DNA of 64,000 bases from Stappia sp. Lineage in GTDB: Bacteria > Pseudomonadota > Alphaproteobacteria > Rhizobiales > Stappiaceae. The first letter of the stretch is position 1; each line of letters starts with the position of its first letter. Positions 1 through 64,000 of this stretch are shown here, one piece after another. The notes under the pieces were generated by a model. It was not told the DNA's origin, did no database searches, and saw only the letters and a list, made by a program, of their open reading frames with translations. Location of the stretch: positions 84,365 to 148,364 of the forward strand of contig PBLF01000012.1 of assembly GCA_002722295.1 (NCBI GenBank), read 5' to 3'. Both the position numbers and the translations under genes were made by a program.

Positions 1-438
1 GCGAAAGCGCGCGTCGGGATAGTAGGGCGGGTTGCAGATCACATGGTCGGCGAGACCCGGCGTCAGGCCGGCGGCGTGGCGCTCGCGTCCCGGTCCCGTG
101 ATGTCGGCTTCAAGACGCGCGACCCTGTCGGCGAAATGGCCGTTTTCCGGCAGGTCCAGAGCATCGGCGGCAAGCGCGAGGGCGCGGGTGTCGCGGTCGA
201 CGAGCGAAACGGTGACGCCGGGAACGCGGGCCGCGAGGCAGAAACCGGCCGCGCCCGACCCGCTGCCGAGGTCCAGGACATGGCCTGTTGTTGACGGATC
301 GACCGCAGCCGCCAGATAGACAGCGTCGAGCCCGGCGCGGTGGCCGGTGCCGCGCGCCGGCTGGAGCAACTGGACGAGGCCGCCCAGGAAGGCGTCGCGG
401 GTCGCGTTCGCGGCCCGTCCGGCGGACGCATCGCTCAT
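1..438 (-). CDS. trmN6: tRNA1(Val) (adenine37-N6)-methyltransferase-like, 3' part cut by window edge
   Basis: SAM-dependent methyltransferase of the TrmN6/YfiC type, which in characterised members methylates N6 of A37 in tRNA1(Val) in the cytoplasm. Seen: 146 residues running off the left edge; the SAM-binding loop reads VLDLGSGSGAAG, followed by the acidic strand end SLVDRD, and the catalytic motif NPPYY (adenine N6 methylation) lies just before the edge. The C-terminal substrate half is missing from the window. The ATG at 438 overlaps the stop of the upstream DUF2007 gene as ATGA, so the two are probably translationally coupled. A related N6-adenine or glutamine methyltransferase is possible because NPPY is shared by those families. 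Confidence 0.8.
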   Translation of the reverse strand, partial: MSDASAGRAANATRDAFLGGLVQLLQPARGTGHRAGLDAVYLAAAVDPSTTGHVLDLGSGSGAAGFCLAARVPGVTVSLVDRDTRALALAADALDLPENGHFADRVARLEADITGPGRERHAAGLTPGLADHVICNPPYYPDARFR

Positions 439-701
439 GCGGGCGTGCCGTCCGCGTTCAGGCCGGCGGCCTTCAGGCAGGCGGGATCGATCTCGTGCGC
501 CAGATCCGCGTCGCGCAGCAGCCGAACGGCCGCCAGGCTCTCGTCCTCCGGAATCATCACCCGGCGCGGAATGATGCCGAGCGTGCCCTCGACGACGCTC
601 ATGTTGCCGTCGAGAACCATGTGGCGGATGCCGGACTCGTCCAGAAGCGCCTCGATGAAGGAGATCAGCACCGCATCGTTGGTGCGCAGCAGGGGAACCA
701 T
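435..701 (-). CDS. DUF2007 domain protein (putative signal-transducing protein)
   Basis: Small 88-residue cytoplasmic protein matching the DUF2007 pattern: an N-terminal LLRTND/FIEALLDESGI helix, a GNMSVVEG turn, then RRVMIPEDES and an alternating helix. Family members are annotated only as putative signal-transducing proteins, with no defined biochemical role. No signal peptide or membrane segment is seen. The stop overlaps the start of the trmN6-like gene by 4 bases, so they form an operon read leftwards. It is divergent from the polyprenyl synthase gene across about 190 bases that must hold both promoters; I see no clear operator there. Confidence 0.8.
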   Translation of the reverse strand: MVPLLRTNDAVLISFIEALLDESGIRHMVLDGNMSVVEGTLGIIPRRVMIPEDESLAAVRLLRDADLAHEIDPACLKAAGLNADGTPA

Positions 702-893
702 GGTCGGTCGGTCTCCGTAAAATGGTGGCCGGTGCCGGTCGTTGGGTGCGACACAGCGTTCATTCAGGGCGAACGCGGGCGGATTTCCGCCATCTAGATG
801 TGTTTGCGCCCCGCTGTCGAGCGAAAGACGACTTGCCGGACAAGGGGGGCGGACCTATTGTCCCGCCGGTGAACAATGAGGAAGGTGTCGACA

Positions 894-1910
894 GTGGGCG
901 TGGTGGTTCCCTTGCGCGAAACCCGGACCGAACCGGCGAGCATCCAGAATCTGGTGGAGCTCACCGCGGAAGGGATGCAGGCCGTCAACCAGGTGATCCT
1001 GGACAAGGCGGGCTCGAATGTCGATCTCATCCCGGAGATCGCCAATCATCTGATCTCGTCCGGCGGCAAGCGGCTCCGTCCGATGCTGACGCTGGCGATG
1101 GCCGATCTCTTCGGCTATCGCGGCACGGGCCATGTCGGCCTCGCGGCCAGCGTCGAGTTCATGCACACCGCGACGCTGCTGCATGACGATGTGGTCGACG
1201 AGAGCGACATGCGCCGCGGCAAGCTCGCCGCGCGCAAGCTCTGGGGCAACCAGGCCAGCGTTCTGGTCGGCGACTACCTGCTCGGCCAGGCCTTCAAGAT
1301 GATGGTCGACGTGGGCTCGCTCGAGGCGCTGAACATCCTTTCGTCCGCCTCCGCCGTGATCGCGGAAGGCGAGGTGATGCAGCTCGGCGCGGCGCAGAAT
1401 CTCGCCACCGACGAGAGCCGCTACATGCAGGTGATCGAGGCCAAGACGGCGGCGCTGTTCGCGGCGGCCGCCGAGGTCGGGCCGGTGGTCGCGGATGTCG
1501 AGGGCGCGGGCCGAAAGGCCGCCCGCGACTACGGAATGGCGCTGGGTCTGGCATTCCAGCTCGTCGACGACGCGCTCGACTACGGCGGTTCGGCCGCGGA
1601 TCTCGGCAAGGACACGGGCGACGACCTGCGCGAAGGCAAGATCACGCTGCCGGTGATCCTGGCGATCAAGCGCGGAAAGCCGGAGGACCGGGCGTTCTGG
1701 ACCCGCTGCCTCGAGGAGCGCGACGTACGCGACGGCGATCTGGCGACCGCGATCCGCATCATGGACGAAACCGATGCGCTGGCCGACACGGTGACGCGGG
1801 CGCGCGATTTCGGCGCGCAGGCGCTTCAGGCGCTCGATGCCTGCCCGGAAGGCCCCTTGCGCGACGCGCTTGGCGAGGCCGTCGAATTCTGCATCGCGCG
1901 TGTGAGCTGA
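894..1910 (+). CDS. ddsA: Long-chain polyprenyl diphosphate synthase (octaprenyl/decaprenyl)
   Basis: Trans-polyprenyl synthase that extends farnesyl or geranylgeranyl diphosphate with isopentenyl diphosphate to make the ubiquinone side chain. Seen: GGKRLRPML substrate motif, first aspartate-rich motif LLHDDVVDESDMRR and second motif LVDDALDYGG, i.e. both DDxxD sites, and a length of about 338 residues, normal for the family. An ATG exists at 876, but the GTG at 894 has AGGAAG nine bases upstream and gives the N-terminus MGVVVPL that I recall as usual for rhizobial homologues, so I prefer it. Chain length (C40 or C50) cannot be read directly; C50 is inferred because alphaproteobacteria usually make Q10. 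Two hairpins follow the stop. Confidence 0.9.
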   Translation: MGVVVPLRETRTEPASIQNLVELTAEGMQAVNQVILDKAGSNVDLIPEIANHLISSGGKRLRPMLTLAMADLFGYRGTGHVGLAASVEFMHTATLLHDDVVDESDMRRGKLAARKLWGNQASVLVGDYLLGQAFKMMVDVGSLEALNILSSASAVIAEGEVMQLGAAQNLATDESRYMQVIEAKTAALFAAAAEVGPVVADVEGAGRKAARDYGMALGLAFQLVDDALDYGGSAADLGKDTGDDLREGKITLPVILAIKRGKPEDRAFWTRCLEERDVRDGDLATAIRIMDETDALADTVTRARDFGAQALQALDACPEGPLRDALGEAVEFCIARVS

Positions 1911-1922
1911 GGGCAATTTTCG

Positions 1923-1955
1923 GCGCAATTCTTCGAAGAGTTGCGCGAAACTTTT
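1923..1955 (+). terminator. Probable terminator of ddsA
   Basis: Twelve bases after the ddsA stop, GCGCAA (1923-1928) pairs with TTGCGC (1941-1946). The inner TCT/AGA extends the stem around a TTCG tetraloop with one mismatch, followed by CTTTTG. A short U-tail makes it weaker than the next hairpin. Confidence 0.5.
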
Positions 1956-1966
1956 GTCGGATTGAG

Positions 1967-1994
1967 CAAAAAGGGCCGCCTTCGGGCGGCCCTT
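1967..1994 (-). terminator. Bidirectional intrinsic terminator, mainly for purU
   Basis: GGGCCGCC (1973-1980), loop TTCG, GGCGGCCC (1985-1992). Read on the minus strand, the perfect 8-bp stem is followed by TTTTTGC, an ideal U-tract for the leftward purU transcript. On the plus strand the tail is only TTGTCGTTT, so it could also back up ddsA termination. Confidence 0.85.
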
Positions 1995-2018
1995 GTCGTT
2001 TGAGGGAGGCTTGCGCGG

Positions 2019-2903
2019 TCAGCCCATCCGCTCGGAGGCGAAGCTGCCCGGGCTCGCGGGGAAAACCACCGTCTTGTTGCCGTTCAGAAACACGCGGCGG
2101 TGGATGTGGGCATGGATCGCACGGGCGAGCACCTGGCTCTCCACGTCACGGCCGAGGGAGATGTAATCCTCGGGCGACTGGGCATGGGTTACCCTGACCG
2201 TGTCCTGCTCGATGATCGGTCCCTCGTCGAGGTCCGTGGTGACGTAGTGGGACGTGGCGCCGATCAGCTTCACGCCGCGTTCGAACGCCTGCTTGTAGGG
2301 ATTGGCGCCCTTGAAGCTCGGCAGGAACGAGTGGTGGATGTTGATGATGCGGCCCGACATGGTGGCGCACATCTCCTCCGACAGGACCTGCATATAGCGC
2401 GCCAGCACGATCAGCTCCGCGCCGGTCTCCTCGATGATGGCCATCTGCCGGGCCTCGGCCTCGACCTTGTTGGCCTTTGTGACCTTGATGTAGTGGAAGG
2501 GGATGTCGTGGTTCACGACGACCTTCTGGTACTCGAGGTGGTTCGAGATCACGCCGACGATGTCGATGGGCAGCGCGCCGATGCGCCAGCGGTAGAGCAG
2601 GTCGTTCAGGCAGTGGCCGAAGCGCGAGACCATGACCAGGACCTTCATGCGCGCCTTCTCGTCGAAGAACGTGTAATCCATGTCGAGGCTTCTGGCCTTG
2701 TCGGCGAACCCGTCCTGCAGGGCGTCGAGCGTGGCTCCGGTCTCGGAGTTGAAGCTGACGCGCATGAAGAAGCGGCCCGTCTCCTTGTCGTCGAACTGGG
2801 CGGCGTCGGTGATGTTGCAGCCGTTGTCGGCCAGGTAGGACGAAATCGCGGCGACGATCCCGCGCCGGGAGGCGCAGGTGACGGTGAGGGCGAAGGCGGT
2901 CAT
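2019..2903 (-). CDS. purU: Formyltetrahydrofolate deformylase
   Basis: PurU hydrolyses 10-formyl-THF to formate and THF in the cytoplasm, balancing one-carbon pools and supplying formate for purine synthesis. Seen: 294 residues with an N-terminal ACT-like domain (MTAFALTVTCASRRG to about residue 80), then a formyltransferase fold with KVLVMVSRFGHCLNDLL, VVVNHDIPFHYI, the catalytic NIHHSFLPSFKGANPY loop and TSHYVTTDLDEGPIIEQD. These are the standard PurU active-site blocks. The reading frame stays open far upstream, but homology begins at the ATG at 2903, preceded by GGGGAT. It is transcribed away from ispE across about 220 bases, so it probably has its own promoter. Confidence 0.95.
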   Translation of the reverse strand: MTAFALTVTCASRRGIVAAISSYLADNGCNITDAAQFDDKETGRFFMRVSFNSETGATLDALQDGFADKARSLDMDYTFFDEKARMKVLVMVSRFGHCLNDLLYRWRIGALPIDIVGVISNHLEYQKVVVNHDIPFHYIKVTKANKVEAEARQMAIIEETGAELIVLARYMQVLSEEMCATMSGRIINIHHSFLPSFKGANPYKQAFERGVKLIGATSHYVTTDLDEGPIIEQDTVRVTHAQSPEDYISLGRDVESQVLARAIHAHIHRRVFLNGNKTVVFPASPGSFASERMG

Positions 2904-3121
2904 CGACGGTATCCCCGTTTCGCAAGTGGCGGCACGAACGGGCGGAGCCCGGCCGGTACGGTCCGGACCCGGGTCCGAACGGCTTGCAAGTGTTGGCATT
3001 CGTCGCTGGCCGTACCACCGGGAAAAGCGGCGCGAAACAGAAAAAAACCGACTTGGGGCGCGCAAAATTCCCCGGCAATCGCGAAAACGCAGCGGCTTCC
3101 CCGGTTCCCATGGGCCGCTCC

Positions 3122-4069
3122 CTAGGTCGCGGGCGCTTCGACCGGCGCGACTTCGGCCGCCTCGATCCACCAGCCCGGGCGGGCGATGGCAAGGCGGTTC
3201 GCGAGGGCACGCGCGCCGGCAAGGTCTTCCAGGATCGCGAAGCAGGTCGCGCCGGATCCGGACATGCGTGCCAGCAGGACGCCGTCCTGGTCGCGAAGGG
3301 CGGCGAGCACGCCTTCGATCTGCGGGCAGACGGCGATCGCCGGGGCCTCCAGGTCGTTGCGGGTGGCGGCGAGCCAGCCGGTCAGCGCGTCGAGCGTGGC
3401 CAGGCCCGTGCCGGGAAGCGGCGGCAGGGGCGGGTTGTCGCGCCGCGAGAGCGCGCGAAAGACGGCGGGGGTCGCCACGGGAACGCCCGGATTGACCAGA
3501 ACGAGCGCGTGGCCGGGAAGTGCTGCAAGGGGGCTGACCGCCTCGCCGATGCCCGAGACCAGCGCCGGACGCCCCTCCAGGCACATGGGCACGTCGGCGC
3601 CAAGCGTTTCGGCGATCCCGCCCAGTTCGGCAGGGGTGAGGCGCCCCGGAAACGCCTGGTCCAGCAGGGTGAGAGCGGCGGCCGCATCCGCCGAGCCACC
3701 ACCGATGCCGGAGGCGACGGGAAGGGTCTTGTCGAGATGAAAGGAAAGCGCGGGCGCATCGTCCTCGCTCGCCCGGGACAGAAAGGCCCGCGCCGCGCGC
3801 AGGACCAGGTTGTCGTCGGTGCCGGCGCCATCAAGCCCTTCGGCGAAGGGCCCGGACACACACAGGCCGGGCCCGCTGCCGTCCGGCGGCGTTCCGGTTC
3901 CGGGGCCACCGGTTTCCAGTGTCAGCCGGTCGCCGGCCTGCGGGAAGGCGACGAGGCTTTCCAGAAGATGGTAGCCGTCATCCCGCTGCCCGGTGACATG
4001 AAGGGCGTAGTTCACCTTGGCACGTGCAAGCATGGTGCGCGCGGCGCCTTGCGCCGGCGCGGCCGTCAT
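3122..4069 (-). CDS. ispE: 4-diphosphocytidyl-2-C-methyl-D-erythritol kinase
   Basis: IspE phosphorylates CDP-ME in the MEP pathway to isopentenyl diphosphate. Seen: a GHMP-kinase fold of 315 residues with ARAKVNYALHVTGQRDDGYH at the N-terminus, the ATP loop PVASGIGGGSADAAAAL, and the third motif RMSGSGATCFAIL. The start at 4069 is chosen because the N-terminal beta strand of IspE begins 15 residues later; the frame is open further upstream. Only 14 bases separate it from the stop of the TPR gene, so it is probably cotranscribed with that gene, an arrangement I recall from other alphaproteobacteria. The C-terminus is slightly extended and proline/alanine-rich. Confidence 0.93.
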   Translation of the reverse strand: MTAAPAQGAARTMLARAKVNYALHVTGQRDDGYHLLESLVAFPQAGDRLTLETGGPGTGTPPDGSGPGLCVSGPFAEGLDGAGTDDNLVLRAARAFLSRASEDDAPALSFHLDKTLPVASGIGGGSADAAAALTLLDQAFPGRLTPAELGGIAETLGADVPMCLEGRPALVSGIGEAVSPLAALPGHALVLVNPGVPVATPAVFRALSRRDNPPLPPLPGTGLATLDALTGWLAATRNDLEAPAIAVCPQIEGVLAALRDQDGVLLARMSGSGATCFAILEDLAGARALANRLAIARPGWWIEAAEVAPVEAPAT

Positions 4070-4083
4070 GCGGGGCACGGCTC

Positions 4084-5862
4084 TCAGCCGCCGTTCTTGT
4101 CCGAGCCGGCCTGCGCGGCAGGCATCTCGGGCGTTTCCCGCAAGCCGTTCTCGATCTTCTTCAGGATCTTGGGCAGTTCGTCGGGCTCGGGGCCGAGATC
4201 GCGGGCGTGATTCCACTGGAAGCGGGCCTCGATCGTGCGACCGACCTTCCAGTAGGCGTCTCCCAGGTGATCGTTGATGACCGGATCCTCGGGACGCAGT
4301 TCCACGGCACGCTCAAGCTGTTCTGTCGCTTCCTCGTAGCGGCCAAGGCGGTAGTAGGCCCAGCCCAGGCTGTCGACGATGTAACCGTCACGCGGACGCA
4401 GCTCGACCGCCTTGCGGATCATGTCCAGCGCCTCGGGCAGCTTGAGCCCCTGGTCGACGAGGGAATAGCCGAGATAGTTGAGCGTGAGCGGCTGTTCGGG
4501 AGACAGCTCCAGCGCCTTGCGAAGGTCCGCCTCGGCCGGTCCCCATTTCTTCTGACGTTCCCGGCAGATGCCGCGATAGTAGAAGATCGTCCAGTCCTTC
4601 TCCTCCAGCTCCGACAGGGTGTCGATGCCGGCGGAATAGGCGGCCTCGCAGTCGGGGAAGAGCTTGCGCGCGCGAAGCACGTTGCCGAGCGCGATCACCG
4701 CCTCGAGATCGGAGGGGTCCTCGTCCACCAGGGCCTGCAGGTGCAGGCGGGACTGTTCCAGATTGTCGAGGGCATTGTAGTTGAGCCCGATCTGGATCTC
4801 GGCATCGCGCTTGAGCGGAGAGGCCGGGTCGATCTTCTCGAGCGTGGCGATGGAGCGCTCGAACTTGCCCAGGCGATCGAAGAGACCGGCGAGCGCGACG
4901 GCGGCCACGTCGGCGCGCGGGTCGAGATCAAGCGCGAGCTGCAAATAGACGGCGGCAAGCTCCTCGCCACCGTCGCGGCCGATGGCCGCGCCGAGGCCGT
5001 AGAGCACTTCCGCCGCGCCCGTGACCGGGCTGGCGGTGATCGGTCCGATGGGCTCTCCGCTCTCGATGAGCTTGCGAGTCGCCGACAGCACCGGGTGATC
5101 GGGCAGGATCTTGTCGTATTCGGCCAGGATCTTCAGCGCCTCGGCCGGCTGGCCGCCGGCGGCCAGCGCCCTGGCGTAGGCGTCGGTCACGCGCAGTGCG
5201 CCCTGGTCGGCTGCGAAGGCGTCGGCGAAGCCCTGGATCGCGGCCTCGCGGCGGCCAGCGTGGTCCTGGATCAGGCCGGAATGATAGGTCACGAAGACCG
5301 TGTACCAGTCAGGGCCCTTGAGACGGGAGAGAATGTCGAGCGCGGCGTCGGTCTCGCCTTCAGCTTCCTTCGCCCAGGCGGCGGCAAGGCCACGGGTCAG
5401 GTCGGCAAGCGGTCCGCGTCCGGGGCCGGACAGAAGCTCGGCGGCGCGGGCCGGCTCCCCGAGCTTAAGGGCTTCGGCGCCAAGCGCGAGGTTGGCCAGG
5501 AAATGGTCCGGCTGCTCCTGCTTGAGGCGACGGGCGTATTCGAGCGCCTCGTCGAGATCGCCGTTGGCCAGCTTGAGCACGAAAGTGCGGTCGAGCAGGA
5601 AGGGGTTGCCCGGATCCTCGTCCAGCGCCTCGGCGAAGAAGGCGGCGGCATTGGCAAGATCGTTGGTCTGCCCGGCGAGACGGCCGGCCAGGTAACTGCC
5701 GCTCAGGGTGATGGGCAGGCCGTCCAGCGTGCCAAGTCCGAGGGGCTCGCTCGCCTGGGCCGCTGTTTCGGCCTGAACCGGCTGGGCAAGGACCGTGGCC
5801 ATCGCCAGGGCCGCGAGCGTCATGCGGGTCGGGGCGTTCGAGGAGAGAAGGCGTCGCATCAT
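4084..5862 (-). CDS. Secreted tetratricopeptide-repeat protein
   Basis: A 592-residue protein made almost wholly of TPR helices. Seen: a signal peptide (basic MMRRLLSS, a hydrophobic stretch, cleavage near VQA|ET), then many 34-residue units, clearest in the C-terminal third (for example LGWAYYRLGRYEEATEQLERA and NYLGYSLVDQGLKLPEA). Since there is no lipobox cysteine, it is likely periplasmic or loosely attached to the membrane. TPR arrays mediate protein-protein contacts; the partner is unknown. It lies just upstream of ispE and is divergent from ppdK. Similar proteins are found in this position in other alphaproteobacteria, without known function as far as I am aware. Confidence 0.85.
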   Translation of the reverse strand: MMRRLLSSNAPTRMTLAALAMATVLAQPVQAETAAQASEPLGLGTLDGLPITLSGSYLAGRLAGQTNDLANAAAFFAEALDEDPGNPFLLDRTFVLKLANGDLDEALEYARRLKQEQPDHFLANLALGAEALKLGEPARAAELLSGPGRGPLADLTRGLAAAWAKEAEGETDAALDILSRLKGPDWYTVFVTYHSGLIQDHAGRREAAIQGFADAFAADQGALRVTDAYARALAAGGQPAEALKILAEYDKILPDHPVLSATRKLIESGEPIGPITASPVTGAAEVLYGLGAAIGRDGGEELAAVYLQLALDLDPRADVAAVALAGLFDRLGKFERSIATLEKIDPASPLKRDAEIQIGLNYNALDNLEQSRLHLQALVDEDPSDLEAVIALGNVLRARKLFPDCEAAYSAGIDTLSELEEKDWTIFYYRGICRERQKKWGPAEADLRKALELSPEQPLTLNYLGYSLVDQGLKLPEALDMIRKAVELRPRDGYIVDSLGWAYYRLGRYEEATEQLERAVELRPEDPVINDHLGDAYWKVGRTIEARFQWNHARDLGPEPDELPKILKKIENGLRETPEMPAAQAGSDKNGG

Positions 5863-6283
5863 GGGCGTGGACTTGCTGCCTCTTGCTTGCCCGCTGTCGC
5901 GGGGATCATGTCGTGTCGCCGTTGCGGTGCCGCACGCGATCGGCGACGGCCCGCAGCGGACGCGCGCATCGGCACACGTCCGGAAACCCGCGGCCCCAGG
6001 GCCGGCGAGTCAACGGCAGGATATGCGAACAAGGATGGCCTTTCTATGGTCGCCCCGCAAGCCGCGCCATCGGGTTGCCGGTGTCGCGGAAGCGCAGGAG
6101 AGGACTCGAAACCCCTTTGTTTCTCGCACTGCATCATTTAGAGCAGGACTCGTTTTCGGGGCGACCCGGACAGGCTGGCGCGCGAATGGCACGTGCGCGC
6201 CCCGTCGCCTGGGCGCACGGGGAGGCCGCAAGACGAAAAAGACGGCGCGTTGCCGCGTCTGCGGGAGAAGGGACAGGAACGCA
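5863..6283. other. Intergenic region between divergent TPR and ppdK genes
   Basis: About 420 bases with no convincing gene: the open frames here have arginine/proline-rich shadow composition and no family match. It must carry the promoters of both divergent units. I looked for a tRNA and for a glycine riboswitch (a GGAGAGGA/GAAACCCC stretch near 6100) and found neither core conserved. The last 30 bases contain GGGAGAAGGGACAGGA, the ribosome-binding region of ppdK. Confidence 0.6.
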
Positions 6284-8953
6284 ATGACCAAATGGGTGTA
6301 CGGGTTCGGCGATGGGCGCTCCGAGGGCGCCGCGGACATGAGGAACCTGCTGGGTGGCAAGGGCGCGAACCTTGCCGAGATGAGCAATCTCGGGCTTCCG
6401 GTCCCGCCGGGCTTTACCATCACCACCGAGGTCTGCACCTGGTTCGAGACGCATGGCCAGAGCTACCCCGACGGGCTGGCCGGGCAGGTCGAGGCGGCAC
6501 TCTCCGAGGTCGGGCGCATCACCGGCCGGCGTTTCGGCGACACGGTCAACCCGCTGCTGGTTTCCGTGCGCTCCGGCGCGCGGGTCTCGATGCCGGGCAT
6601 GATGGACACCGTCCTGAACCTCGGCCTCAACGACGCCACCGTGCCGGCGCTTGCCGAGGCGGCGGGCGATCCGCGCTTCGCCTATGACAGCTACCGCCGC
6701 TTCATCCAGATGTATTCCGACGTGGTGCTCGGCCTCGACCATCACGCCTTCGAGGAGATCCTCGAGGACTACAAGAACGAGCATGACCTGGCGCTCGACA
6801 CCGACCTCACCGCCGAAGCGTGGCAGGAGGTGATCGCCGGCTACAAGAAGCTGGTGGAGGACGAACTCGGCAAGCCGTTCCCGCAGGATCCGGCCGAACA
6901 GCTCTGGGGTGCGATCGGCGCCGTCTTCCTGTCGTGGGAAAGCGCGCGCGCGGTGACCTACCGTCGCCTGCACGACATTCCCAACGACTGGGGCACGGCG
7001 GTCAACGTGCAGGCCATGGTGTTCGGCAACATGGGCCAGAGTTCCGCCACGGGCGTCGCCTTCACCCGCAATCCCTCCACCGGCGAGAAGGCGCTCTACG
7101 GCGAGTTCCTGATCAACGCGCAGGGCGAGGACGTGGTGGCCGGCATCCGCACGCCGCAGGACATCACCGAGGCCGCCCGCATTGCCGCCGGATCCGACGC
7201 GCTCTCGCTGGAAAAGGCGATGCCGGAGGCCTTCGCCGAGTTCGTGGGGATCTGCGACAAGCTCGAGGCGCACTACCGCGACATGCAGGACCTCGAGTTC
7301 ACCATCGAGCGCGGGCGGCTGTGGATGCTGCAGACGCGCTCGGGCAAGCGCACGGCCAAGGCCGCCCTCAAGATCGCCGTCGACATGGCCGACGAGGGGC
7401 TCATCACGCCCACCGAGGCCGTGATGCGCGTCGATCCGGCGGCGCTCGACCAGCTCCTGCATCCGATGATCGACCCGAAGGCGACCCGTGACATCCTGGG
7501 CACCGGCCTTCCGGCCTCGCCGGGGGCGGCCTCCGGCGAGATCGTGTTTTCCTCCGACGAGGCGGAAGAGGCGAAGAACGCCGGCCGCAAGGTCATCCTG
7601 GTGCGCGTCGAGACGAGCCCGGAGGACATTCACGGCATGCACGCGGCGGAAGGCATCCTGACGCTGCGCGGCGGCATGACCAGCCACGCCGCCGTCGTGG
7701 CGCGCGGCATGGGCAAGCCCTGCGTCTCGGGCGCCGGCGCGCTCAGGATCGATGCGCGTGCCGGAACGCTGTCGGTCGCGGGCCGCAAGCTCCAGCGCGG
7801 CGAGCGGATCACCATCGACGGCACCAGCGGGCAGGTGCTCGTGGGCGAGGTCGACATGCTCCAGCCGGAGATGTCGGGCGAGTTCGCGCGGCTGATGGAG
7901 TGGGCCGACGCCGAGCGCCGCATGAAGGTGCGCACCAACGCCGAGACGCCGGCGGACGCGCGCGCCGCGCGCGGCTTCGGTGCGGAGGGCATCGGGCTCT
8001 GCCGCACCGAGCACATGTTCTTCGACGGCGAGCGCATCGTCGCGGTGCGCGAGATGATCCTCTCCGACAGCGAGGAGGGACGGCGCGCCGCGCTCGCCAA
8101 GCTTCTGCCGATGCAGCGGGGCGACTTCACCGAGCTTTTCGAGATCATGCAGGGGCTTCCCGTCACGATCCGCCTGCTCGATCCGCCGCTGCACGAGTTC
8201 CTGCCGCACACGGACGAGGAAATCGCCGAGGTGGCGGCCGTCATGGGCGTGGACGCGGAGCTGCTGCGCCAGCGGGCGCTGGAGCTGTCCGAATTCAACC
8301 CGATGCTGGGTCATCGCGGCTGCCGTCTGCTGGTCTCCTATCCGGAGATCGCGGAAATGCAGGCGCGCGCCATCTTCGAGGGCGCGGTCGCGGCGGCCGC
8401 GAGCACCGGCGCGCCGGTGACGCCCGAGATCATGGTGCCGCTCGTCGGCGTCAAGGCGGAGCTCGACCTCGTGCGGGCGCGCATCGATGCCATGGCGAAG
8501 GCCGTCTCGCAGGAGGCGGGCGTCGCGATCGAGTATCAGGTCGGCACGATGATCGAGCTGCCGCGGGCCTGCCTGCGCGCCGGCGAGATCGCCGGGGCGG
8601 CGGAGTTCTTCTCCTTCGGAACCAACGATCTCACCCAGACCACCTTCGGCATCTCGCGCGACGATGCGGCCTCCTTCCTCGGCGCCTACCAGCGCCTGGG
8701 GGTGATCGAGCGCGATCCCTTCGTCTCCATCGACCAGGACGGCGTCGGGGAACTGGTGCGGATCGGAGCGGAGCGCGGCCGCGCGGCGCGGCCCGGCCTC
8801 AAGCTCGGCATCTGCGGCGAGCATGGCGGCGATCCGGCGTCCATCGCCTTCTGCGAGAGCGTCGGGCTCGACTATGTGTCCTGCTCGCCGTTCCGCGTAC
8901 CCATCGCCCGGCTTGCCGCCGCCCAGTCGGCGCTGAAGGCGAAGTCCGCGTAA
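6284..8953 (+). CDS. ppdK: Pyruvate, phosphate dikinase
   Basis: PPDK reversibly converts pyruvate, ATP and phosphate to PEP, AMP and diphosphate, linking gluconeogenesis and glycolysis. Seen: 889 residues, the usual size. The N-terminal ATP-grasp region opens with MTKWVYGFGDG and GGKGANLAEMSNLGLPVPPGF. The phosphohistidine domain carries GGMTSHAAVVARGMGKPCV with the swivelling His near residue 468. The C-terminal TIM barrel has GIGLCRTEHMFF, FGTNDLTQTTFG and the catalytic Cys in KLGICGEHGGDP. The ATG at 6284 matches the family N-terminus although the frame is open upstream. meaB starts 19 bases after the stop, so the two may be cotranscribed. Confidence 0.97.
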   Translation: MTKWVYGFGDGRSEGAADMRNLLGGKGANLAEMSNLGLPVPPGFTITTEVCTWFETHGQSYPDGLAGQVEAALSEVGRITGRRFGDTVNPLLVSVRSGARVSMPGMMDTVLNLGLNDATVPALAEAAGDPRFAYDSYRRFIQMYSDVVLGLDHHAFEEILEDYKNEHDLALDTDLTAEAWQEVIAGYKKLVEDELGKPFPQDPAEQLWGAIGAVFLSWESARAVTYRRLHDIPNDWGTAVNVQAMVFGNMGQSSATGVAFTRNPSTGEKALYGEFLINAQGEDVVAGIRTPQDITEAARIAAGSDALSLEKAMPEAFAEFVGICDKLEAHYRDMQDLEFTIERGRLWMLQTRSGKRTAKAALKIAVDMADEGLITPTEAVMRVDPAALDQLLHPMIDPKATRDILGTGLPASPGAASGEIVFSSDEAEEAKNAGRKVILVRVETSPEDIHGMHAAEGILTLRGGMTSHAAVVARGMGKPCVSGAGALRIDARAGTLSVAGRKLQRGERITIDGTSGQVLVGEVDMLQPEMSGEFARLMEWADAERRMKVRTNAETPADARAARGFGAEGIGLCRTEHMFFDGERIVAVREMILSDSEEGRRAALAKLLPMQRGDFTELFEIMQGLPVTIRLLDPPLHEFLPHTDEEIAEVAAVMGVDAELLRQRALELSEFNPMLGHRGCRLLVSYPEIAEMQARAIFEGAVAAAASTGAPVTPEIMVPLVGVKAELDLVRARIDAMAKAVSQEAGVAIEYQVGTMIELPRACLRAGEIAGAAEFFSFGTNDLTQTTFGISRDDAASFLGAYQRLGVIERDPFVSIDQDGVGELVRIGAERGRAARPGLKLGICGEHGGDPASIAFCESVGLDYVSCSPFRVPIARLAAAQSALKAKSA

Positions 8954-8972
8954 GCGGGACGGGGAGCGGGGC

Positions 8973-9932
8973 ATGGCGCGCCGGCCGGACAGCCTGGAGG
9001 CGTTGCGCAAGGGCGGCAAGGCGGCCCTTGCGCGGGCGCTTTCAGCCGTCGAGACCGATGCCGCCGACCCGGGACTGGACGTGCTTCTCGACGCCGCCTG
9101 TGCGGCGCCGGGCGGGCGTGTCCTGGGGCTGACCGGCCCGCCGGGCGTGGGCAAGTCCACGCTCACCAACGCCCTGATACGCCACTATCGCACAAGGGGC
9201 GAGAGCGTCGGCGTCATCGCCGTCGATCCCTCCTCCCAGCTCACCGGCGGGGCGTTGCTCGGCGACCGCACGCGGCTTGTCACCGATCCCGAGGACGATC
9301 GCGTCTTCGTGCGTTCCATGGCCGCGCGCGACCGGCTCGGCGGCCTCTCCGACCACGCGGTCGCGGCCATCGTGCTCATGCGCGCGGTGATGGACCGGGT
9401 GATCGTGGAGTCGGTGGGCGTCGGCCAGTCGGAGGGCGATGTCGCCCATGTGAGCGATGTGCTCGCGCTGTGCATCCAGCCGGGCTCCGGCGACAGCCTG
9501 CAGTTCATGAAGGCGGGGGTGATGGAGCTTCCCGACCTGGTCGTCGTCACCAAGGCCGACATGGGCGGCCTTGCGGCGCGCGCGCGGGCCGATGTCGCCG
9601 GCGCCCTGTCGCTGGCCCGTCCGCCGGACGCGCGGACGCTTCCCGAGGTGATCGCCGTTTCGGCCACGAGCGGGGAGGGGCTCGACGAGATGACGACGGC
9701 CTGCGACGCTCTCTTCGCCAGTCTGGAGAGGGATGGCGGCCTTGCGGCGCTGCGTGCGCGCCAGGCGCACCATCACGTGGCGGATGCGATCCGGGTGCGC
9801 TTCGGGCGCGTGGGTGCGGGGCTCGTGGACATGGATGCCGCGCTGGCGCGCGAGGGCGGGCCCTTCTCGGCGGTCTCGGCGCTCGACCGGGACCTTCGGG
9901 CGCGCCTTGGCGCCCAGGCGGACCAACCTTAG
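8973..9932 (+). CDS. meaB: Methylmalonyl-CoA mutase-associated GTPase MeaB
   Basis: MeaB (ArgK family) is a G3E-type P-loop GTPase that gates adenosylcobalamin loading and protects methylmalonyl-CoA mutase. Seen: 319 residues; P-loop GPPGVGKST at about 55-63; DPSSQLTGGALLGDRTR; switch region VESVGVGQSEGDV; and the base-specificity motif VVTKADMG. The mutase genes are not in the window, but a B12 synthesis locus lies 33 kb away, consistent with a B12-dependent propionate or ethylmalonyl pathway. It follows ppdK closely and its last four bases overlap the 3' end of the convergent GGDEF/EAL gene. Confidence 0.93.
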   Translation: MARRPDSLEALRKGGKAALARALSAVETDAADPGLDVLLDAACAAPGGRVLGLTGPPGVGKSTLTNALIRHYRTRGESVGVIAVDPSSQLTGGALLGDRTRLVTDPEDDRVFVRSMAARDRLGGLSDHAVAAIVLMRAVMDRVIVESVGVGQSEGDVAHVSDVLALCIQPGSGDSLQFMKAGVMELPDLVVVTKADMGGLAARARADVAGALSLARPPDARTLPEVIAVSATSGEGLDEMTTACDALFASLERDGGLAALRARQAHHHVADAIRVRFGRVGAGLVDMDAALAREGGPFSAVSALDRDLRARLGAQADQP

Positions 9933-12229
9933 GCGGACAGGCTGATCGAGGGGCGCGGCGCCGGGTCACCGGCGGCGAGGCGGCGCTCGGCGGCGGGAAC
10001 CTCCGACGGCGGCACCGGGCGGCACAGGAAGTAGCCCTGCAGCCTGTCGCAGTTGGTCCGCTGGAGGATCGCCGCCTGCTGGCTTGTCTCGATGCCTTCC
10101 GCGACAACCTTCATGCCGAGTGCCTCGCCCAGGTCGATGATGGTCGACAAGATGGCATGGGCGTGCGGCGCCACGTCGAGATCGGCGATGAAGGAGCGGT
10201 CGATCTTCAGCGTGTCGAAGGGGAAGCGGCGCAGGTAGGACAGGCTCGAGTAACCGATGCCGAAATCGTCCAGCGCCACGCGCACGCCAAGCTCCTGGAC
10301 ACGGGTCAGCGTGTCGAGAATGCCGCTGTCGTCGTCGGCGAAGACGGTCTCGGTGACCTCGATCTCGAGCCGGGTCGGCTCGAACCCGGATTCGGCCAGC
10401 GTGTTGCGCACGTCGTCGATGAAGCGCGGGTGGCGGAACTGGGTCGGCGACACGTTGACCGCGACCCCGAGGTGCGGCCAGGCGGCCGCGTCGCGGCAGG
10501 CGCGTCGCAGGACGTAGAGCCCGAGGTCGTAGATGAGGCCGGTTTCCTCGGCGATGGGCACGAAGACCGCCGGGCTGACGGGGCCCATTTCCGGATCCGT
10601 CCAGCGCAGGAGCGCCTCCACGGACAGGACCTTGGCGCCGTCGATGGTGGTCTGCGGCTGGTAGACCAGGTCGAGACGGTTGTTGCGGATCGCCTCGCGA
10701 AGGCCGTGGGCGAGGTTCTCGCGCGTGCGCACGTGCTCTTCCATCGAGGCGTCGAAGAAGGCCCAGCGGCCACGTCCGGCCGACTTGGCCGAATAGAGCG
10801 CGATGTCGGCCTTTCGCAGCAGCTCGCCCATGGACAGGCTGTCATGGGGCGCGATCGCGGCACCGACGCTGAGGCTGATGTGCAGGTGGTTGCCGGCGAC
10901 ATACATGGGCACGGAAAACCGGTCCTGCATCCGCTTCAGCACCGCCTCGATGCGGGAGCGGTCGGCGGCGCCGGGAAGCAGCAGCGCGAACTCGTCGCCA
11001 CTGATGCGCGCGAGCGTCGCGTTGTCGGGCGCGAGCACCCGCAGGCGGCGGGCGGCCTCCCGGATCACCTCGTCGCCGGCGGCATGGCCCAGCGTGTCGT
11101 TGATGTCCTTGAAGTGGTCGAGATCGATGTAGATCACGCCCACCAGCCCCTTGCCCGAATGCCAGTCGCTCAGTTCGTCGCGGAAGCGGGCGGCGAAGAA
11201 GTCGCGGTTGGCGAGGCCGGTGAGGCTGTCGTGCAGCGCCGCGTGCTGGGCGCGCGCCTCGCTTTCGGCCAGTCGGCGGGTGTTCTGGCGGGTGTAGAAC
11301 AGCACCAGGCCGGTCAGACCGGCGATGGTGGTGGCCAGGAAGAACAGCATCGGGCTGACGCCGGCCAGGATCTGGGCTCCCGGGTTTTCCGACTGCCAGG
11401 TGAGATAGCCGATGGTGCGCCCGCGCGGATCGGACAGCGCGAGACTTGCCGCGATCTCCTCGGCCGGCCGGTCATGCGATACGCGCAGGTCGCGCGTGCC
11501 GGAGCGCTCGGCGAGCGCGGCAAGGCGCACGGGATCGAGCTGCTTGATGCTGACAAGTACGGCGGGCGGCTGGCGTTCGGCCAGGAACTGCTTCAGCTCG
11601 GGGCTGATGGCGGTGACCGAGACGAAGGCGGGCCGTCCGTCCTTGAGCGTGAAGCCGGTCTCGTTGATGGAGCGGGTGAAGCCGGTGCGCGGGCGCTCCA
11701 CCACGAACAGGCCCGACGGCAGGCGGCGGAAGGAATTGATGAAGCGGGCCCGCACGCGCGCGATCAGCGGCTTGATTTCCTCAAGCATCGGCTTGGCGAG
11801 CGCGGGATCGTGCTCGTTGCCGCGATTGAAATCATAGACGGGTTCGCCGTCGACGCCGACGATCACGGTCTGGTCGTGACCGTGATTGGCCAGCATCCAG
11901 CGACCGATGTTGGTGTCGATCCAGGCGCGGTTCAGGGAATTGGGGCGGGTGTAGAAGAAGGCCTGGTCCCAGACGGCCGTTCCTTCCTGCTCCTTGGCCA
12001 GAAGGTCGAGCTGAAGTTTTGCGCCGCCACGCAGAAGATTGCGTTCGCTGTTCAGCGCGGCAATGTCGGCCGACTGCGATGTATAGGCAATAAGCACGAC
12101 CGAAAACGCGATCGCGAGCATGACAAGACCCACGACCGGAAAAAGGATGGCATTCGCTAGCTTTGTTCCGGCAGTCTTGCGTGACGCGCCCATTGCAGCC
12201 TCATTTCCCCACACGCCGAAAGGTTGCAT
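9929..12229 (-). CDS. Membrane CHASE4-GGDEF-EAL cyclic-di-GMP protein
   Basis: A 766-residue signalling protein. Seen: one transmembrane segment near residues 25-50, a periplasmic CHASE4-like sensor (about 55-270) and a second membrane segment (FFLATTIAGLTGLVLFY). A diguanylate cyclase domain follows, whose active-site loop reads RISGDEF (SGDEF instead of GGDEF), then an EAL domain with VEALLRW, DDFGIGYSSLSYL and KIDRSFI. The EAL residues for metal binding look intact, so phosphodiesterase activity is likely; cyclase activity is uncertain because of the Gly-to-Ser change and the lack of an obvious RxxD inhibitory site. A start at 12193 is also possible. It lies downstream of radC in the same direction. 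Confidence 0.88.
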   Translation of the reverse strand: MQPFGVWGNEAAMGASRKTAGTKLANAILFPVVGLVMLAIAFSVVLIAYTSQSADIAALNSERNLLRGGAKLQLDLLAKEQEGTAVWDQAFFYTRPNSLNRAWIDTNIGRWMLANHGHDQTVIVGVDGEPVYDFNRGNEHDPALAKPMLEEIKPLIARVRARFINSFRRLPSGLFVVERPRTGFTRSINETGFTLKDGRPAFVSVTAISPELKQFLAERQPPAVLVSIKQLDPVRLAALAERSGTRDLRVSHDRPAEEIAASLALSDPRGRTIGYLTWQSENPGAQILAGVSPMLFFLATTIAGLTGLVLFYTRQNTRRLAESEARAQHAALHDSLTGLANRDFFAARFRDELSDWHSGKGLVGVIYIDLDHFKDINDTLGHAAGDEVIREAARRLRVLAPDNATLARISGDEFALLLPGAADRSRIEAVLKRMQDRFSVPMYVAGNHLHISLSVGAAIAPHDSLSMGELLRKADIALYSAKSAGRGRWAFFDASMEEHVRTRENLAHGLREAIRNNRLDLVYQPQTTIDGAKVLSVEALLRWTDPEMGPVSPAVFVPIAEETGLIYDLGLYVLRRACRDAAAWPHLGVAVNVSPTQFRHPRFIDDVRNTLAESGFEPTRLEIEVTETVFADDDSGILDTLTRVQELGVRVALDDFGIGYSSLSYLRRFPFDTLKIDRSFIADLDVAPHAHAILSTIIDLGEALGMKVVAEGIETSQQAAILQRTNCDRLQGYFLCRPVPPSEVPAAERRLAAGDPAPRPSISLSA

Positions 12230-12300
12230 AGCGAATTTAACAAATTCCGTCGAATATTAGTTAACCGGGACTGAAACCGGAGTCCCGCCCGCAGCCAACG

Positions 12301-12317
12301 AAAAAGGTGCATGCACC
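12301..12317 (-). terminator. Weak terminator-like palindrome after radC
   Basis: GGTGCATGCACC (12306-12317) is a perfect 12-base palindrome. Read leftwards after the radC stop it is followed by TTTTTCG, so it may end or attenuate the map-radC transcript. The possible stem is short, so readthrough into the GGDEF/EAL gene is plausible. Confidence 0.35.
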
Positions 12318-12352
12318 GCAGCCGATCCGGCGCGCCCCGCAAGCGAGGTTCG

Positions 12353-13066
12353 CTACAGGAGCTGCAGGCCCCGGAAGCTCACATGGCCGTCGCGCCCCAC
12401 GATGATGTGGTCGTGCAGGGCGATGCCGAGCGGCTTGGCGATTTCGGCGATCTGGTTGGTCATCTGGATGTCGGCGCGCGAGGGCGTCGGATCGCCGGAC
12501 GGATGGTTGTGCTCGAGTATGATGGCCGAGGCCGACAACTCCAGCGCGCGCTTCATCACCTCGCGCGGATAGACCGGCGTATGGTCGATGGTGCCGCGCT
12601 GCTGCACCTCGTCGGCGATCAGCGCGTTCTTCTTGTCGAGGAACAGGATGCGGAATTCCTCGCGGTCCGCATAGGCCATGGCCGCGCGCACGTAGTCGAT
12701 CACCGAGGACCAGGAGGAGAGGACCTTGCGCTCGCGCAGCGGCGCGCGCAGGAACCGCTCGGCCACCGCGCGGGCGAGCTTGAGTTCGTCCACGACCCGG
12801 TCGCCGACGCCGCGCACCTCCTTCAGCCGAGCGGGCGGCGCGGCCAGAACCTCGGCGAAGGAGCCGAATCGCGCGATCAGCGCCTTGGCGATCGGTTTGG
12901 TGTCGGCCCGCTTGATGGGAGCGAAAAGCAGGAGTTCCAGGAGCTCGTAGTCCTGGAGGGCCTCATGTCCGGCCTCGCGAAACCGCTGGCGCAGACGGTC
13001 GCGATGACCGTGGAAATGGGGGGAGGGCGCGCTGGCGTCGGAAAATCCGTCGTCGCTCCCGCTCAT
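12353..13066 (-). CDS. radC: RadC/JAB-domain protein
   Basis: RadC family protein of 237 residues. Seen: an N-terminal helix-hairpin-helix region ([22 protein letters not shown]) and a C-terminal JAMM metalloprotease-like domain with the motif [11 protein letters not shown] and SRADIQMT. The JAMM histidines and aspartate are all present. The historic link to DNA repair is not supported for most members, and the true role is unsettled. It lies 37 bases downstream of map and is read in the same direction, suggesting one transcript. Confidence 0.93.
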
Positions 13067-13103
13067 GCATCCCCCCTTCGTTTCCGTGTGCTTCGCGTTC
13101 GCC

Positions 13104-13937
13104 TCAGGATCGCTGACGCACCATCGGATTGTCGAGACCCGCCGGCGACAGCGTGAAGATCTCGCAGCCCTCGTCGGTGATGCCGATGGAATGCTCGAAC
13201 TGGGCCGAGAGCGAGCGGTCGCGGGTGACCGCCGTCCAGCCGTCCGCCAGCACCTTCACGTGCGGACGACCGAGGTTCACCATCGGCTCGATGGTGAAGA
13301 TCATGCCCGGCTTCAGCTCGACACCCTCACCCGGGCGGCCGTAGTGCAGGATGTTGGGCGTGTCGTGGAAGAGGCGCCCGACGCCGTGGCCGCAGAAGTC
13401 GCGCACCACCGAGCAGCGCTCTGCCTCGACGAAGGTCTGGATCGCGGCGCCGATGTCGCCGGTGGTGTTGCCGGGCTTGGCCGCCTCGATGCCGCGCAGG
13501 AGCGATTCGTAGGTCACGTCCACCAGTCGCTCTGCAGCGCGCTTGAGCTTGCCGACCGGATACATGCGGCTGGAATCGCCATACCAGCCGTCGACGATGT
13601 AGGTGACGTCGACGTTGACGATGTCGCCTTCCTTCAGCGGCTTCTCGTTGGGGATGCCGTGACAGACCACATGGTTGATCGAGGTGCAGGTCGACTTGGT
13701 GAAGCCGCGGTAGTTCAGCGTGGCGGGAACCGCGTTTTCCTTCAGGCCGAACTCGAACACGAAGTCGTCGATTTCCTGGGTCGTGACGCCGGGTTTCACA
13801 AGATCGACCAGCGCGTCGAGGCAGCGTGCCGTGACATCGCTCGCCTTCTTCATGCCCGCGAAATCCTCGCGGTCGTAGAGGCGGATCTGTCCGGTGTTCT
13901 TCAGGGGCGCCGTGGCGGCGTCGACATAGGTGACCAT
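13104..13937 (-). CDS. map: Type I methionine aminopeptidase
   Basis: Cytoplasmic metalloenzyme that removes the initiator methionine. Seen: about 277 residues with the pita-bread fold blocks: [23 protein letters not shown] (first metal Asp), DSSRMYPVG (second Asp), [18 protein letters not shown] (His), FTIEPMVN (Glu) and [14 protein letters not shown] (Glu). All five ligands are present. A GTG one codon upstream (13940) is an alternative start; GGAAGAG lies just before both. It leads the map-radC unit. Confidence 0.96.
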
Positions 13938-14253
13938 CACTCTTCCGTCGGTGTTCGTCGTCTGGCCCGGCGACCACGGCCTGATGACCGGGGCGGGCTT
14001 GGGATGCGGGCGGCGTCCCCCGTCGGACCATCCGTGCTCCGGCCTGCGGTTCCGGGGCGGGCGGGCGCGAATGGAGGGGGACGCGGGCGCCGCGCGTTTC
14101 GAGATATAGCCTTAATTGGCGCGCACCGCGCACGCAATCGCATTCGCACCGACGCGCGCGTGTGGAAGGGACGCGGTGCAATTCCGGGTGGGCGGTCCGC
14201 CGGACTTGCGCGCGCGTCGCGCTCCGGCTAATGGCAGGGGGCGCATGAAGCCA
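13938..14253. other. Intergenic region between map and tRNA-Leu
   Basis: About 315 bases without a supportable gene; frames crossing it are shadow-like. It should hold the leftward map promoter and the rightward tRNA promoter. The stretch GAGATATAGCCTTAATTGG near 14100-14120 is locally AT-rich and may belong to a promoter, but I see no clear -35/-10 pair. Confidence 0.5.
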
Positions 14254-14339
14254 GCGGACGTGGTGGAATCGGTAGACACAAGGGACTTAAAATCCCTCGG
14301 CCTTGCGCCATGCGGGTTCGAGTCCCGCCGTCCGTACCA
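14254..14339 (+). tRNA. tRNA-Leu (anticodon UAA)
   Basis: 86 nucleotides with the encoded CCA. The acceptor GCGGACG pairs with CGTCCGT (one G-U), and the D arm TGGTGGAATCGGTAGACA is typical of tRNA-Leu. The anticodon stem AGGGA/TCCCT encloses loop CTTAAAA, giving anticodon TAA (UAA) for codon UUA. There is a long class-II variable arm and T arm GCGGGTTCGAGTCCCGC. A73 is followed by CCA. UUA is rare in this GC-rich genome. Confidence 0.97.
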
Positions 14340-14410
14340 ACTGGCTTGCCGGGCGATCCGCGTTTGTTGCGGCCGTCCCGCCCCTTGTCCTCGTTCCGTT
14401 CGAGGGAAAA

Positions 14411-15424
14411 TCAGCGTTCCAGGCGGATCAGTCGGTCGTTCGAGGCGCCATCGCGACGGGGAGAGCGATTTGTGGTGATGGCGTAGACGTCCCCGTCGAT
14501 CACCAGCACATCGCGAATGCGCTCGCCCAGGGAGACCGCTTCCAGGATCGCCCCGTCCCGCGGGGCGATGACAAGAACGCCCTTCGCCCGAAGCCCCGCG
14601 AGCAGCAGGTTGACGCCATCGAAGGCGAGCCCCGAGGGAGCCCATGTGTCGCGGCCGGAATGAACCAGCGGCGCCCGCATGCCGCTCCCGGTCTCGTCCC
14701 CCTGTATCAGTGGCCAGCCGTAGTTGCCGCCACGCTCGATGCGGTTGACCTCGTCCAGTGCCGACTGCCCGTGTTCGGCCGCAAAGAGCTGGCCCGTGTC
14801 ATCCCAGGCAAGACCCTGCGGATTGCGATGTCCCAGGGACCAGACCGGAGACCCGGGAAAGGGATTGTCGTCGGGAATCGCGCCGTCGGCCGTCACCCGG
14901 AGGATCTTGCCCGCGAGACTGTCCAAGTCCTGCGGCCGGTCCCGTCTTTCGGTCCAGCCCGTCGTGACATAGAGCATCCCGTCGGGACCGAAGGCGACAC
15001 GGCCGCCATTGTAGAGCGGGTGACCCGGAATGCCGTCGAGGAGAACCCGTGTCTCGCGCCAGCCCTGCCCGGTGCGTTCGGCCTCGATCACGCGGTTCAG
15101 CCGGGCGTCGGGCGTGCCGTAGTGCTGATAGAGCACGACGAGACCGCTTTCGGCGAAATCGGGCCGCAGCGCAAGGCCGAGAAGCCCGCCACCGCGATCG
15201 TCGAGGACCGGCACGCTTGTCTCGACGGGCATCCGGGTCAGCTTGCCGTCCTCGTAGATGCCGAGGGTGCCGGCCTTTTCCGTAAGGTAGATGGCCCCGT
15301 CGCGGGCCTCGATGTCCCAGGGGTAGTCGAGACCGGAAAGCAGGGTCTCGACCGGCTGCGCGAAGGATCGGGACGGAGGCAGCACCGCCAGTGCCGCCAC
15401 AAGCGCGACGAACATGTATCTCAC
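14411..15424 (-). CDS. Secreted PQQ-dependent sugar dehydrogenase family protein
   Basis: Six-bladed beta-propeller of the soluble glucose/sorbosone dehydrogenase family, about 337 residues, which in characterised members oxidises aldose sugars in the periplasm with PQQ. Seen: signal peptide with cleavage near SFA|QP, then GLDYPWDIEARDG, DDRGGGLLGLALRPDF, VAFGPDGMLYVTTG, the loop SLGHRNPQGLAWD, and AAEHGQSALDEVNRI with GGNYGWPL. The GTG at 15424 is preferred because AGGAG lies six bases upstream; the ATG three codons later lacks spacing. The actual substrate is unknown. No PQQ synthesis genes are in the window. Confidence 0.87.
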   Translation of the reverse strand: MRYMFVALVAALAVLPPSRSFAQPVETLLSGLDYPWDIEARDGAIYLTEKAGTLGIYEDGKLTRMPVETSVPVLDDRGGGLLGLALRPDFAESGLVVLYQHYGTPDARLNRVIEAERTGQGWRETRVLLDGIPGHPLYNGGRVAFGPDGMLYVTTGWTERRDRPQDLDSLAGKILRVTADGAIPDDNPFPGSPVWSLGHRNPQGLAWDDTGQLFAAEHGQSALDEVNRIERGGNYGWPLIQGDETGSGMRAPLVHSGRDTWAPSGLAFDGVNLLLAGLRAKGVLVIAPRDGAILEAVSLGERIRDVLVIDGDVYAITTNRSPRRDGASNDRLIRLER

Positions 15425-15486
15425 GAAAGACTCCTGTTCACGGGTATGGCGCGGAGGCGGCCCGCCGGAACAGGCCGCCAGCCGGT

Positions 15487-15945
15487 TCACTGTGCGTAGT
15501 CTTCGTCCGAAACCGGGTCGCCCCAGGTCACCGCGGTGCCGTCAATCGCCTCCTGGACGGCGAGGTGTGTCACGGACTGCCCGTCGGTCGCGCCGTGCCA
15601 GTGGTCGAGATCGGCGGGGAACCAGACCACATCGCCGGCGTTCATGACCTTCTTCTCTTCGCCGCGAACCTGGTACCAGCCGGTTCCGGAGGTCACGACA
15701 AGCCATTGCCCGACCGGATGCGTGTGCCAGTGCGAACGCGCGCCGGGCATGAAGGTGACCGAGCCGGCGTTGACGTTGGCCATCCGGGCGTCGAACACGG
15801 GCTGGACATATACCGTGCCGGTGAAGAAGTCGGAGCTGCCGAGGACACCGCTCCGCTGCGCGGCTCCGGTGACCTCCGCTGTCTGTGCAAGTGCCGCCGG
15901 GGCTGCAAGTGCCATGGCGAGGGTCGATGCGAGAATGAGCTTCAT
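15487..15945 (-). CDS. Secreted small cupin protein
   Basis: 152-residue protein with a clear signal peptide (MKLILASTLAMALAAPAALA) and a single cupin barrel. Cupin motif 1 includes HWHTHPVGQWLVVTSG, and motif 2 includes FPADLDHWHGAT, giving the usual His-rich metal site. Related proteins are annotated as quercetinase-like or mandelonitrile-lyase-like cupins, with the reaction generally unproven. AGGAG lies eight bases before the ATG. It is divergent from a cyclophilin-like/SDR pair across 352 bases that contain a strong inverted repeat. Small secreted cupins often neighbour SDR and cyclophilin-like genes, so the three may serve one oxidative detoxification or catabolic task (inference). Confidence 0.82.
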   Translation of the reverse strand: MKLILASTLAMALAAPAALAQTAEVTGAAQRSGVLGSSDFFTGTVYVQPVFDARMANVNAGSVTFMPGARSHWHTHPVGQWLVVTSGTGWYQVRGEEKKVMNAGDVVWFPADLDHWHGATDGQSVTHLAVQEAIDGTAVTWGDPVSDEDYAQ

Positions 15946-16297
15946 TTGAGGTCGTCTCCTTGTGGCTCGAGAGGCGGCCGTCGCGGCCAGGGCCGGATTT
16001 CCTGCCCAATGCTCCTTCAAGATAGGAAGCGTCCTTTCAGCGATAATGATCGCGAGGGGGGATACGCTCATGAGGAGGTCTCATGAAAAGCGAGAGTCCG
16101 CTTCACATCCGATGAAGCGATTGATGAACGATGCTCATGAGCGCTTGTGTGCGTCGGGGGATAATCTTTTGCGTTGCGATGCCTAGATTGTGCAGAGAGC
16201 GAACCGGATCCGAAGCGGGGTCGTGACGGCACGTTTCCCATCGTCCGCCCCGGCACCGGTCCGCATCACCGACCGGCAACCGGCGAGAGAAACCAGC
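15946..16297. promoter_or_regulatory. Divergent promoter region with inverted repeats
   Basis: Between the cupin and the cyclophilin-like gene there is no supportable gene. Within it, CGCTTCA (16099-16105) and TGAAGCG (16113-16119) form a perfect 7/7 inverted repeat with a 7-base spacer. GCTCATGAGC (16133-16142) is a perfect 10-base palindrome, and TCATGA recurs at 16068, 16081 and 16135. This pattern fits a shared operator for a regulator encoded elsewhere, since no LysR or TetR gene is adjacent. Confidence 0.5.
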
Positions 16298-16663
16298 ATG
16301 ACGAAGATCCGGGTAATCGTTGGCGATGAAACGCTGAGCGCGACGCTGGATGATACCGCTGTCGCGCGGGACTTCGCGTCCCTTTTGCCGCTCGAGCTGA
16401 CGTTGAGCGACTATCATGCGACCGAGAAGGTGGCCGACCTGCCGCGTCCGCTCGACATCTCGGGCGCGCCGGCAAGCTACACTCCCCGGGCCGGCGATAT
16501 CACGCATTTCGCGCCCTGGGGCAATCTCGCGATCTTCCACAAGCCGTTTCAGAGCGCGCGAGGCCTGGTGAGGCTGGGCGCGTTCGACGGGTCCATCGAG
16601 GCGCTGATGCAGGATGGCGCCTTTCCGGTTCGCATCGAACTGGCGGGCCAGGGCGCTCGCTGA
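16298..16663 (+). CDS. Cyclophilin-like fold protein
   Basis: 121-residue protein of the cyclophilin-like family (Cyclophil_like2 type). Seen: MTKIRVIVGDETLSATLDDTAVARDF, LPLELTLSDYHATEKV, AGDITHFAPWGNLAIFHK and a final strand. The fold resembles cyclophilin, but I know of no demonstrated peptidyl-prolyl isomerase activity and the function is unknown. No signal peptide is seen. The ATG at 16298 is taken as the start because the upstream open stretch has no family similarity. The SDR gene follows after 50 bases in the same direction. Confidence 0.82.
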   Translation: MTKIRVIVGDETLSATLDDTAVARDFASLLPLELTLSDYHATEKVADLPRPLDISGAPASYTPRAGDITHFAPWGNLAIFHKPFQSARGLVRLGAFDGSIEALMQDGAFPVRIELAGQGAR

Positions 16664-16713
16664 ACGATGTCCCGGTCGCAACCGGTCCGAAACACATCAA
16701 GGAGAAGAACATC

Positions 16714-17466
16714 ATGAGCAACAACATCACCGGCAAGACCGTCATCATCACCGGCGCCTCGTCCGGCATCGGAGAGGCCAGCGCCAAGCTGCTCGCCGCG
16801 AAGGGCGCCAATGTCGTCCTCGGCGCGCGCCGCGCGGAGAAACTCAAACAGATCGCGGAGGAGATCGAGACGGCCGGCGGCAAGGCGGCCTGGCAGGAAC
16901 TCGACGTGACCAGCCCGGACGAGAACGAGGCGATCGTCAAGCTCGCCAAGGACCGTTTCGGCGGCGTCGACGCGATCTTCCTCAACGCCGGGCTGATGCC
17001 GAGCTCCCCGGTGTCCGCGCTGAAGACCGATGAGTGGAACCGGATGGTCGACGTCAACATCAAGGGAGTGCTCAACGGCGTCGCCGCCGTCATGCCGACC
17101 TTCCTCGACCAGAAGTCCGGTCACATCCTTGCGGTCTCGTCGGTGGCGGGCCTCAAGAACTATCCGGGGGCCTCGGTCTACGGCGGCACCAAGTGGTTCG
17201 TGCGAAACTTCATGGAGGTTCTGCGCATGGAGGCGGCCACCGAGGGCACCAACATCCGCACCGCGACGCTCTATCCGGCGGCGATCAACACCGAGCTGCT
17301 CGACACGATCACCGACAAGCGCACGGCCGAGGGGATGCAGGGGCTCTACGACACCTACGGGATCGCTCCCGAGCGGGTCGCCGAAGTCGTGGCTTTCGCG
17401 CTCGACCTGCCCGCCGACACGACCGTCAACGAGTTCACGGTGGGGCCGGCCAACCAGCCCTGGTAA
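16714..17466 (+). CDS. Short-chain dehydrogenase/reductase
   Basis: 250-residue classical SDR, NAD(P)-dependent, substrate unknown. Seen: cofactor loop TGASSGIG at residues 14-21, arginine-containing GARRAEKLK suggesting NADPH preference, NAG motif FLNAGLMP, catalytic Ser in AVSSVAG and the Tyr-Lys pair in YGGTKW. The motif is YxxxK as YGGTK. AAGGAG precedes the ATG by nine bases. The gene is followed by a strong intrinsic terminator and probably forms an operon with the cyclophilin-like gene. Proteins of this type are often annotated as clavaldehyde- or serine-dehydrogenase-like; I cannot choose. Confidence 0.9.
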   Translation: MSNNITGKTVIITGASSGIGEASAKLLAAKGANVVLGARRAEKLKQIAEEIETAGGKAAWQELDVTSPDENEAIVKLAKDRFGGVDAIFLNAGLMPSSPVSALKTDEWNRMVDVNIKGVLNGVAAVMPTFLDQKSGHILAVSSVAGLKNYPGASVYGGTKWFVRNFMEVLRMEAATEGTNIRTATLYPAAINTELLDTITDKRTAEGMQGLYDTYGIAPERVAEVVAFALDLPADTTVNEFTVGPANQPW

Positions 17467-17481
17467 CAGGACCATGAAACA

Positions 17482-17524
17482 GGGCGGCCGCGCGAATGCA
17501 CTGCACTCGCGCGGCCGCCCTTTT
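17482..17524 (+). terminator. Strong intrinsic terminator after the SDR gene
   Basis: A 14-bp perfect stem (17482-17495 with 17507-17520, core GGGCGGCCGCGCGA) has an 11-base loop and is followed directly by TTTT. It ends the cyclophilin-like/SDR transcript. Confidence 0.92.
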
Positions 17525-17604
17525 CGTATCGGTCCCGGTCATTCCAGGCCCCGCATCCGTCCCTGCGGTGAGGGGAGGCGCGGGGCCTGTCCTGTCGCGG
17601 TCCG

Positions 17605-18819
17605 TTACTTCACCAGATCACAGGTCGAATCCTCGATCGGCATGAAGGCCTCCTTGCCGGGGATCGTGCGCACGACCTTCATCAGGTCCCAGTCGCCGTT
17701 CGATTCCTCGGGAGACTTCGCCTGGACCAGATAGGCGTCCAGCACCATGCGCCCGTCCTCGCGGATGACGCCGTTCTTGGCGAAGAAGTCATTGACCGGA
17801 TTGGCCTTCATCCAGTCGGTGACGGCCTTGGCGTCCTCCGATCCGACCGCCTCGACGGCTTTCAGGTAGTGCATGGTCGCCGAATAGGCGCCGGCCTGGA
17901 CCATGGACGGACGCTGGTTGACCTTCTCGTAGAAGCGGTCGGCGAAGGCCCGGCTCTCGTCATCGCGGTCCCAGTAGTAGCTGACCGTGAACGTCAGGCC
18001 CTTGGCGGTCTGCAGGCCGAGGGCCTTGACGTCGTTGATGAAGACGAGCATTCCCGCAAGCTGCTGGCCGCCCGCCACGAGGCCGAACTCGCCCGCCTGC
18101 TTCATCGAATTGACGAAGTCGGAACCGGCGTTGGCCAGGCCCACGACCTTCGCGCCCGATGCCTGGGCCTGCAGCAGGTAGGAGGAGAAGTCGGTCGTGT
18201 TCAACGGCGCCCGGACACCACCCAGGACCTTGCCGCCGGCGGACTCCACGAACTTGGTCGTGTTGGCCTCGAGCGAGTGGCCGAAGGCGTAGTCCGCGGT
18301 GATGAAGTACCAGGTGTCTCCGCCTTCGTTCACGATCGCGGAGCCGGTGCCGGCGGGAAGCATCCAGGTGTCGTAGACATAGTGGATGCCGGTCGGCGAA
18401 CAGTGGTCGTTGGTGAGCATCGTGGACGCGGACCCCGCGCCGATGGCGACGAAATCCTTCGACTTGCTGAGGTCGAACAGGCCGATGGCCGACGCGCTGT
18501 CGGCGCTTTCGATGATCATGTCGACGCCCTCGTCGTCCAGCCAGCGGTTGGCGGTCGCCAGGCTGACGTCGACCTTGTGCTGGTAGTCGGCGGACTTCAC
18601 GACGATCGGCTTGTCGCCCACCTTGCCGCCGAAGTCCGCGACCGCCATCTCCACCGCCGCGACGACACCGGGGCCGCCGTGGGCGGAGTACAGGCCGGAC
18701 ATGTCGACGAGCACGCCAAGGGTCACCTGTCCGTCTTCGGCACCCTGCCGTTCGGCAAGCGCCGGCGATGCCATCAGGGCGGCTGTCGCGACGGCAGTCA
18801 TAAGCATTGTCTTACGCAT
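17605..18819 (-). CDS. ABC transporter substrate-binding protein (branched-chain amino acid type)
   Basis: Periplasmic type I binding protein of 404 residues. Seen: signal peptide with cleavage near ALA|ER, the Peripla_BP_6 opening VTLGVLVDMSGLYSAHGGPG, the ligand pocket region around GSASTMLTNDHC and GIHYVYDTW, and TADYAFGHSLEAN. It belongs to the LivJ-like group, which binds amino acids, amides, urea or small aromatic acids; the true ligand cannot be read. It is the last gene of the leftward livG-F-H-M unit, separated from livM by 100 bases. Confidence 0.9.
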   Translation of the reverse strand: MRKTMLMTAVATAALMASPALAERQGAEDGQVTLGVLVDMSGLYSAHGGPGVVAAVEMAVADFGGKVGDKPIVVKSADYQHKVDVSLATANRWLDDEGVDMIIESADSASAIGLFDLSKSKDFVAIGAGSASTMLTNDHCSPTGIHYVYDTWMLPAGTGSAIVNEGGDTWYFITADYAFGHSLEANTTKFVESAGGKVLGGVRAPLNTTDFSSYLLQAQASGAKVVGLANAGSDFVNSMKQAGEFGLVAGGQQLAGMLVFINDVKALGLQTAKGLTFTVSYYWDRDDESRAFADRFYEKVNQRPSMVQAGAYSATMHYLKAVEAVGSEDAKAVTDWMKANPVNDFFAKNGVIREDGRMVLDAYLVQAKSPEESNGDWDLMKVVRTIPGKEAFMPIEDSTCDLVK

Positions 18820-18919
18820 GATTTGTTTCCTCCCAAGGAATGGATGCAGGGATATTTCCGCAACTTTCGTGCCAGCGCGTTCCGCGATGGCCTTTTTCTT
18901 GCGACTTTCTTGCCGGGGA

Positions 18920-19897
18920 TCAGCGGTTGCGGACCAGGGCCCAGAGCGAGGCGAGGCCGCGGGCGATGCCGCCGCGCAGCAGCAGCACGCACAGGACGAA
19001 GATCGCCCCCTGGATCATCATCACCCAGGACCCGAAGCCGGCGAGATAGTTCTGCATGGTGACGATCGCGGTGGCTCCGATGATCGGACCGATCAGCGTG
19101 CCGGCTCCCCCCAGCAGCGTCATCAGCACGACCTCGCCCGACATCATCCAGTGCACGTCCGACAGCGCGACGAGCTGGAACACGAGCGCCTTCATGGCGC
19201 CCGCCAGTCCGCTCAGCATCGCGGAGAGGACGAAGGCCTGGAGCTTCACCATGTTGACGTCGTAGCCCAGGGATGCGGCGCGCAGCTCATTGTCGCGAAC
19301 CGCCTTCAGGGCCTGTCCGAACGGGGAATTCACGATCCGCACGATCAGCATCACGACAAGCACGAAGACTGTCGCGAGGAAGTAGTACATCGTGTCCATG
19401 TCGTTCAGGTCGATGAGGCCGAAGAGGTGCCCGCGCGGGATCCCCTGCAGGCCGTCCTCGCCGCCGGTGAACGGCGCGCGCAGGGCGAGAAAGTAGACCA
19501 TCTGCGCGAAGGCCAGCGTGACCATGGCCAGATAGATGCCCTGCCGGCGGATCGCGAACACGCCGAACAGCGCGCCGAGCAGCATGCCGACGACCGCACC
19601 CGTCAGCAGCATAAACTCGGGCGGGAACCCCCAGACCTTGGCCGCGTGGCCCGCGACATAGGCACCGCCGCCGAAGAAGGCCGCGTGGCCGAACGAGAGC
19701 AGCCCGCCGAAACCGAAGATCAGGTTGTAGGCGGAGGCGAAGAGGGCGAAGCACATCGCCTTCATCAGGAAGCCCGGATAGAAGAACCAGGGGCCGGTGA
19801 TCAGGAGCAGCAGCCCCAGACCCGCGAGCACGATGCCTCCCGCCTTGCGGGACGCGGTCGGGGCCTGGGAATTTGCGGTGGCGGCAAGGTCGCTCAT
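18920..19897 (-). CDS. livM: Branched-chain amino acid-type ABC transporter permease LivM
   Basis: 325-residue inner-membrane permease with about nine hydrophobic segments. Seen: N-terminal cytoplasmic tail, the typical block ASAYNLIFGFGGLLSFGHAAFFGGGAYVAG (quoted here as family signature), GIYLAMVTLAFAQM, and the cytoplasmic coupling region SPFGQALKAVRDNELRAASLG. The start overlaps the livH stop by four bases. With LivH it forms the membrane channel of the transporter energised by LivG and LivF. Confidence 0.93.
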   Translation of the reverse strand: MSDLAATANSQAPTASRKAGGIVLAGLGLLLLITGPWFFYPGFLMKAMCFALFASAYNLIFGFGGLLSFGHAAFFGGGAYVAGHAAKVWGFPPEFMLLTGAVVGMLLGALFGVFAIRRQGIYLAMVTLAFAQMVYFLALRAPFTGGEDGLQGIPRGHLFGLIDLNDMDTMYYFLATVFVLVVMLIVRIVNSPFGQALKAVRDNELRAASLGYDVNMVKLQAFVLSAMLSGLAGAMKALVFQLVALSDVHWMMSGEVVLMTLLGGAGTLIGPIIGATAIVTMQNYLAGFGSWVMMIQGAIFVLCVLLLRGGIARGLASLWALVRNR

Positions 19898-20781
19898 GCG
19901 GTCCTCCCGAACAGGCCGTTCGGCTTCACCAGGAGCACGATGGCCATGACGACAAAGATGACGATGTTGGAGGCCTCGGGGTAGATGACCTTGGTCATGC
20001 CCTCGATGAGGCCGAGCAGGAAGCCGGACAGCACGGCGCCCATGATCGAGCCCATGCCGCCGATGACCACCACGGCGAAGACCACGATGATCAGGTTGGC
20101 GCCCATGTGCGGGCTAACCTGGTAAATCGGCGCCGCCATGACCCCGGCAAGCCCGGCCAGACCGGCGCCGAACGCGAAGGTCAGCGTGACCATGAGCGGC
20201 ACGTTGATGCCGAAGGCCTGCACGAGTTGCGGGTTCTCCGTCGCGGCGCGCAGGTAGGACCCGAAGCGGGTCTTCTCGATGACGAACCAGGTGGTGAGGC
20301 AGACAATGATCGAGGCGAGCAGCACCCAGCCGCGATAGACCGGAAGCAGCATGAAGCCGAGATTGAGCCCGCCCTGGAATTCGGCCGGCGAGGGATAGGG
20401 CTGGCCGGAGATGCCGTAGCCCTGGCGGAAGGCGCCCTCGATCAGCAGTGCCAGGCCGAAGGTCAGAAGCAGGCCGTAGGCGTGATCAAGCTTGTAGACA
20501 TGGCGGATCATGAAGCGCTCGAGCAACGCGCCGAAGCAGGCCACGATCAGGGGCGCCAGCACCAGCGCGCCCCAGTAGCCGATCCCCAGGTAGTGCAGGA
20601 GCATCCAGCTTACGAACGCCCCGGTCATGAAGATCGCGCCATGGGCGAAGTTGACGACGTTCAGCAGGCCGAAGATGACGGCGAGGCCGAGGCTCAGCAG
20701 GGCGTAGAAGGCCCCGTTGATCAGTCCGAGCGTCACCTGGCCGAACAGGACCACCGAGGGAATGCCGAAGATTGTGAACAT
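19894..20781 (-). CDS. livH: Branched-chain amino acid-type ABC transporter permease LivH
   Basis: 295-residue permease with about eight membrane segments. Seen: GLINGAFYALLSLGLAVIFG, the NFAHGAIFMTGAF signature, the coupling helix region TRFGSYLRAATENPQLVQAFGI, and GGMGSIMGAVLSGFLLGL. It partners LivM. It lies three bases after the livF stop and its stop overlaps the livM start, so the block is cotranscribed and probably coupled. Confidence 0.93.
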   Translation of the reverse strand: MFTIFGIPSVVLFGQVTLGLINGAFYALLSLGLAVIFGLLNVVNFAHGAIFMTGAFVSWMLLHYLGIGYWGALVLAPLIVACFGALLERFMIRHVYKLDHAYGLLLTFGLALLIEGAFRQGYGISGQPYPSPAEFQGGLNLGFMLLPVYRGWVLLASIIVCLTTWFVIEKTRFGSYLRAATENPQLVQAFGINVPLMVTLTFAFGAGLAGLAGVMAAPIYQVSPHMGANLIIVVFAVVVIGGMGSIMGAVLSGFLLGLIEGMTKVIYPEASNIVIFVVMAIVLLVKPNGLFGRTA

Positions 20782-20784
20782 GTC

Positions 20785-21531
20785 TCAGACCCCCAGTCTG
20801 GATTGGATGCGGGCGTGGATGTCGGGGGTTCGAAGCTCGGCTTCGGTGGCATGGTCGACGACCACGCCTTCCTCGACGACGTAGTGACGATCGGCAACCA
20901 GGCGCGCGAAGGGGAAGTTCTGCTCGACGAGGATCATCGTGAGACCGCGCTGCTTGAGGATCGACAGCGTCCTGGCGATCTGCTCGATGATGACCGGCGC
21001 GAGACCTTCCGTGACCTCGTCGAGAAGCAGGAAGTCCGCGCCGGTGCGCAGGATTCTCGCCATGGCGAGCATCTGCTGCTCACCTCCCGAGAGTTTCGTT
21101 CCGTAGCTCGACGCCCGCTCCTTCAGGTTCGGAAACAGGGTGTAGATCTCGTCGACCGACATGCCGCCGGGCCGGGTGACGGGGGGCAGGAGCAGGTTCT
21201 CGGTCACGGTCAGCCCGGCGAAGATCCCGCGCTCCTCGGGCACGTAGCCAAGGCCCAGCCGGGCGATCCGGTGCGGCGCGAGAGTGGAGATCTCCTGCCC
21301 GTCGAAGGAAATGCGTCCCTTGCGGGTGACGAGCCCCATGATTGCCCGCAGCGTCGTGGTCTTGCCGGCGCCGTTGCGTCCGAGAAGGGTCACCAGTTCG
21401 CCGCGGCGAACATTGATGTCGATGCCATGCAGGACGTGGCTGTCGCGATAGAACGCGTTGAGACCCTCGACGGTCAGCCGCGACTCCCATGTCGGTTCCG
21501 CTGACTGGAGGCGACCTTGCTGGACGGTCAT
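20785..21531 (-). CDS. livF: ABC transporter ATP-binding protein LivF
   Basis: 248-residue ATPase of the LivF type. Seen: Walker A GRNGAGKTT, Q-loop region GLGYVPEERGIFAGLTV, ABC signature LSGGEQQMLAMAR, Walker B FLLLDEVTEGLAP and H-loop MILVEQNFPFA. The ATG at 21531 overlaps the livG stop as ATGA. The N-terminus is about 15 residues longer than usual (MTVQQGRLQSAEPTWESR). With LivG it powers the transporter. Confidence 0.94.
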   Translation of the reverse strand: MTVQQGRLQSAEPTWESRLTVEGLNAFYRDSHVLHGIDINVRRGELVTLLGRNGAGKTTTLRAIMGLVTRKGRISFDGQEISTLAPHRIARLGLGYVPEERGIFAGLTVTENLLLPPVTRPGGMSVDEIYTLFPNLKERASSYGTKLSGGEQQMLAMARILRTGADFLLLDEVTEGLAPVIIEQIARTLSILKQRGLTMILVEQNFPFARLVADRHYVVEEGVVVDHATEAELRTPDIHARIQSRLGV

Positions 21532-22328
21532 TGGGCAACTCCTCCGATATAGGCCTCGAGCACCTTCGGGTTGTCCGAGACCTCGGCGTATGAGCCCTCG
21601 GCGAGCACCTGCCCGCGCGCGAGCACCGTGATGTGGTCGGACAGATGCGCGACGACAGGCAGGTTGTGCTCGACCATCAGGATGGTCCGATCCCGGGCGA
21701 TGCGGCGGATGAGGTCGGCGACGCGGTCGATATCCTCGTGCCCCATGCCCGCGAGCGGTTCGTCGAGGAGCAGCATCTCGGGATCGAGCGCGAGCGTCGT
21801 GGCCAGTTCGAGGGCACGCCGGCGTCCGTAGGGAAGGCTTGACGCCTCCTTGTTCCGCCACTCGGAAAGGCCGACGCGCTCGATCAGTTCGTCGGCGCGT
21901 TCCGTCAGCGGCGACAGGGAGGAGAGCGGCAACCAGAAGCGCGCCGACAGGCCGGATTTTCGCTGGAGGGCGATGCGCACGTTCTCGAAGACCGTCAGCG
22001 AGGAGAAGACGGAAGAGATCTGGAACGAGCGGACCATGCCCAGGCGGGCGAGTTCCGCCATCGTCGTGCGCGTCACGTCCCTGCCGTTGAACAGCACCTT
22101 CCCGGATGTGGGCTGGTGCAGCTTGGTCAGCAGGTTGAACACGGTGGTCTTGCCGGCACCGTTGGGACCGATCAGCGCATGAATGGTGTTCCGCTGCACC
22201 TTCAGATCCAGGTCCTGAACGGCGTAGAAACCGCCAAAAGACTTGGAAAGCCCGTGTGCCTCGATGATCCAGTCATCGGCGGGTGCATTGCCGGTGGCGG
22301 GCTCCGAAGCGGGCCGCGTGGCGTTCAT
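21528..22328 (-). CDS. livG: ABC transporter ATP-binding protein LivG
   Basis: 266-residue ATPase of the LivG type. Seen: Walker A GPNGAGKTTVFNLL, the LivG-typical GMVRSFQISSVF, LPYGRRRALELA as the signature position, Walker B LLLDEPLAGM and ILMVEHNLPVV. An N-terminal extension of about 25 residues precedes the ATPase core. The ATG at 22328 overlaps the stop of a 21-codon upstream ORF; GGGGAG eight bases upstream could also serve it independently. First major gene of the transporter operon. Confidence 0.94.
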   Translation of the reverse strand: MNATRPASEPATGNAPADDWIIEAHGLSKSFGGFYAVQDLDLKVQRNTIHALIGPNGAGKTTVFNLLTKLHQPTSGKVLFNGRDVTRTTMAELARLGMVRSFQISSVFSSLTVFENVRIALQRKSGLSARFWLPLSSLSPLTERADELIERVGLSEWRNKEASSLPYGRRRALELATTLALDPEMLLLDEPLAGMGHEDIDRVADLIRRIARDRTILMVEHNLPVVAHLSDHITVLARGQVLAEGSYAEVSDNPKVLEAYIGGVAQ

Positions 22329-22390
22329 GGGGCGACTCCCCGACGGCTGCCGGTCGGGCCGGAGTGTCGCGTCAGGCGGTTGGCATCCAT
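22325..22390 (-). CDS. 21-codon ORF translationally coupled to livG (possible leader peptide)
   Basis: ATG at 22390, preceded by GGAGG with an eight-base spacing, the best ribosome-binding site in this region. It encodes MDANRLTRHSGPTGSRRGVAP, and its TGA overlaps the livG ATG as ATGA. The peptide has no recognisable family and no run of branched-chain residues as classic attenuation leaders have. What is seen is the start signal and the overlap; a role in translational coupling or regulation of the transporter is inference. Confidence 0.45.
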   Translation of the reverse strand: MDANRLTRHSGPTGSRRGVAP

Positions 22391-22713
22391 GAGTTCCTCC
22401 TCATGCCGTTTCTGTCCTGCCTCTCTCCGGATCAGGGGGCAGGTCCTCCATGGCAGGCAAAACGCATGAATCGTGCCGCGCCCGCGCATGGCGGGTTTTT
22501 TTGTTCCCGGGCAGATGCGGCATGAGGGGGAGGAGGATGTCGGGGCAGGTGTCCTTCATGGTGACAGGACGCCCGATGCATGGCCGGCTGCATACTCGGC
22601 AACCTTGTCATTGTTGCGGACATCATGTCCTCCCCGCAGACACAATGCCCCCGGGAAGAGTGCCCTCCAGGGAAAGTGCCCCCTAAGGAAAAGTCGAGTG
22701 TGACCCCCCGCAC
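22391..22713. other. Intergenic region upstream of the liv operon
   Basis: About 320 bases with no protein gene I can support. It should carry the leftward liv promoter. Two features stand out: a short GC hairpin with a seven-T tail on the plus strand at 22481-22502, and three imperfect tandem copies of a 13-17 base unit around 22650-22700 (GGGAAGAGTGCCC, GGGAAAGTGCCCC, GGAAAAGT). Confidence 0.5.
22481..22502 (+). terminator. Orphan terminator-like hairpin
   Basis: CCCGC (22481-22485), loop GCATG, GCGGG (22491-22495), then seven T residues on the plus strand. No plus-strand gene precedes it, so it may end an unannotated small RNA or be chance; the stem is only five base pairs. Confidence 0.3.
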
Positions 22714-22745
22714 GAAAAAGGGGCGGCCCCGCGTGCCGCCCCCTT
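22714..22745 (-). terminator. Intrinsic terminator of the thiolase gene
   Basis: GGGGCGGC (22720-22727) pairs with GCCGCCCC (22735-22742) around a seven-base loop. Read leftwards after the thiolase stop at 22805 it is followed by TTTTTCG. The plus-strand side also ends in TTT, so it is partly bidirectional. Confidence 0.85.
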
Positions 22746-22804
22746 TGCCGTCTGTCGCGTGGCGCCCGTGTCGGGGACGCCTCCCGCCGCGTTTCGCGCC
22801 GGCG

Positions 22805-24010
22805 TCAGGCTTTCTCGATGGCGCAGGCGATGCCCTGTCCGACGCCGATGCACATGGTGGCAAGCGCGCGCGAGGCGCCGCGCGAGGCGATCTCCAGCGC
22901 CGCCGTGCCCACGATGCGCGCGCCCGACATGCCCAGCGGATGGCCGAGCGCGATCGCCCCGCCGTTCGGGTTCACCTGTTCGGCATCGTCCGCGAGCCCG
23001 AGTTCCCGCAGGACCGCCAGCCCCTGCGCGGCGAAGGCCTCGTTCAGCTCCACCACGTCGAAGTCGCCGATGGTCAGCCCCAGCCGCGCCATCAGCCTGC
23101 GCGTCGCCGGCACCGGGCCGATGCCCATCACGCGCGGCGGAACACCCGCCGCCGCGCCACCCGTGATCCGGGCGATCGGCGTCAGGCCATGGGCCTTCAC
23201 CGCCTCGGCGGAGGCGATCAGCAGCGCCGCCGCGCCATCGTTGACACCGGAGGCGTTGCCGGCCGTCACCGAGCCGCCCTGGCGGAAGGGCGTCGGCAGC
23301 TTTGCAAGCTTCCCGGCCGTGGTGCCGGCGCGCGGATGCTCGTCCCGCTCGACGATCACGGGCTCGCCCTTGCGCTGGGGGATCGTCACCGGGACGATCT
23401 CGCGCGCCAGCCGGCCGTTTTCCTGCGCGGCGACGGCCTTTTCCTGCGAGCGGGCGGCGAAGGCGTCCTGGTCGGCACGCGAGACCTTGTAGTCCTCGGC
23501 GACGTTTTCCGCCGTCTCGGGCATGGAATCGATGCCGTATTGCGCCTTCATCACCGGGTTGACGAAGCGCCAGCCGATCGTGGTGTCGTGGATCTCGGCC
23601 GCGCGGGAAAAGGCGGTCTCGGCCTTGGGCATGACGAAGGGCGCGCGCGACATGCTCTCCACGCCACCGGCGATCAGCAGGTCGGCCTCGCCGGCGCGGA
23701 TGGCGCGCGCGGCCATGATCACCGCATCCATCCCCGATCCGCAGAGGCGGTTCACGGTCGTGCCGGAAACCTCGAGCGGAAGCCCAGCGAGCAGGGCGGC
23801 CATGCGCGCGACGTTGCGGTTGTCCTCGCCCGCCTGGTTGGCGCAACCGTAGATCACGTCATCCACGCGGCTCCAGTCGACACCGCCGTTGCGCGCCACA
23901 AGCGCCCGCATCGGAACGGCGCCGAGATCGTCCGCCCGAACGCCCGAAAGCGCGCCGCCAAAGCGGCCGATCGGCGTGCGGACATAGTCACAGATGAAGG
24001 CTTCGCGCAT
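22805..24010 (-). CDS. pcaF: 3-oxoadipyl-CoA/acetyl-CoA thiolase
   Basis: Thiolase of 401 residues that cleaves 3-oxoacyl-CoA with CoA; the sequence resembles 3-oxoadipyl-CoA thiolase (beta-ketoadipate and phenylacetate pathways). Seen: nucleophile region [12 protein letters not shown] with Cys near residue 91, [55 protein letters not shown] with the catalytic His, and the final CIGVGQGIA with the second Cys. The ATG at 24010 has GGGAGG nine bases upstream. No other pca or paa genes are in the window, so an acetyl-CoA acetyltransferase role remains possible. A 24-base palindrome lies about 90 bases upstream. Confidence 0.85.
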
Positions 24011-24339
24011 TCGGTTCCCTCCCGGGGGGTCAAAACGAGACTTGCACCTTTTCGACGGCGCGCACAGCGACGTCAACGGGCGGCTTGTGGTGAATATAAA
24101 TTGATCGTCCGGTCGGTCAATTATCTTCGCGCGCGATTGCCGTCGTCCGGGCCGTGCATTCCGTCCTTGCGGCGGGAGTCAACCTGCGGTTAACCAACGC
24201 AACGATTCCCGCGAACCTCACTTAGCGGCTTTAGGGATCTTCAACGCGAACGTGGGAGACTTCTCTCCCGTTCGAGGGAACGCGCAAGCCGATCAATTGC
24301 GATCTTGCGCAACTCTGCCGCATATTCTGGAGGGCACCG
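24011..24339. other. Divergent intergenic region between pcaF and the carrier-protein cassette
   Basis: 329 bases without a gene. Besides the palindrome at 24099-24122 it holds GGTTAACC at 24190 and a small hairpin GGGAGA/TCTCCC (24254-24269, loop CTTC) in the leader of the carrier-protein cassette. The last bases contain GGAGGG, the ribosome-binding site of the carrier-protein gene. The cassette promoter is expected between 24120 and 24250. Confidence 0.5.
24099..24122. promoter_or_regulatory. 24-base TetR-like palindrome upstream of pcaF
   Basis: AATTGATCGTCC followed by GGTCGGTCAATT: the second half matches the reverse complement of the first at 10 of 12 positions. The core GTCCGGTCGGTC resembles the GACCGACCGGTCGGTC-type sites bound by acyl-CoA-responsive TetR regulators in alphaproteobacteria (recalled, not searched). 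It sits in an AT-rich patch about 90 bases before the thiolase start and is a plausible operator. Confidence 0.5.
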
Positions 24340-24597
24340 ATGTCGAGTACCGAAGCAATCCGCGAGATTCTCGCAAGCCACGGCAAGCTGCCCGTCGATG
24401 TGGCGAGCCTTGCCGATGATGCCGACCTTTACGCAGCCGGCCTGTCGTCCTTCGCCTCGGTCCAGCTCATGCTGGCTATCGAGGACCGCTTCGACATCGA
24501 GTTCCCGGAAAACCGGCTGAACCGCAAGACCTTCGCCTCCATCGCGGCGATCAGCACCGCGGTCGACGAGATCACGGCGGCGCAAAGGGCGGCATGA
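24340..24597 (+). CDS. Stand-alone carrier protein (ACP/PCP-like), partner of the aminoacyl ligase
   Basis: 85-residue acidic four-helix carrier protein. Seen: DADLYAAGLSSFASVQLML, where Ser37 occupies the 4'-phosphopantetheine site; the usual Asp-Ser-Leu is here Ser-Ser-Phe. The second half reads IEDRFDIEFPENRLNRKTF, typical of carrier proteins. GGAGGG lies five bases before the ATG. In Bradyrhizobium a small carrier protein of this kind (bll0956) receives an amino acid from the neighbouring aaRS-like ligase (Mocibob and colleagues); the same gene is two positions downstream here. It should be activated by a PPTase encoded elsewhere. Its stop overlaps the dehydrogenase start as ATGA. Confidence 0.88.
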   Translation: MSSTEAIREILASHGKLPVDVASLADDADLYAAGLSSFASVQLMLAIEDRFDIEFPENRLNRKTFASIAAISTAVDEITAAQRAA

Positions 24598-25778
24598 TGA
24601 ACGTGCACGCCTCGCCCGCGACCCGGGATCTCGGCGCCCGGATGCGCCGCGTGGCGGAAATCGCCGCCACCCATGCCGGCGACGTGGACGCCGCCGGCCG
24701 GTTCCCGCGCGAGGCGGTGCAGGCTTTGCGGGACGAACGTCTGCTCGGGGCCCACATTCCGGTCGCCCTTGGCGGTGACGGCGCCAGCGTCGGCGAGATC
24801 GCGGCGCTGTGCACCCAGCTCGGCCATGCCTGTTCTTCCGCCGCGATGATCTTCGCCATGCACCAGATCAAGGCGTCGAGCCTCATCACCCATGGCGAGG
24901 ACAACCCCTGGCATCGCGGCTTCATGGAACGCATCGCGCGTGAACAGCTTCTGCTGGCCTCCGCCACCACCGAAGGCGGAATCGGCGGCAACCTGCGCAA
25001 CTCGATCTGCGCCATCGAGGTCGACGGCGACACCTGCCGGCTCGAGAAGGACGCCACCGTCATCTCCTACGGCGATGAGGCGGACGCGATCCTGATCACC
25101 TCGCGCGCGCATGGCGACGCGGCACCCTCCGACCAGGTCATGACCGTCTTCCTGAAGGGCCAGTACACGCTCGAGAAGACCCATGACTGGGACACGCTCG
25201 GTATGCGCGGCACATGCTCGGACGGCTTCCTGTTCAAGGGCGAGGCTCCGGCGGAACAGATCCTGCCCAAACCCTTCGCCGAGATCGCCGCACAGTCGAT
25301 GCTCGCCTATTCGCACATCCTGTGGAGCGCGCTGTGGTACGGCATCGCTGCCGACGCCTTTTCCCGCGCCCAGGCCTTCGTGCGGGCCGCCGCGCGACGC
25401 TCGCCGGGCTCGACGCCTCCCGGCGCCCTGCGCCTGGCCGAGGCCTCCAGCCTGCTTCAGGGAGTCAAGGGCAGCGTGGTCGCGGCCATCGAGCAGTACG
25501 AGCGCGCCCGCGCCGACGACGACGCCCTCTCCTCGATGAGCTTCGCCGTGGCCATGAACAACCTCAAGGTCGCAAGCTCGCAGACGATCCTCACGATCAT
25601 CAACCACTGCATGCTGATCTGCGGGATCCTCGGCTACAAGAACGGCACTCCCTACAGCCTGGGTCGCCACCTTCGTGACGCGCATTCCGCGCAGCTCATG
25701 ATTTCCAACGACCGCATCCTCGGCAACACGTCGACGATGCTGCTGGTCCACAAGCAGGACACGAGCCTTTTCGGCTGA
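24594..25778 (+). CDS. Acyl-CoA-dehydrogenase-like flavoprotein acting on carrier-bound substrate (predicted)
   Basis: 394-residue protein of the acyl-CoA dehydrogenase fold. Seen: N-terminal helical domain ([34 protein letters not shown]), middle beta domain with [19 protein letters not shown] in place of the usual FAD-binding block, and a C-terminal helical domain ending [22 protein letters not shown]. The family's usual YEGT glutamate region is replaced by NDRILGNTS, so the normal catalytic base is not evident. Placement between a carrier protein and an amino acid:CP ligase recalls prolyl-S-PCP dehydrogenases (PltE, RedW), which oxidise carrier-bound amino acids. Substrate is inference. 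Tandem ATGs at 24594 and 24597 overlap the carrier-protein stop. Confidence 0.85.
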
Positions 25779-25791
25779 GGGAGGGGAAACG

Positions 25792-26703
25792 ATGGACATG
25801 CAGACAAGTCTTCTCGACCGGCTCTTCGACGCCGGGCACCTGATCGATACCGGCATCGACGGCCTCTATGGCCGTGGCGGCGGCTTCGAGGCGGTCATCA
25901 CCGGCTTCGAACGCCTCATCGACGCCCATGCGCCAGCCGACGCGAAGCCGGAGGTGATCCGCTTCCCGCCGGGCATGAACCGGGCCCACTTCGAGGGATC
26001 CGGCTACATGAAGAGCTTCCCGCAGCTTGCTGGAACCGTGCACAGCTTCTGCGGCTGCGAGCTGGACCACATGAACCTGCTGCAGTGCATGGCCGAAGGC
26101 GAAGACTGGACCCAGGGCCAGCAGGCGACCGACGTCGTCCTGACGCCGGCGGCCTGCTATCCGCTCTATCCGGTGATCGCCAGGCGTGGCCCCCTGCCCG
26201 AGGGCGGTGGGCTGTTCGACCTTCAGTCCTATTGCTTCCGGCACGAGCCGTCCAAGGACCCGGCGCGCATGCAGCTCTTCCGGATGCGCGAGTTCGTGCG
26301 CATGGGAACGCCCGAGGACGTGATGGCCTTCCGCGCCGACTGGATGGAGCGCGGTCAGAAGCTGATCGAGGCGGTGGGCCTGGACCCCGAGCTCGACACG
26401 GCCAATGACCCCTTCTTCGGCCGCGCCGGCAAGATGATGGGCAACAGCCAGCGCGAGCAGAAGCTCAAGTTCGAGCTTCTCATCCCCGTGACCTCACAGG
26501 CCAACAAGACCGCCTGCCTGAGCTTCAACTACCACCAGGACCACTTCGGCCACACCTGGGGTCTCTCCACCGCGGACGGCGAGACGGCGCACACGGCGTG
26601 TGTCGGCTTCGGCCTGGAACGTATCGCGCTGGCGCTGTTTGCAAGGCACGGTCTCGACACGGACGCCTGGCCCGCTTCCATCCGTGAAGCGCTCTGGGGC
26701 TGA
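25792..26703 (+). CDS. Amino acid:[carrier protein] ligase (class II aaRS-like)
   Basis: 303-residue homologue of the catalytic core of atypical seryl-tRNA synthetase that loads an amino acid onto a carrier protein rather than tRNA. Seen: class II motif 2 as [20 protein letters not shown] and motif 3 as [12 protein letters not shown]. The zinc ligands known from Bradyrhizobium Bll0957 (Cys131, Glu176, Cys279 as I recall) map at a constant offset of nine to Cys122, Glu167 and Cys270. The tRNA-binding N-terminal arm of SerRS is absent, as in the family. Bll0957 prefers glycine and a related enzyme alanine; which is used here cannot be read. Cotranscribed with the carrier protein, dehydrogenase, DUF1839 and GH2 genes. 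Confidence 0.93.
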
Positions 26704-26707
26704 GACC

Positions 26708-27700
26708 ATGTTCGACCGTCTCGCAAGCCTGTCGCCGGACGGCTACCGGCCGCATGCCCTTCATGCGGCGGAGCGCATCTGGCCCGAGACCAACTGCTAT
26801 GTGGATCTGTGGATCGAGGTCCTGTCGGCGCTCGGACTGGAACCGCGTGCCATGCTCGGCTTCACGCTTTCTCAGGATTTCGAGGGCGACCAGTTCACCT
26901 TCTTCAAGGTGCCGCTCGAGGACCTGGAACGGCTCTACGGCATCCGCGCAACCGAGCTCGCGGTCTATGACCCGGTCGAGAGCCACGTGGCCATGCAGAT
27001 CGCGCGCGGCCGCCTTTGTCTCGTGGAGGTGGACAGCTTCTTCCTGCCCGACACGCAAGGGGTGGGCTACCGGAGCGAACACGGCAAGACGACGGTGGCG
27101 ATCACCGCGCTCGATGCCGGGGCGCGTACGCTTTCCTACTTCCACAATGGCGGTTTCTTCTCCCTCTCGGGTGAGGATTTCGACGGTGTTTTCCAGCGCG
27201 GCGAACACGCGCAGCCGCTTCCGTTCCTGCCCTATACGGAGTTCGCGAAGTTTCCAGACAAGGCGCCGCAAACGGACTTGCACGAAATCGCCCTAGATCT
27301 CCTTGCCCGCCATTTCGCGCGCCGCCCGGCGGAGAACCCATTCCGCCCCTACAAGGCCGTCTTCGAGGGACAGATCGAGGTACTCGCCGAGCGCCCGTTC
27401 GACGTGTTTCACAAATACGCGTTCAATACACTGCGCCAGGCAGGCGCCAACTTCGAGCTGGCCGCGACCCATCTTCAGTGGCTTGCACCCGACGGCTCCC
27501 TGGAACGCGCCTCCTCGGAGGCGCTCCGCATCGCGGAGACCTGCAAGACACTCCAGTTTCAGCTCGCTCGCGCACTGGCGCGACGGCGTTTTGCCGGGCT
27601 CGGTGACGCTCTCGAACCTGCCGCGGGAGCCTGGGACGCGCTGATGGAAAACGTGGGCGAGCGGCTCGCGAAATCCGGCCATCACGACGCGGCGGCGTGA
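26708..27700 (+). CDS. DUF1839 protein, possible BtrH-like aminoacyltransferase
   Basis: 330-residue DUF1839 protein of unproven function, starting four bases after the ligase stop. Seen: TNCYVDLWIEVLSALGL with Cys30, LGFTLSQDFEGDQFTFF, CLVEVDSFFLPDT, a following His125 in RSEHGKTT, and FHNGGFFSLSGEDFDGVF. The order Cys, 'vevDsffLPd', His, then a hairpin resembles the BtrH N-terminal domain, a papain-like fold that moves an acyl group from a carrier protein to an amine in butirosin synthesis. That relation is my inference from pattern, not a search. The C-terminal half (about 190-330) is alpha-helical. Translation is probably coupled to the ligase gene. Confidence 0.8.
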   Translation: MFDRLASLSPDGYRPHALHAAERIWPETNCYVDLWIEVLSALGLEPRAMLGFTLSQDFEGDQFTFFKVPLEDLERLYGIRATELAVYDPVESHVAMQIARGRLCLVEVDSFFLPDTQGVGYRSEHGKTTVAITALDAGARTLSYFHNGGFFSLSGEDFDGVFQRGEHAQPLPFLPYTEFAKFPDKAPQTDLHEIALDLLARHFARRPAENPFRPYKAVFEGQIEVLAERPFDVFHKYAFNTLRQAGANFELAATHLQWLAPDGSLERASSEALRIAETCKTLQFQLARALARRRFAGLGDALEPAAGAWDALMENVGERLAKSGHHDAAA

Positions 27701-27719
27701 TCCGTCCGGGAGGGGTTTC

Positions 27720-30212
27720 ATGATCGACGCGGCGACGCTCGACGGCAGCGCGGACCTTCTTCGCGATGCGGAGTGGGAACTTGCGCTCACGCCGGCCGGC
27801 CTTGCCTCGGCCCCGCGCGAGCTATCCGGGGAAACCGGATGGATCGCGGCACAGGTGCCGGGAACAGCGGCCGAGGCACTGGAACGGGCCGGACGCTTCG
27901 ACCGTGACGCACCGCTGCCCCTGCACGATCAGGACGTCTGGTACCGCGCAAGGTTGCCGGTGCCCGCAAACGGGCCTTGCCGTCTTGTCGCCGAAGGCCT
28001 CGCCACGATCTGCGAGGCCTGGCTAGACAACGAACCCCTTCTCATCTCGAGCAGCATGTACGCCCGCCAGGAGATCGCCATCGACCTCGAGCGGGCGGAA
28101 GAAATCCACCTGTGCTTCCGCGCGCTGCGTCCGCATCTGAAGATGCCTGGCCCCCGTGCGCGCTGGAAGACGAAACTCGTGAACGAACCCGGCCTGCGGC
28201 TCGTACGCACCACCTTCCTCGGCCACATGCCGGGATGGTGTCCCGAGGTTCATGCGGTGGGCCCCTGGCGCCCGCTGCATCTTGTCCCCGAAAGCGCTGT
28301 GCGTCTGGAAGACCTGAGCGTGACGGCAACGCTCGACGCGGAGGGAACCGGACACCTGACGGTCCGTCTGGTTCCGGGACCGGACCTTGCTGGGGCAAAG
28401 GGTCTGCGCATCACCTGCGCCGGGCACGAGGCGGATCTTTCAAAGGCAGGCGACGAAGACGGGCTCGAGGCCCATCTGACGCTTCCAGGCGTCGCCCCCT
28501 GGTGGCCGCACACGCACGGCACGCCCGCCCTTCACGAGGTGCGGCTCGCCGGCGACGGCATCGACCTTTCCCTGTGCCGGACCGGGTTCCGGCGCATCGA
28601 GGTCGATCACGGACCGGACGGCGCGGGGTTTTCGCTGCGCATCAATGGATCGCCGGTGTTCTGTCGCGGGGCCGTGTGGACGAGCGCGGACATCGTCTCG
28701 CTTCCCGGCACACGGGACGCCTATGCGCCCTGGCTGACGCTTGCCCGCGATGCCAACATGAACATGCTGCGCATCGGCGGAACCATGGCCCCCGAGGCGC
28801 GCGCCTTCTTCGAGCTTTGCGACGAACTCGGCCTGCTCGTCTGGCAGGACCTGCCCTTTGCGAACCTCGACTATCCGGCAAGCGATCCGGACTTCGCCGA
28901 AGCCGTCCGGCGGGAGACCCGCGAAATCCTGGCAGGAACCTCGTTCTGCCCGTCACTTGCCATCATCTGTGGCGGCAGCGAGATGCACCAGCAGGGCGCG
29001 ATGATGGGCCTGCCCGAAAGCCGGTGGAACGGCCCGCTAACGCGGGAGATCCTGCCCGAAGCCGCCGCCTCTGTTCGCCCGGACGTGCCCTATGTTCCAA
29101 ACTCCCCGTCCGGCGAGGGCCTGCCGTTCCTGCCGGGAAACGGCATCGCGCACTATTACGGCGTCGGCGCATACCGCCGACCGCTGGAGGACACACGGCG
29201 GGCGAACGTCCGGTTTGCCGGCGAATGCCTTGCCTTTTCCAATGTGCCGGAGACCGGAGCCCCGATGGGCCCCGAGGGTGCCCCCTGTCATCATCCGGAC
29301 TGGAAGCGCGGCGTGCCGCGCGACCGGGATGTCGGATGGGATTTCGAGGACGTGCGCGATCACTACGTGCGCGACCTTTACCGGGTCGACCCGCTCGATC
29401 TGCGGTATGGCGATCCTGCGTCCTATCTCGACCACGGCCGGGCGGCCGTCGCGGAGGTGATGGAAGCGACCTTCGCCGAATGGCGGCGGCCTGCCTCTTC
29501 CTGCGCGGGAGCCCTGGTGTGGACCTTCCAGGACCTGATGCCGGGCGCCGGCTGGGGCATCGTCTCCTGTGACGGCACGCCGAAGTCGGCGCTCTACGCA
29601 CTGAAGCGTGCCTTCGCGCCCTTGCGCATCTCGACAACGGACGAAGGGACAAACGGCCTTGCCGTGCATGTGGCCAACGACGGGCCCGCTCCGCGCAGGG
29701 TGAAGCTTGCGTTGCGCTGCCTGGCACGCAACGGCATGGCCGTCGCCAGCGGAGAGCATGTTCTGGACATGGCCCCGCATGGCTCGAGAAGCCTTTGGGC
29801 AACCGATCTCATCGGCGCGTTCTTCGACGTGACCCATGCCTACAGGTTCGGCCCCGCCTCGCACGACTGCGTGCATGTGGCGATGCTGGACGCGGAAACA
29901 GGCGAGCGCCTCGACGAAGCCTTCCATTTCCCGCTCGGGCGCAGCCGGGCGATGTCCCCGGCGGATCTGTCCGTCACGCCAGAGCGGGACGAGGCGGGTC
30001 ACACGGTGTTGCGGATTGCCGCGGACAGGGTCGCCCAGAGCGTGGCGATCGACGCGCCCGGATACCTTCCGCAAGACAACTGGTTTCACCTGGCGCCCGG
30101 CTGCGAACGCCTTGTGCGCCTCGTAGCACGTGAGGAAATGCCCGCAAGCGCAGGCCCGTCGGGAAGCGTGCGGGCGCTCAACGCAGCGCCAACGGGCTTT
30201 TCCGCCGGCTGA
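27720..30212 (+). CDS. Glycoside hydrolase family 2, beta-mannosidase-like
   Basis: 830-residue GH2-type enzyme without a signal peptide, so cytoplasmic as it stands. Seen: N-terminal sugar-binding-like domain (DQDVWYRARLPVP, EAWLDNEPLL), the Ig-like middle domain, and a TIM barrel with NMLRIGGTMAPEARAFFELCDELGLLVWQDLPFA, all typical of beta-mannosidases. The acid/base is probably Glu421 in CGGSE (usual CGGNE), and Glu502 in FAGECLAFS is a candidate nucleophile. The normal SEFG context of the nucleophile is altered, so the catalytic assignment is uncertain. It begins 19 bases after DUF1839 and ends the plus-strand cassette. A role in trimming or transferring sugars of the linked polysaccharide is inferred. 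Confidence 0.85.
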   Translation: MIDAATLDGSADLLRDAEWELALTPAGLASAPRELSGETGWIAAQVPGTAAEALERAGRFDRDAPLPLHDQDVWYRARLPVPANGPCRLVAEGLATICEAWLDNEPLLISSSMYARQEIAIDLERAEEIHLCFRALRPHLKMPGPRARWKTKLVNEPGLRLVRTTFLGHMPGWCPEVHAVGPWRPLHLVPESAVRLEDLSVTATLDAEGTGHLTVRLVPGPDLAGAKGLRITCAGHEADLSKAGDEDGLEAHLTLPGVAPWWPHTHGTPALHEVRLAGDGIDLSLCRTGFRRIEVDHGPDGAGFSLRINGSPVFCRGAVWTSADIVSLPGTRDAYAPWLTLARDANMNMLRIGGTMAPEARAFFELCDELGLLVWQDLPFANLDYPASDPDFAEAVRRETREILAGTSFCPSLAIICGGSEMHQQGAMMGLPESRWNGPLTREILPEAAASVRPDVPYVPNSPSGEGLPFLPGNGIAHYYGVGAYRRPLEDTRRANVRFAGECLAFSNVPETGAPMGPEGAPCHHPDWKRGVPRDRDVGWDFEDVRDHYVRDLYRVDPLDLRYGDPASYLDHGRAAVAEVMEATFAEWRRPASSCAGALVWTFQDLMPGAGWGIVSCDGTPKSALYALKRAFAPLRISTTDEGTNGLAVHVANDGPAPRRVKLALRCLARNGMAVASGEHVLDMAPHGSRSLWATDLIGAFFDVTHAYRFGPASHDCVHVAMLDAETGERLDEAFHFPLGRSRAMSPADLSVTPERDEAGHTVLRIAADRVAQSVAIDAPGYLPQDNWFHLAPGCERLVRLVAREEMPASAGPSGSVRALNAAPTGFSAG

Positions 30213-30282
30213 AACCACCAACCGCCCTTGGCCAGCCACCCTTGGCCCACTACCTTCTCAGCCGCTTCGCAGGCCGCCGGCG

Positions 30283-32109
30283 CTACTCGGCCGCCTCGGC
30301 GCTGATGCCGTGCGGCGCGGGTCGTGCGATCTGTCGCAGGCGCGCGAATACAGGCTCCCGGTCAGCGGCCCGCGTCAGACTGTGGTCCGCACCGGGAAGC
30401 ATCTTCACGTCGACGTTACGATAGGCGGCCAGTCCGGAACGGGACCTGCCGAAAAACAGGTCGAGCTGGGCGAGCCCAGGATCTCCCTCGCTGTAGACGA
30501 GATCGACCGGAACGCCACGTGCCGCCAGCCCCTCAAGGCCCCGATGCACACGCCGATAGAGTCGCGAGAAGGGAGACAGACCGAAGAGCCAGGGCGCGCT
30601 CGCCCGCTCAACGCCACGAAGGCCGCGACGCATGACCTCTCCCAGGATCGCGCCGGCCGCGACCTGCCCCGACAGGAGACGGCGGAGTTTCCCACGGTCC
30701 AGAAGCTTGTATCCGTAGTCGCGCGTCGCGACGTTGCCGAGCCTGAGGATGCGACCGACATCGTCGCGCGCATCCCAGAGAAACCGCTGCAGGTTGATCG
30801 CGACGACATGGGCAATGCGGGTGTCGGCCATGGCACCGTTGAGGGCCAGATAGGCGCCGCCACAGGACCCCGCGACGATCACCTGCGACCCCGGCACGAA
30901 ACGCTGGCACAGGTCCAGCGCGGCGAAGAGCTCCTCCGTCTGCCCCGACCAGTAGTGAACGGTGGAAGGGGCGCCTGAGCGCGCGCGACTGTCTCCAACG
31001 TCGGCCAGGTCGAAACGCAGGGAGGCAATGCCCTCCTCGCTTGCAAGCCGGCGCGCCATCTGCGCGGTGCCGCGCGCCCACCCCGCGCGCGGATTGCCGC
31101 CCGCCCCCAGGAAGACCACTGGATGCGACACGCCGAACCGGGGCGCCCGGGGCGTGCACCATACGCCGACAAGGGCCTCTTCGGGGCCGAAGACGACAAG
31201 CTGCTCACGCCATCCGTTCCCCTCCAGAACCGCGACTTCGGAGGGGGAGGAAAGCGCGGGCAGCACCTGGACGCGGCTCTCCTGCTCCCGCAGGACAACC
31301 CGGTGCACCAGCGCCTCGACGCGGGAGAACGCGTCCTCCGGCGGCAGGGAAAGGGTCGGGTCCGCGACCGCCGCGTCGAAGGCCTCGAACAGGCCGGCCT
31401 CGCAGTCGGGACGCCCGGCAAAGGCATCGGCGAAAGCCTCTTCCGCCGCCACGCCCGGACGGGCAAGCGCGAGCACGGGAAGGTCCTGGCGCACCTCTCC
31501 GGCGTCGAGTTTCACGCCGCGGATTTCCGCAGCAAGAGGGTCGGAAATCGCAAGACCGGCAACCGCGAGGGCGGCGCCCTCGGCCGCAACCGGCGGCGAT
31601 CCGGTCATGTCGCCGATCATCGCCGCGCGCATTTGCCACTCCCGAAGCGTGCTGCGACCGCTGACCATGGGGGCGAGAAGCGCAAGGCCGGCCGCCTCGA
31701 GCGGGTTTTCAGCCGCCCAGCGCACGGCCAGAAAGGCGCCGATACCGACACCGGCGACAACGACACGCTGCACGCCGGTTTCGGCCATCAGTTCGAGGCA
31801 GGCGGCGCGAAGCGTCTCCGCAAGGCGGTCGATGCCCGTTACGGCCAGGGCGTCATCGGCGGAATCCCCCGTGCCCGGCTGGTCGTAGCGCAACACGGGA
31901 ACACCCTGACCGGCCAGCCTGTCAGCGAGCAGACGCATGGGGCGGCGCAGGGACAATGCGTCGTAGCCAAGCGGATCGGCGATCACCACGCCGACCGGTC
32001 CGGGATCGCCGGAAGGCCGGTGCAGAAGCGCGAATGTTCCCGCGACCGCCAGAGGGCGAAGGGGAGGAAGCGCGCCGGACGATGCGGCAAGAACGGGCTT
32101 TCCGGCCAT
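30283..32109 (-). CDS. Tandem alpha/beta-hydrolase protein, first domain lacking its nucleophile
   Basis: 608-residue cytoplasmic protein with two alpha/beta-hydrolase modules. Domain 1 (about 20-250) has the strand-order blocks VVIADPLGYD, VLRYDQPGTGDS and an elbow reading AGVGIGAF, where the nucleophile of GxSxG is Gly122. Domain 2 (about 300-590) has FLGAGGNPRAGWARG, LRFDLADVGDS, an elbow AGSCGGAY with Cys416 as nucleophile, and the late His in LPGADHSLT. It resembles exosortase- or polysaccharide-associated hydrolases. A Cys elbow fits a dienelactone-hydrolase-like or acyltransferase chemistry. The ATG at 32109 overlaps the GH5 stop, so it ends the leftward EPS operon. Confidence 0.75.
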   Translation of the reverse strand: MAGKPVLAASSGALPPLRPLAVAGTFALLHRPSGDPGPVGVVIADPLGYDALSLRRPMRLLADRLAGQGVPVLRYDQPGTGDSADDALAVTGIDRLAETLRAACLELMAETGVQRVVVAGVGIGAFLAVRWAAENPLEAAGLALLAPMVSGRSTLREWQMRAAMIGDMTGSPPVAAEGAALAVAGLAISDPLAAEIRGVKLDAGEVRQDLPVLALARPGVAAEEAFADAFAGRPDCEAGLFEAFDAAVADPTLSLPPEDAFSRVEALVHRVVLREQESRVQVLPALSSPSEVAVLEGNGWREQLVVFGPEEALVGVWCTPRAPRFGVSHPVVFLGAGGNPRAGWARGTAQMARRLASEEGIASLRFDLADVGDSRARSGAPSTVHYWSGQTEELFAALDLCQRFVPGSQVIVAGSCGGAYLALNGAMADTRIAHVVAINLQRFLWDARDDVGRILRLGNVATRDYGYKLLDRGKLRRLLSGQVAAGAILGEVMRRGLRGVERASAPWLFGLSPFSRLYRRVHRGLEGLAARGVPVDLVYSEGDPGLAQLDLFFGRSRSGLAAYRNVDVKMLPGADHSLTRAADREPVFARLRQIARPAPHGISAEAAE

Positions 32110-33167
32110 CAGCGTCGCTCCAGCGCCTTGCAGGATTTTTCCTCCGGCCGCGTGCGCGGAATGAAGCGCTCGATCGCGGTGAGCTGGGGCCGGTCCCCGT
32201 TCTCGTTCGGCTGAATGGACAGAGGATAGTCGCCCCACCAGTCGCCGGCGGCCCAGATCGACCAGCCAAGCCAGATGTCGGGCCGGGAATTGAGATACCC
32301 GACGACGCGGGCAAGCCCGCGATAGCAATCGGGTCGCGCGTATCCGCCGAACTCGCCGAGGAAGGCGCGATTGCCCGTCTCCTCCATCCAGGCGGTAACC
32401 CGCTTCAAGGCCTCCATGGCTTCCTCGACCTTGTTGCAGGCCGGTTTGGTGCCGGAGTAGTCGTCATCGAGATACTGGTGAATGTCGAAGCCGAAGTGGT
32501 TCATCGGGTCGACGACACCACGCATGACCTCGGCGTTGGAGCCGCCCGGCTGGTCCGCGTACCAGTGCACGGCCGCCGTCCAGATCGTGCCTGCGACCAG
32601 AACGAAATTGTCCGCACCCGTCTCGCGGATCGCGGCGAGTGCCGCGTTGTTGGCCGGAAGCCAGTCCTTGGCGTCGATATAGGCCGGCTCGTTCATGACC
32701 AGATAGATCACGTCGTCACGGCCGGCCCAAAGCGGGGCGAGCCGACGCCAGAAATCGGCGAAGGAGGACAGCGGAACCCGCCTGGAACCGACAAGATCGT
32801 CGAAGTGCTTGGCGAAGTTGCTCGGGTCCAGCACCACCGTCATGCCGAGGTCGGTGATGGTTTTCACCGTGTCGGTAAGGCGCTTGAGCTCCACGGGATC
32901 GAAGGGCGCGTCGAGCTTCGGCTGCAGCCGTTCCCAGCGAAACGGCAGGCGCACCACGTTCATGCCCTTGGAGCGCAGGTAGGCGAGCGTCTTCGCGGAG
33001 GGATACGTGTAGTCGCGTCCGAAGACACCGGGAATATTGTAGCCGAACTCGGCCCCCGCCGCGTTGGCGCCACGCAGGCACTCCGCGGCGGCCACGGGCT
33101 GGGCAAGGGAGAGGAGCGCGGCAAGGACAAGGGCGCCGCCCCTTAGGACCGGTTCAGGAAGACCCAT
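32109..33167 (-). CDS. Secreted glycoside hydrolase family 5 (endoglucanase-like)
   Basis: 352-residue secreted GH5 enzyme. Seen: signal peptide with cleavage near VAA|AEC, then ECLRGANAAGAEFG, KGMNVVRLPFRWERLQP, acid/base Glu150 in YLVMNEPAY, FDIHQYLD, and nucleophile Glu262 in FLGEFGGYA. All GH5 landmarks are intact. GH5 covers endoglucanases and other beta-glycanases; in polysaccharide loci such enzymes usually trim or release the polymer in the periplasm. It overlaps the flippase 3' end by 14 bases and the hydrolase start by one codon, all in one leftward transcript. Confidence 0.9.
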   Translation of the reverse strand: MGLPEPVLRGGALVLAALLSLAQPVAAAECLRGANAAGAEFGYNIPGVFGRDYTYPSAKTLAYLRSKGMNVVRLPFRWERLQPKLDAPFDPVELKRLTDTVKTITDLGMTVVLDPSNFAKHFDDLVGSRRVPLSSFADFWRRLAPLWAGRDDVIYLVMNEPAYIDAKDWLPANNAALAAIRETGADNFVLVAGTIWTAAVHWYADQPGGSNAEVMRGVVDPMNHFGFDIHQYLDDDYSGTKPACNKVEEAMEALKRVTAWMEETGNRAFLGEFGGYARPDCYRGLARVVGYLNSRPDIWLGWSIWAAGDWWGDYPLSIQPNENGDRPQLTAIERFIPRTRPEEKSCKALERR

Positions 33168-34566
33168 TTTCCCCACTCCCTCCCGTGGCGGGCACGGGCC
33201 GCTCCATGCCCCCCGGTTCGTCGCCGGTCTCGCGGGCACGCTTGTCGTGCCAGCGCAGGGCCAGGAAGGCCGTCGCCGCGCAATCCACCTTCCAGTGACG
33301 GATCGTCCAGTACCGCGAGACAAGGTGCAGCGCGAGAAGCTGGCCCAGGCCGGCAATCGCCACGCCTTCGGGACCGAACTGGCTGCCGAGCCCGAACAGC
33401 AGGGCCAGGTAGACGACGAAGATCACGCTGCGGATCCTGAGCAGGTAGCCCTCGCCGCCGCCGATCATCATCAGCCACGTGCCGGGACCGAAGAATGCGT
33501 GGGCGATCGCGCCGACCGAGAGAAGCACCAGCACCGGAAAGTGTTCGACGAAGGCGTCATCGAACAGATGCAGCACGAAAGGTCCGACGAAGAAGAGGCC
33601 GACGCCGCCGATCAGGGCAAGCACGAAACTGCCGGCGGAGAGCATCGCCACAAGGCTCTGTGCGCCATCGTGGTCCTTCTCCTGGAACTTTGCGGAGATG
33701 AGCGGGACGCCGACCGTGTCGATCGCCAGAACGGGCAGGATCAGCAGGGAGGCGATGCGGTTGGCGACGAAGTAGAAGGCGGCGATGTCGAGGCCGATCG
33801 CGATGCCGATCAGGATCGTCTCGAGATAGAGCGCCGCCGCCTGGAAGAACCCGTTGGCGGAGAAGTTCAGCGTCTCGTTGCGCCAGACCCGCTCCGGAAC
33901 GTCCTCGCGCGCGCCGTGTGAGCGCAGGAAGCCCAGTCCCTCGGCCGCCACGAAATGCACCGCCTGATAGCCGACCATGATCGCGAGCAGCCCCGCCACG
34001 AGTTCCGCCGCCGCCGCACCGCTCGTGACCCAGCCCCCCCAGGCAAGACCGACCAGCGCCAGCGAACACAGCAGCCGCCACAGGTTTTCGCGCGGCATGA
34101 GCGCCAGAACGATGCGCCCGAACACGAGGAAATATCCCTGAAGATACTCGCTGAGCGTGAAGATCGCACCGAAAACGAGCGCGATCTCCAAATGGTCGTA
34201 GGGGGCCGGAAGCCCCTCGCCGAAGGTCCAGAGGAGCGCTGCCGCCAGAAGCTGTCCACCGCAGCCAAGCAGCAGCCAGAGACTGTTGTAGAACAGGATC
34301 CCCTGATTGGTGCGGCCGGGTTCGTGGTTCTGCAGGCGGAAGTGCTTCACCAGCAGCACCTGCTGGCCGAAGACGCAGATCAGGCCGAGAGAGGATCCGA
34401 CCGAGAACAGAAAGATGTAGAGGCCGTATTCGTCCGTCTCCAGCGCATGGCTGGCGGCGAAAAGCAGCGCAAAACTCAGAATCGTGCTGCTGCCGCGACT
34501 GAGAAGCGACCAGAACAGCTTGCGGAATCCGCGACCGGCCACGATGGTCCGGATGCGTTCGATCAT
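33154..34566 (-). CDS. Wzx-type polysaccharide flippase
   Basis: 470-residue integral membrane protein with about 12 hydrophobic segments, matching the polysaccharide flippase (MOP) superfamily. Seen: FWSLLSRGSSTILSFALLFAASHAL near the N-terminus, FANRIA-like NRIASLLILPVLAIDTVGVP, and GPGTWLMMIGGGE in the later half. It should translocate lipid-linked sugar units across the inner membrane. The C-terminus is a charged cytoplasmic tail. The ATG at 34566 overlaps the preceding glycosyltransferase stop; the gene's 3' end overlaps the GH5 start. Confidence 0.88.
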   Translation of the reverse strand: MIERIRTIVAGRGFRKLFWSLLSRGSSTILSFALLFAASHALETDEYGLYIFLFSVGSSLGLICVFGQQVLLVKHFRLQNHEPGRTNQGILFYNSLWLLLGCGGQLLAAALLWTFGEGLPAPYDHLEIALVFGAIFTLSEYLQGYFLVFGRIVLALMPRENLWRLLCSLALVGLAWGGWVTSGAAAAELVAGLLAIMVGYQAVHFVAAEGLGFLRSHGAREDVPERVWRNETLNFSANGFFQAAALYLETILIGIAIGLDIAAFYFVANRIASLLILPVLAIDTVGVPLISAKFQEKDHDGAQSLVAMLSAGSFVLALIGGVGLFFVGPFVLHLFDDAFVEHFPVLVLLSVGAIAHAFFGPGTWLMMIGGGEGYLLRIRSVIFVVYLALLFGLGSQFGPEGVAIAGLGQLLALHLVSRYWTIRHWKVDCAATAFLALRWHDKRARETGDEPGGMERPVPATGGSGENGSS

Positions 34567-35795
34567 GATGCCAGTCCTTCGCGCTCTCCGCTGCCGCGCC
34601 GGGCGGATGCCTGGTTCACGGCGAGCCGGAGGAGCTCGGTGTATTGGGAGGCCACCCTGTCCCACCGATAGGCATCGGTCGAGGCAAGTGCCCCGCGTGA
34701 CAGGGTTTCGTAGAGCACCTGGTCCCCGGCGACCCGGGTGATGCATTCGGCAAGCGCCGCGTCATCGGCGACGGGGAACAGGAAGCCGTTATCGCCCGGC
34801 CGTATCGTCTCGGCAATGCCTCCAAGATCGGAGCCGATCACGGGCACGCCGTGTCCGAAGGCCTCGATCGCGACGCGGCCGAAAGCCTCGCGACCGACCG
34901 AGGGAAAGACGAGCAGGTCGATCTGCGGAAAGAACTCCTCCGGCTGGCTCCAGCCAAGGAACCGGGTACGCTCGCGCGGGAAGTCCTGCCGCTGGATGTC
35001 CTCCTCGCCGGGCTTGCCGGTTCCGGCGATGACATATTCCACCGACGGATCGCCCTCGAGACGGCGCGCGGCACGGCCCAGGACGTCCAGTCCCTTGAAC
35101 GGGCGGTGCACCCCGATAAAGCCGATGCGGAAAGGCCGGTCCCGCGGCATGGAGCGCGGCGCGGAGGCAATCTCGCCGTCGATCACGCCGGGAATGCAGC
35201 GTGTCGCCGCCTGGGGGAAATATCCCTCGTCCACGTGTCGCTCGATCACGCCCTGCGTCTCGCCGCAGACCGCGTCCACATAGCGCGAGAAGAAGCGCTT
35301 GCCGAGCGAGGAGACCATGCAACTCACGCAGCGCGGGTCGCAGTTGCGGCCGTTCTTCTGCATCACGCTGCGCCAGCACAGCAGGAAGGCATTGCGCAGG
35401 GTATGCGCCACGGGAACGCCCATGGACCGCGCCGCCGCCCATGAAGCGACGTTGATGTTCTCGATGCTGTCGGTCAGCAGCACGTCGGGGCGATATTCGG
35501 CGATTTCGCGACGCATGGCGGCATGGGCGCGCGGATTGCCGTTCTCGAGGATGTGCCAGACCCCCTTCTTCCACACGGGACGGCCGGGCTTCCAGTAGTT
35601 CCAGTCGATGTTGAGCGTTGGAACGCGGTGCACCTCGAGCCCCTCATAGGTCTCGCGAACGTCCTCGTCCCCCACCGTCATGATACGCAACTCGTGCCCC
35701 TCTCCCACGAGCATCCGCGCGACGAGAAGCGCGGAAACGGGCGCGCCGCCTTCGAAATGTGGAGGAAAGGCCCCGCAGGCCATGAGAATGCGCAT
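34563..35795 (-). CDS. Glycosyltransferase family 4
   Basis: 410-residue GT-B glycosyltransferase of the GT4 type, retaining, cytoplasmic or membrane-associated. Seen: N-terminal acceptor domain MRILMACGAFPPHFEGGAP, nucleotide-sugar domain starting FRIGFIGVHRPFKGLDVL, and the EX7E region SVGREAFGRVAIEAFGHGVPVIGSDLGG. An unusual cysteine-rich insert CDPRCVSCM (around residues 160-170) recurs in some GT4 enzymes of EPS loci. The frame is open slightly upstream, but the fold begins at the ATG at 35795. First gene of the leftward operon GT4-flippase-GH5-hydrolase. Confidence 0.9.
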   Translation of the reverse strand: MRILMACGAFPPHFEGGAPVSALLVARMLVGEGHELRIMTVGDEDVRETYEGLEVHRVPTLNIDWNYWKPGRPVWKKGVWHILENGNPRAHAAMRREIAEYRPDVLLTDSIENINVASWAAARSMGVPVAHTLRNAFLLCWRSVMQKNGRNCDPRCVSCMVSSLGKRFFSRYVDAVCGETQGVIERHVDEGYFPQAATRCIPGVIDGEIASAPRSMPRDRPFRIGFIGVHRPFKGLDVLGRAARRLEGDPSVEYVIAGTGKPGEEDIQRQDFPRERTRFLGWSQPEEFFPQIDLLVFPSVGREAFGRVAIEAFGHGVPVIGSDLGGIAETIRPGDNGFLFPVADDAALAECITRVAGDQVLYETLSRGALASTDAYRWDRVASQYTELLRLAVNQASARRGSGEREGLAS

Positions 35796-36177
35796 CAGTC
35801 GGAACGGATCCCTTGTCCGAGGTCGGCCCTGCAGGGCACACCGGAGTGTCACGGGTCAGGTCGCGCCAGCCCCGCTTCCGGTGTCTCGCCCAGCAGTCAA
35901 AACCCTAGGGTGTGAATGTTAATTCGCAGTATTTGAACAATGCCCATGACGCGAACGCCCCCGAAAAGCAACAGGATCGGTGAACAGGGTCTTGATGGGA
36001 TACACTCGGGCGGCCCGGACCGGCCCCGTTTCGCGTCGCCTTCGGGCATGAGCGTCATCTGGCAACCTGACGTTCATAAGCAGCGGATAAGACTTGGCTG
36101 GCGCGGCCGCTACGGATCCGCGCGGCAACTCTGGAGACGCAGGGGCCGACAGGCAGGAAACGGGGCGGGAAAAGAAC
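35796..36177. other. Divergent promoter region inside the EPS locus
   Basis: About 380 bases between two divergent EPS operons. I see no protein gene. The stretch around 35905-35945 (TGTGAATGTTAATTCGCAGTATTTGAAC) is clearly AT-richer than its surroundings and is the best place for promoter elements. No convincing operator repeat was found. Confidence 0.5.
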
Positions 36178-37272
36178 TTGGCGGATCTTACCGAAGGCAG
36201 AGATATTCATCCCGGCCCCACGGTGCGCGAGCGCATCAGATCCCTCGTGCTCTCTACGGGCCTCAGGACGCTGAACTGGACCGGGCTCTCGCGCCTTGTC
36301 GGACGGCGCTATCGCGGCCGCGGCACCATCCTCATGTTTCACGATTTCGTGAAAAGCCGGGAGGGTACGCTCGACCAGGGCTGCGAGATCTCCGTGCTCG
36401 ACACGCTGCTTGCCCGCCTGCGCGCGGAGGGGCGCGACATCGTCACACTCGACGAGGGACTGACGCGACTTTCGGGAGACAACCCGCGTCCCTTCGTGGT
36501 CCTCACCTTCGACGATGGCTACCGCTCCAATCGCGATCTCGCCTTGCCCGTCCTCGAACGCCACGAGGCGCCTGCGACGATCTATGTTCCCACCGGCTCG
36601 ATGGACGGTTCGCTCAATGCGTGGTGGCTGGGTCTTCTCGCGCTTTTCCGCGACCGCGAGGCGGTCGACTTCGAGCCGATGAACACCCGTTTCCAGTGCC
36701 CCGACACCGCCTCGAAGATCTGGGGCTTGCGCCGCGCGACGGCCTGGGTCTGGCAGAATTTCCGGCGCTCGGAGCAACTCGGGCCGTTGTTCGCCGCAAA
36801 CGACGTCTGCGTGCCGGACCTGGTGCGGGACACGTTCCTGCGCACCGACGAGGTGCGCGAGCTCGACAAGCATCCGCTGGTGTCGATCGGGGCCCATACC
36901 CGCACCCACCGGGCGCTGGGCCTGCTGAAGCGCGAGGACGCGGTGGCGGACATCGCCGGAAACAAGGCCGACCTCGAGACCCTGCTCCAGCGCGAGGTGC
37001 CGCATTTCGCCTATCCCTACGGCCCGCCCTCGATCACCGGCACGCGCGAGGCGAAGTGGCTCGCCGAAATCGGGTTCACCAGCGCGGTCACGACGACACC
37101 CGGCTGCCTGTTTCCCGGACACCGCAAGTCGCCGATGCTGCTCCCGCGCCAGAATGCGGAATCCCCCGAGGACGGCCACCATCTCGCCCTGTGCGGCGTC
37201 GAGGGCGTGATCCGGGCTCTTTCGGCACGTGGCGGCGACCCGGTCGCGCGTCCTGGAGGCTTGCACGCATGA
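36178..37272 (+). CDS. Polysaccharide deacetylase (NodB homology domain)
   Basis: 364-residue carbohydrate esterase family 4 protein. Seen: LTFDDGYRSN (catalytic Asp pair), APATIYVPTG, GAHTRTHRALG (two metal histidines), FAYPYGPPS and late NAESPEDGHHLALCG. A helical insert (residues about 170-260) separates the motifs, as in polysaccharide-locus deacetylases. There is no signal peptide, so it may deacetylate a lipid-linked precursor in the cytoplasm. No ATG fits: the TTG at 36178 after GGGAAAAG is chosen, with another TTG at 36094 possible. The stop overlaps the next gene as ATGA. Confidence 0.85.
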   Translation: MADLTEGRDIHPGPTVRERIRSLVLSTGLRTLNWTGLSRLVGRRYRGRGTILMFHDFVKSREGTLDQGCEISVLDTLLARLRAEGRDIVTLDEGLTRLSGDNPRPFVVLTFDDGYRSNRDLALPVLERHEAPATIYVPTGSMDGSLNAWWLGLLALFRDREAVDFEPMNTRFQCPDTASKIWGLRRATAWVWQNFRRSEQLGPLFAANDVCVPDLVRDTFLRTDEVRELDKHPLVSIGAHTRTHRALGLLKREDAVADIAGNKADLETLLQREVPHFAYPYGPPSITGTREAKWLAEIGFTSAVTTTPGCLFPGHRKSPMLLPRQNAESPEDGHHLALCGVEGVIRALSARGGDPVARPGGLHA

Positions 37273-38417
37273 AGGACGTTTCCTCCCTCCATCTCGTGCA
37301 TGTCGTACGGCAGTACCGGCCGAGCATCGGCGGGCTCGAGGATTTCGTGGCAAGCCTTGCCGCACGCCAGCGCGACCGTTTCGCGCGGGTGACCGTCGTC
37401 ACCTGCGACCGCGTCTTTCGCGGCGGGGACGGCACGCGTCTTCCGGCCCGCGAAACCATCGAGGGAATCGAGGTCGTGCGCCTGCCCTCGCATCTCTCGA
37501 CCCGCTACCCGGTCACGCCCGGCGTCTTCTCCGCGATCCGGGGAGCGGATCTGGTCCATGTCCACGCCATAGACTTCTTCTTCGACGCGCTGGCCTTCGC
37601 CCGTCCGTTTCAGGGCATCCCGCTTGTTGCCACGACCCACGGCGGGTTCTTTCACAGCGGAAATGCCGGCGGATTGAAGACACTCTGGTTCAACACCCTG
37701 ACCCGCCTTTCAGCCATGGCCTATCGGGGGCTGGCCTGCTGCAGCCAGAGCGACTACGAGCGCTTCGCGACCATCGCACCCGGGACCGTGCGCCTGATCG
37801 AGAACGGCGTGGACCTGGAGAAACTCGGCGATGCGGGCTCGCGCAAGCCGACCCGCTCCATCGTCACAATCGGCCGGCTCTCGACCAACAAGCGGATAGA
37901 CCGGTTGATCGACGCCATGGCCGAACTGGCCCCGCGTCATCCGGACTGGCGTCTCGACATCATCGGAACACCCTTCGACTGGAGCGCGCAGGACGTGCGC
38001 GCGATGATCGCCCGACATGGGCTCGAGGACCGTGTCGCCCTTCATGTCAGGCCGAGCGACGCGGACATGCGCGCACTGCTGGGTCAGGCCAGCCTGTTCG
38101 CCAGCGCCTCGGTCTACGAAGGCTTCGGCATTGCCCTGATCGAGGCCATGAGCGCCGGACTTGTTCCGGTGGTGGAGGCGAACGCCGCCTTCACGGCCTT
38201 CGCCGCACGTCATGAGGGGATCCGGCTCACGGGGTATTCGGACGCGGTCGTGGCGGCGGATGCACTCGAGGCCGCCCATGCGGGCCTGCAACACGCGCCC
38301 GAGGCCACGCGGGAGGCAATGATGGCCGTCGCGGCCGGCTATTCGTGGGAAAGCACGGCGAAGCGCTACGAGGATTTCTACAGCGGGGCACTCAGCCGCG
38401 AGGCCGCACCGCGATAG
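37269..38417 (+). CDS. Glycosyltransferase family 4
   Basis: 382-residue GT-B enzyme. Seen: LVHVVRQYRPSIGGLEDFVASLA at the start, DLVHVHAIDFFFD, ATTHGGFFH, the donor domain IVTIGRLSTNKRIDRLIDAM and the EX7E region ASVYEGFGIALIEAMSAGLVPV. It is a complete, standard GT4. The ATG at 37269 overlaps the deacetylase stop by four bases, so they are coupled. Its 3' end overlaps the convergent polymerase gene by 40 bases, which means the two transcripts share an antisense segment. Confidence 0.92.
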   Translation: MKDVSSLHLVHVVRQYRPSIGGLEDFVASLAARQRDRFARVTVVTCDRVFRGGDGTRLPARETIEGIEVVRLPSHLSTRYPVTPGVFSAIRGADLVHVHAIDFFFDALAFARPFQGIPLVATTHGGFFHSGNAGGLKTLWFNTLTRLSAMAYRGLACCSQSDYERFATIAPGTVRLIENGVDLEKLGDAGSRKPTRSIVTIGRLSTNKRIDRLIDAMAELAPRHPDWRLDIIGTPFDWSAQDVRAMIARHGLEDRVALHVRPSDADMRALLGQASLFASASVYEGFGIALIEAMSAGLVPVVEANAAFTAFAARHEGIRLTGYSDAVVAADALEAAHAGLQHAPEATREAMMAVAAGYSWESTAKRYEDFYSGALSREAAPR

Positions 38418-39676
38418 GTGCCGCGAACGGAAAAGCCCGCCCACACGTCCACAGCGCCCGCACAGAACCACAGGATCGCCGCCGTCTTGATCGAGTAGAA
38501 CGAGCTCGAGACGATCATCAGCAGGCAGATGTAGGTAACCAGCGGGGCGCGAAACCGCCAGGCATCCTGCGAGCGCACGGGACCGAAGATATAAAGCCCC
38601 CACAGCGCGCCGGCTCCGAGAATGCCGAACTGGTGCAGCGAATAGGCGTATCCGTTGTCCTCGAGGAACGGCGTTACCGGTGACATTCCGAACAGCCCCC
38701 ATCCGTCGAGGCTGAGCAGGATCCACGATGCGTGCAGCCAGCGGCCGGCAAGGTTGTCTTCCCAGTACACCGCGTTGGTCGACAGGCCGTAGATCGCCAT
38801 CGCGACGGTGATCAACGCCGGGATCAGGAACCAGACCACACGGGGGATCAGACGGGAAAACGGGAGCACGGCCACGAGCGCGAAACACACCATCATCCCG
38901 AACCGGGCATCGCCCATGATGATGACCACGACAGCGGCCGCGGCCAGCCAGAGCCGGTGGGACATGTCCTTGCGAAACATCGCCCACAGCGCGAGGAACG
39001 CGCCGAAATTGCCCATCGCCACGGGCTCCAGGAAGACCGAGGAGACACGATGCGGCCCGAGGAAGGGGAGCAGGTTGCGGCCCTGGAAGCGTGTGCCGCT
39101 GATGAACAGGGAGGAATCGCCCATGCCCTTGTCGCCCACGTCGAGCGAGCCGCGCGCAATATAGTATTTCAGCACGTTGACGTTGGCGATGAAGGCGTCG
39201 AGCAGGAAATACTCGAACAGTCCGATCATCACGACGATGCCGGCACAAGCGAGCACGACCCGGTCCACATCCTCGATGCGACGCATCTTGCGGCCGAGAA
39301 AATAGAAGGCGATCGGGATCAATCCGTCACGGATCGCCTTGAGGTCGAGCTCGGGGCGCAGCGACAGGATCAGCAGCATGTAGGCGAGATAGACCGCCAG
39401 AAGCGTGTAGAGCCCGGCACGCCTGTCCACCGCCAGCACAAGCGTTGCCGAGATCAGCACCAGTTCCGCGAGCATCACAAGGTTCTGCGACACGCCGAAA
39501 AGGCGGGTGTTCACGAAGGCAAGCAGGAAGTTGAAGACCACTGTGCCGACGACGACCATACCCGCGGCCAGCGTCCACATGTGATGGACATCCGGACGAC
39601 GAACGGCCGTGGGGCGCGAGGAGGGAAGTCGGCTCGCGGCCGGACGCGCCAGTGGGTCAGGCTGCCAGCGCGACAT
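38378..39676 (-). CDS. O-antigen ligase/polymerase-like membrane protein (Wzy type)
   Basis: 432-residue protein with about 11-12 membrane segments and a large periplasmic loop (SLFISGTRFQGRNLLPFLGPHRVSSVFLEP, residues about 190-225), the layout of Wzy polymerases. The conserved arginines of such loops are present, but the family is too variable for motif proof. Role: joining translocated repeat units in the periplasm. The ATG at 39676 overlaps the end of the GumC-like gene by 20 bases; an ATG at 39580, just before the first membrane segment, is an alternative. It is convergent with the GT4 gene. Confidence 0.8.
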   Translation of the reverse strand: MSRWQPDPLARPAASRLPSSRPTAVRRPDVHHMWTLAAGMVVVGTVVFNFLLAFVNTRLFGVSQNLVMLAELVLISATLVLAVDRRAGLYTLLAVYLAYMLLILSLRPELDLKAIRDGLIPIAFYFLGRKMRRIEDVDRVVLACAGIVVMIGLFEYFLLDAFIANVNVLKYYIARGSLDVGDKGMGDSSLFISGTRFQGRNLLPFLGPHRVSSVFLEPVAMGNFGAFLALWAMFRKDMSHRLWLAAAAVVVIIMGDARFGMMVCFALVAVLPFSRLIPRVVWFLIPALITVAMAIYGLSTNAVYWEDNLAGRWLHASWILLSLDGWGLFGMSPVTPFLEDNGYAYSLHQFGILGAGALWGLYIFGPVRSQDAWRFRAPLVTYICLLMIVSSSFYSIKTAAILWFCAGAVDVWAGFSVRGTYRGAASRLSAPL

Positions 39677-41672
39677 TTCCGAGCATCCGGTCTTCCCAGG
39701 GCTTCAGGATGGCAAGCGTGCGATCGAGATCGCTGCGCGCCGTACCGCCCACGCTGGACACCAGGAGGATCGCGTCGGCCGCTCCGAGCAGCGTCGGCAG
39801 ATACGGGTTGGCGGTGGCCGAGCCGCCGTCGATCACGAGAAACTCCTGGTCGGTCGCGGAGAACGGATCCACGCCGCGCTCCCCCGCCCCGCCATCGAGG
39901 CGTTCGACCGTGAAGGGTCCTGCATCGGTGGCAGCCGGTGCGGGTGCGATCGCGGCCTCGCGCCGGCGGCTCGACAAGCGCGTGCGGGCGGGCGGCATTG
40001 CCTCGGGCGCCTGCGCTTCCGGCATCCGACCATTGTTTCCGTCGACGGGACGAGCCAGAAGCACGTCTTCGCCCATGTCGTAGAGGCTGGCCGCGATGGC
40101 GCGCACCAGCGGCGAGATCTCGAGTTTTTCATCCACCGAGAGCACGAGAACATGCGCGGGGCGCTCATGCTCGAAGGCATGGCGCAGGGCATAGGCAATG
40201 CGCATCACCGCCATCTGGCGTTCGGCGGCGGTGGGGTCCGCTCCCCCTCGTCCAGCGATACGGCGCGGCGGCGCACTGACGCTGGCGATCAGCGGAACGC
40301 CGGTCACATCGACAAGCTCGCGCTCGGATCCCAGGCGTCCGTTCAGGATCTCGAATCCGACACTGCCACCGGCCGCGGCAATCACGCCGAAAATGGCGGC
40401 CGCGATCACCACGATCGCACCCGAGGGGCCCGTGGGGCGAAGCGGAGCGACGGCGGCGGAAATGACGCGTGAATTGCTCGTGTCGATCTCACGCTGCTCG
40501 TCGAGTTCCTTCGCCCGCGAGAGGAACGAGCGGTAGACCGTGTTCAGGGATTCCGCCTCGCTCTCGAGCTGGCGCAGCCGGATCTGTGCCTTGCTCTGGT
40601 CGACGGAGTTGGACGACACGCGGGCAAGCTCGGCCTCCAGCGCGGCCACGTTGGCCTCCGCCCGCTGACGGCTCGCTTCCACCGACCGACGCACGCGGTT
40701 CAGTTCCGCCTCGATCAGGCCGCGCGTGTTGGCGAGCTGGGAGCGCAATTCGCGAAGCTGGGGATGGTTGGCCCCAAGCGTGGTCGCCGCCTGTGACTCC
40801 CGCTCGGCGATGCGGGCGTATTGCACGCGCAGGGAGCCGAGCGTCGAGGTCTGCAGGTTGGCGGGGAGCGCGCCGGCCTCGATCGCGGAGGCGGTCAGCC
40901 CCTCGAGAAGTTCCGCATTGGCTTTCGCTCCCTCAAGCTCGACCCTGGCCTGGGTAAGCTGGGTGTTGATGTCCTGAAGGCTCTGGCTCACCACCAGCCC
41001 CCGGTCCCCGGTGCTGATCAGGCCGTTTTCCGCGCGGAACGTCTCGCCCGCCGCTTCCGCCGCCTCGACACGCTTGCGCAGGCTGTCGGCCTGGGCCTGC
41101 AACTCGACGCTGGCGCGCAAGGTGGCGTCCGAGCGCAGTGTTCGCTGTTCCTCGAGGTAGGCCCTGGCCGCCTCGTTGGCGATCTCGGCCGCCTTGAAGC
41201 GATCCGAATGCGTCATGGAAATATTGAAGATGAAGGCATTCTCGACGCGCGCCACCTTCAGGTTCTTGCGCAGGCTGTCGATGGTCGCCGAGCGGCGGTC
41301 CTCGGGGCTGAGTTCCGCCTTGCCCCCGCCAAGCAGGCTCGAGATCAGACCGCCCGACGTCGGCCGGATAAACGGGTCGCTCTCCAGATCGAGCTTGTCG
41401 ATGACTTCATCCAGGACCGAGTTGGACAGGATCACATAGGCTTGGCTGTCGATGGCCAGCCGCTGCACGCCATCGGTTCCCCCACGCTGGACGATGTCGT
41501 TGCCGACAATCTGCAAATTCTGCGGTTCGATCAAAAGCTCGGCCGTGGCGGTGTATGTCGGCGTGCGCAGGAGCGCGTAGACGACGGCCAGCGCGACGCA
41601 AATCACAGGCACGATGATGAGCCAGGCGAACCGCTTTCTCAGGATGCCGGGTATCTGGTAGACGTCGATCAT
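39657..41672 (-). CDS. GumC/ExoP-type polysaccharide co-polymerase with degenerate kinase domain
   Basis: 671-residue inner-membrane chain-length regulator. Seen: Wzz domain with first membrane segment (LIIVPVICVALAVVYALL) and TYTATAELLIEPQN, a long periplasmic coiled coil (about 170-430), and a second membrane segment (GAIVVIAAAIFGVIAAAGG). A cytoplasmic domain shaped like a BY-kinase follows (HVLVLSVDEKLEISPLVRAIAASL, then FLVIDGGSA). The Walker A lysine motif and the tyrosine cluster are missing, so phosphotransfer is not expected. It leads the leftward pair with the polymerase. The ATG at 41672 begins the conserved DVYQIPGILRKR N-terminus. Confidence 0.9.
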   Translation of the reverse strand: MIDVYQIPGILRKRFAWLIIVPVICVALAVVYALLRTPTYTATAELLIEPQNLQIVGNDIVQRGGTDGVQRLAIDSQAYVILSNSVLDEVIDKLDLESDPFIRPTSGGLISSLLGGGKAELSPEDRRSATIDSLRKNLKVARVENAFIFNISMTHSDRFKAAEIANEAARAYLEEQRTLRSDATLRASVELQAQADSLRKRVEAAEAAGETFRAENGLISTGDRGLVVSQSLQDINTQLTQARVELEGAKANAELLEGLTASAIEAGALPANLQTSTLGSLRVQYARIAERESQAATTLGANHPQLRELRSQLANTRGLIEAELNRVRRSVEASRQRAEANVAALEAELARVSSNSVDQSKAQIRLRQLESEAESLNTVYRSFLSRAKELDEQREIDTSNSRVISAAVAPLRPTGPSGAIVVIAAAIFGVIAAAGGSVGFEILNGRLGSERELVDVTGVPLIASVSAPPRRIAGRGGADPTAAERQMAVMRIAYALRHAFEHERPAHVLVLSVDEKLEISPLVRAIAASLYDMGEDVLLARPVDGNNGRMPEAQAPEAMPPARTRLSSRRREAAIAPAPAATDAGPFTVERLDGGAGERGVDPFSATDQEFLVIDGGSATANPYLPTLLGAADAILLVSSVGGTARSDLDRTLAILKPWEDRMLGNVALAA

Positions 41673-41974
41673 CGGCGCAATCCGAACCTTTATCCGCCGC
41701 GCCCGAAATCGCGCGTGCCCGGGCCCGCCGCATGGCAGGCCCTTCGATCATGTACGCAAGAGTGCCGGAATCATGGTTAAGAAACTCCCAAGCCCTTGCG
41801 CGACCATGCGGGAAACGCTCCGGCAACAGGGGAATTTGCGGCGTCCGGACTTGCGGACAAGGGCCGGGCGGTCGATTGTTGCCGCCATATGCAACCAACC
41901 ACAGGGAACCCACAGCGCACGATGATCCGCAGCGCCACCCTACAGCCCGACGCACCGCTTTTCGGAAGCCCCGC
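41673..41974. other. Divergent intergenic region gumC-like / gumM-like
   Basis: 302 bases with no supportable gene. It must carry promoters for the leftward co-polymerase and the rightward glycosyltransferase. A mildly AT-rich stretch near 41865-41925 is visible, but no operator-like repeat. Confidence 0.45.
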
Positions 41975-42778
41975 ATGAGCGAGGTTCCGCACAGCAGCGC
42001 GGCCAGCCATCCGGTTGCCGCCGAAGTGCAGGCGCCGGACGCGGTCGCCATCGGCCCGGTGCGCATCGTCCGCCTGTCGCGGGGCGCGGCCATCCAGCGC
42101 CTTCTCGAGACCATCGCGACGCGCCGCCGCGAACGGATCGCCTTTGCCAACGCGCACGGCATCCTGCTTGCCATGGACGAGCCGGTTTTCGCGGACACGC
42201 TGTCACGGTTCCTCGTTCTCAACGATGGCATCGGAGCCGAGATCGGGGCGCGCGTGCTCGCCGGGAAAGGGTTTCCCGACAATCTCAACGGGACGGATTT
42301 CATACCCGCGCTTCTCGACAAGGCCCCTGCGGGAACGCGTCTCTACCTGCTCGGCGCAAAGCCGGAGATCGTCGAACGCGCGGCGGACCGCTTCGCCGCC
42401 AATCATGCGAACATCGACGTCTGCGGCTGGCGCGACGGGTATTTCGCGGACAAGGACGAGCCGGCAGTCGCCGCCGGGATCAATGCCGCACGACCCGACA
42501 TCCTGCTTGTTGCCATGGGCAATCCGAAGCAGGAGTTCCTGATCGACAGGCTCTTCGACCATCTGGACGTCCCGCTCGCCATCGGCGTCGGCGCGCTGTT
42601 CGACTTCACGGCGGGCGAGGTCGTGCGCGCGCCCTCCCTCCTGCGCCGGACCGGGCTCGAATGGGTGTTCCGCTTCCTGCAGGAGCCACGTCGGCTCGGC
42701 AAGCGCTACACCTCCGGCGTGATCCGCTATCTCTGGAAGATTGCGCTTCTCAAGCTGCGGGGGCGCGGCGGCGCCTGA
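41975..42778 (+). CDS. WecB/TagA/CpsF (GT26) glycosyltransferase, GumM-like
   Basis: 267-residue glycosyltransferase family 26 protein, which adds sugars such as GlcA or ManNAc to a lipid-linked oligosaccharide at the membrane. Seen: FANAHGILLAMDEPVF, NDGIGAEIGARVL, the conserved NGTDFIPALLD, LLGAKPEIVERAA, GYFADKDE, LLVAMGNPKQEFLIDR and the membrane-binding C-terminus LEWVFRFLQEPRRLGKRY. All family blocks are complete. The frame is open upstream, but the ATG at 41975 gives a normal N-terminus. It is the last EPS gene; its stop is three bases from the end of cobK. Confidence 0.92.
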   Translation: MSEVPHSSAASHPVAAEVQAPDAVAIGPVRIVRLSRGAAIQRLLETIATRRRERIAFANAHGILLAMDEPVFADTLSRFLVLNDGIGAEIGARVLAGKGFPDNLNGTDFIPALLDKAPAGTRLYLLGAKPEIVERAADRFAANHANIDVCGWRDGYFADKDEPAVAAGINAARPDILLVAMGNPKQEFLIDRLFDHLDVPLAIGVGALFDFTAGEVVRAPSLLRRTGLEWVFRFLQEPRRLGKRYTSGVIRYLWKIALLKLRGRGGA

Positions 42779-42781
42779 GCC

Positions 42782-43549
42782 TCACCGGGCGGACAGACTT
42801 TCAAGCCAGTCGAGAACTCCGTCCACATCGGGGACGGAATGAACCTCCAGAGCCGGCGGACGACGCAGGAGGATCACCGGAAGGCCCAGCCTTCGGGCCG
42901 CGATCAGTTTCGCTTCGCCCCACGGACCTCCACTGTTCTTGGCAACCACATGGGTGGCCCCGTGTTCGCTCAGCAAGGCGACCTCGGCATCCGCGTCCCG
43001 CACCGGGCGTGCGAGCACAAGCCTTCCCCGGGGCAACCGTTCCTCCTCGCCGGGCGGGTCGATCATGCGCATCAGGCAGTCGAGATCGGACCGGCTCGCA
43101 AAACGCGCGATCTCCTTGCGCCCGATTGCGAGAAACGGCCGCGCGCCGGGTGGAAGCGCCGCCACCGCCTCATCCAGATCGTCGACCTCCTGCCACCTGT
43201 CCGCCGGACCCGCGCGCCAGGCCGGACGCTCCAGGCGCACGAGCGGCGTGGCCGTGGCGCGGGCGGCTTCGGCCGCGTTCCGGGAAATGCCGGTCGCAAA
43301 GGGATGGGTCGCGTCGACCAGCGCACCGACGGCATTGTCCCTGATCCAGCCGGACAGTCCCTCGACGCCTCCGAACCCGCCTGAGCGCACGGGGAGCGGA
43401 TAGGCGTCGGGCCTCTCGACGGCACCGGCGAGCGACACGCTCGCTGAAAAGCGCGTGTCCGTGACAAGCCGGGCGGCAAGCGCGCGCGCATCCCCCGTGC
43501 CCCCCAGCACCAGAACCTTGAGCGGTGCGGTGTCTTCCGACTGCGTCAC
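42782..43549 (-). CDS. cobK: Precorrin-6A reductase
   Basis: 255-residue CobK/CbiJ, NADPH-dependent reduction of the precorrin-6A macrocycle (or its cobalt form). Seen: VLVLGGTGDARALAARL at the N-terminus, the conserved VDATHPFATGISRNAAEAA, RLERPAW, FLAIGRKEI and the C-terminal THVVAKNSGGPWGEAKLIAAR. Length and motifs are standard. The GTG start at 43549 overlaps the cbiD stop as GTGA, so cbiD-cobK are coupled. Confidence 0.94.
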   Translation of the reverse strand: MTQSEDTAPLKVLVLGGTGDARALAARLVTDTRFSASVSLAGAVERPDAYPLPVRSGGFGGVEGLSGWIRDNAVGALVDATHPFATGISRNAAEAARATATPLVRLERPAWRAGPADRWQEVDDLDEAVAALPPGARPFLAIGRKEIARFASRSDLDCLMRMIDPPGEEERLPRGRLVLARPVRDADAEVALLSEHGATHVVAKNSGGPWGEAKLIAARRLGLPVILLRRPPALEVHSVPDVDGVLDWLESLSAR

Positions 43550-44670
43550 GGGGCCGTCTCCTCGTCCTCGAAGGGGAGTTCGGCAACGAGGTGCCCCTTG
43601 CGGTCCACGAGAAGCACTTCGACGCGAACCGGCGCCCCCCTGAGAATCTCGAGAATGCGCCCACGCGCGGCACGGGCCACCAGCGCGGCAACGTCGATCC
43701 CCTCGCCCGCCGCACGGTCCAGAACCTCCTTGGCGGTGTTCGCCTGTCGCGCTTCCTCCACCAGGAAGGGCGGGGCGCCCGCCTCGTGCATGAGCCCGGC
43801 AAGGGCATCGAAATCAACCTGGCTGCGGGCGGAGTGCAGGTCCATCGCTCCCTGGGCCAGCTTGACGAACTTGGCGAAGCCGCCGGCCATGGTCAGGCGC
43901 GGAACGGGATGGGCGCGCAGATACTTGAGCAGCCCGCCGGCGAAGTCGCCCATGTCGAGACAGGCCATCTCGGGAAGATCGGGGTGGCGGGCACGTGCGG
44001 CGGCTTCGGAGGTCGACCCGGTCGCGCCGATGACATGCTCCAGCCCGGCGGCCCGCGCCACATCGACCCCGCGATGGATCGAGGCGATCCACGCCGCGCA
44101 GGAAAAGGGGCGCACGATACCGGTGGTGCCGAGGACCGAAAGGCCGCCGACGATTCCCAGGCGCGGGTTCATGGTGCGTTTCGCGATCTCCTCGCCACCG
44201 GGGATCGAAACCTCCACCTCGAAGTCGGCCGGAACGTCGGCCATCGCCGCGACTTCGGCAAGCACGTGCGCGATCATGCTGCGCGGCACCGGGTTGATGG
44301 CCGGCTCGCCCGGATCGATCGGAAGCCCGGCGCGGGTCACTATTCCCACCCCTTCACCGGCGCGATAGGCGATCCCCGAACCAGGCTCCCCCTTGCGCAC
44401 GGTCGAGATCACGAGTGCGCCATGGGTCACGTCGGGATCGTCGCCCGCGTCCTTGACGATGCCGGCAAGGGCGAACGTCCCCCTTTCGTCCTCACCGACC
44501 TCCTCGCGGGAGAGCGCAAAGGCCGGCTTCTCTCCCTTCGGCAGCACGATGGTCACGGGGTCGGGAAACCGCCCTGCCAAAAGCGCGGTACAGGCCGCCT
44601 TCGCGGCTGCCGTGGCGCAGGCACCCGTGGTCCAGCCACGGCGCAGGGGCTTCGGGTCGGTCTCGCTCAT
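43546..44670 (-). CDS. cbiD: Cobalt-precorrin-5B (C1)-methyltransferase
   Basis: 374-residue CbiD, which methylates C1 in the cobalt-early corrin pathway and replaces CobF of the oxygen-dependent route. Seen: N-terminal LRRGWTTGACATAAAKAA, GDDPDVTHGALV, GVGIVTRAGLPIDPGEPAINPVPR, SIPGGEEIAKRTMNPRLGIVGGLSVLGTTGIV and CLDMGDFAGGLLKYL. All are CbiD hallmarks. It is divergent from cobA across 148 bases that contain a long-armed dyad. Confidence 0.95.
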   Translation of the reverse strand: MSETDPKPLRRGWTTGACATAAAKAACTALLAGRFPDPVTIVLPKGEKPAFALSREEVGEDERGTFALAGIVKDAGDDPDVTHGALVISTVRKGEPGSGIAYRAGEGVGIVTRAGLPIDPGEPAINPVPRSMIAHVLAEVAAMADVPADFEVEVSIPGGEEIAKRTMNPRLGIVGGLSVLGTTGIVRPFSCAAWIASIHRGVDVARAAGLEHVIGATGSTSEAAARARHPDLPEMACLDMGDFAGGLLKYLRAHPVPRLTMAGGFAKFVKLAQGAMDLHSARSQVDFDALAGLMHEAGAPPFLVEEARQANTAKEVLDRAAGEGIDVAALVARAARGRILEILRGAPVRVEVLLVDRKGHLVAELPFEDEETAP

Positions 44671-44742
44671 GCGGCGGACTATAGGCCCGGCACGGGAATG
44701 CGTCACGCGCGCAGCGGCCCAGGTGCCGGCTCCGCGTGGAAG

Positions 44743-44779
44743 GGTCGCAAAACAGGTGTTCGCAGGCGGTTCTGCGACC
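44743..44779. promoter_or_regulatory. Inverted repeat in the cbiD/cobA divergent promoter
   Basis: GGTCGCA (44743-44749) and TGCGACC (44773-44779) form a perfect 7-bp inverted repeat with a 23-base spacer midway between the divergent cbiD and cobA starts. It could be a regulator site or an mRNA hairpin in the cobA leader. It does not contain B12-box sequence. Confidence 0.35.
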
Positions 44780-44818
44780 TTGGCGCGACGGTCAAGGCCC
44801 CCTAATATCGGCAGCCTG

Positions 44819-45697
44819 ATGAGCGATACGACGACACGCGCGCTGGAGCGCCCCGACCCTTCCCATCTCAGGCTGCCCGTTTTCGAGGCCGGCACGGTCT
44901 GGCTCGCGGGCGCGGGCCCCGGCGATCCGGGGCTGATGACACTGCATCTTCTCAACGGGCTGCAGCAGGCGGACGTGATCGTCTACGACGCGCTTGTCGA
45001 CACATCGATCCTGAAGCTCGCGCGCGCTGACGCGGCAGTCGAATACGCCGGCAAGCGCGGCGGCAAGCCGAGCCCCAAGCAGCGCGACATTTCGCTCCGA
45101 CTGATCGAGCACGCGCGCGAGGGCAAACGCGTGCTTCGCCTCAAGGGCGGCGACCCCTTCGTGTTCGGACGGGGCGGCGAGGAAGCGCTGACGCTGGTCG
45201 GTGCCGGCATTTCGTTCCGCATCATTCCCGGCATCACGGCCGGCATCGGCGGACTGGCCTACGCCGGCATTCCCGCCACCCATCGCGACACCAATCAGGC
45301 GGTCACCTTCCTGACCGGTCATGACCAGACAGGCCTTGCCCCCTCCGCAATCGACTGGGCCGGCATTGCAAACGGCTCCCCGGTGATCGTCATGTACATG
45401 GCGATGAAGCATCTTGCGCAGATCACGGGCGAGCTCATGGCAGCCGGACGCGCCGCCTCGGAGCCGGTCGCCATCGTCTGCAACGCCTCGCTCGCCAGCC
45501 AGAGCGTCCTGGAAACCACGCTCGGCGAGGCGGCGAATGCTGCCCGCGAAGCCGCCCTTGAACCGCCCGCGGTCGTCTGTGTCGGCGAGGTTGTGCGCCT
45601 GCGCGCCGGACTCGACTGGCTGGGCGCGCTGGCCGGACGCGCGCTCGACGCAGACCCGCTCGGCTTGCGCAGGGAAACCGAGGCCGGCTTGGCGTGA
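44819..45697 (+). CDS. cobA: Uroporphyrinogen-III C-methyltransferase
   Basis: 292-residue SUMT that dimethylates uroporphyrinogen III to precorrin-2, the entry to B12. Seen: VWLAGAGPGDPGLMTLHLL with the glycine-rich loop, VIVYDALVD, AGKRGGKPSPKQRDIS, RLKGGDPFVFGRGGEEA, PGITAGIGGLAYAGIPATHRD, and VIVMYMAMKHL. It is the single-domain form without CysG dehydrogenase/chelatase, so precorrin-2 oxidation must come from elsewhere. The stop overlaps the cobB GTG start. Confidence 0.95.
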   Translation: MSDTTTRALERPDPSHLRLPVFEAGTVWLAGAGPGDPGLMTLHLLNGLQQADVIVYDALVDTSILKLARADAAVEYAGKRGGKPSPKQRDISLRLIEHAREGKRVLRLKGGDPFVFGRGGEEALTLVGAGISFRIIPGITAGIGGLAYAGIPATHRDTNQAVTFLTGHDQTGLAPSAIDWAGIANGSPVIVMYMAMKHLAQITGELMAAGRAASEPVAIVCNASLASQSVLETTLGEAANAAREAALEPPAVVCVGEVVRLRAGLDWLGALAGRALDADPLGLRRETEAGLA

Positions 45698-47037
45698 GCC
45701 TTCCCGCCACCTCGCATTCGCACGCCTCCCGCGCGCCCGGCCTCGTGATCGCGGCCCCCGCGTCCGGAAGCGGCAAGACGGTCATCACGCTCGCACTGCT
45801 GCGCGCCTTCGCCCGCGCCGGGCTTGCCGTTGCCAGCGCCAAGGTAGGACCGGACTACATCGACCCGGCCTTTCACGCGGCGGCCAGCGGACGGGAGAGC
45901 GTCAACCTCGATGCCCACGCCATGCGTGGCGCGCTGGTCGACACACTGGCGGGCGACCAGGCGGCGGGCTGCGACCTGCTGCTTGTCGAGGGGGTCATGG
46001 GTCTCTTCGACGGCGCGGCGGACGGATCCGGCTCGACTGCCGACCTCGCCGCCCGCCTCGGGCTTCCTGTGGTGCTTGTCGTCGACGCGGCCAGACAATC
46101 TCACTCGGTCGCGGCGCTGGTACGCGGCTTTCGCGACCATCGCGACGACGTCCATATCGCCGGTGTGATCCTCAACCGCGTGGGAAGCGAGCGCCACGCC
46201 GCGATGCTGTCCGGCGCGCTCGCAGGCGTCGGAATGCCCGTGCTCGGCAACGTCCCACGCGATACCGCCCTTGCCCTTCCCGAGCGCCATCTGGGCCTGG
46301 TCCAGGCCGGGGAGCGCGACGACCTCGACGCATTTCTCGACAGCGCCGCCACACGCATCACCGCCTCCTGCGACCTCGTGGCCCTGCGCAAGGTCGCGGG
46401 AGAACTGGCGGTTCCGGACAGGGCTTCCGATGCCCCTTCGCCGAAACGGCTTGAACCTTTCGGCCAGCGGATCGCGGTTGCCCGCGACGTGGCATTCGCC
46501 TTCGCCTATCCCCATCTCCTGTCAGGCTGGCGACGAGCCGGCGCGGAACTTTCGTTCTTTTCGCCGCTGGCCGACGAGGCCCCCTGCGAAGAGGCCGACG
46601 CGGTTTACCTGCCCGGCGGCTACCCCGAGCTACATGCCGCCCGGCTGGCAGCCGCCACAACCTTCCAACAGGGCATGGCATCGGCCGTACAACGCGGAGC
46701 GCTGATCTACGGCGAGTGCGGCGGCTACATGGCCCTGGGCGACGTTCTGGTGGACGCCGAAGGAACACATCACAGGATGCTCGGTCTGCTGCCGCTGACC
46801 ACCAGCTTCGCAAGCCGTCGTCGCCATCTGGGATACCGACGCCTCGACGGGCTTTCGGGCGCGCCATTCGCCGGCGGCTTTTCCGCACACGAATGGCACT
46901 ATGCCTCGATCCTGCACGAGGGTGCGGCGGAGCGGCTGTTCCAGGCACGCGACGCGACCGGCGCGGACCTCGGCGCGCTCGGGCTCAGGGCCGGCACGGT
47001 CATGGGATCCTTCTGCCATCTGATCGATATCGCATAA
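45694..47037 (+). CDS. cobB: Cobyrinic acid a,c-diamide synthase
   Basis: 447-residue CobB/CbiA that uses glutamine and ATP to amidate the a and c carboxylates. Seen: P-loop-like GLVIAAPASGSGKTVITLALLRAF, KVGPDYIDPAFHAAASGR, LLVEGVMGLFDG, and a C-terminal class I glutaminase domain with the Cys in IYGECGGYMALG and the late His in FSAHEWHYA. The GTG start at 45694 overlaps the cobA stop. An intrinsic terminator follows seven bases after the stop. Confidence 0.95.
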   Translation: MSLPATSHSHASRAPGLVIAAPASGSGKTVITLALLRAFARAGLAVASAKVGPDYIDPAFHAAASGRESVNLDAHAMRGALVDTLAGDQAAGCDLLLVEGVMGLFDGAADGSGSTADLAARLGLPVVLVVDAARQSHSVAALVRGFRDHRDDVHIAGVILNRVGSERHAAMLSGALAGVGMPVLGNVPRDTALALPERHLGLVQAGERDDLDAFLDSAATRITASCDLVALRKVAGELAVPDRASDAPSPKRLEPFGQRIAVARDVAFAFAYPHLLSGWRRAGAELSFFSPLADEAPCEEADAVYLPGGYPELHAARLAAATTFQQGMASAVQRGALIYGECGGYMALGDVLVDAEGTHHRMLGLLPLTTSFASRRRHLGYRRLDGLSGAPFAGGFSAHEWHYASILHEGAAERLFQARDATGADLGALGLRAGTVMGSFCHLIDIA

Positions 47038-47043
47038 GGCGGA

Positions 47044-47068
47044 CGGACGGGCATGACCCGTCCGTTTT
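47044..47068 (+). terminator. Intrinsic terminator after cobB
   Basis: CGGACGGG (47044-47051), loop CATGA, CCCGTCCG (47057-47064), TTTT. It ends the cobA-cobB transcript and stands just before the convergent methyltransferase stop. Confidence 0.9.
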
Positions 47069-47074
47069 CGCAAC

Positions 47075-47707
47075 TCAGGCCGCTTCCAGCAGGCAAAGCT
47101 TGCAGGTGTAGCCTTCCTTCTCGTGGTAGGGCGCATCGTTGATCGCGCGCAACCGGATCAGTCCGTGGCGCTCCATCTCCGCCAGATGTGCCGCATAGCG
47201 GTCGGGCTCCCACACCTTCTCGTGCACGGTCACGACAAGCGGCGCGCCGGGACGTGCCACGCGGGCGAGTTCGTCGATCGCCTCGGGCCCGACGTGACCG
47301 CTGGTGAACACTCCAACGCTGACGACACCGTCATAGCTGTTGTCGGAAAGATTGAGCGTCGCGGTCATGTCCGCCTCGGCAAGGCTCCGGTAGACCTTCT
47401 TGCGCGCGGCTTCCTCCAGCATGCCGGGCGAAAGGTCGATGCCGTCGATCTCGGCCTCCGTGCGGCGCGCGATCTCGGCACCGACAAGGCCCGTGCCACA
47501 TCCGGCATCGAGAATGCGGGCTTCGGCGGTTTCACCCTCCAACGCCTCGCTCAGGGCACGCGCCGCGAGAACCGGCGCGACATACCCCATGCCGTCGAGC
47601 GTATCCGCGTCATAGCTCGCCGCCCAGTCGGCATACAGGTCGCGAATGCGGCCGGCATCTCCATCAAGGGCATAGGCGCGCTTGAGAAGCGGATTGTCCG
47701 ATTCCAT
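47075..47707 (-). CDS. Class I SAM-dependent methyltransferase (paralogue 1)
   Basis: 210-residue methyltransferase, substrate unknown. Seen: an N-terminal RDLYADWAASYDADTLDGMGY helix, SAM-binding ILDAGCGTGLVGAEI, acidic DGIDLSPGMLEEA, SYDGVVSVGVFTSGHVG, and a short C-terminal part ending CKLCLLEAA. It resembles METTL27/UbiE-like small methyltransferases. It and the next gene are clear paralogues in tandem. AAGGAGAG precedes the ATG at 47707, so it has its own good ribosome site. It may be cotranscribed with paralogue 2. Confidence 0.85.
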   Translation of the reverse strand: MESDNPLLKRAYALDGDAGRIRDLYADWAASYDADTLDGMGYVAPVLAARALSEALEGETAEARILDAGCGTGLVGAEIARRTEAEIDGIDLSPGMLEEAARKKVYRSLAEADMTATLNLSDNSYDGVVSVGVFTSGHVGPEAIDELARVARPGAPLVVTVHEKVWEPDRYAAHLAEMERHGLIRLRAINDAPYHEKEGYTCKLCLLEAA

Positions 47708-47778
47708 GACGAGTCTCTCCTTTTCTGGCTTGCGCCATACCCTAGGAAGAGACCCGTCAGGATGCAAACCGACGTCCG

Positions 47779-48405
47779 TCAGGCGGCCGCGAGAACGCAG
47801 AGCTGGCAGAAGACACCGGTTTTCAGCAGATAGGGCTCGCGTCGGCTTTCCTCCACGCGCAAGCGCCCCTGCCGCTCAAGCAGGTCGACATGAGCGCTGA
47901 ACCCCTCTCCCTCCCAGGCGGTGTCGCGAATGGCCAGGACGATGGGGGCGCCGGGACGGGCAACACGCACCAGTTCGTCGATCCGCTCCGGCCCCACATG
48001 TCCGGTGGTGAAGACGCCAGAGCTGACGATGCCATCGTAGGTGTCGTCATCCGCGTCCAGCGGATGGTTCATGTCGCCAAGGACGAGAGAGCGATACGCC
48101 TGCGTCTCCTCCGCCTCGTCGAGCATGCCGCGAGTCAGGTCGATCCCGTCTATCCGCAGCGCCGGCCGGCGCTGTTTCAACTCCACGGCGACAAGTCCGG
48201 TGCCGCAGCCCACGTCGAGGATTTCCGCCTCCGGACCGACCCGCGCCGTCACCGCCTTCGCCGTCAGGACATGGCCGGTATAGCCGATCCCCTCGACGAC
48301 ATCCCGGGCATAGGTGGATGCCCAGTCCTCGTAGAATTCCAGGATCTTGTGCCTGTCACCACCCAGGTTGACGATACGCTCGAGCTGCGCCTCTTCATGC
48401 GACAT
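47779..48405 (-). CDS. Class I SAM-dependent methyltransferase (paralogue 2)
   Basis: 208-residue methyltransferase aligned with its neighbour over the full length: LEFYEDWASTYARDVVEGIGY, ILDVGCGTGLVAVEL, DGIDLTRGMLDEA, TYDGIVSSGVFTTGHVGPERIDEL and a terminal CQLCVLAAA. The shared C-terminal CxLC signature in both is unusual. GGAGG lies eight bases before the ATG. It is separated from cobM by 76 bases that include a locally AT-rich patch (48440-48485), a likely promoter. Function unknown; context does not prove a role in B12 synthesis. Confidence 0.85.
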   Translation of the reverse strand: MSHEEAQLERIVNLGGDRHKILEFYEDWASTYARDVVEGIGYTGHVLTAKAVTARVGPEAEILDVGCGTGLVAVELKQRRPALRIDGIDLTRGMLDEAEETQAYRSLVLGDMNHPLDADDDTYDGIVSSGVFTTGHVGPERIDELVRVARPGAPIVLAIRDTAWEGEGFSAHVDLLERQGRLRVEESRREPYLLKTGVFCQLCVLAAA

Positions 48406-48481
48406 GGTCTTTCCTCCTCCGGTTTGTACGGGAGAAGGCTAGGCGATTCACTCATAGGTTGAAATTGTAAGATTTTGTATT

Positions 48482-49270
48482 TCAGGTTGTGTATTTGGCG
48501 GTTTTCTTCTTTTTCTTCGGCCTCAGAACGTGCACGTGGTCGGCGTGATAGAGGGCGCTGTCGCGGAAATCCTCCTGCGGCTCCAGCGCATGGCCGACAA
48601 GCACGAGTGCCGTGCGGGTGATCTTCGCCGCGCGCACCTTCTCGTGAATATCGGACAGGGTGCCATGGATGAAAGTCTGGTCAGGCCAGCCGACCCGATA
48701 GGCGACCACCACGGGGCAATCGGCGCCGTAAAGCGGCGAAAGCTGACGCTCGACCTCCCGCAGGTTGCGGATCGAAAGATGGATCGCAAGGGTCGCGCCA
48801 CTCTTCCCTAGGGTCGTGAGATCCTCCCCTTCCGGCATGGCGGAGGACTGCATGGCCGTGCGCGTCAGGATCACCGTCTGCGCGACCTCGGGAATGGTGA
48901 GTTCCTGCCCCAGCGCGGCTGCGGCGGCGGCAAAGGCGGGAACGCCCGGTGTCACGTCGAAGGGAATGCCGAGCGTGCGCAGGCGGCGGATCTGCTCGGC
49001 GATCGCCCCGTAGAGCGAGGGATCGCCGGAATGAACCCGGGCGACGTCCTGTCCCTTTTCATGGGCGGACACGATTTCCGCCATGATCTCGTCCAGCGTC
49101 ATGGGCGCCGTATCGACAACCCGCGCGCCCTCGGGAGCGGCCGCCACGACCGCCTCGGGCACCAGCGAGCCCGCGAACAGGCAGACCGGGCACGACTGGA
49201 TCTGCTTCAGTCCGCGCACGGTGATCAGGTCCGGGTCGCCCGGACCCGCGCCGATGAAATGGACCGTCAT
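48482..49270 (-). CDS. cobM: Precorrin-4 / cobalt-precorrin-4 C11-methyltransferase
   Basis: 262-residue CobM/CbiF tetrapyrrole methylase. Seen: VHFIGAGPGDPDLITVRGL, CLFAGSLVPEAV, ARVHSGDPSLYGAIAEQI, TPGVPAFAAAAAALGQELTIPEV and TLAIHLSIRNL. Standard length and motifs. The C-terminus ends with a lysine run (RPKKKKKTAKYTT), longer and more basic than I expect for the family. The start overlaps the stop of the cbiG-cobJ fusion by four bases, so it is the last gene of the long leftward cob operon. Confidence 0.95.
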   Translation of the reverse strand: MTVHFIGAGPGDPDLITVRGLKQIQSCPVCLFAGSLVPEAVVAAAPEGARVVDTAPMTLDEIMAEIVSAHEKGQDVARVHSGDPSLYGAIAEQIRRLRTLGIPFDVTPGVPAFAAAAAALGQELTIPEVAQTVILTRTAMQSSAMPEGEDLTTLGKSGATLAIHLSIRNLREVERQLSPLYGADCPVVVAYRVGWPDQTFIHGTLSDIHEKVRAAKITRTALVLVGHALEPQEDFRDSALYHADHVHVLRPKKKKKTAKYTT

Positions 49271-51087
49271 AGCTTCTCCTCGATGCGTTTGGCGTAGCCG
49301 CGCGGCGTGTAGACGAAGGGTTTGCCGGAGCCGGTCATGACCGCGCGCGAGGCGGACGAGCCGACAAGCACGGTGGTCAGCATGTCCACGTCATCCACCT
49401 TGAGATCGCCCAGCGTGGTCACGGTGAGCGTCTCTCCCGCGCGTCCGAGGTTGAAACCCAGAACCACCGGCGTGTCGGCGGGGCGGGCGGCGAGCAGGAT
49501 CTCGCGGGCGGCGGCAAGCTGCGTGCGCCGGCGCTTCGAGACCGGGTTGTAGAAGGCGATCACGAAGTCACCGTCGGCGGCTGCCTTCAGCCGTTTCTCG
49601 ATTGCCTCCCACGGGGTGAGCAGGTCGGACAGCGAGATGGTGCAGAAATCGTGGCCGAGCACCGCGCCGATACGCGCGGAGGCGGCCTGAAGCGCCGAGA
49701 TGCCCGGCGCGTTGACGATCTCCACCCGGCGCGCCGCATCGCTCACGCCGCCGGCATCCCGGCCACGGTGCACCAGTTCATAGACCAGCGCGCCCATGGC
49801 ATAGATGCCCGCATCACCGGACGAGACAAGCGCGACGGACCGCCCCTCGCCCGCCCGTTCAAGGGCGAAGCGGACACGCTCCTCCTCGGCGCCGAGCGGG
49901 AAGGCGTGACGCGGCTTGCCCTGGATGAGTGGCGCGACAATGTCGAGATAAAGCGAATAGCCGATCACCTCGTCCGCTTCGGCAAGCAGGCGGGAGGCCT
50001 CGGGCGTGCGCCAGTCGTCGCGGCCCGGACCGATGCCGATGACGGCGAGGCGCCCGCGTGGCCGCCCGATTTCCTTTGCCGAGACAGGAGCGACCGCACG
50101 CGCGACGGCAACCGTTGCATTGGCCGTCTTTCGTTTTTCGACGATAAGCGATCCGTCGACGCCCGCACCAGCGAGTGCCGCCCCTTCCGCGACACCATGG
50201 CAACCGACTTCCGCGTAGACGACCTCGGAAGGATTGGCGAGGCGGTCACGCTCCGCCTCGAGGGTCGCGGCATCGAAGAGACGCAGCGGCGCGGCGAGCA
50301 CGGCGGAAAGTTCCGCCATCGCCGTCTCGTCGCCCTTCAGGTCGATGGAGGCGACCGCCGCCACGGCGCCTTCGGCCAGGCCCGCTTCGCCCAGGGTCTC
50401 GCGCACCAGCGAAACGAGTTCCTCCACCGGACAGCCACGCGCGCAGCCGACGCCCACCACGAGGGTGCGCGGATGATAGACGAGACGGTCGGGTCCGGGC
50501 GCCATCGCCTCGTCGGTGACCGCGATTTCAAGTTCCGCGTCCGGCGAGACGGCAAGGCGCGAGCGGCTCAACCACGGCGCCTCTCCGGTGATGCGCACCG
50601 GTTCACCGGCCAGAAGGCGGGCCATGAAGCCCTTGGCATCGGGAAGATTGGCGAGCCACCATCCGGCGGGCGGCGCGTCGAGCGCAACGCCGAGCGCCGT
50701 GTCACCGGCCGTCGTCACCGCCGCATGGGCGTCCAGAGCGCCGGCGACCTGGCGGGCAAGCGAATTCGCCCCGCGATGACCGCCAAGAAGCGGCACGACG
50801 CTCGCACCGTCCTCAGAGACCGCGATCACCGGCGGTTCGGCGCGCTTGTCCTCGATCACGGCGGCAAGCGCGCGGATCAGGATGCCGGACGCGCACACGC
50901 CGATGATCGGCGTGCCGGCCTGGTAGAGCGCGCGAATGTGGTTGAGCGTCTCGGCAAAGGCGACATCCAGACCCGGCACGCGATGGGCCAACCCGTGCAG
51001 GGTCGAGCCCGGCAGCGCGGCGGCCACCTTGCGCGCGGTCGAAAGCGCCGCCGGCGTCAGGACGAGGATCGCGGCGGAAGCATCCAC
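49267..51087 (-). CDS. cobJ: CbiG-CobJ fusion: cobalt-precorrin-5A hydrolase plus (cobalt-)precorrin-3B C17-methyltransferase
   Basis: 606-residue fusion. Residues 1-340 are CbiG-like: ILVLTPAALSTARKVAAAL, IIGVCASGILIRALA, VVPLLGGHRGANSLARQVA, and a C-terminal CobE/CbiG part with VVGVGCARGCPVEELVSLV and YAEVGCHGVAEGAAL. Residues 345-606 are CobJ/CbiH: LAVIGIGPGRDDWRTPEA, VIGYSLYLDIVAPL, VSSGDAGIYAMGALVYEL, VNAPGISALQAASARIGA and ISLSDLLTPWEAIEKRL. CbiG opens the delta-lactone after C17 methylation and ring contraction, so the fusion joins consecutive steps. The GTG start at 51087 lies inside the 3' end of cobI and has AGGGAG upstream. Confidence 0.93.
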   Translation of the reverse strand: MDASAAILVLTPAALSTARKVAAALPGSTLHGLAHRVPGLDVAFAETLNHIRALYQAGTPIIGVCASGILIRALAAVIEDKRAEPPVIAVSEDGASVVPLLGGHRGANSLARQVAGALDAHAAVTTAGDTALGVALDAPPAGWWLANLPDAKGFMARLLAGEPVRITGEAPWLSRSRLAVSPDAELEIAVTDEAMAPGPDRLVYHPRTLVVGVGCARGCPVEELVSLVRETLGEAGLAEGAVAAVASIDLKGDETAMAELSAVLAAPLRLFDAATLEAERDRLANPSEVVYAEVGCHGVAEGAALAGAGVDGSLIVEKRKTANATVAVARAVAPVSAKEIGRPRGRLAVIGIGPGRDDWRTPEASRLLAEADEVIGYSLYLDIVAPLIQGKPRHAFPLGAEEERVRFALERAGEGRSVALVSSGDAGIYAMGALVYELVHRGRDAGGVSDAARRVEIVNAPGISALQAASARIGAVLGHDFCTISLSDLLTPWEAIEKRLKAAADGDFVIAFYNPVSKRRRTQLAAAREILLAARPADTPVVLGFNLGRAGETLTVTTLGDLKVDDVDMLTTVLVGSSASRAVMTGSGKPFVYTPRGYAKRIEEKL

Positions 51088-51806
51088 GCTTCATCTCCCT
51101 TGTAGATCAGGATCATCGAAAAATACGGCGCGGAGGCGGTGTCCACCTCACCGAGCGGCGCGACCGCCTCGGCGGCAAGCGTCGCCCGTTCGACATAGCC
51201 CGCATGATCGAGAAGGCCAAGCCGCGCGATCAGGGACTTGAGGCGCGAAAGGTGCCGCCCCACCTTCATGATCGCGACCGCGCCGGCCGCCTCGATGCGC
51301 GCGGCGATCTCCTCGTCGGCGAGCGGACCCGGGATCACGGTGAGAACGTCGTTGCGCGCGGTGAGCGGTCGCCCCAGACGAGCGGCGCAGGCGGTCAGCG
51401 AGGTGACGCCCGGCACGATCTCCGCCGGAAACCGGTCGACGAGACGCTCGTACAGATACATGAAGGAGCCGTAGAAGAACGGGTCCCCCTCGCACAGCAC
51501 CACCACGTCGCGGCCGGCGGAGAGTTCCCCGGCGATTTCCTCCGCCGCGCGGTCATAGACGGCCCTTGCGGGAAACCTCTCGACACGCATCGGCACGACG
51601 ATGGGGATCTCGCGGGCACCCGCCGGAATTGCATCCGCCGCGATGGAGCGGGCGAAACTCTCCCCCGTATCGGGGGCGGGATAGGCCACCACCCGGGCCG
51701 ACGAAATCAGCCGGTGCGCCTTCAGCGTCATCAACTCCGGGTCACCCGGCCCGAGACCGACGCCGTAAAGAGTGCCCGTGGCGCGGGCACCGCCGTCCTG
51801 GTTCAT
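51057..51806 (-). CDS. cobI: Precorrin-2 / cobalt-precorrin-2 C20-methyltransferase
   Basis: 249-residue CobI/CbiL. Seen: LYGVGLGPGDPELMTLKAHRLI, VVAYPAPDTGESFAR, VVLCEGDPFFYGSFMYLYERL, VPGVTSLTACAARLGRPLTARND and AIMKVGRHLSRLKSLIARL. The frame remains open upstream, but the ATG at 51806 overlaps the cobL stop as ATGA and gives the normal N-terminus. The 3' end overlaps the cbiG-cobJ start by 31 bases. Confidence 0.95.
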   Translation of the reverse strand: MNQDGGARATGTLYGVGLGPGDPELMTLKAHRLISSARVVAYPAPDTGESFARSIAADAIPAGAREIPIVVPMRVERFPARAVYDRAAEEIAGELSAGRDVVVLCEGDPFFYGSFMYLYERLVDRFPAEIVPGVTSLTACAARLGRPLTARNDVLTVIPGPLADEEIAARIEAAGAVAIMKVGRHLSRLKSLIARLGLLDHAGYVERATLAAEAVAPLGEVDTASAPYFSMILIYKGDEAWMLPPRSSS

Positions 51807-53023
51807 CTCACCAGACTCCATTGCGTGACAGGCATCAGCGGCCGCCAGCCGGTCATGCCGCCGACAGGGCTCGCGCGCGAGATCGCGATACGGGTCAGCT
51901 CGCCACCGAACCTGGCGTGAGCGGCGAGAAGCACGGCCTCGCTTTCCAGCGTCACCGCGTTGGCGACCAGCCGCCCCCCCGGTTTCAAGGCCCGCAGCAC
52001 CGCTTCGATCATTCCCGGCGCGGTCAGGCCGCCGCCCAGGAACACGGCATCGGGCGCCTCCAGTCCCTCGAGCCCTTCCGGCGCATCGGCGTCGAGCAGT
52101 TCGAGGCCTGGCGTTCCAAGTGCGGCTGCGTTGGCGCGGGCGACCGCCCGGCGTTCGTCGTGAGGCTCGAGACCGATGGCGCGCGCGCCGCGCGCGGCGC
52201 GCATCCACTCGATGGCAACCGCTCCCGACCCGGCACCGACGTCCCACAGGAGCGAGCCTGGAAGAGGCATGAGGCGTGCCAGCGTCGCGGCCCGGATTTC
52301 ACGCTTGGTGAGCTTGCCGTCATGACGAAAGGCGTCGTCGGGGAGGCCCGGCACGCGAGCGCGCAACGGCGTGTCGCGCACCGGCACCGCCTCGATCGCC
52401 GTGACGTTGAGATCCGCGACCACGCCCTCGAAGCTTTCCGCAAGCGCCTCGACGCGGCGCTCCGCCGGGCCGCCAAGGTGCTCCAGCACCACGACCCGGC
52501 TTTCGCCATAGCCTTCATCGACCAGAAGATCGGCGATCTCGCCAGGCGTCCGCGCCCCGCTCGTCAGCGCGAGGATGCGCGCGCCGGGGTGGAGCGCGGC
52601 CCGCAACGTGTCGACCGGGCGACCGTGCAGCGACAGGATTTCCACCTCGCCAAGCGGCCAGCCAAGACGCGCGGCGGCAAGCGACAGCGACGAGGGGGCC
52701 GGCAGCACGAGCATTTCCTCGGCGGGAATGCTCCGGGCCAGCGTCGCGCCGATGCCGAACCACATCGGATCGCCGGACGCCAGCACGACGGTCGGTCGGT
52801 CGCGCCGCGCCTCAAGCTCCGCGACACCTTCGTGAAAGGGGCTCGGCCAGGATCGAAAGCGCGCGCCCGGAACCTCGGCAAGGTCCTGGTGGCGCGCGCC
52901 GCCGTAGACGATCCCTGCCTCGTCGAGCGCAGCCCTCGCGATGGCGGAGAGCCCGGCAAGGCCATCCTCGCCGATGCCGATCACCGTCAGCCAGGGAGAC
53001 GCAGGATCCGGACGGGCGCTCAC
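51803..53023 (-). CDS. cobL: Precorrin-6Y C5,15-methyltransferase (decarboxylating), CbiE-CbiT fusion
   Basis: 406-residue bifunctional CobL. The N-terminal CbiE-like half has WLTVIGIGEDGLAGLSAIARAAL, VYGGARHQDL, VVLASGDPMWFGIGATL and APSSLSLAAARLGWPLGEV. The C-terminal CbiT-like half has DGKLTKREIRAATLARLMP, LLWDVGAGSGAVAIEWM and DAVFLGGGLTAPGM. Together they methylate C5 and C15 and decarboxylate the C12 acetate. The GTG start at 53023 overlaps the cobH stop (GTGA). Confidence 0.95.
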   Translation of the reverse strand: MSARPDPASPWLTVIGIGEDGLAGLSAIARAALDEAGIVYGGARHQDLAEVPGARFRSWPSPFHEGVAELEARRDRPTVVLASGDPMWFGIGATLARSIPAEEMLVLPAPSSLSLAAARLGWPLGEVEILSLHGRPVDTLRAALHPGARILALTSGARTPGEIADLLVDEGYGESRVVVLEHLGGPAERRVEALAESFEGVVADLNVTAIEAVPVRDTPLRARVPGLPDDAFRHDGKLTKREIRAATLARLMPLPGSLLWDVGAGSGAVAIEWMRAARGARAIGLEPHDERRAVARANAAALGTPGLELLDADAPEGLEGLEAPDAVFLGGGLTAPGMIEAVLRALKPGGRLVANAVTLESEAVLLAAHARFGGELTRIAISRASPVGGMTGWRPLMPVTQWSLVR

Positions 53024-53679
53024 GCGATCTCCTCCTCGGGCAGCCCAGCGGCAAGGGCATTGAGCGCGGCCGCCGCGATCGCCGAGCCGCCAAGCCGGCC
53101 GCGCAGGGCGAGAAACGGAATGGCGAAGGGGTTTTCGGCAAGCGCCTCCTTCGATTCCGCCGCGCCGACGAAGCCGACTGGAAACCCGAGGATGGCTGCC
53201 GGACGCGGCCCGCCCGCGCCGATCATTTCCAGCAGATGGAACAGCGCGGTCGGCGCATTGCCGATCACGACGACCGCGCCGTCGAGCCCGTCACGCCACA
53301 ATTCGGCGGCGGCCGCCGAACGCGTCGTGCCAAGCTTGGCGGCAAGGTCGCGAACCCCCGGCTCGTTCAGCGTGCAGCGGATCTCGTTGCCGGCGGGAAG
53401 ACGCGAGGCGATGATCCCCTCCGCCACCATGCGCACGTCGGTGAAGACCGGAGCCCCGGCCCGAAGCGCATTCGCGACCGCCTGTTCCACCCCCTCGCTC
53501 CAGGCGAGATGGCGGGTGACGGACGGATCGCCGCAGGCATGGACGATCCGCACCGCCGCCGAATGCAGGGCCGCAGGCAGGTGCGCGAGCGCGGCCTCGC
53601 CGCGCACGATCGAGAAGGACCGCCGGTAGATCTCGCCCGGGTCCTTCACATAGTCGTATGCGGGAGGCCGCCCGCTCAC
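53020..53679 (-). CDS. cobH: Precorrin-8X methylmutase
   Basis: 219-residue CobH/CbiC that moves the C11 methyl to C12, giving hydrogenobyrinate or cobyrinate. Seen: YVKDPGEIYRRSFSIVR, the catalytic His in AAVRIVHACGDPS, VFTDVRMVAEGI, VVIGNAPTALFHLLEMI and ILGFPVGFVGAAESKEAL. Complete. The GTG start at 53679 overlaps the cbiX stop by four bases. Confidence 0.95.
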   Translation of the reverse strand: MSGRPPAYDYVKDPGEIYRRSFSIVRGEAALAHLPAALHSAAVRIVHACGDPSVTRHLAWSEGVEQAVANALRAGAPVFTDVRMVAEGIIASRLPAGNEIRCTLNEPGVRDLAAKLGTTRSAAAAELWRDGLDGAVVVIGNAPTALFHLLEMIGAGGPRPAAILGFPVGFVGAAESKEALAENPFAIPFLALRGRLGGSAIAAAALNALAAGLPEEEIA

Positions 53680-54878
53680 CCGTCCTTCCTCATCGAGCGC
53701 GGTCCCAGCGGGTGGTCCGCATGCGGATAGACCGGGTGATGATGGTCGTGGTCATGGCCATCATGATGGTGGTGATGCCCATGACCATGATGATGATCAT
53801 GGCCGTGACCGTGGGCATGGTCGTGACCGTCCGCGTGGTGATGATGGTGATGGCCGTCGCCGGTCGCCACCTGATCGCAGGCTCCCGTGCAAACGTCCTC
53901 GCACAGCTTGCATTCGGCGTCGTCACCGAGCCCTTCCACGTGGTGGTGATGGCTCTCCTGGGGCCGGCCAACGTCCTCCTCGAAGCCCAGCACCTGTTCA
54001 CGGTACTTGCACATCTGGCAGTTCATCAGGTTGGCACCCTGCAGGATCTCCTGCACCCGGTCGGCCATCGTGTCGATCACCTGCGGATGGTCGTTGAGAT
54101 AGCCCGCCTTCAGGAACTCGATGTCGGGATGACGCTCCGCCACTTCGTCGGTCGTGTTGTAGATGCGGCTCACCAGCACGCCGGAGAAGAGGAAATAGGG
54201 AAACACCACGATGCGCTTGTAGCCAAGCTTCGCGGCATGTTCGAGGCCCGGGGCGACCAGCGGAAAGGTGACGCCGGAATAGGCCGTTTCCGCCCACCCG
54301 AAACCGAAGCCTTCCCACAACATGCGGGTGATCTTGGCCACGTTCGAATTAGCGTCCGGATCGGACGCTCCGCGCCCCACGACGACCAGCAGCGTCTCAT
54401 GCATCGGCACGTCGTCGCCCGCCGCCTCCAGCGCCTCGCGGATGCGCTCGCCGGCGGCGCGAATCATCCGCGTATCGACGGCAAGCTCGCGACCGTAGGT
54501 GATCGTCACGCCCGGATTCTGGGCCTGGTAGGTGTTGAGGACGGAGGGAATATCGTTCTTGGCGTGCCCGGCCGCGAACAGCATTCCCGGCACGGCGAGA
54601 ATGCGCGTGCATCCCTGCTCGCGCAGCCGGTCGAGACCGTCCTTGATCACGGGATTGGCGAATTCGAGATAGCCGTATTCCACCGGCCAGTCGGGAAACC
54701 GGTCGCGCAGGCGCTCGGCAAGCTGCGCGAATTCACGCACCGCGCCACGGTTGCGGCTGCCGTGCCCGCAGATCATCAGCCCGAGCTTTTCGCCCCCGGC
54801 GACCGGACCCGTTTGCGGTGCGGCCCGCGTCTCCGGTGCCCCGTCCTGCCCGCCGGCGTGAGCGGTTGCGTTCGCCAT
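53676..54878 (-). CDS. cbiX: Long-form sirohydrochlorin cobaltochelatase CbiX with Cys clusters and His-rich tail
   Basis: 400-residue CbiX-L, the ATP-independent chelatase that inserts cobalt into sirohydrochlorin early in B12 synthesis. Seen: duplicated chelatase domains, with LMICGHGSRNRG (His39) and GMLFAAGHAKNDIP (His105) in the first and VVVGRGASDPDANSN with VFPYFLFSGVLVSRI in the second. Then MNCQMC (Cys287, Cys290), the Fe-S-type motif of Bacillus megaterium CbiX-L, and a second cluster CKLCEDVCTGAC (Cys323, 326, 330, 334). The tail (about 343-389) is about half histidine and likely binds cobalt or nickel. First gene of the leftward cob operon. Confidence 0.95.
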   Translation of the reverse strand: MANATAHAGGQDGAPETRAAPQTGPVAGGEKLGLMICGHGSRNRGAVREFAQLAERLRDRFPDWPVEYGYLEFANPVIKDGLDRLREQGCTRILAVPGMLFAAGHAKNDIPSVLNTYQAQNPGVTITYGRELAVDTRMIRAAGERIREALEAAGDDVPMHETLLVVVGRGASDPDANSNVAKITRMLWEGFGFGWAETAYSGVTFPLVAPGLEHAAKLGYKRIVVFPYFLFSGVLVSRIYNTTDEVAERHPDIEFLKAGYLNDHPQVIDTMADRVQEILQGANLMNCQMCKYREQVLGFEEDVGRPQESHHHHVEGLGDDAECKLCEDVCTGACDQVATGDGHHHHHHADGHDHAHGHGHDHHHGHGHHHHHDGHDHDHHHPVYPHADHPLGPRSMRKDG

Positions 54879-55362
54879 GTCGTGTCTCCCTCACGTATCG
54901 CGCAGGGAGATTTGCCCGAACTCGGGAAAACGACAAAGTCGTCTTTCGTCCGAGAGCTCCCCGCGCCGACATGCCCTAGCGGCATGCTTTCGGCCATGTG
55001 ACAGGCTGTCCTTGTTCGGGTGACGCGCAGACCGTTGCGGAGCGGGCGGGTCGGGGAACGCAGCAGGCCGCTCGCCCGACGCGACATCGCGCGGGCGGTG
55101 CTTGGCAGGTCGCCGTCCAGACAGCTCCGGAGTGGATCCCCGACTTGGGTCGATCTCCACCGGAATCGCTTTCAGCCCCTCAAGGGACGCCGTCATTGGC
55201 CGGGCACGCTAGAGGAGCGGCGGGCGGGCATCAAGCGGCAATTCCGCCGCTGCGTGTCGACGTGCCGGCACGCCACCGCCTAACCGGTTGTTTATCTCCT
55301 TGCGGCAATCTCCCGGCAATACGAGCGGGGGCAGGCCCCGCACCCAGGGAGGAATGCAAAAG
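54879..55362. other. Long divergent leader upstream of the cob operon, with a weak B12-riboswitch-like segment
   Basis: 484 bases without a convincing gene. On the minus strand, 55191 down to 55104 contains GTCCCTTGAGGGG, AAGCGATTCCGGTGG, a stem-loop, CTCCGGAGCTGTC and CGACCTGCC. These resemble, in the right order, pieces of a cobalamin riboswitch (P2, AGGGAAnnCGGTG, the CGG-AGCTG strand and the terminal B12 box). The hallmark CCCGCAACTGTAAGCGG core is absent at its proper place, so this is at best a degenerate or variant element. A small GACGAC/GTCGTTTT hairpin lies at about 54930-54945. Confidence 0.3.
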
Positions 55363-55881
55363 ATGACAAGGCTCGCGGCGCAAGACACGACGTCCCGGGA
55401 CATTCCGCAGGGCGCCATGCGCATGGCCTCCGGCCTCACGCTCGCCCGCACCGAGGGGCTCGAGCTCCACGACGCACCGATCAACCCGGACTGGATCCTG
55501 GACGGCGCGCCCAGGGCCCGCGCACTCACCCTGGCACAGGGGGACGACCGCAACGCCAACATGGCGGTGTGGGACTGCACCGCCGGGCGTTTCCACTGGT
55601 ATTTCGGATGCGACGAGGCAGTCTACATCCTGGAGGGTTCGGTCACCGTAACGGGCCCGGACGGCGAAACCCGTCGACTGGAAGCCGGCGACACGGCCTA
55701 TTTCCCGGCCTACAGCTGGTTCACCTGGGAGGTGGAGGACTATGTGCGCAAGGTCGCCTTCTGCCACGACGTGGTGCCCTCGCTGGCACGGCTGCCCGTG
55801 CGCATCCTCACGCGCCTGTCCCTGATCGCCGAGCGCCTCTACACCGCAGCCTTCGGGTTTTCCTCGCGCCCGCCGCGCTGA
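55363..55881 (+). CDS. Cupin-domain (DUF861/EutQ-like) protein
   Basis: 172-residue cytoplasmic protein with one cupin barrel. Seen: the motif TAGRFHWYFGCDEAVYILEGSVTV, then the second motif GDTAYFPAYSWFTWEVEDYVRKVAF. The WYFGCDEAVYILEG pattern is typical of DUF861 cupins, related to (S)-ureidoglycine aminohydrolase and EutQ. No enzyme activity is established. The C-terminal RLPVRILTRLSLIAERLY is a basic amphipathic helix beyond the usual barrel. GGGAGG is nine bases upstream of the ATG at 55363, favouring it over the ATG at 55354. The gene starts about 480 bases from the divergent cbiX. Confidence 0.82.
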   Translation: MTRLAAQDTTSRDIPQGAMRMASGLTLARTEGLELHDAPINPDWILDGAPRARALTLAQGDDRNANMAVWDCTAGRFHWYFGCDEAVYILEGSVTVTGPDGETRRLEAGDTAYFPAYSWFTWEVEDYVRKVAFCHDVVPSLARLPVRILTRLSLIAERLYTAAFGFSSRPPR

Positions 55882-55965
55882 CCGGGATGACGGCGGATCG
55901 CCTCTCCTCTAGGGTGTGGCCCGAAGGACGAGGCATGTATGGCGAAGCCTGAAGGAGCCACCGGG

Positions 55966-56490
55966 ATGCAGACGACCTCACTCGTGCTGACGGCGATTGC
56001 CGAGGACCGGCCGGGCCTTGTCGAGACGCTGGCGAGCATCGTCGCACGTCACGACGGCAACTGGATCGAAAGCTCCATGTCCCGGCTTGCGGGCGCCTTT
56101 GCCGGCATCGTTCGCGTCGAGGTCCCCGTCGGCCGTTCCGAAGAGCTTGAGGCTGCGCTCGGCGCGCTGGCGGGCGAGGGAATTGCCGTCACGGTGAAAC
56201 AGGCCGACGCGGCATCGGAAAACCACGGCCAGGCGGCTCATGTCTCACTCATGTGCCAGGATCACCCCGGCATCCTGCACGCGCTTGCAACGCTCTTTGC
56301 CGCAAGGCGCGTAAGCATCACCGAGCTGGAAACGGAAGCCTATGCGGGCTCCATGAGCGGCGAGCGCATGTTCCGCGCCGAAGTGGACGTGGTGCTTCCC
56401 ATCGATCTCGCCGCGAGCGACCTGTCACAGGAACTCGAGAGGCTTGCCGGCGACATGATGGCGGAGATTTCCTTCGCCGACGTCACCTGA
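55966..56490 (+). CDS. Tandem ACT-domain protein (GcvR-like)
   Basis: 174-residue protein built of two ACT domains: residues 1-80 (TSLVLTAIAEDRPGLVETLASIV and SSMSRLAGAFAGIVRVEVP) and 85-174 (AAHVSLMCQDHPGILHALATLF and VSITELETEAYAGSMSGERMF). This is the architecture of GcvR, which senses glycine and controls the glycine cleavage operon, but many alphaproteobacterial relatives have no tested role. AAGGAG precedes the ATG at 55966 by eight bases; an ATG at 55939 is less well placed. Probably cotranscribed with the cupin gene, 84 bases upstream. Confidence 0.85.
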   Translation: MQTTSLVLTAIAEDRPGLVETLASIVARHDGNWIESSMSRLAGAFAGIVRVEVPVGRSEELEAALGALAGEGIAVTVKQADAASENHGQAAHVSLMCQDHPGILHALATLFAARRVSITELETEAYAGSMSGERMFRAEVDVVLPIDLAASDLSQELERLAGDMMAEISFADVT

Positions 56491-56528
56491 GATGACCCGG
56501 CAGGAGGTTCCCGCCGGGCACACCGCAT

Positions 56529-57692
56529 TCAGGCGCCAAAGCGCAGCGGGTCGACCGCCACCATGTGGTTGTCCCAGGAAACACCGGGCGACGACGCAAG
56601 CGGAACCGGGCGCCCCGCCACGTCCGCGCTGTCGCTCAGTCCGCCATTGCCATCGGAAATCAGGAAGCCGTTCGCGTCGAGCGCCGCCAGACCGCAGGCA
56701 TCCGGGCGCTGCTGGCTTCCCATGAAGCTGCCGTCGCGCGCGGAGAAATAGAGCAACCGGCCGACCTTCGGGCAGGAGGCTGCGACCACCTCCCCGTCGC
56801 GGCTGAGCGCCACCGAGCCGATGTAGTTTTCCAGCTTCCCGGAAAGCTCGTCCGGCAGATCGTGAAACTCCAGCCGCCCCTTTCCCAGGTCGAGGGATGC
56901 CAGGAGCGGCGGCGTCTCGTCGAGACCGCCCTGGTGCTGGGCGCCGATCCACACGCGACCGTTCTCGCCGACCGCCATGTGGCGCAGCGAAAGCTTGTGC
57001 AGATGCGCGGGCGCCTCGAGCCGCCCGATCACCGCGCCCGAATCCAGGTCCAGGAAGGTGATGTTGGGCTGCATGGTGTCGATGTTGAGTTTTTCGCGAT
57101 CACGGTCGGGATGCGTCTCGATGCCGCCATTGGCGACCACCAGCGTCTTTCCGCCCGGCATCGGCAGGATGTCATGTGGGCCGATGCCCCCCGACCACAG
57201 CTCGCCCACGCGCGCCGGTGTCTCGCCCGAGACATCATAGACGCCGATCACGCCCCGCGTCGTCTCGTAGTCGTTCTCGGTCGCGAAAACGAGCTGCCCG
57301 TCGGGAGAAAACACGCCGTGTCCGTAGAAGTGGCGTCCCGGAACGGAGGCAATGGTGTGCGGCGGCGTCTTGCCGTGCGGGTCGAACAGCACGGCGAAGG
57401 TGCCCGGACGGCGCGCGAAGACGAGACAGCGGCCGCTTTTCTCGCACACGGCGATATCATGCCCCCGGTCGGGCAGCGCGATTTTCACGCGCGGCAGGCC
57501 GTCGACACCGGTCACCACCACCGAGTGGGTGCCGTCGGCCTCGCGCCGGGCACCGGCGAAAAGCGGATCCTCGGCATCCAGCGCGGCAAACATCTGCGCC
57601 GAGCGGGCACTGCCCGAGCGCGTCACGGCGGCGGTCAGGGCGGCCCCCGCCCCGACCAGCAGACTGCGGCGATCAATCACCGTCGAGCGCAT
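56529..57692 (-). CDS. DUF1513 protein, Tat-exported beta-propeller
   Basis: 387-residue protein with a twin-arginine signal (DRRSLLVGAGAALTAAV) and a DUF1513 beta-propeller. Seen: FYGHGVFSPDGQLVFATENDYETTRGVIGVYDV, GIGPHDILPMPGGKTLVVANGGI and SLRHMAVGENGRVWIGAQHQG. These proteins occur at the end of imelysin/di-haem-oxidoreductase operons and are thought to help iron acquisition in the periplasm; their biochemical role is unknown. The start lies 20 bases inside the end of the second imelysin gene. Confidence 0.9.
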   Translation of the reverse strand: MRSTVIDRRSLLVGAGAALTAAVTRSGSARSAQMFAALDAEDPLFAGARREADGTHSVVVTGVDGLPRVKIALPDRGHDIAVCEKSGRCLVFARRPGTFAVLFDPHGKTPPHTIASVPGRHFYGHGVFSPDGQLVFATENDYETTRGVIGVYDVSGETPARVGELWSGGIGPHDILPMPGGKTLVVANGGIETHPDRDREKLNIDTMQPNITFLDLDSGAVIGRLEAPAHLHKLSLRHMAVGENGRVWIGAQHQGGLDETPPLLASLDLGKGRLEFHDLPDELSGKLENYIGSVALSRDGEVVAASCPKVGRLLYFSARDGSFMGSQQRPDACGLAALDANGFLISDGNGGLSDSADVAGRPVPLASSPGVSWDNHMVAVDPLRFGA

Positions 57693-58905
57693 TGAAGCCT
57701 CCCTTGAAATCGAGATGGCCGGCGAGTTCTCCGGCCACCATGGGACGCAGGCCGTCGAGGATCGTGCGCACATAGGTGAGCTTGCCCAGATCCTTCTCCC
57801 CTTCCAGCGCAAGCGCGGGGTCGGGATCGACAGCCTCCAGCGCGCCGTGGGCATTGCCCGCCTCGAAGGAGAGCGTGTTGCCGATCCACGCTCCGTCGCT
57901 GCGCGCCTCGGGGTATCCGGCGGCGACGATGGCATCGGCGAAACCGTCGATCAGGGCCGCCAGATGGACAAAGCCGGTATGGGACCGCGAGAAGGGAATG
58001 CGCGCGGCGCGCAGGGTGACCGGGCCCTCGTCGAGAAGAGGGCCGACGATCTGGTCGCGTGCCAGTTCCAGAGACGTGAGAAGCGCGTTGAACACGAAGC
58101 TCGCCGCTTCCTTGTCGGTATGCACGAGCGCATTGTCGGGCCCGGGCGCCAGAAGGAGAGCGGTCTGGCCGCTTGGAGCGCCGAACGCCTCGCTCACCTC
58201 GCGCGAGGTCTCCTCGAGGCGCGCGCCGAGCGCCGTCGCATAGGCACAGGCATAGTCGGCCGCCTTTGTTGCCTCTTCCCCCGACCCCTCTTCCGCGCGC
58301 CCCAGAACGACCTCGCCGGTCTTGTCGTAGGCGATCCACTCAAGGGCGGTCAGGCCCTGAAGCGCGACGCTCTTTTCGCGCAGGCTCGCCGGATCGATCG
58401 CGGTTTCGTCCCTGGCGGCGACGAGCCGGGTGACCTGACGCCGCACCACGCCACGTGAGTCCGGCACGAATGCGAGGCGCTCCGCACGCGCGTCATCGGC
58501 AAGCGCACCTGCCCGCAGCGCGGCGAGGCGCCCGTGCGCAGCAACCGCGCCGGCGAAGGCTTCGTCGAAGGCTTCGGCCGCATCGGGACCGGCGTCCTGG
58601 GCACAGACCCCCGCGATGGTCTTTTCGAGGGTCACGAGGCTTTCGGTCAGATCGCTGGCTGCGGGCCGCGCGAAATTCTCGATCAGGGCGGGCACGAAGC
58701 GCGCATAGTCGACAGGCGTCGTGTCGACCGCGCCCGTCTCCGGCTCTCCTTCATCGGCGACACCTGGCCGGGGCGCGAGGGAAAGTGCAGCGGCACAGGC
58801 GATCGCGAGACCGGTTCGCCACAAAGCGGCCCCTGCCCCGCCGACGGACGCGGTGCCCCGGCCTGCTGCCGGTCCGGACATGCGATGACGAAAACTGGTG
58901 CCCAT
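57673..58905 (-). CDS. Imelysin-family protein (second, divergent copy)
   Basis: 410-residue secreted imelysin-domain protein. Seen: a long N-terminus with hydrophobic segment RTGLAIACAAALSLAP and cleavage near GVA|DE, then four-helix-bundle repeats (FVPALIENFARPAASDL, ALQGLTALEWIAYDK, SHTGFVHLAALIDGFADAI). The imelysin GxHxxE motif reads GLTALE (residues 184-189), so the His is replaced by Thr and metal binding may differ from IrpA. It lies 82 bases after the di-haem oxidoreductase stop... in transcription order it follows that gene directly, and overlaps the DUF1513 start. Confidence 0.87.
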   Translation of the reverse strand: MGTSFRHRMSGPAAGRGTASVGGAGAALWRTGLAIACAAALSLAPRPGVADEGEPETGAVDTTPVDYARFVPALIENFARPAASDLTESLVTLEKTIAGVCAQDAGPDAAEAFDEAFAGAVAAHGRLAALRAGALADDARAERLAFVPDSRGVVRRQVTRLVAARDETAIDPASLREKSVALQGLTALEWIAYDKTGEVVLGRAEEGSGEEATKAADYACAYATALGARLEETSREVSEAFGAPSGQTALLLAPGPDNALVHTDKEAASFVFNALLTSLELARDQIVGPLLDEGPVTLRAARIPFSRSHTGFVHLAALIDGFADAIVAAGYPEARSDGAWIGNTLSFEAGNAHGALEAVDPDPALALEGEKDLGKLTYVRTILDGLRPMVAGELAGHLDFKGGFNALDGD

Positions 58906-58987
58906 GTCGCTCTCCTGTTGCGGCGCGCCGGTGGCGGCCTCTTCGTCGATCGGCTCCCACGAGCCTGATCTACACCATTCGGCTGTG

Positions 58988-60514
58988 TCAAAGCGATTCC
59001 AGGAAACGGATCAAGGCGTCCCGGTCGCGTTTTTCAAGCGCCGCATAGCCATCGCGGGCGGCTTCCGCCTCGCCTGCGTGCCAGAGCACGGCCTCTTCCA
59101 ATGTGCGTGCCCGCCCGTCGTGCAGGTAGCTCTGCTGGCCGGAGACCGTTTCCGTCAGACCGATGCCCCACAGCGGAGCGGTCCGCCATTCGCGGCCCGT
59201 TGCCGTTCCGGCCGGGCGATTGTCGGCAAGCCCCTCGCCCATGTCGTGAAGCAGCATGTCGGTGTAGGGCCAGATGAGCTGGAAGCGGTGAGCGGGAACC
59301 TCCGCCTTGCGTGACGTGACATACTTTGGCCGATGGCAGGAGGCGCAGCCCAGATCGTGAAAGATCTTCTTGCCGGCCAGGACCTGCGGGTCCCCCGGAT
59401 TGCGGCGCGCGGGAAGCGCCAGGTTCTGCGAGTAGAACGTCACGAGGTCCATGACCGGATCGGGCGCTTCCGTGTCGCCGAGGCGCGGCTGGGTGCCGGA
59501 CGGCATTTCGAAACACGCGGTTTGCGCCGGCATGCAATCGCCGTGGTCGCGCGGAACATCGGGGGTCGAGATGCCGATATCCCCCGCGAACGCCCCGGCC
59601 GACTGGCTGCGCACGCTGCGCTCGGATGCCTTCCAGCCGAACCGGCCGATGGTCATCTCGCCGGTTTCCGGATCCAGGACGCGGCTCACCCGACCGGAAA
59701 TGCCATCGCCATCCGCGTCGTCGGGGTCGGCCATGGCCTCGATGTCACCGGGGTGGATCGCCTCGAGCAGGCCGAGTCCGACCATCTGCGGCGCCACGCG
59801 CGGCGACATCATCACGTCCCCGGCCATCGGGCCGTAGGCAAGGTCGGAGACTGTATAGGAGGGCTCGCGCAGCATGACCCGCGTGCCGTCGCCAAGCACC
59901 ACGGGGCGCTCTGTATAGCTGACCTCAAGCCGCCCCTCCGCCGCGAGACCGGTCACGGCGAAGGTCTGGAACTGGGTGCCGTAGGTTGGCTCCGGCAGCA
60001 CCAGGGCATGGCCCCCGGCAAGATGCGCGCGCTCCTCCTCCGTCTTCGGCGGCACGGAAAGGCGCAGGAACAGGGAGACCGGTTCCTCGCCCTGCGCGGG
60101 GGGATGACCGCGCCCGTCCTTCAGGTGGCATCCCTGGCAGGAGCGGGCGTTGTAGAGCGGCCCCAGTCCGTCCGAGGCCTGCGTCGAGGAGGGAGAGGCG
60201 ACCCAGAACTTGCGAAACAGGCCGTTTCCCAGCGCGAATGTCTGCTGCTCCTCGAAGGAGATATTGGCGGAGGGAAAGGAGAAGGCATTGGCGTTGACGC
60301 GCTTGGTATGCGTCGCCGCGCCCCCCTGCATGGGCTCGAAGGGCTCGGCCGTGCTCCAGTCGTCCGGATCGGCAAGGACGCGGGCGACGCGCGCGCGATC
60401 GCGCGGCGACAGGTCGTCACGGTGGGCAAGATCGGCGTCGGCCAGCGCGGCCGGGACGAGCAGAAGGGAGCCGCCGAGCAGCCCCGCCTTGAGGAGAATC
60501 TTCTTGGTGAGCAT
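58988..60514 (-). CDS. Di-haem oxidoreductase (DHOR, thiol-oxidoreductase family)
   Basis: 508-residue periplasmic c-type cytochrome-like protein. Seen: signal peptide (MLTKKILLKAGLLGGSLLLVPAALA|DA), two haem-binding CxxCH motifs, CQGCH near residue 145 and CASCH near residue 390, and the family block TAPLWGIGLTETVSGQQSYLHDGRARTLEEAVLWHAGEAEAA near the C-terminus (short parts quoted as seen). DHOR proteins accompany imelysins in iron-regulated operons; a redox role in ferric/ferrous conversion is inferred. The ATG at 60514 is at the signal peptide; a GTG just upstream is an alternative. A GC hairpin separates it from irpA. Confidence 0.92.
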   Translation of the reverse strand: MLTKKILLKAGLLGGSLLLVPAALADADLAHRDDLSPRDRARVARVLADPDDWSTAEPFEPMQGGAATHTKRVNANAFSFPSANISFEEQQTFALGNGLFRKFWVASPSSTQASDGLGPLYNARSCQGCHLKDGRGHPPAQGEEPVSLFLRLSVPPKTEEERAHLAGGHALVLPEPTYGTQFQTFAVTGLAAEGRLEVSYTERPVVLGDGTRVMLREPSYTVSDLAYGPMAGDVMMSPRVAPQMVGLGLLEAIHPGDIEAMADPDDADGDGISGRVSRVLDPETGEMTIGRFGWKASERSVRSQSAGAFAGDIGISTPDVPRDHGDCMPAQTACFEMPSGTQPRLGDTEAPDPVMDLVTFYSQNLALPARRNPGDPQVLAGKKIFHDLGCASCHRPKYVTSRKAEVPAHRFQLIWPYTDMLLHDMGEGLADNRPAGTATGREWRTAPLWGIGLTETVSGQQSYLHDGRARTLEEAVLWHAGEAEAARDGYAALEKRDRDALIRFLESL

Positions 60515-60567
60515 CACGACACGGGTTTCCGGTACCGGTTTCCCTCCAACCCGGGCAAAAGGCAAGG

Positions 60568-60600
60568 GGACGCGGCGATCCCTCGTCGACCGCCGCGTCC
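60568..60600 (-). terminator. Intercistronic hairpin between irpA and the di-haem oxidoreductase
   Basis: GGACGCGGCG (60568-60577) and CGCCGCGTCC (60591-60600) form a perfect 10-bp stem with a 13-base loop. Read leftwards the tail is CCTTGCCTTTTGC, a poor U-tract, so partial termination or mRNA processing that leaves irpA more abundant is likely. Confidence 0.5.
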
Positions 60601-60635
60601 GGTTCTGAATTCAGGCGTCCGCAGCCCGAGGCGTC

Positions 60636-61904
60636 TTACTGGAAGACGGCGTTCGGGTTGTCCAGGCTGTCCGAGCCCTCGAAGGCGATGGACTCAAGAC
60701 CAAGCACTGCCACGACGCGCTCGATCGGGCGGGTCTGCTCGACCAGCGCGTCGACCACGGCCTGAACGGTGGCATTGCCCTCGTCGTTGCCTTCGCCGAT
60801 CATCTGGTCGTAAGCCTCGACCGTCTCGGCGCGCTCACGCATCTTCTCGGCCGCCGCCACGGTGGCGTCGAGCTTGGCGGTCACCTCGGCGGCGAGCTCG
60901 GGATCCTTCTCCTCGACCAGCTCCTTGAGCGAGGCCACCTTCACCGGGTTGCCGGAAAAGCCCTCGTAGGTGCCGAGCCACACGTTGCGGATGCCGATGA
61001 TGTCATCGAGGTGCGACATGTGGGTGTTGTCGGAGAAGCAGTCGTGCTCCTCTTCCGGATCGTGGAGCATGAGGCCGAGCTTGGTGCGCTCGCCCGCAAG
61101 CTCGCCATAGGACAGCGAGCCCATGCCGGTCAGGATCGTCGCAAGACCGCCCTCGGTGCCCTTGTCGGACAGCTCCTTGCGCGCGGCGCCGCCATCCTTC
61201 CACGCATCGGCCATCTCCTGCAGGTCGGCGACAAGCAGCTCGGTCGCCGCCTTCAGGTAGGCCGCGCGACGGTCACAGTTGCCGTTGGTGCAGTTCGCGG
61301 TGTCGTAGTCACTCGCCTTGCGCGCGCCGGCGCCCGGGCCGGTGCCGTTCAGGTCCTGGCCCCACAGCAGGAACTCGATGGCATGGTAGCCGGTCGCCAC
61401 ATTGGCCTCGATCTCGCCCGCTTCCTGAAGCTCATTGGCCAGAAGCTCCGGCGTGATCTCGGTGGCGTCGATCTCCTTGCCCGCGACCGAAAGCTTCGGA
61501 TTGGCAATGATGTTGGCGGTGTAGAACGGGTTTTCCGGGTTCTCGGTGCCGTAGCCGGCGTCCACGTAGTCGATGAGCCCCTCGTCCAGCGGCCAGGCGT
61601 TCACCTTGCCTTCCCAGTCGTCGACGATGGCGTTGCCGAAGCGGTAGGCCTCCGTCTGCTGGTAGGGACGGCGCGCCTCGATCCAGGCCTTGCGGGCGGC
61701 GGCGAGGGTTTCCTCGTTCGGCGTCGCGATCAGCGCGTCGACGGCGGTCTCGAGAGCCTTCGCGGTTTCCAGCGACTCGCCGTAGGCGGCGGCTGCAATG
61801 TCGGCATAGCCGCTGACGACGGCCTCCGCCTCGACGGCGGCCGCACGCTGCACGGGAAGCAGCGCAAGCGCCGCGATCGTTGCCAGAAGCAGTTTCTTTC
61901 TCAT
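60636..61904 (-). CDS. irpA: Imelysin-family iron-regulated protein IrpA
   Basis: 422-residue secreted imelysin (ICMP-like) protein. Seen: signal peptide MRKKLLLATIAALALLPVQRAAA, the first repeat IAAAAYGESLETAKALETAVDAL, WIEARRPYQQTEAYRFG, and the intact GxHxxE metal motif GYHAIE (residues 172-177) within ATGYHAIEFLLWGQDLNGTGPG. A Cys pair lies at NCTNGNCDRR. The family is iron-induced or iron-repressed and periplasmic; direct iron binding is likely but not shown for most. GGGGAG precedes the ATG at 61904. It is the first main gene of the iron operon. Confidence 0.93.
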   Translation of the reverse strand: MRKKLLLATIAALALLPVQRAAAVEAEAVVSGYADIAAAAYGESLETAKALETAVDALIATPNEETLAAARKAWIEARRPYQQTEAYRFGNAIVDDWEGKVNAWPLDEGLIDYVDAGYGTENPENPFYTANIIANPKLSVAGKEIDATEITPELLANELQEAGEIEANVATGYHAIEFLLWGQDLNGTGPGAGARKASDYDTANCTNGNCDRRAAYLKAATELLVADLQEMADAWKDGGAARKELSDKGTEGGLATILTGMGSLSYGELAGERTKLGLMLHDPEEEHDCFSDNTHMSHLDDIIGIRNVWLGTYEGFSGNPVKVASLKELVEEKDPELAAEVTAKLDATVAAAEKMRERAETVEAYDQMIGEGNDEGNATVQAVVDALVEQTRPIERVVAVLGLESIAFEGSDSLDNPNAVFQ

Positions 61905-62057
61905 GTTCAGTCTCCCCATCCCCTGGGTATGTGGCGGCGCCGCCCCCGCGGCGCCTGGTATCGGAGCCGGCTGGGCCGGCGGCTGCTGCCGGATGACCGG
62001 CGGGTCCGCCCGAAGGCGAAAAGTCGTGTGCGGCCAGGGTTTGCCTGGCGACAAATC

Positions 62058-62573
62058 CTAGTGGCGGGTGGTGTTGCCGGGCACGGGTGCCAGCCCCGCG
62101 AGGGCACGGGCGAAACATCCGGGTCCGTGCGGAAGCACCATGTCGAGACGGCGCAGGGTGTCGGCGAGGTTTGCGGCGGCCTCGAGCGTTTCGGGAAGTC
62201 CGCCCGACACCACGAGTTCATCGGCGATGCCCGCCGCCTCCTCACGCCTGCCCCGCTGCCACGCGGACACCAGGGCAATGGCAAGGCACTCGTGGGCGCA
62301 GCGCCCCGGGCACTCGCTCGGCATCATCTCGAAGCCGACCTTGGCCCATGTGTTCAGGGCACGGGCATAGCAGGACAATGCCGAGACCGCGGCCCTGGCA
62401 CGTGTCACGCCGAGTGTCCGGGCGAACAGGCTCCAGGCCGTCTCCCAGGTCTCGATGCGTCCGTCACGGTAGCCGGCAAGCCAGCACCTCAACCCCTCAA
62501 CCACCAGGCGTTCCACGCCGGTTGCCGGGTCTCCGCTCGCCGGGTCGCCCCGGTTGTCGGTCTGTCCGTTCAT
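62058..62573 (-). CDS. Hypothetical cysteine-containing protein at the head of the iron operon
   Basis: 171 residues, not recognised. Seen: no signal peptide; a largely alpha-helical central part (GLRCWLAGYRDGRIETWETAW, ALSCYARALNTWAKVGFEM, CLAIALVSAWQRGRREEAA), and the cysteine/histidine cluster ECPGRCAHECLA (CxxxCxxxC with His), which could bind a metal or Fe-S cluster. It lies between a candidate Irr box (62695-62711) and irpA in the same direction, about 150 bases upstream of irpA, so it may sense or handle iron. Codon use is like its neighbours, supporting a real gene. Confidence 0.7.
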   Translation of the reverse strand: MNGQTDNRGDPASGDPATGVERLVVEGLRCWLAGYRDGRIETWETAWSLFARTLGVTRARAAVSALSCYARALNTWAKVGFEMMPSECPGRCAHECLAIALVSAWQRGRREEAAGIADELVVSGGLPETLEAAANLADTLRRLDMVLPHGPGCFARALAGLAPVPGNTTRH

Positions 62574-62825
62574 TCCTGCCCCCGCTCGACGGGGTTCAAG
62601 GCCCCGCCGTCAAAGGATCCGCCTTGCGGCACGGAGGCGAAATAACGCTATTTGGTATTTTGCAGTCAAGTTTTTATTCCAGAAAAATCAATAGTTTAAA
62701 ACAATTCTAAACTGTCAGACGGCCATCACCGACGTTACGTCAGGATGTTTTGCCTTGGGAAACAGAAGGATCGACGCCCTTCGCCGGACCGGGCACGGGC
62801 CGGGCTTCGTGCCGCTGGCGGCGCG
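62574..62825. other. AT-rich promoter region upstream of the iron operon
   Basis: About 250 bases, the most AT-rich patch of the window at 62640-62715, without a gene. It contains the Irr-like box and, downstream of it on the minus strand, sequence suitable for a -10 element (TATTCC/AATACC region). The right part follows the stop of the GGDEF/EAL gene. Confidence 0.55.
62695..62711 (-). promoter_or_regulatory. Candidate Irr box (iron control element)
   Basis: On the minus strand the sequence reads TTTAGAATTGTTTTAAA, close to the palindromic Irr/ICE consensus TTTAGAA-N3-TTCTAAA of rhizobia (consensus recalled). The flanking AGTTTA/TAAACT arms are perfect. It lies in a conspicuously AT-rich patch 120 bases upstream of the leftward iron operon. 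Confidence 0.6.
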
Positions 62826-64000
62826 TCAGCCGGCGACCGCCAGTTCCTTGCCGACCAGCCGCAGGTGGCGCTGCGTGCCGGAGTGGGCGAAGGCATTGCC
62901 GGACTGGATCTGGCGGGCAAGCTCCCCGGCGGGCACGGGCGGTGAAAACAGGAAGCCCTGGATGGTTTCGCAGCCCGCTCCCGTGAGAAACGCCAATTGC
63001 GCCTCGTTTTCCACACCCTCGGCAAGCACGGGCGTGCCCAGCGAGCGACCCAGCATGAGCACCGAGTGAATGATGGCTCGCGATTCCTCCGAGCCGTCCA
63101 GGTCCGCGACGAACCCCCGGTCGAGCTTGATCTTGTCGAAGGGAAAGGCACGCAGGCTCGCCAGCGCCGAATAGCCGGTGCCGAAATCGTCGAGGGCGAC
63201 GGAAACGCCGAGTGCACGGATTTCGTGCAGCAGCGTCAAACTCTTGCCGAGGTCGGCCATGATCGAGGTTTCCGTGACCTCGAGCTCGAGCCGCGCGGGA
63301 TCCAGCCCCGTCGTCTCGAGGATCTCCGCAACGCGCGCCACCAGATTCTCCTGGCGAAGCTGCACGGCGGAAAGATTGACGGCCACCCGGACCGGCTCCG
63401 CCCAGGTCACGGCAAGCCGGCAGGCCTGCTCCAGAACCCAGTCGCCGATGGCAACGATCTGGCCATTTTCCTCGGCGATGGGAATGAAGACCGCCGGCGA
63501 CACCGGTCCGTGCTCGGGGTGCGTCCAGCGGATGAGCGCCTCGGCTCCGGACAGCGTCCGGGCGGGAATGTCCATCTGCGGCTGGAAGAACAGCGAGAAC
63601 TCGCCGCGTTCGACCGCGCCTCGCAGGGCCTGCGAAAGCCCCCGGCGGCGGCGTTCCTCCTGGTCCATGACGCCGTCGCAGAACTGGGTGTGTTCGACGG
63701 CATCGGCCTTGGCGCGGGCGAGTGCCATTCCAGCGTTGGCCAGCAGGTCCGACGGCGACAGGCCGTGGTCGGGATAGATCGCGACACCCATGCCGGCGGA
63801 ACACGCGAGCTGCGAGCCGGACGCCTTGAGCGGCCGGCGGAACATGGCCTCCAGCCGCGACAGGAACGCATCGACGGGCTCATCCGCCTTCAGCCGCCTG
63901 AGAACGGCGAACTCGTCGCCACCGATGCGCATGGCCAGTTCGCCGTCCTTAAGGAACGCGTTCACGCGCACGCCCAGCGCCTCGAGAAAGGCATCGCCGG
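62826..64000 (-). CDS. GGDEF-EAL cyclic-di-GMP protein, 5' part cut by window edge
   Basis: The visible 391 codons run in from the right edge. Seen: the second half of a GGDEF domain with intact MRIGGDEFAVL, then a complete EAL domain with AEALIRWTHPEHGP, VNLSAVQLRQEN, LEVTETSIMADLG, DDFGTGYSALASLRAFPFD, KLDRGFVADL and LAEGVENEAQL. EAL catalytic residues look complete, so c-di-GMP hydrolysis is expected; cyclase activity is possible. The frame continues past 64000 (GDAFLEALGVRVNAFL at the edge), so the N-terminal sensor is outside. It is transcribed toward the iron operon. Confidence 0.9.
   Translation of the reverse strand, partial: GDAFLEALGVRVNAFLKDGELAMRIGGDEFAVLRRLKADEPVDAFLSRLEAMFRRPLKASGSQLACSAGMGVAIYPDHGLSPSDLLANAGMALARAKADAVEHTQFCDGVMDQEERRRRGLSQALRGAVERGEFSLFFQPQMDIPARTLSGAEALIRWTHPEHGPVSPAVFIPIAEENGQIVAIGDWVLEQACRLAVTWAEPVRVAVNLSAVQLRQENLVARVAEILETTGLDPARLELEVTETSIMADLGKSLTLLHEIRALGVSVALDDFGTGYSALASLRAFPFDKIKLDRGFVADLDGSEESRAIIHSVLMLGRSLGTPVLAEGVENEAQLAFLTGAGCETIQGFLFSPPVPAGELARQIQSGNAFAHSGTQRHLRLVGKELAVAG

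Follow-up and report, generated by a model that had tools for sequence, protein, structure and literature searches.

A fixed carrier protein cassette with an aaRS-like ligase, seen in Stappia, may aminoacylate an exopolysaccharide precursor

That carrier proteins are charged by amino acid:[carrier protein] ligases was shown in 2010 (according to PMC2922099), and a 2022 review still describes the role of that charging as unknown (PMC9437257). What, then, is the loaded amino acid for? In the window, by which we mean the whole 64,000-nucleotide stretch of Stappia DNA that was analyzed, one such ligase gene lies in a tight run of five genes, all on the plus strand between 24340 and 30212 (Table 1). 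The genes for the carrier protein (CP) and the flavoprotein overlap by 4 bases (ATGA), the ligase gene follows after 13 bases, the DUF1839 ATG at 26708 lies 4 bases past the ligase stop, and GH2 starts 19 bases after the end of DUF1839, bearing out the 4-base overlaps or gaps of less than 20 bases given in a preliminary description of this DNA. That description also saw here a complete assembly line without nonribosomal peptide synthetase (NRPS) modules. Profile searches of the five genes found no NRPS condensation or adenylation domain, and this part holds; the line is not complete, as a sixth partner at 30283-32109, a twin alpha/beta-hydrolase-fold protein (ABH), had been overlooked. We propose that the cassette is an exopolysaccharide (EPS) aminoacylation module, passing a carrier-bound, oxidized amino acid to an amine of an EPS precursor, and give this reading a probability of about one-half.

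Table 1. Cassette genes and neighboring genes in the window, with the basis for each assignment
Feature	Position	Strand	Basis
CP, PRK07081 family, predicted phosphopantetheine serine S37	24340..24597	+	profile match, S37 conservation
ACAD-fold flavoprotein without the usual dehydrogenase bases	24594..25778	+	Pfam domains, alignment
Amino acid:[carrier protein] ligase, class II aaRS-like, Bll0957 family	25792..26703	+	NF005479
DUF1839, papain-fold, predicted carrier-dependent aminoacyl amide transferase, likely nucleophile C30	26708..27700	+	PF08893, AF2, Foldseek
GH2, beta-mannosidase-like, both catalytic glutamates present	27720..30212	+	GH2 N2 domain, alignment
ABH, twin alpha/beta-hydrolase-fold protein, sixth partner, probable acyl transferase	30283..32109	-	co-occurrence, Cys at nucleophile position
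GH5, cellulase-like, one-base overlap with ABH	32109..33356	-	PF00150, 140.7 bits
Wzx-like polysaccharide flippase	33154..34746	-	PF01943, 20.2 bits, below cut-off 28.2
GT4 glycosyltransferase	34563..35852	-	PF13692, 92.5 bits
GT4 glycosyltransferase, C-terminal part of ORF listed from 35940	37170..38417	+	PF00534, 81.1 bits
Wzz/GNVR polysaccharide chain-length protein	39657..41672	-	PF02706, 47.5 bits
WecG/TagA/CpsF glycosyltransferase	41732..42778	+	PF03808, 182.7 bits

The gene set is not peculiar to this strain. By tblastn, the five genes stand in order on one strand in all 80 loci compared (the best 80 of a longer scan, nearly all Hyphomicrobiales to judge from their titles), and in 77 of these every gene is an intact, profile-matching frame, GH2 being incomplete in the other 3. 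Among 398 Pseudomonadota genomes, the ligase exceeded its cut-off in 28 and DUF1839 was present in 16, always with the ligase; the close GH2 type (E<=1e-60) occurred in exactly those 16, and ABH (E<=1e-15) in every one of them and, among the 382 others, in just 1 (G322). The five genes are in order in each of the 16, the window being read directly and the other 15 by tblastn. For DUF1839 with GH2 or ABH, Fisher tests in which kinship is not modeled gave p of about 1e-27 or lower by genome and, likewise with kinship not modeled, below 1e-18 by genus. The five-gene set is thus confirmed as fixed and widespread: the neighborhood survey proposed in the preliminary description finds DUF1839, ligase, ACAD and GH2 together beyond close relatives, in Hyphomicrobiales, Azospirillum and Burkholderiaceae.

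Among what is new here are ABH as a sixth partner and the cysteine at its nucleophile position, which is found in all 76 twin ABH proteins. The first of its two domains is degenerate and the second carries the cysteine. On its sequence, ABH is a relative of exosortase A-associated hydrolase 1 without being a member of that family (TIGR03100, 91.7 bits, below the cut-off of 168.45), and the TIGR03100 proteins also have a cysteine at the nucleophile elbow in 25 of 25 cases, although this is not a curated feature. We consider ABH a probable acyl transferase. Its likely start is 32109, in a frame open to 32328, and start and GH5 stop overlap as TGATG; ABH is the last gene of a GT4-Wzx-GH5-ABH run of exopolysaccharide type, which counts for the EPS reading. 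On the other side, ABH lay inside the fetched stretch in just 53 of the 80 loci (again the best 80 of a longer scan). In favor again, one genome (G107) still keeps ABH although it lies on another contig, about 24 kb from the nearer end of that contig. A Wzz/Wzc-type protein occurs in 13 of 35 clustered ABH-bearing stretches, which supports the EPS reading, and is missing from 22, which does not. The sole ABH genome of the 398 without ligase or DUF1839, G322, also speaks in favor, with another loader but the same CP and ABH: the gene for an amino acid adenylation domain that scores 346 bits (cut-off 317) stands next to those for a PRK07081 CP and ABH, and genes for Wzc and GDP-mannose dehydratase are close by.

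These neighbors bear on an alternative that we regard as unlikely but take seriously, in which the cassette makes a small diffusible molecule, such as a signal or an aminoacyl amino sugar akin to a lincosamide, with the EPS genes mere bystanders and GH2 taking off a protecting sugar. GH2 has no signal peptide by eye, as would suit such a product. The enzyme itself appears intact: its N2 domain scores 34.5 bits (cut-off 27), and E421 (99/100 rows) and E502 (98/100), which we take to be the catalytic glutamates from those of the aligned beta-mannosidase 2vjx, are kept. A cytosolic glycosidase is unexpected for EPS decoration and counts against the EPS reading. Also favoring a small molecule, no EPS genes are annotated closer than about 12 kb to the cassette on a Rhizobium leguminosarum plasmid (L003) and in Caballeronia (L006), in plasmid gene tables that are incomplete, and a CP-flavoprotein-ligase core in Priestia megaterium stands beside an L-amino-acid-ligase-type ATP-grasp gene, a thioesterase, alanine racemase, alanine permease and D-Ala-D-Ala ligase, resembling a dipeptide antibiotic cluster. 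DUF1839 and GH2 were not found near that core, and 12 ligase loci of a second, B type have no DUF1839, GH2 or ABH nearby; since flavoprotein and ligase thus occur in clusters lacking these genes nearby, EPS cannot be the core's only use. Against a small molecule stand the presence of ABH in 16 of 16 DUF1839 genomes, ABH relatives beside Wzc in G322 and in exosortase-type loci, and the overlap of the window's own ABH with the EPS-type run. In addition, clustering of the neighbors revealed no exporter or resistance gene fixed with the cassette, because only the five genes and ABH exceed 43 loci.

The CP matches PP-binding (37.2 bits) and PRK07081 (118.8 bits, cut-off 72), S37 is kept in all 107 aligned rows, and two PPTase-family genes are present in the genome; among the caveats, we count that the G000 assembly is 89% complete with 6.6% contamination. 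The ligase scores 506.3 bits against NF005479 (cut-off 357) and 330.7 bits against 4h2w, so that an aaRS-type ligase alongside a carrier protein, as first described, is borne out by family cut-offs. Likewise upheld are its three zinc ligands, C122, E152 and C270, kept in 118 of 118 rows and aligned with the zinc-ligand positions of Bll0957. In these respects the cassette is like the Bll0957-type ligases of Bradyrhizobium (PRK07080/NF005479), with ligase and CP above family cut-offs, zinc positions kept, and the flavoprotein and ligase genes adjacent in either type. The 12 B-type loci are taken to be of the Bll0957 type, in a ligase tree that excludes Bll0957 itself; they differ in forming a separate ligase branch (support 100/100), and the CP, where recognized, can sit on the opposite strand.

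The flavoprotein is tied to the ligase, as the preliminary description supposed: the two are adjacent in DUF1839-type loci, in 12 of 12 B-type loci and on the Priestia plasmid. The analogy drawn there with PltE/RedW is not supported. Acyl-CoA dehydrogenase N and C domains are above cut-off and the fold is of ACAD type, with H90 and H241 kept in 113 of 113 rows, but none of the 12 cassette or B-type rows has the catalytic glutamate at either position used for comparison, the MCAD type or the IVD type, which is also new here. Of 10 aligned ACAD paralogues from the same genome, 6 carry the first glutamate, 3 the second and 1 (L259) neither. Against a prolyl-PCP dehydrogenase (RedW) stand these absent glutamates and a score of 28.6 bits against NF045652 (cut-off 650), and the predicted structure is about equally good a match for dehydrogenases and for nitrososynthases and other flavin monooxygenases.

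Could the amino acid instead be transferred unmodified, as an N-glycyl or N-alanyl sugar, with the flavoprotein serving another carrier- or CoA-bound substrate? We consider this improbable. N-aminoacyl amino sugars do occur in bacterial glycans, and no flavoprotein of the cassette family was recognized in the 19 kb fetched around the adenylation domain, CP and ABH of G322, yet the adjacency of flavoprotein and ligase in all three settings, two of which showed no DUF1839 or GH2 nearby, tells against this alternative.

Transfer would fall to DUF1839 (PF08893, 439 bits, cut-off 22.5). That its model (AF2, pLDDT 90.8) resembles CcbD, CtaG and AziU2/U3 is, as a structure prediction, also new here. 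A Foldseek search of the PDB gave 16 matches at E<=0.001, all AziU2/U3, CtaG or CcbD, led by AziU2/U3 (2e-8) and CtaG (3e-8), with CcbD, with and without PCP, at 2e-5 to 3e-4; the TM-scores are moderate (0.47-0.63 by query length), a caveat for this reading. By sequence profile, no CcbD, CtaG or AziU chain was found in the PDB at E<=10, the sole match being cysteine protease 5hu4 (E 0.07). C30, kept in 93 of 94 rows and in all of the best 80 loci of the longer scan, is the likely nucleophile from its helix-start position in the model and the papain assignment in PMC10318531. In CcbD, carrier-bound proline is passed via a cysteine onto an amino sugar amine, and the product is a small molecule, which also suits the small-molecule alternative (PMC12945683). 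The fold match supports the transfer role suggested earlier for DUF1839, which we predict to be a CcbD-like, carrier-dependent aminoacyl amide transferase. That it is instead a hydrolase or protease acting on glycans or cell wall is very improbable. Its papain-like fold, the match to 5hu4 and the acyl-CoA-dependent cell-wall glycan processing proposed in a 2023 papain survey (PMC10318531) speak for this; against it are the 16 fold matches, which include no peptidases, the lack of a signal peptide by eye, and a place beside a CP and a ligase in the 16 genomes.

The cassette idea is older than the preliminary description, which thought it new. In a note in proof, Iyer et al. 2010 considered a neighborhood with ligase, ACP, redox enzyme, conserved ORF, glycosidase and saccharide genes and proposed that it attaches an amino acid to an amino sugar of the cell surface, Atu2574 serving as the amide ligase and the redox enzyme in a modifying role; the note itself assigns the ORF no fold, names no hydrolase partner and gives no counts across genomes (PMC2922099). 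Atu2574 is presumably DUF1839, judging by neighborhood. Lincosamide synthetase (CcbD/LmbD) likewise needs no NRPS condensation domain to couple an amino acid on its carrier to the amine of an amino sugar, which it does at a cysteine-protease-like site with a Cys nucleophile; unlike the cassette, it uses a stand-alone adenylation protein rather than an aaRS-like ligase, and CcbD has no detectable sequence homology to DUF1839. To our knowledge, it has no flavoprotein of the cassette type, GH2 or ABH. Of 14 exosortase A loci examined, 8 have a CP gene immediately ahead of a pair of alpha/beta-hydrolase genes, in favor of the EPS reading, while no CP was recognized in 4 and it lies elsewhere in 2, which counts against it; the hydrolases are two separate genes rather than a twin ABH, an AMP-forming ligase (in the stretch in 10/14) replaces the aaRS-like one, and DUF1839 is absent in 25 of 25 genomes above the TIGR03100 cut-off. 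The papain-like acyl-carrier transferase family of butirosin BtrH also occurs beside a CP (PMC10318531). In a Priestia koreensis cluster (L241), a CP and a BtrH-like protein (BtrH_N 28.6, just below the cut-off of 29.7) adjoin an aaRS-like protein distantly similar to the ligase in the window (25% identity); unlike in the cassette, no flavoprotein or GH2 is annotated.

From the gene set, its order and co-inheritance, the conserved catalytic residues and the predicted folds, we infer the chemical steps and the acceptor of the proposed EPS pathway. The ligase, going by its family, would activate a small amino acid with ATP, by precedent presumably glycine or alanine, and attach it to the CP by a thioester bond to the phosphopantetheine arm. 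The flavoprotein would oxidize it there, oxygenation at nitrogen or the alpha carbon being likelier than alpha,beta-dehydrogenation. DUF1839 would take the acyl group onto Cys30 and, in the manner of CcbD, make an amide with an amine, most likely one carried by an amino-sugar precursor of the EPS. ABH, through an acyl-Cys intermediate, may carry out a further transfer toward the polysaccharide or edit mis-loaded CP, and GH2, the least clear of the roles, would act on a cytosolic glycoside of the pathway.

The fixed six-gene set suggests a destination for the ligases of the cassette type, and its CcbD-like amide former and Cys-bearing partner make the recipient amine and the attachment to EPS directly accessible to experiment. 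If the proposal is true, surface polysaccharides of rhizobia and relatives bear an amino-acid-derived group, of which we know of no report, and acyl transferases make up two families whose present labels are hydrolase or unknown function. More tentatively, at odds well short of even, bacterial EPS loci may share a CP acylation module with interchangeable loaders that ends in a transferase of alpha/beta-hydrolase fold with a Cys nucleophile, mislabeled as a hydrolase. In Hyphomicrobiales and Burkholderiaceae the aaRS-like ligase would do the loading, accompanied by flavin oxidation on the carrier and a CcbD-like amide former; G322 would use a stand-alone adenylation domain instead, and exosortase A loci an AMP-forming ligase. 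Such a module would be a cytosolic counterpart of the Dlt system, for EPS, and would supply the destination of the cassette-type ligases.

A natural variant concerns the DUF1839 active site. In five Cupriavidus-type loci, the cassette copy of DUF1839 has lost Cys30 and a second copy retains the cysteine, a further new point and one in favor of the proposal. As a point on the other side, the Cys-less site is not wholly erased, because both conserved histidines remain in one such copy (L152) and serine replaces the first threonine of a pair in 3 of the 5.

The preliminary description of the cassette as five co-directional genes was correct in order, strand and families, as family searches confirmed for the carrier protein (CP) and each gene after it (see table). 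The twin alpha/beta-hydrolase-fold protein (ABH) that converges on them is the last gene of a minus-strand run of GT4, Wzx-like, GH5 and ABH, in which the GH5 stop and the likely ABH start codon share one base (TGATG) and the Wzx-like match scores under its Pfam cut-off. Because this run is accompanied by GT4, Wzz and WecG/CpsF genes beyond it, the cassette adjoins an exopolysaccharide (EPS)-type locus in the window, which comes from a draft genome of moderate quality. After the polysaccharide genes lie cobalamin biosynthesis genes, CbiD-like and CobB/CobQ-like, at 43546-44955 (minus) and 45694-47037 (plus).

Cassette genes and adjoining hydrolase-fold gene in the window
Feature	Position	Strand	Basis or remark
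Cassette, five genes	24340-30212	+	one 4-base overlap, then gaps of 13, 4 and 19 bases
CP, PRK07081 family	first cassette gene	+	family search
Acyl-CoA-dehydrogenase (ACAD)-fold flavoprotein	second cassette gene	+	family search
Amino acid:[carrier protein] ligase, Bll0957 family	third cassette gene	+	family search
DUF1839 protein	fourth cassette gene	+	family search
GH2 protein	fifth, last cassette gene	+	family search
ABH	30283-32109	-, convergent with cassette	directly beyond GH2

By tblastn, the cassette genes were in order in 80 of 80 loci with ligases 71-88% identical, and all five were intact frames in 77; because these are the best 80 of at least 571 confirmed candidates from a genome scan, they are near relatives, and a sample of 398 Pseudomonadota genomes is the better test of fixity. 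For DUF1839, automatic frame extraction recovered 74 of the 80 and a profile search on stop-to-stop frames all 80, while strict motifs were too narrow (GH2 15/80, CP 78/80), so that alignment columns were used instead. The GH2 frame looks broken or cut in L058, L084 and L120 (near 12000-14500), with profile coverage of 0.71, 0.26 and 0.44, respectively, and the other four genes matching fully.

Across the 398 genomes, the ligase scored over its cut-off in 28 and at E<=0.001 in 44; the 16 genomes with sub-cut-off matches were excluded from counts, and five loci fetched from among them contained no CP or flavoprotein by tblastn. DUF1839 was present in 16 genomes, all with the ligase and all with the five cassette genes adjacent (the window from its gene layout, the other 15 by tblastn). 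GH2 of the cassette type (E<=1e-60) occurred in exactly these 16 and in none of the other 382, and because of this coupling we place it in the same pathway. ABH (E<=1e-15) occurred in all 16 and in one more, G322; in 13 of the 16, no more than 20 kb separates it from the cassette, and G107, G191 and G255 have it on a separate contig, where in G107 the closer contig end is about 24 kb away. Fisher p values with DUF1839 were ~2e-21 for the ligase, ~1e-27 for ABH and ~7e-29 for GH2 by genome, and 1e-18 for ABH and 8e-20 for GH2 by genus; since kinship was not modelled, they mean association, not independence. Chance clustering is ruled out by this co-occurrence together with gene order in the loci. 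Peptide assembly of the NRPS type is likewise ruled out, because family searches of the cassette detected no NRPS domain.

In itself the cassette is no new find, because a note added in proof in 2010 (PMC2922099) had already put forward both the set of genes and its probable outcome; a 2022 review (PMC9437257) still gives the role of the aminoacyl-CP as unknown. What is added here is the DUF1839 fold match, ABH as a sixth partner with its Cys, the connection to exosortase loci, a locus whose loader differs, the co-occurrence counts and the loss of a Cys in Cupriavidus-type loci. The identity of the amino acid, its oxidation, the acceptor and the order in which the two Cys enzymes would act are all steps that we infer.

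An AlphaFold2 model of DUF1839 from 52 sequences was confident (pLDDT 90.8), and all 16 structures that it matched in the PDB at E<=0.001 were AziU2/U3, CtaG or CcbD. AziU2/U3 act in aziridine formation, and CtaG acts in closthioamide amide formation. CcbD, according to published work (PMC12945683), moves carrier-bound proline to a Cys and from there to an amino sugar's amine. TM-scores to these matches were moderate (0.47-0.63 by query length), and sequence kinship between DUF1839 and CcbD was sought and not found, the one weak match being a cysteine protease (E 0.07); the likeness is therefore one of fold and setting, not of membership. A papain-like fold with an unusual site of Cys, Thr/Ser and His is also what a 2023 survey (PMC10318531) gives for DUF1839, a family that literature searches traced to a single paper.

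Cys30, which opens the first long helix, is conserved in 93 of 94 alignment rows and in all 80 near loci (the best 80 of at least 571). The cassette residue alignment takes one copy per locus from clean frames only and leaves out the Cys-less copy of L154; its counts, like those for ABH, are of rows rather than independent cases, at least one locus being present twice (L075 and G197:C23, whose contigs are equally long). Five Cupriavidus-type loci, whose cassette DUF1839 has lost the Cys, offer a natural experiment; they were found in the three Cupriavidus plasmid records examined (of four) and in G255 and G328, which belong to one genus and are presumably Cupriavidus given their shared DUF1839 arrangement. 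There the Cys30 site of the cassette copy reads Arg in four loci and Gln in one, the Thr-Thr pair is replaced by Ser-Cys, Ser-Ala or Ala-Cys, and these Cys-less copies still have the histidines, with Ser in three cases. A second DUF1839 copy, a few kb off on the opposite strand in four and on a separate contig in G255, has the Cys in 5/5, so the lineage retains one Cys copy; among the four matching the pattern, its Thr site reads Thr-Thr in three and Thr-Ser in one. At a distant ligase locus of Priestia koreensis, an aaRS-like gene adjoins a CP and a BtrH-like papain-fold gene, the same partnership as with DUF1839 but from another branch of the fold.

The halves of ABH are related, below cut-off, to 'hydrolase 1' and 'hydrolase 2' of exosortase A loci (NCBIfam). 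Among 76 aligned twin proteins, domain 2 has a Cys in the nucleophile elbow (G-x-C-x-G) in all 76, with Asp and His conserved, and domain 1 has Gly (59), Arg (13) or Ser (4) at the nucleophile place. TIGR03100 proteins over cut-off in the 398-genome sample also had the elbow Cys in 25/25 (all 25 short loci used). Cys at this position occurs in PHA synthases, and it points to acyl transfer and not to hydrolysis. We fetched 14 of the 25 over-cut-off exosortase-type loci, and two below cut-off. In 8 of the 14 a CP immediately preceded the two hydrolase genes; it lay elsewhere in the stretch in 2 and was unrecognised in the fetched stretches of 4, and an AMP-forming ligase was within the stretch in 10. 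Among open-licence papers, none was found that brings exosortase together with an acyl carrier protein, an exopolysaccharide, a hydrolase and a ligase. In G322, the sole ABH genome of the 398 without ligase and DUF1839, ABH and a PRK07081 CP stand in a row with a stand-alone adenylation domain for amino acids, and genes for Wzc and GDP-mannose 4,6-dehydratase lie close by; compared with the cassette, the loader differs but the CP and ABH are the same. In G335 (L237:8795-17006), a very long open frame matches the adenylation-domain query, and directly downstream are two separate ABH-like genes, one with the Cys elbow.

The preliminary description had likened the flavoprotein to PltE/RedW, which oxidise carrier-bound prolyl groups. 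That analogy did not hold as a default, since the RedW-type model scores far below its cut-off and the usual catalytic bases are missing; this speaks against oxidation of that type, not against oxidation in general. Glu was absent from both usual catalytic positions, which we take to be those of MCAD and IVD, in 12/12 cassette and B-type flavoproteins (from ligase loci of the type lacking DUF1839). They were aligned with ten of the 14 other ACAD loci of the window's genome, the cassette profile having missed four; these paralogues have the first Glu in six, the second in three and neither in one (L259). H90 and H241 of the flavoprotein are invariant (113/113 rows). Its structure model, weaker than that of DUF1839 (pLDDT 80.9, with a poorly defined C-terminal tail), matches dehydrogenases about equally with the flavin monooxygenases KijD3, DnmZ and MsuC. 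Like Iyer et al. 2010 (PMC2922099), we favour a probable oxygenation over the PltE analogy. The five cassette genes include no flavin reductase gene. The GH2 protein aligns with beta-mannosidases (127.5 bits to 2vjx), retains both glutamates in the alignment columns and has no signal peptide by eye.

The other 12 of the 28 ligase genomes are of B-type, in which the flavoprotein adjoins the ligase and DUF1839, GH2 and ABH were not found in the 14-18 kb fetched for each; a CP relative was detected in 6/12 by tblastn and in 9/12 by clustering. B-type ligases form one branch (support 100/100), and in 74% of bootstrap trees a branch sets the DUF1839-type ligases apart from all others; the tree resolves poorly in part and has Priestia as a long branch. 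A Priestia megaterium plasmid has CP, flavoprotein and ligase (41% identical) beside holo-ACP synthase, an L-amino-acid-ligase-type ATP-grasp, thioesterase, alanine racemase, alanine permease and D-Ala-D-Ala ligase. The three-gene core is therefore portable. Loading, thioesterase release and dipeptide ligation in Priestia would be sensible mainly if the amino acid were altered on the carrier, and this reasoning supports on-carrier modification, as the preliminary description proposed.

The Priestia core (L002:10151-18698, NZ_CP085444.1) sits within an apparent dipeptide antibiotic cluster, with the D-Ala-D-Ala ligase gene upstream. B-type loci of one genus (L134:5468-6343 and L135:12732-13841) have nucleoside phosphorylase family and IF-2B/MtnA family genes beside the CP, suggesting methionine salvage. 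On an Agrobacterium vitis F2/5 plasmid (L240:6094-9650), a distant aaRS-like ligase relative has as neighbours a diiron oxygenase, a nitronate monooxygenase, a PPTase and a protein resembling fluoroacetyl-CoA thioesterase. On an Apilactobacillus kunkeei plasmid (L242:7463-10111), a distant aaRS-like protein is overlapped by a small PP-binding protein and lies near two D-Ala-D-Ala ligase annotations.

A Wzz/Wzc-type protein was present in 13 of 35 ABH-bearing stretches and was not found in the other 22, which counts against a strict EPS link, and no EPS genes are annotated near the cassette in an R. leguminosarum plasmid (L003) or in Caballeronia (L006). In G324, a VpsR-type sigma-54 activator gene (L151:4999-6387) converges on the GH2 end, hinting at polysaccharide-type regulation. 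By eye, clustered loci also contain ORFs that are EpmB-like (41 loci; for example L074:7357-8403, just upstream of CP), EpmA-like (43; L131:1013-2188) or contain EF-P (38; L068:5470-6876).
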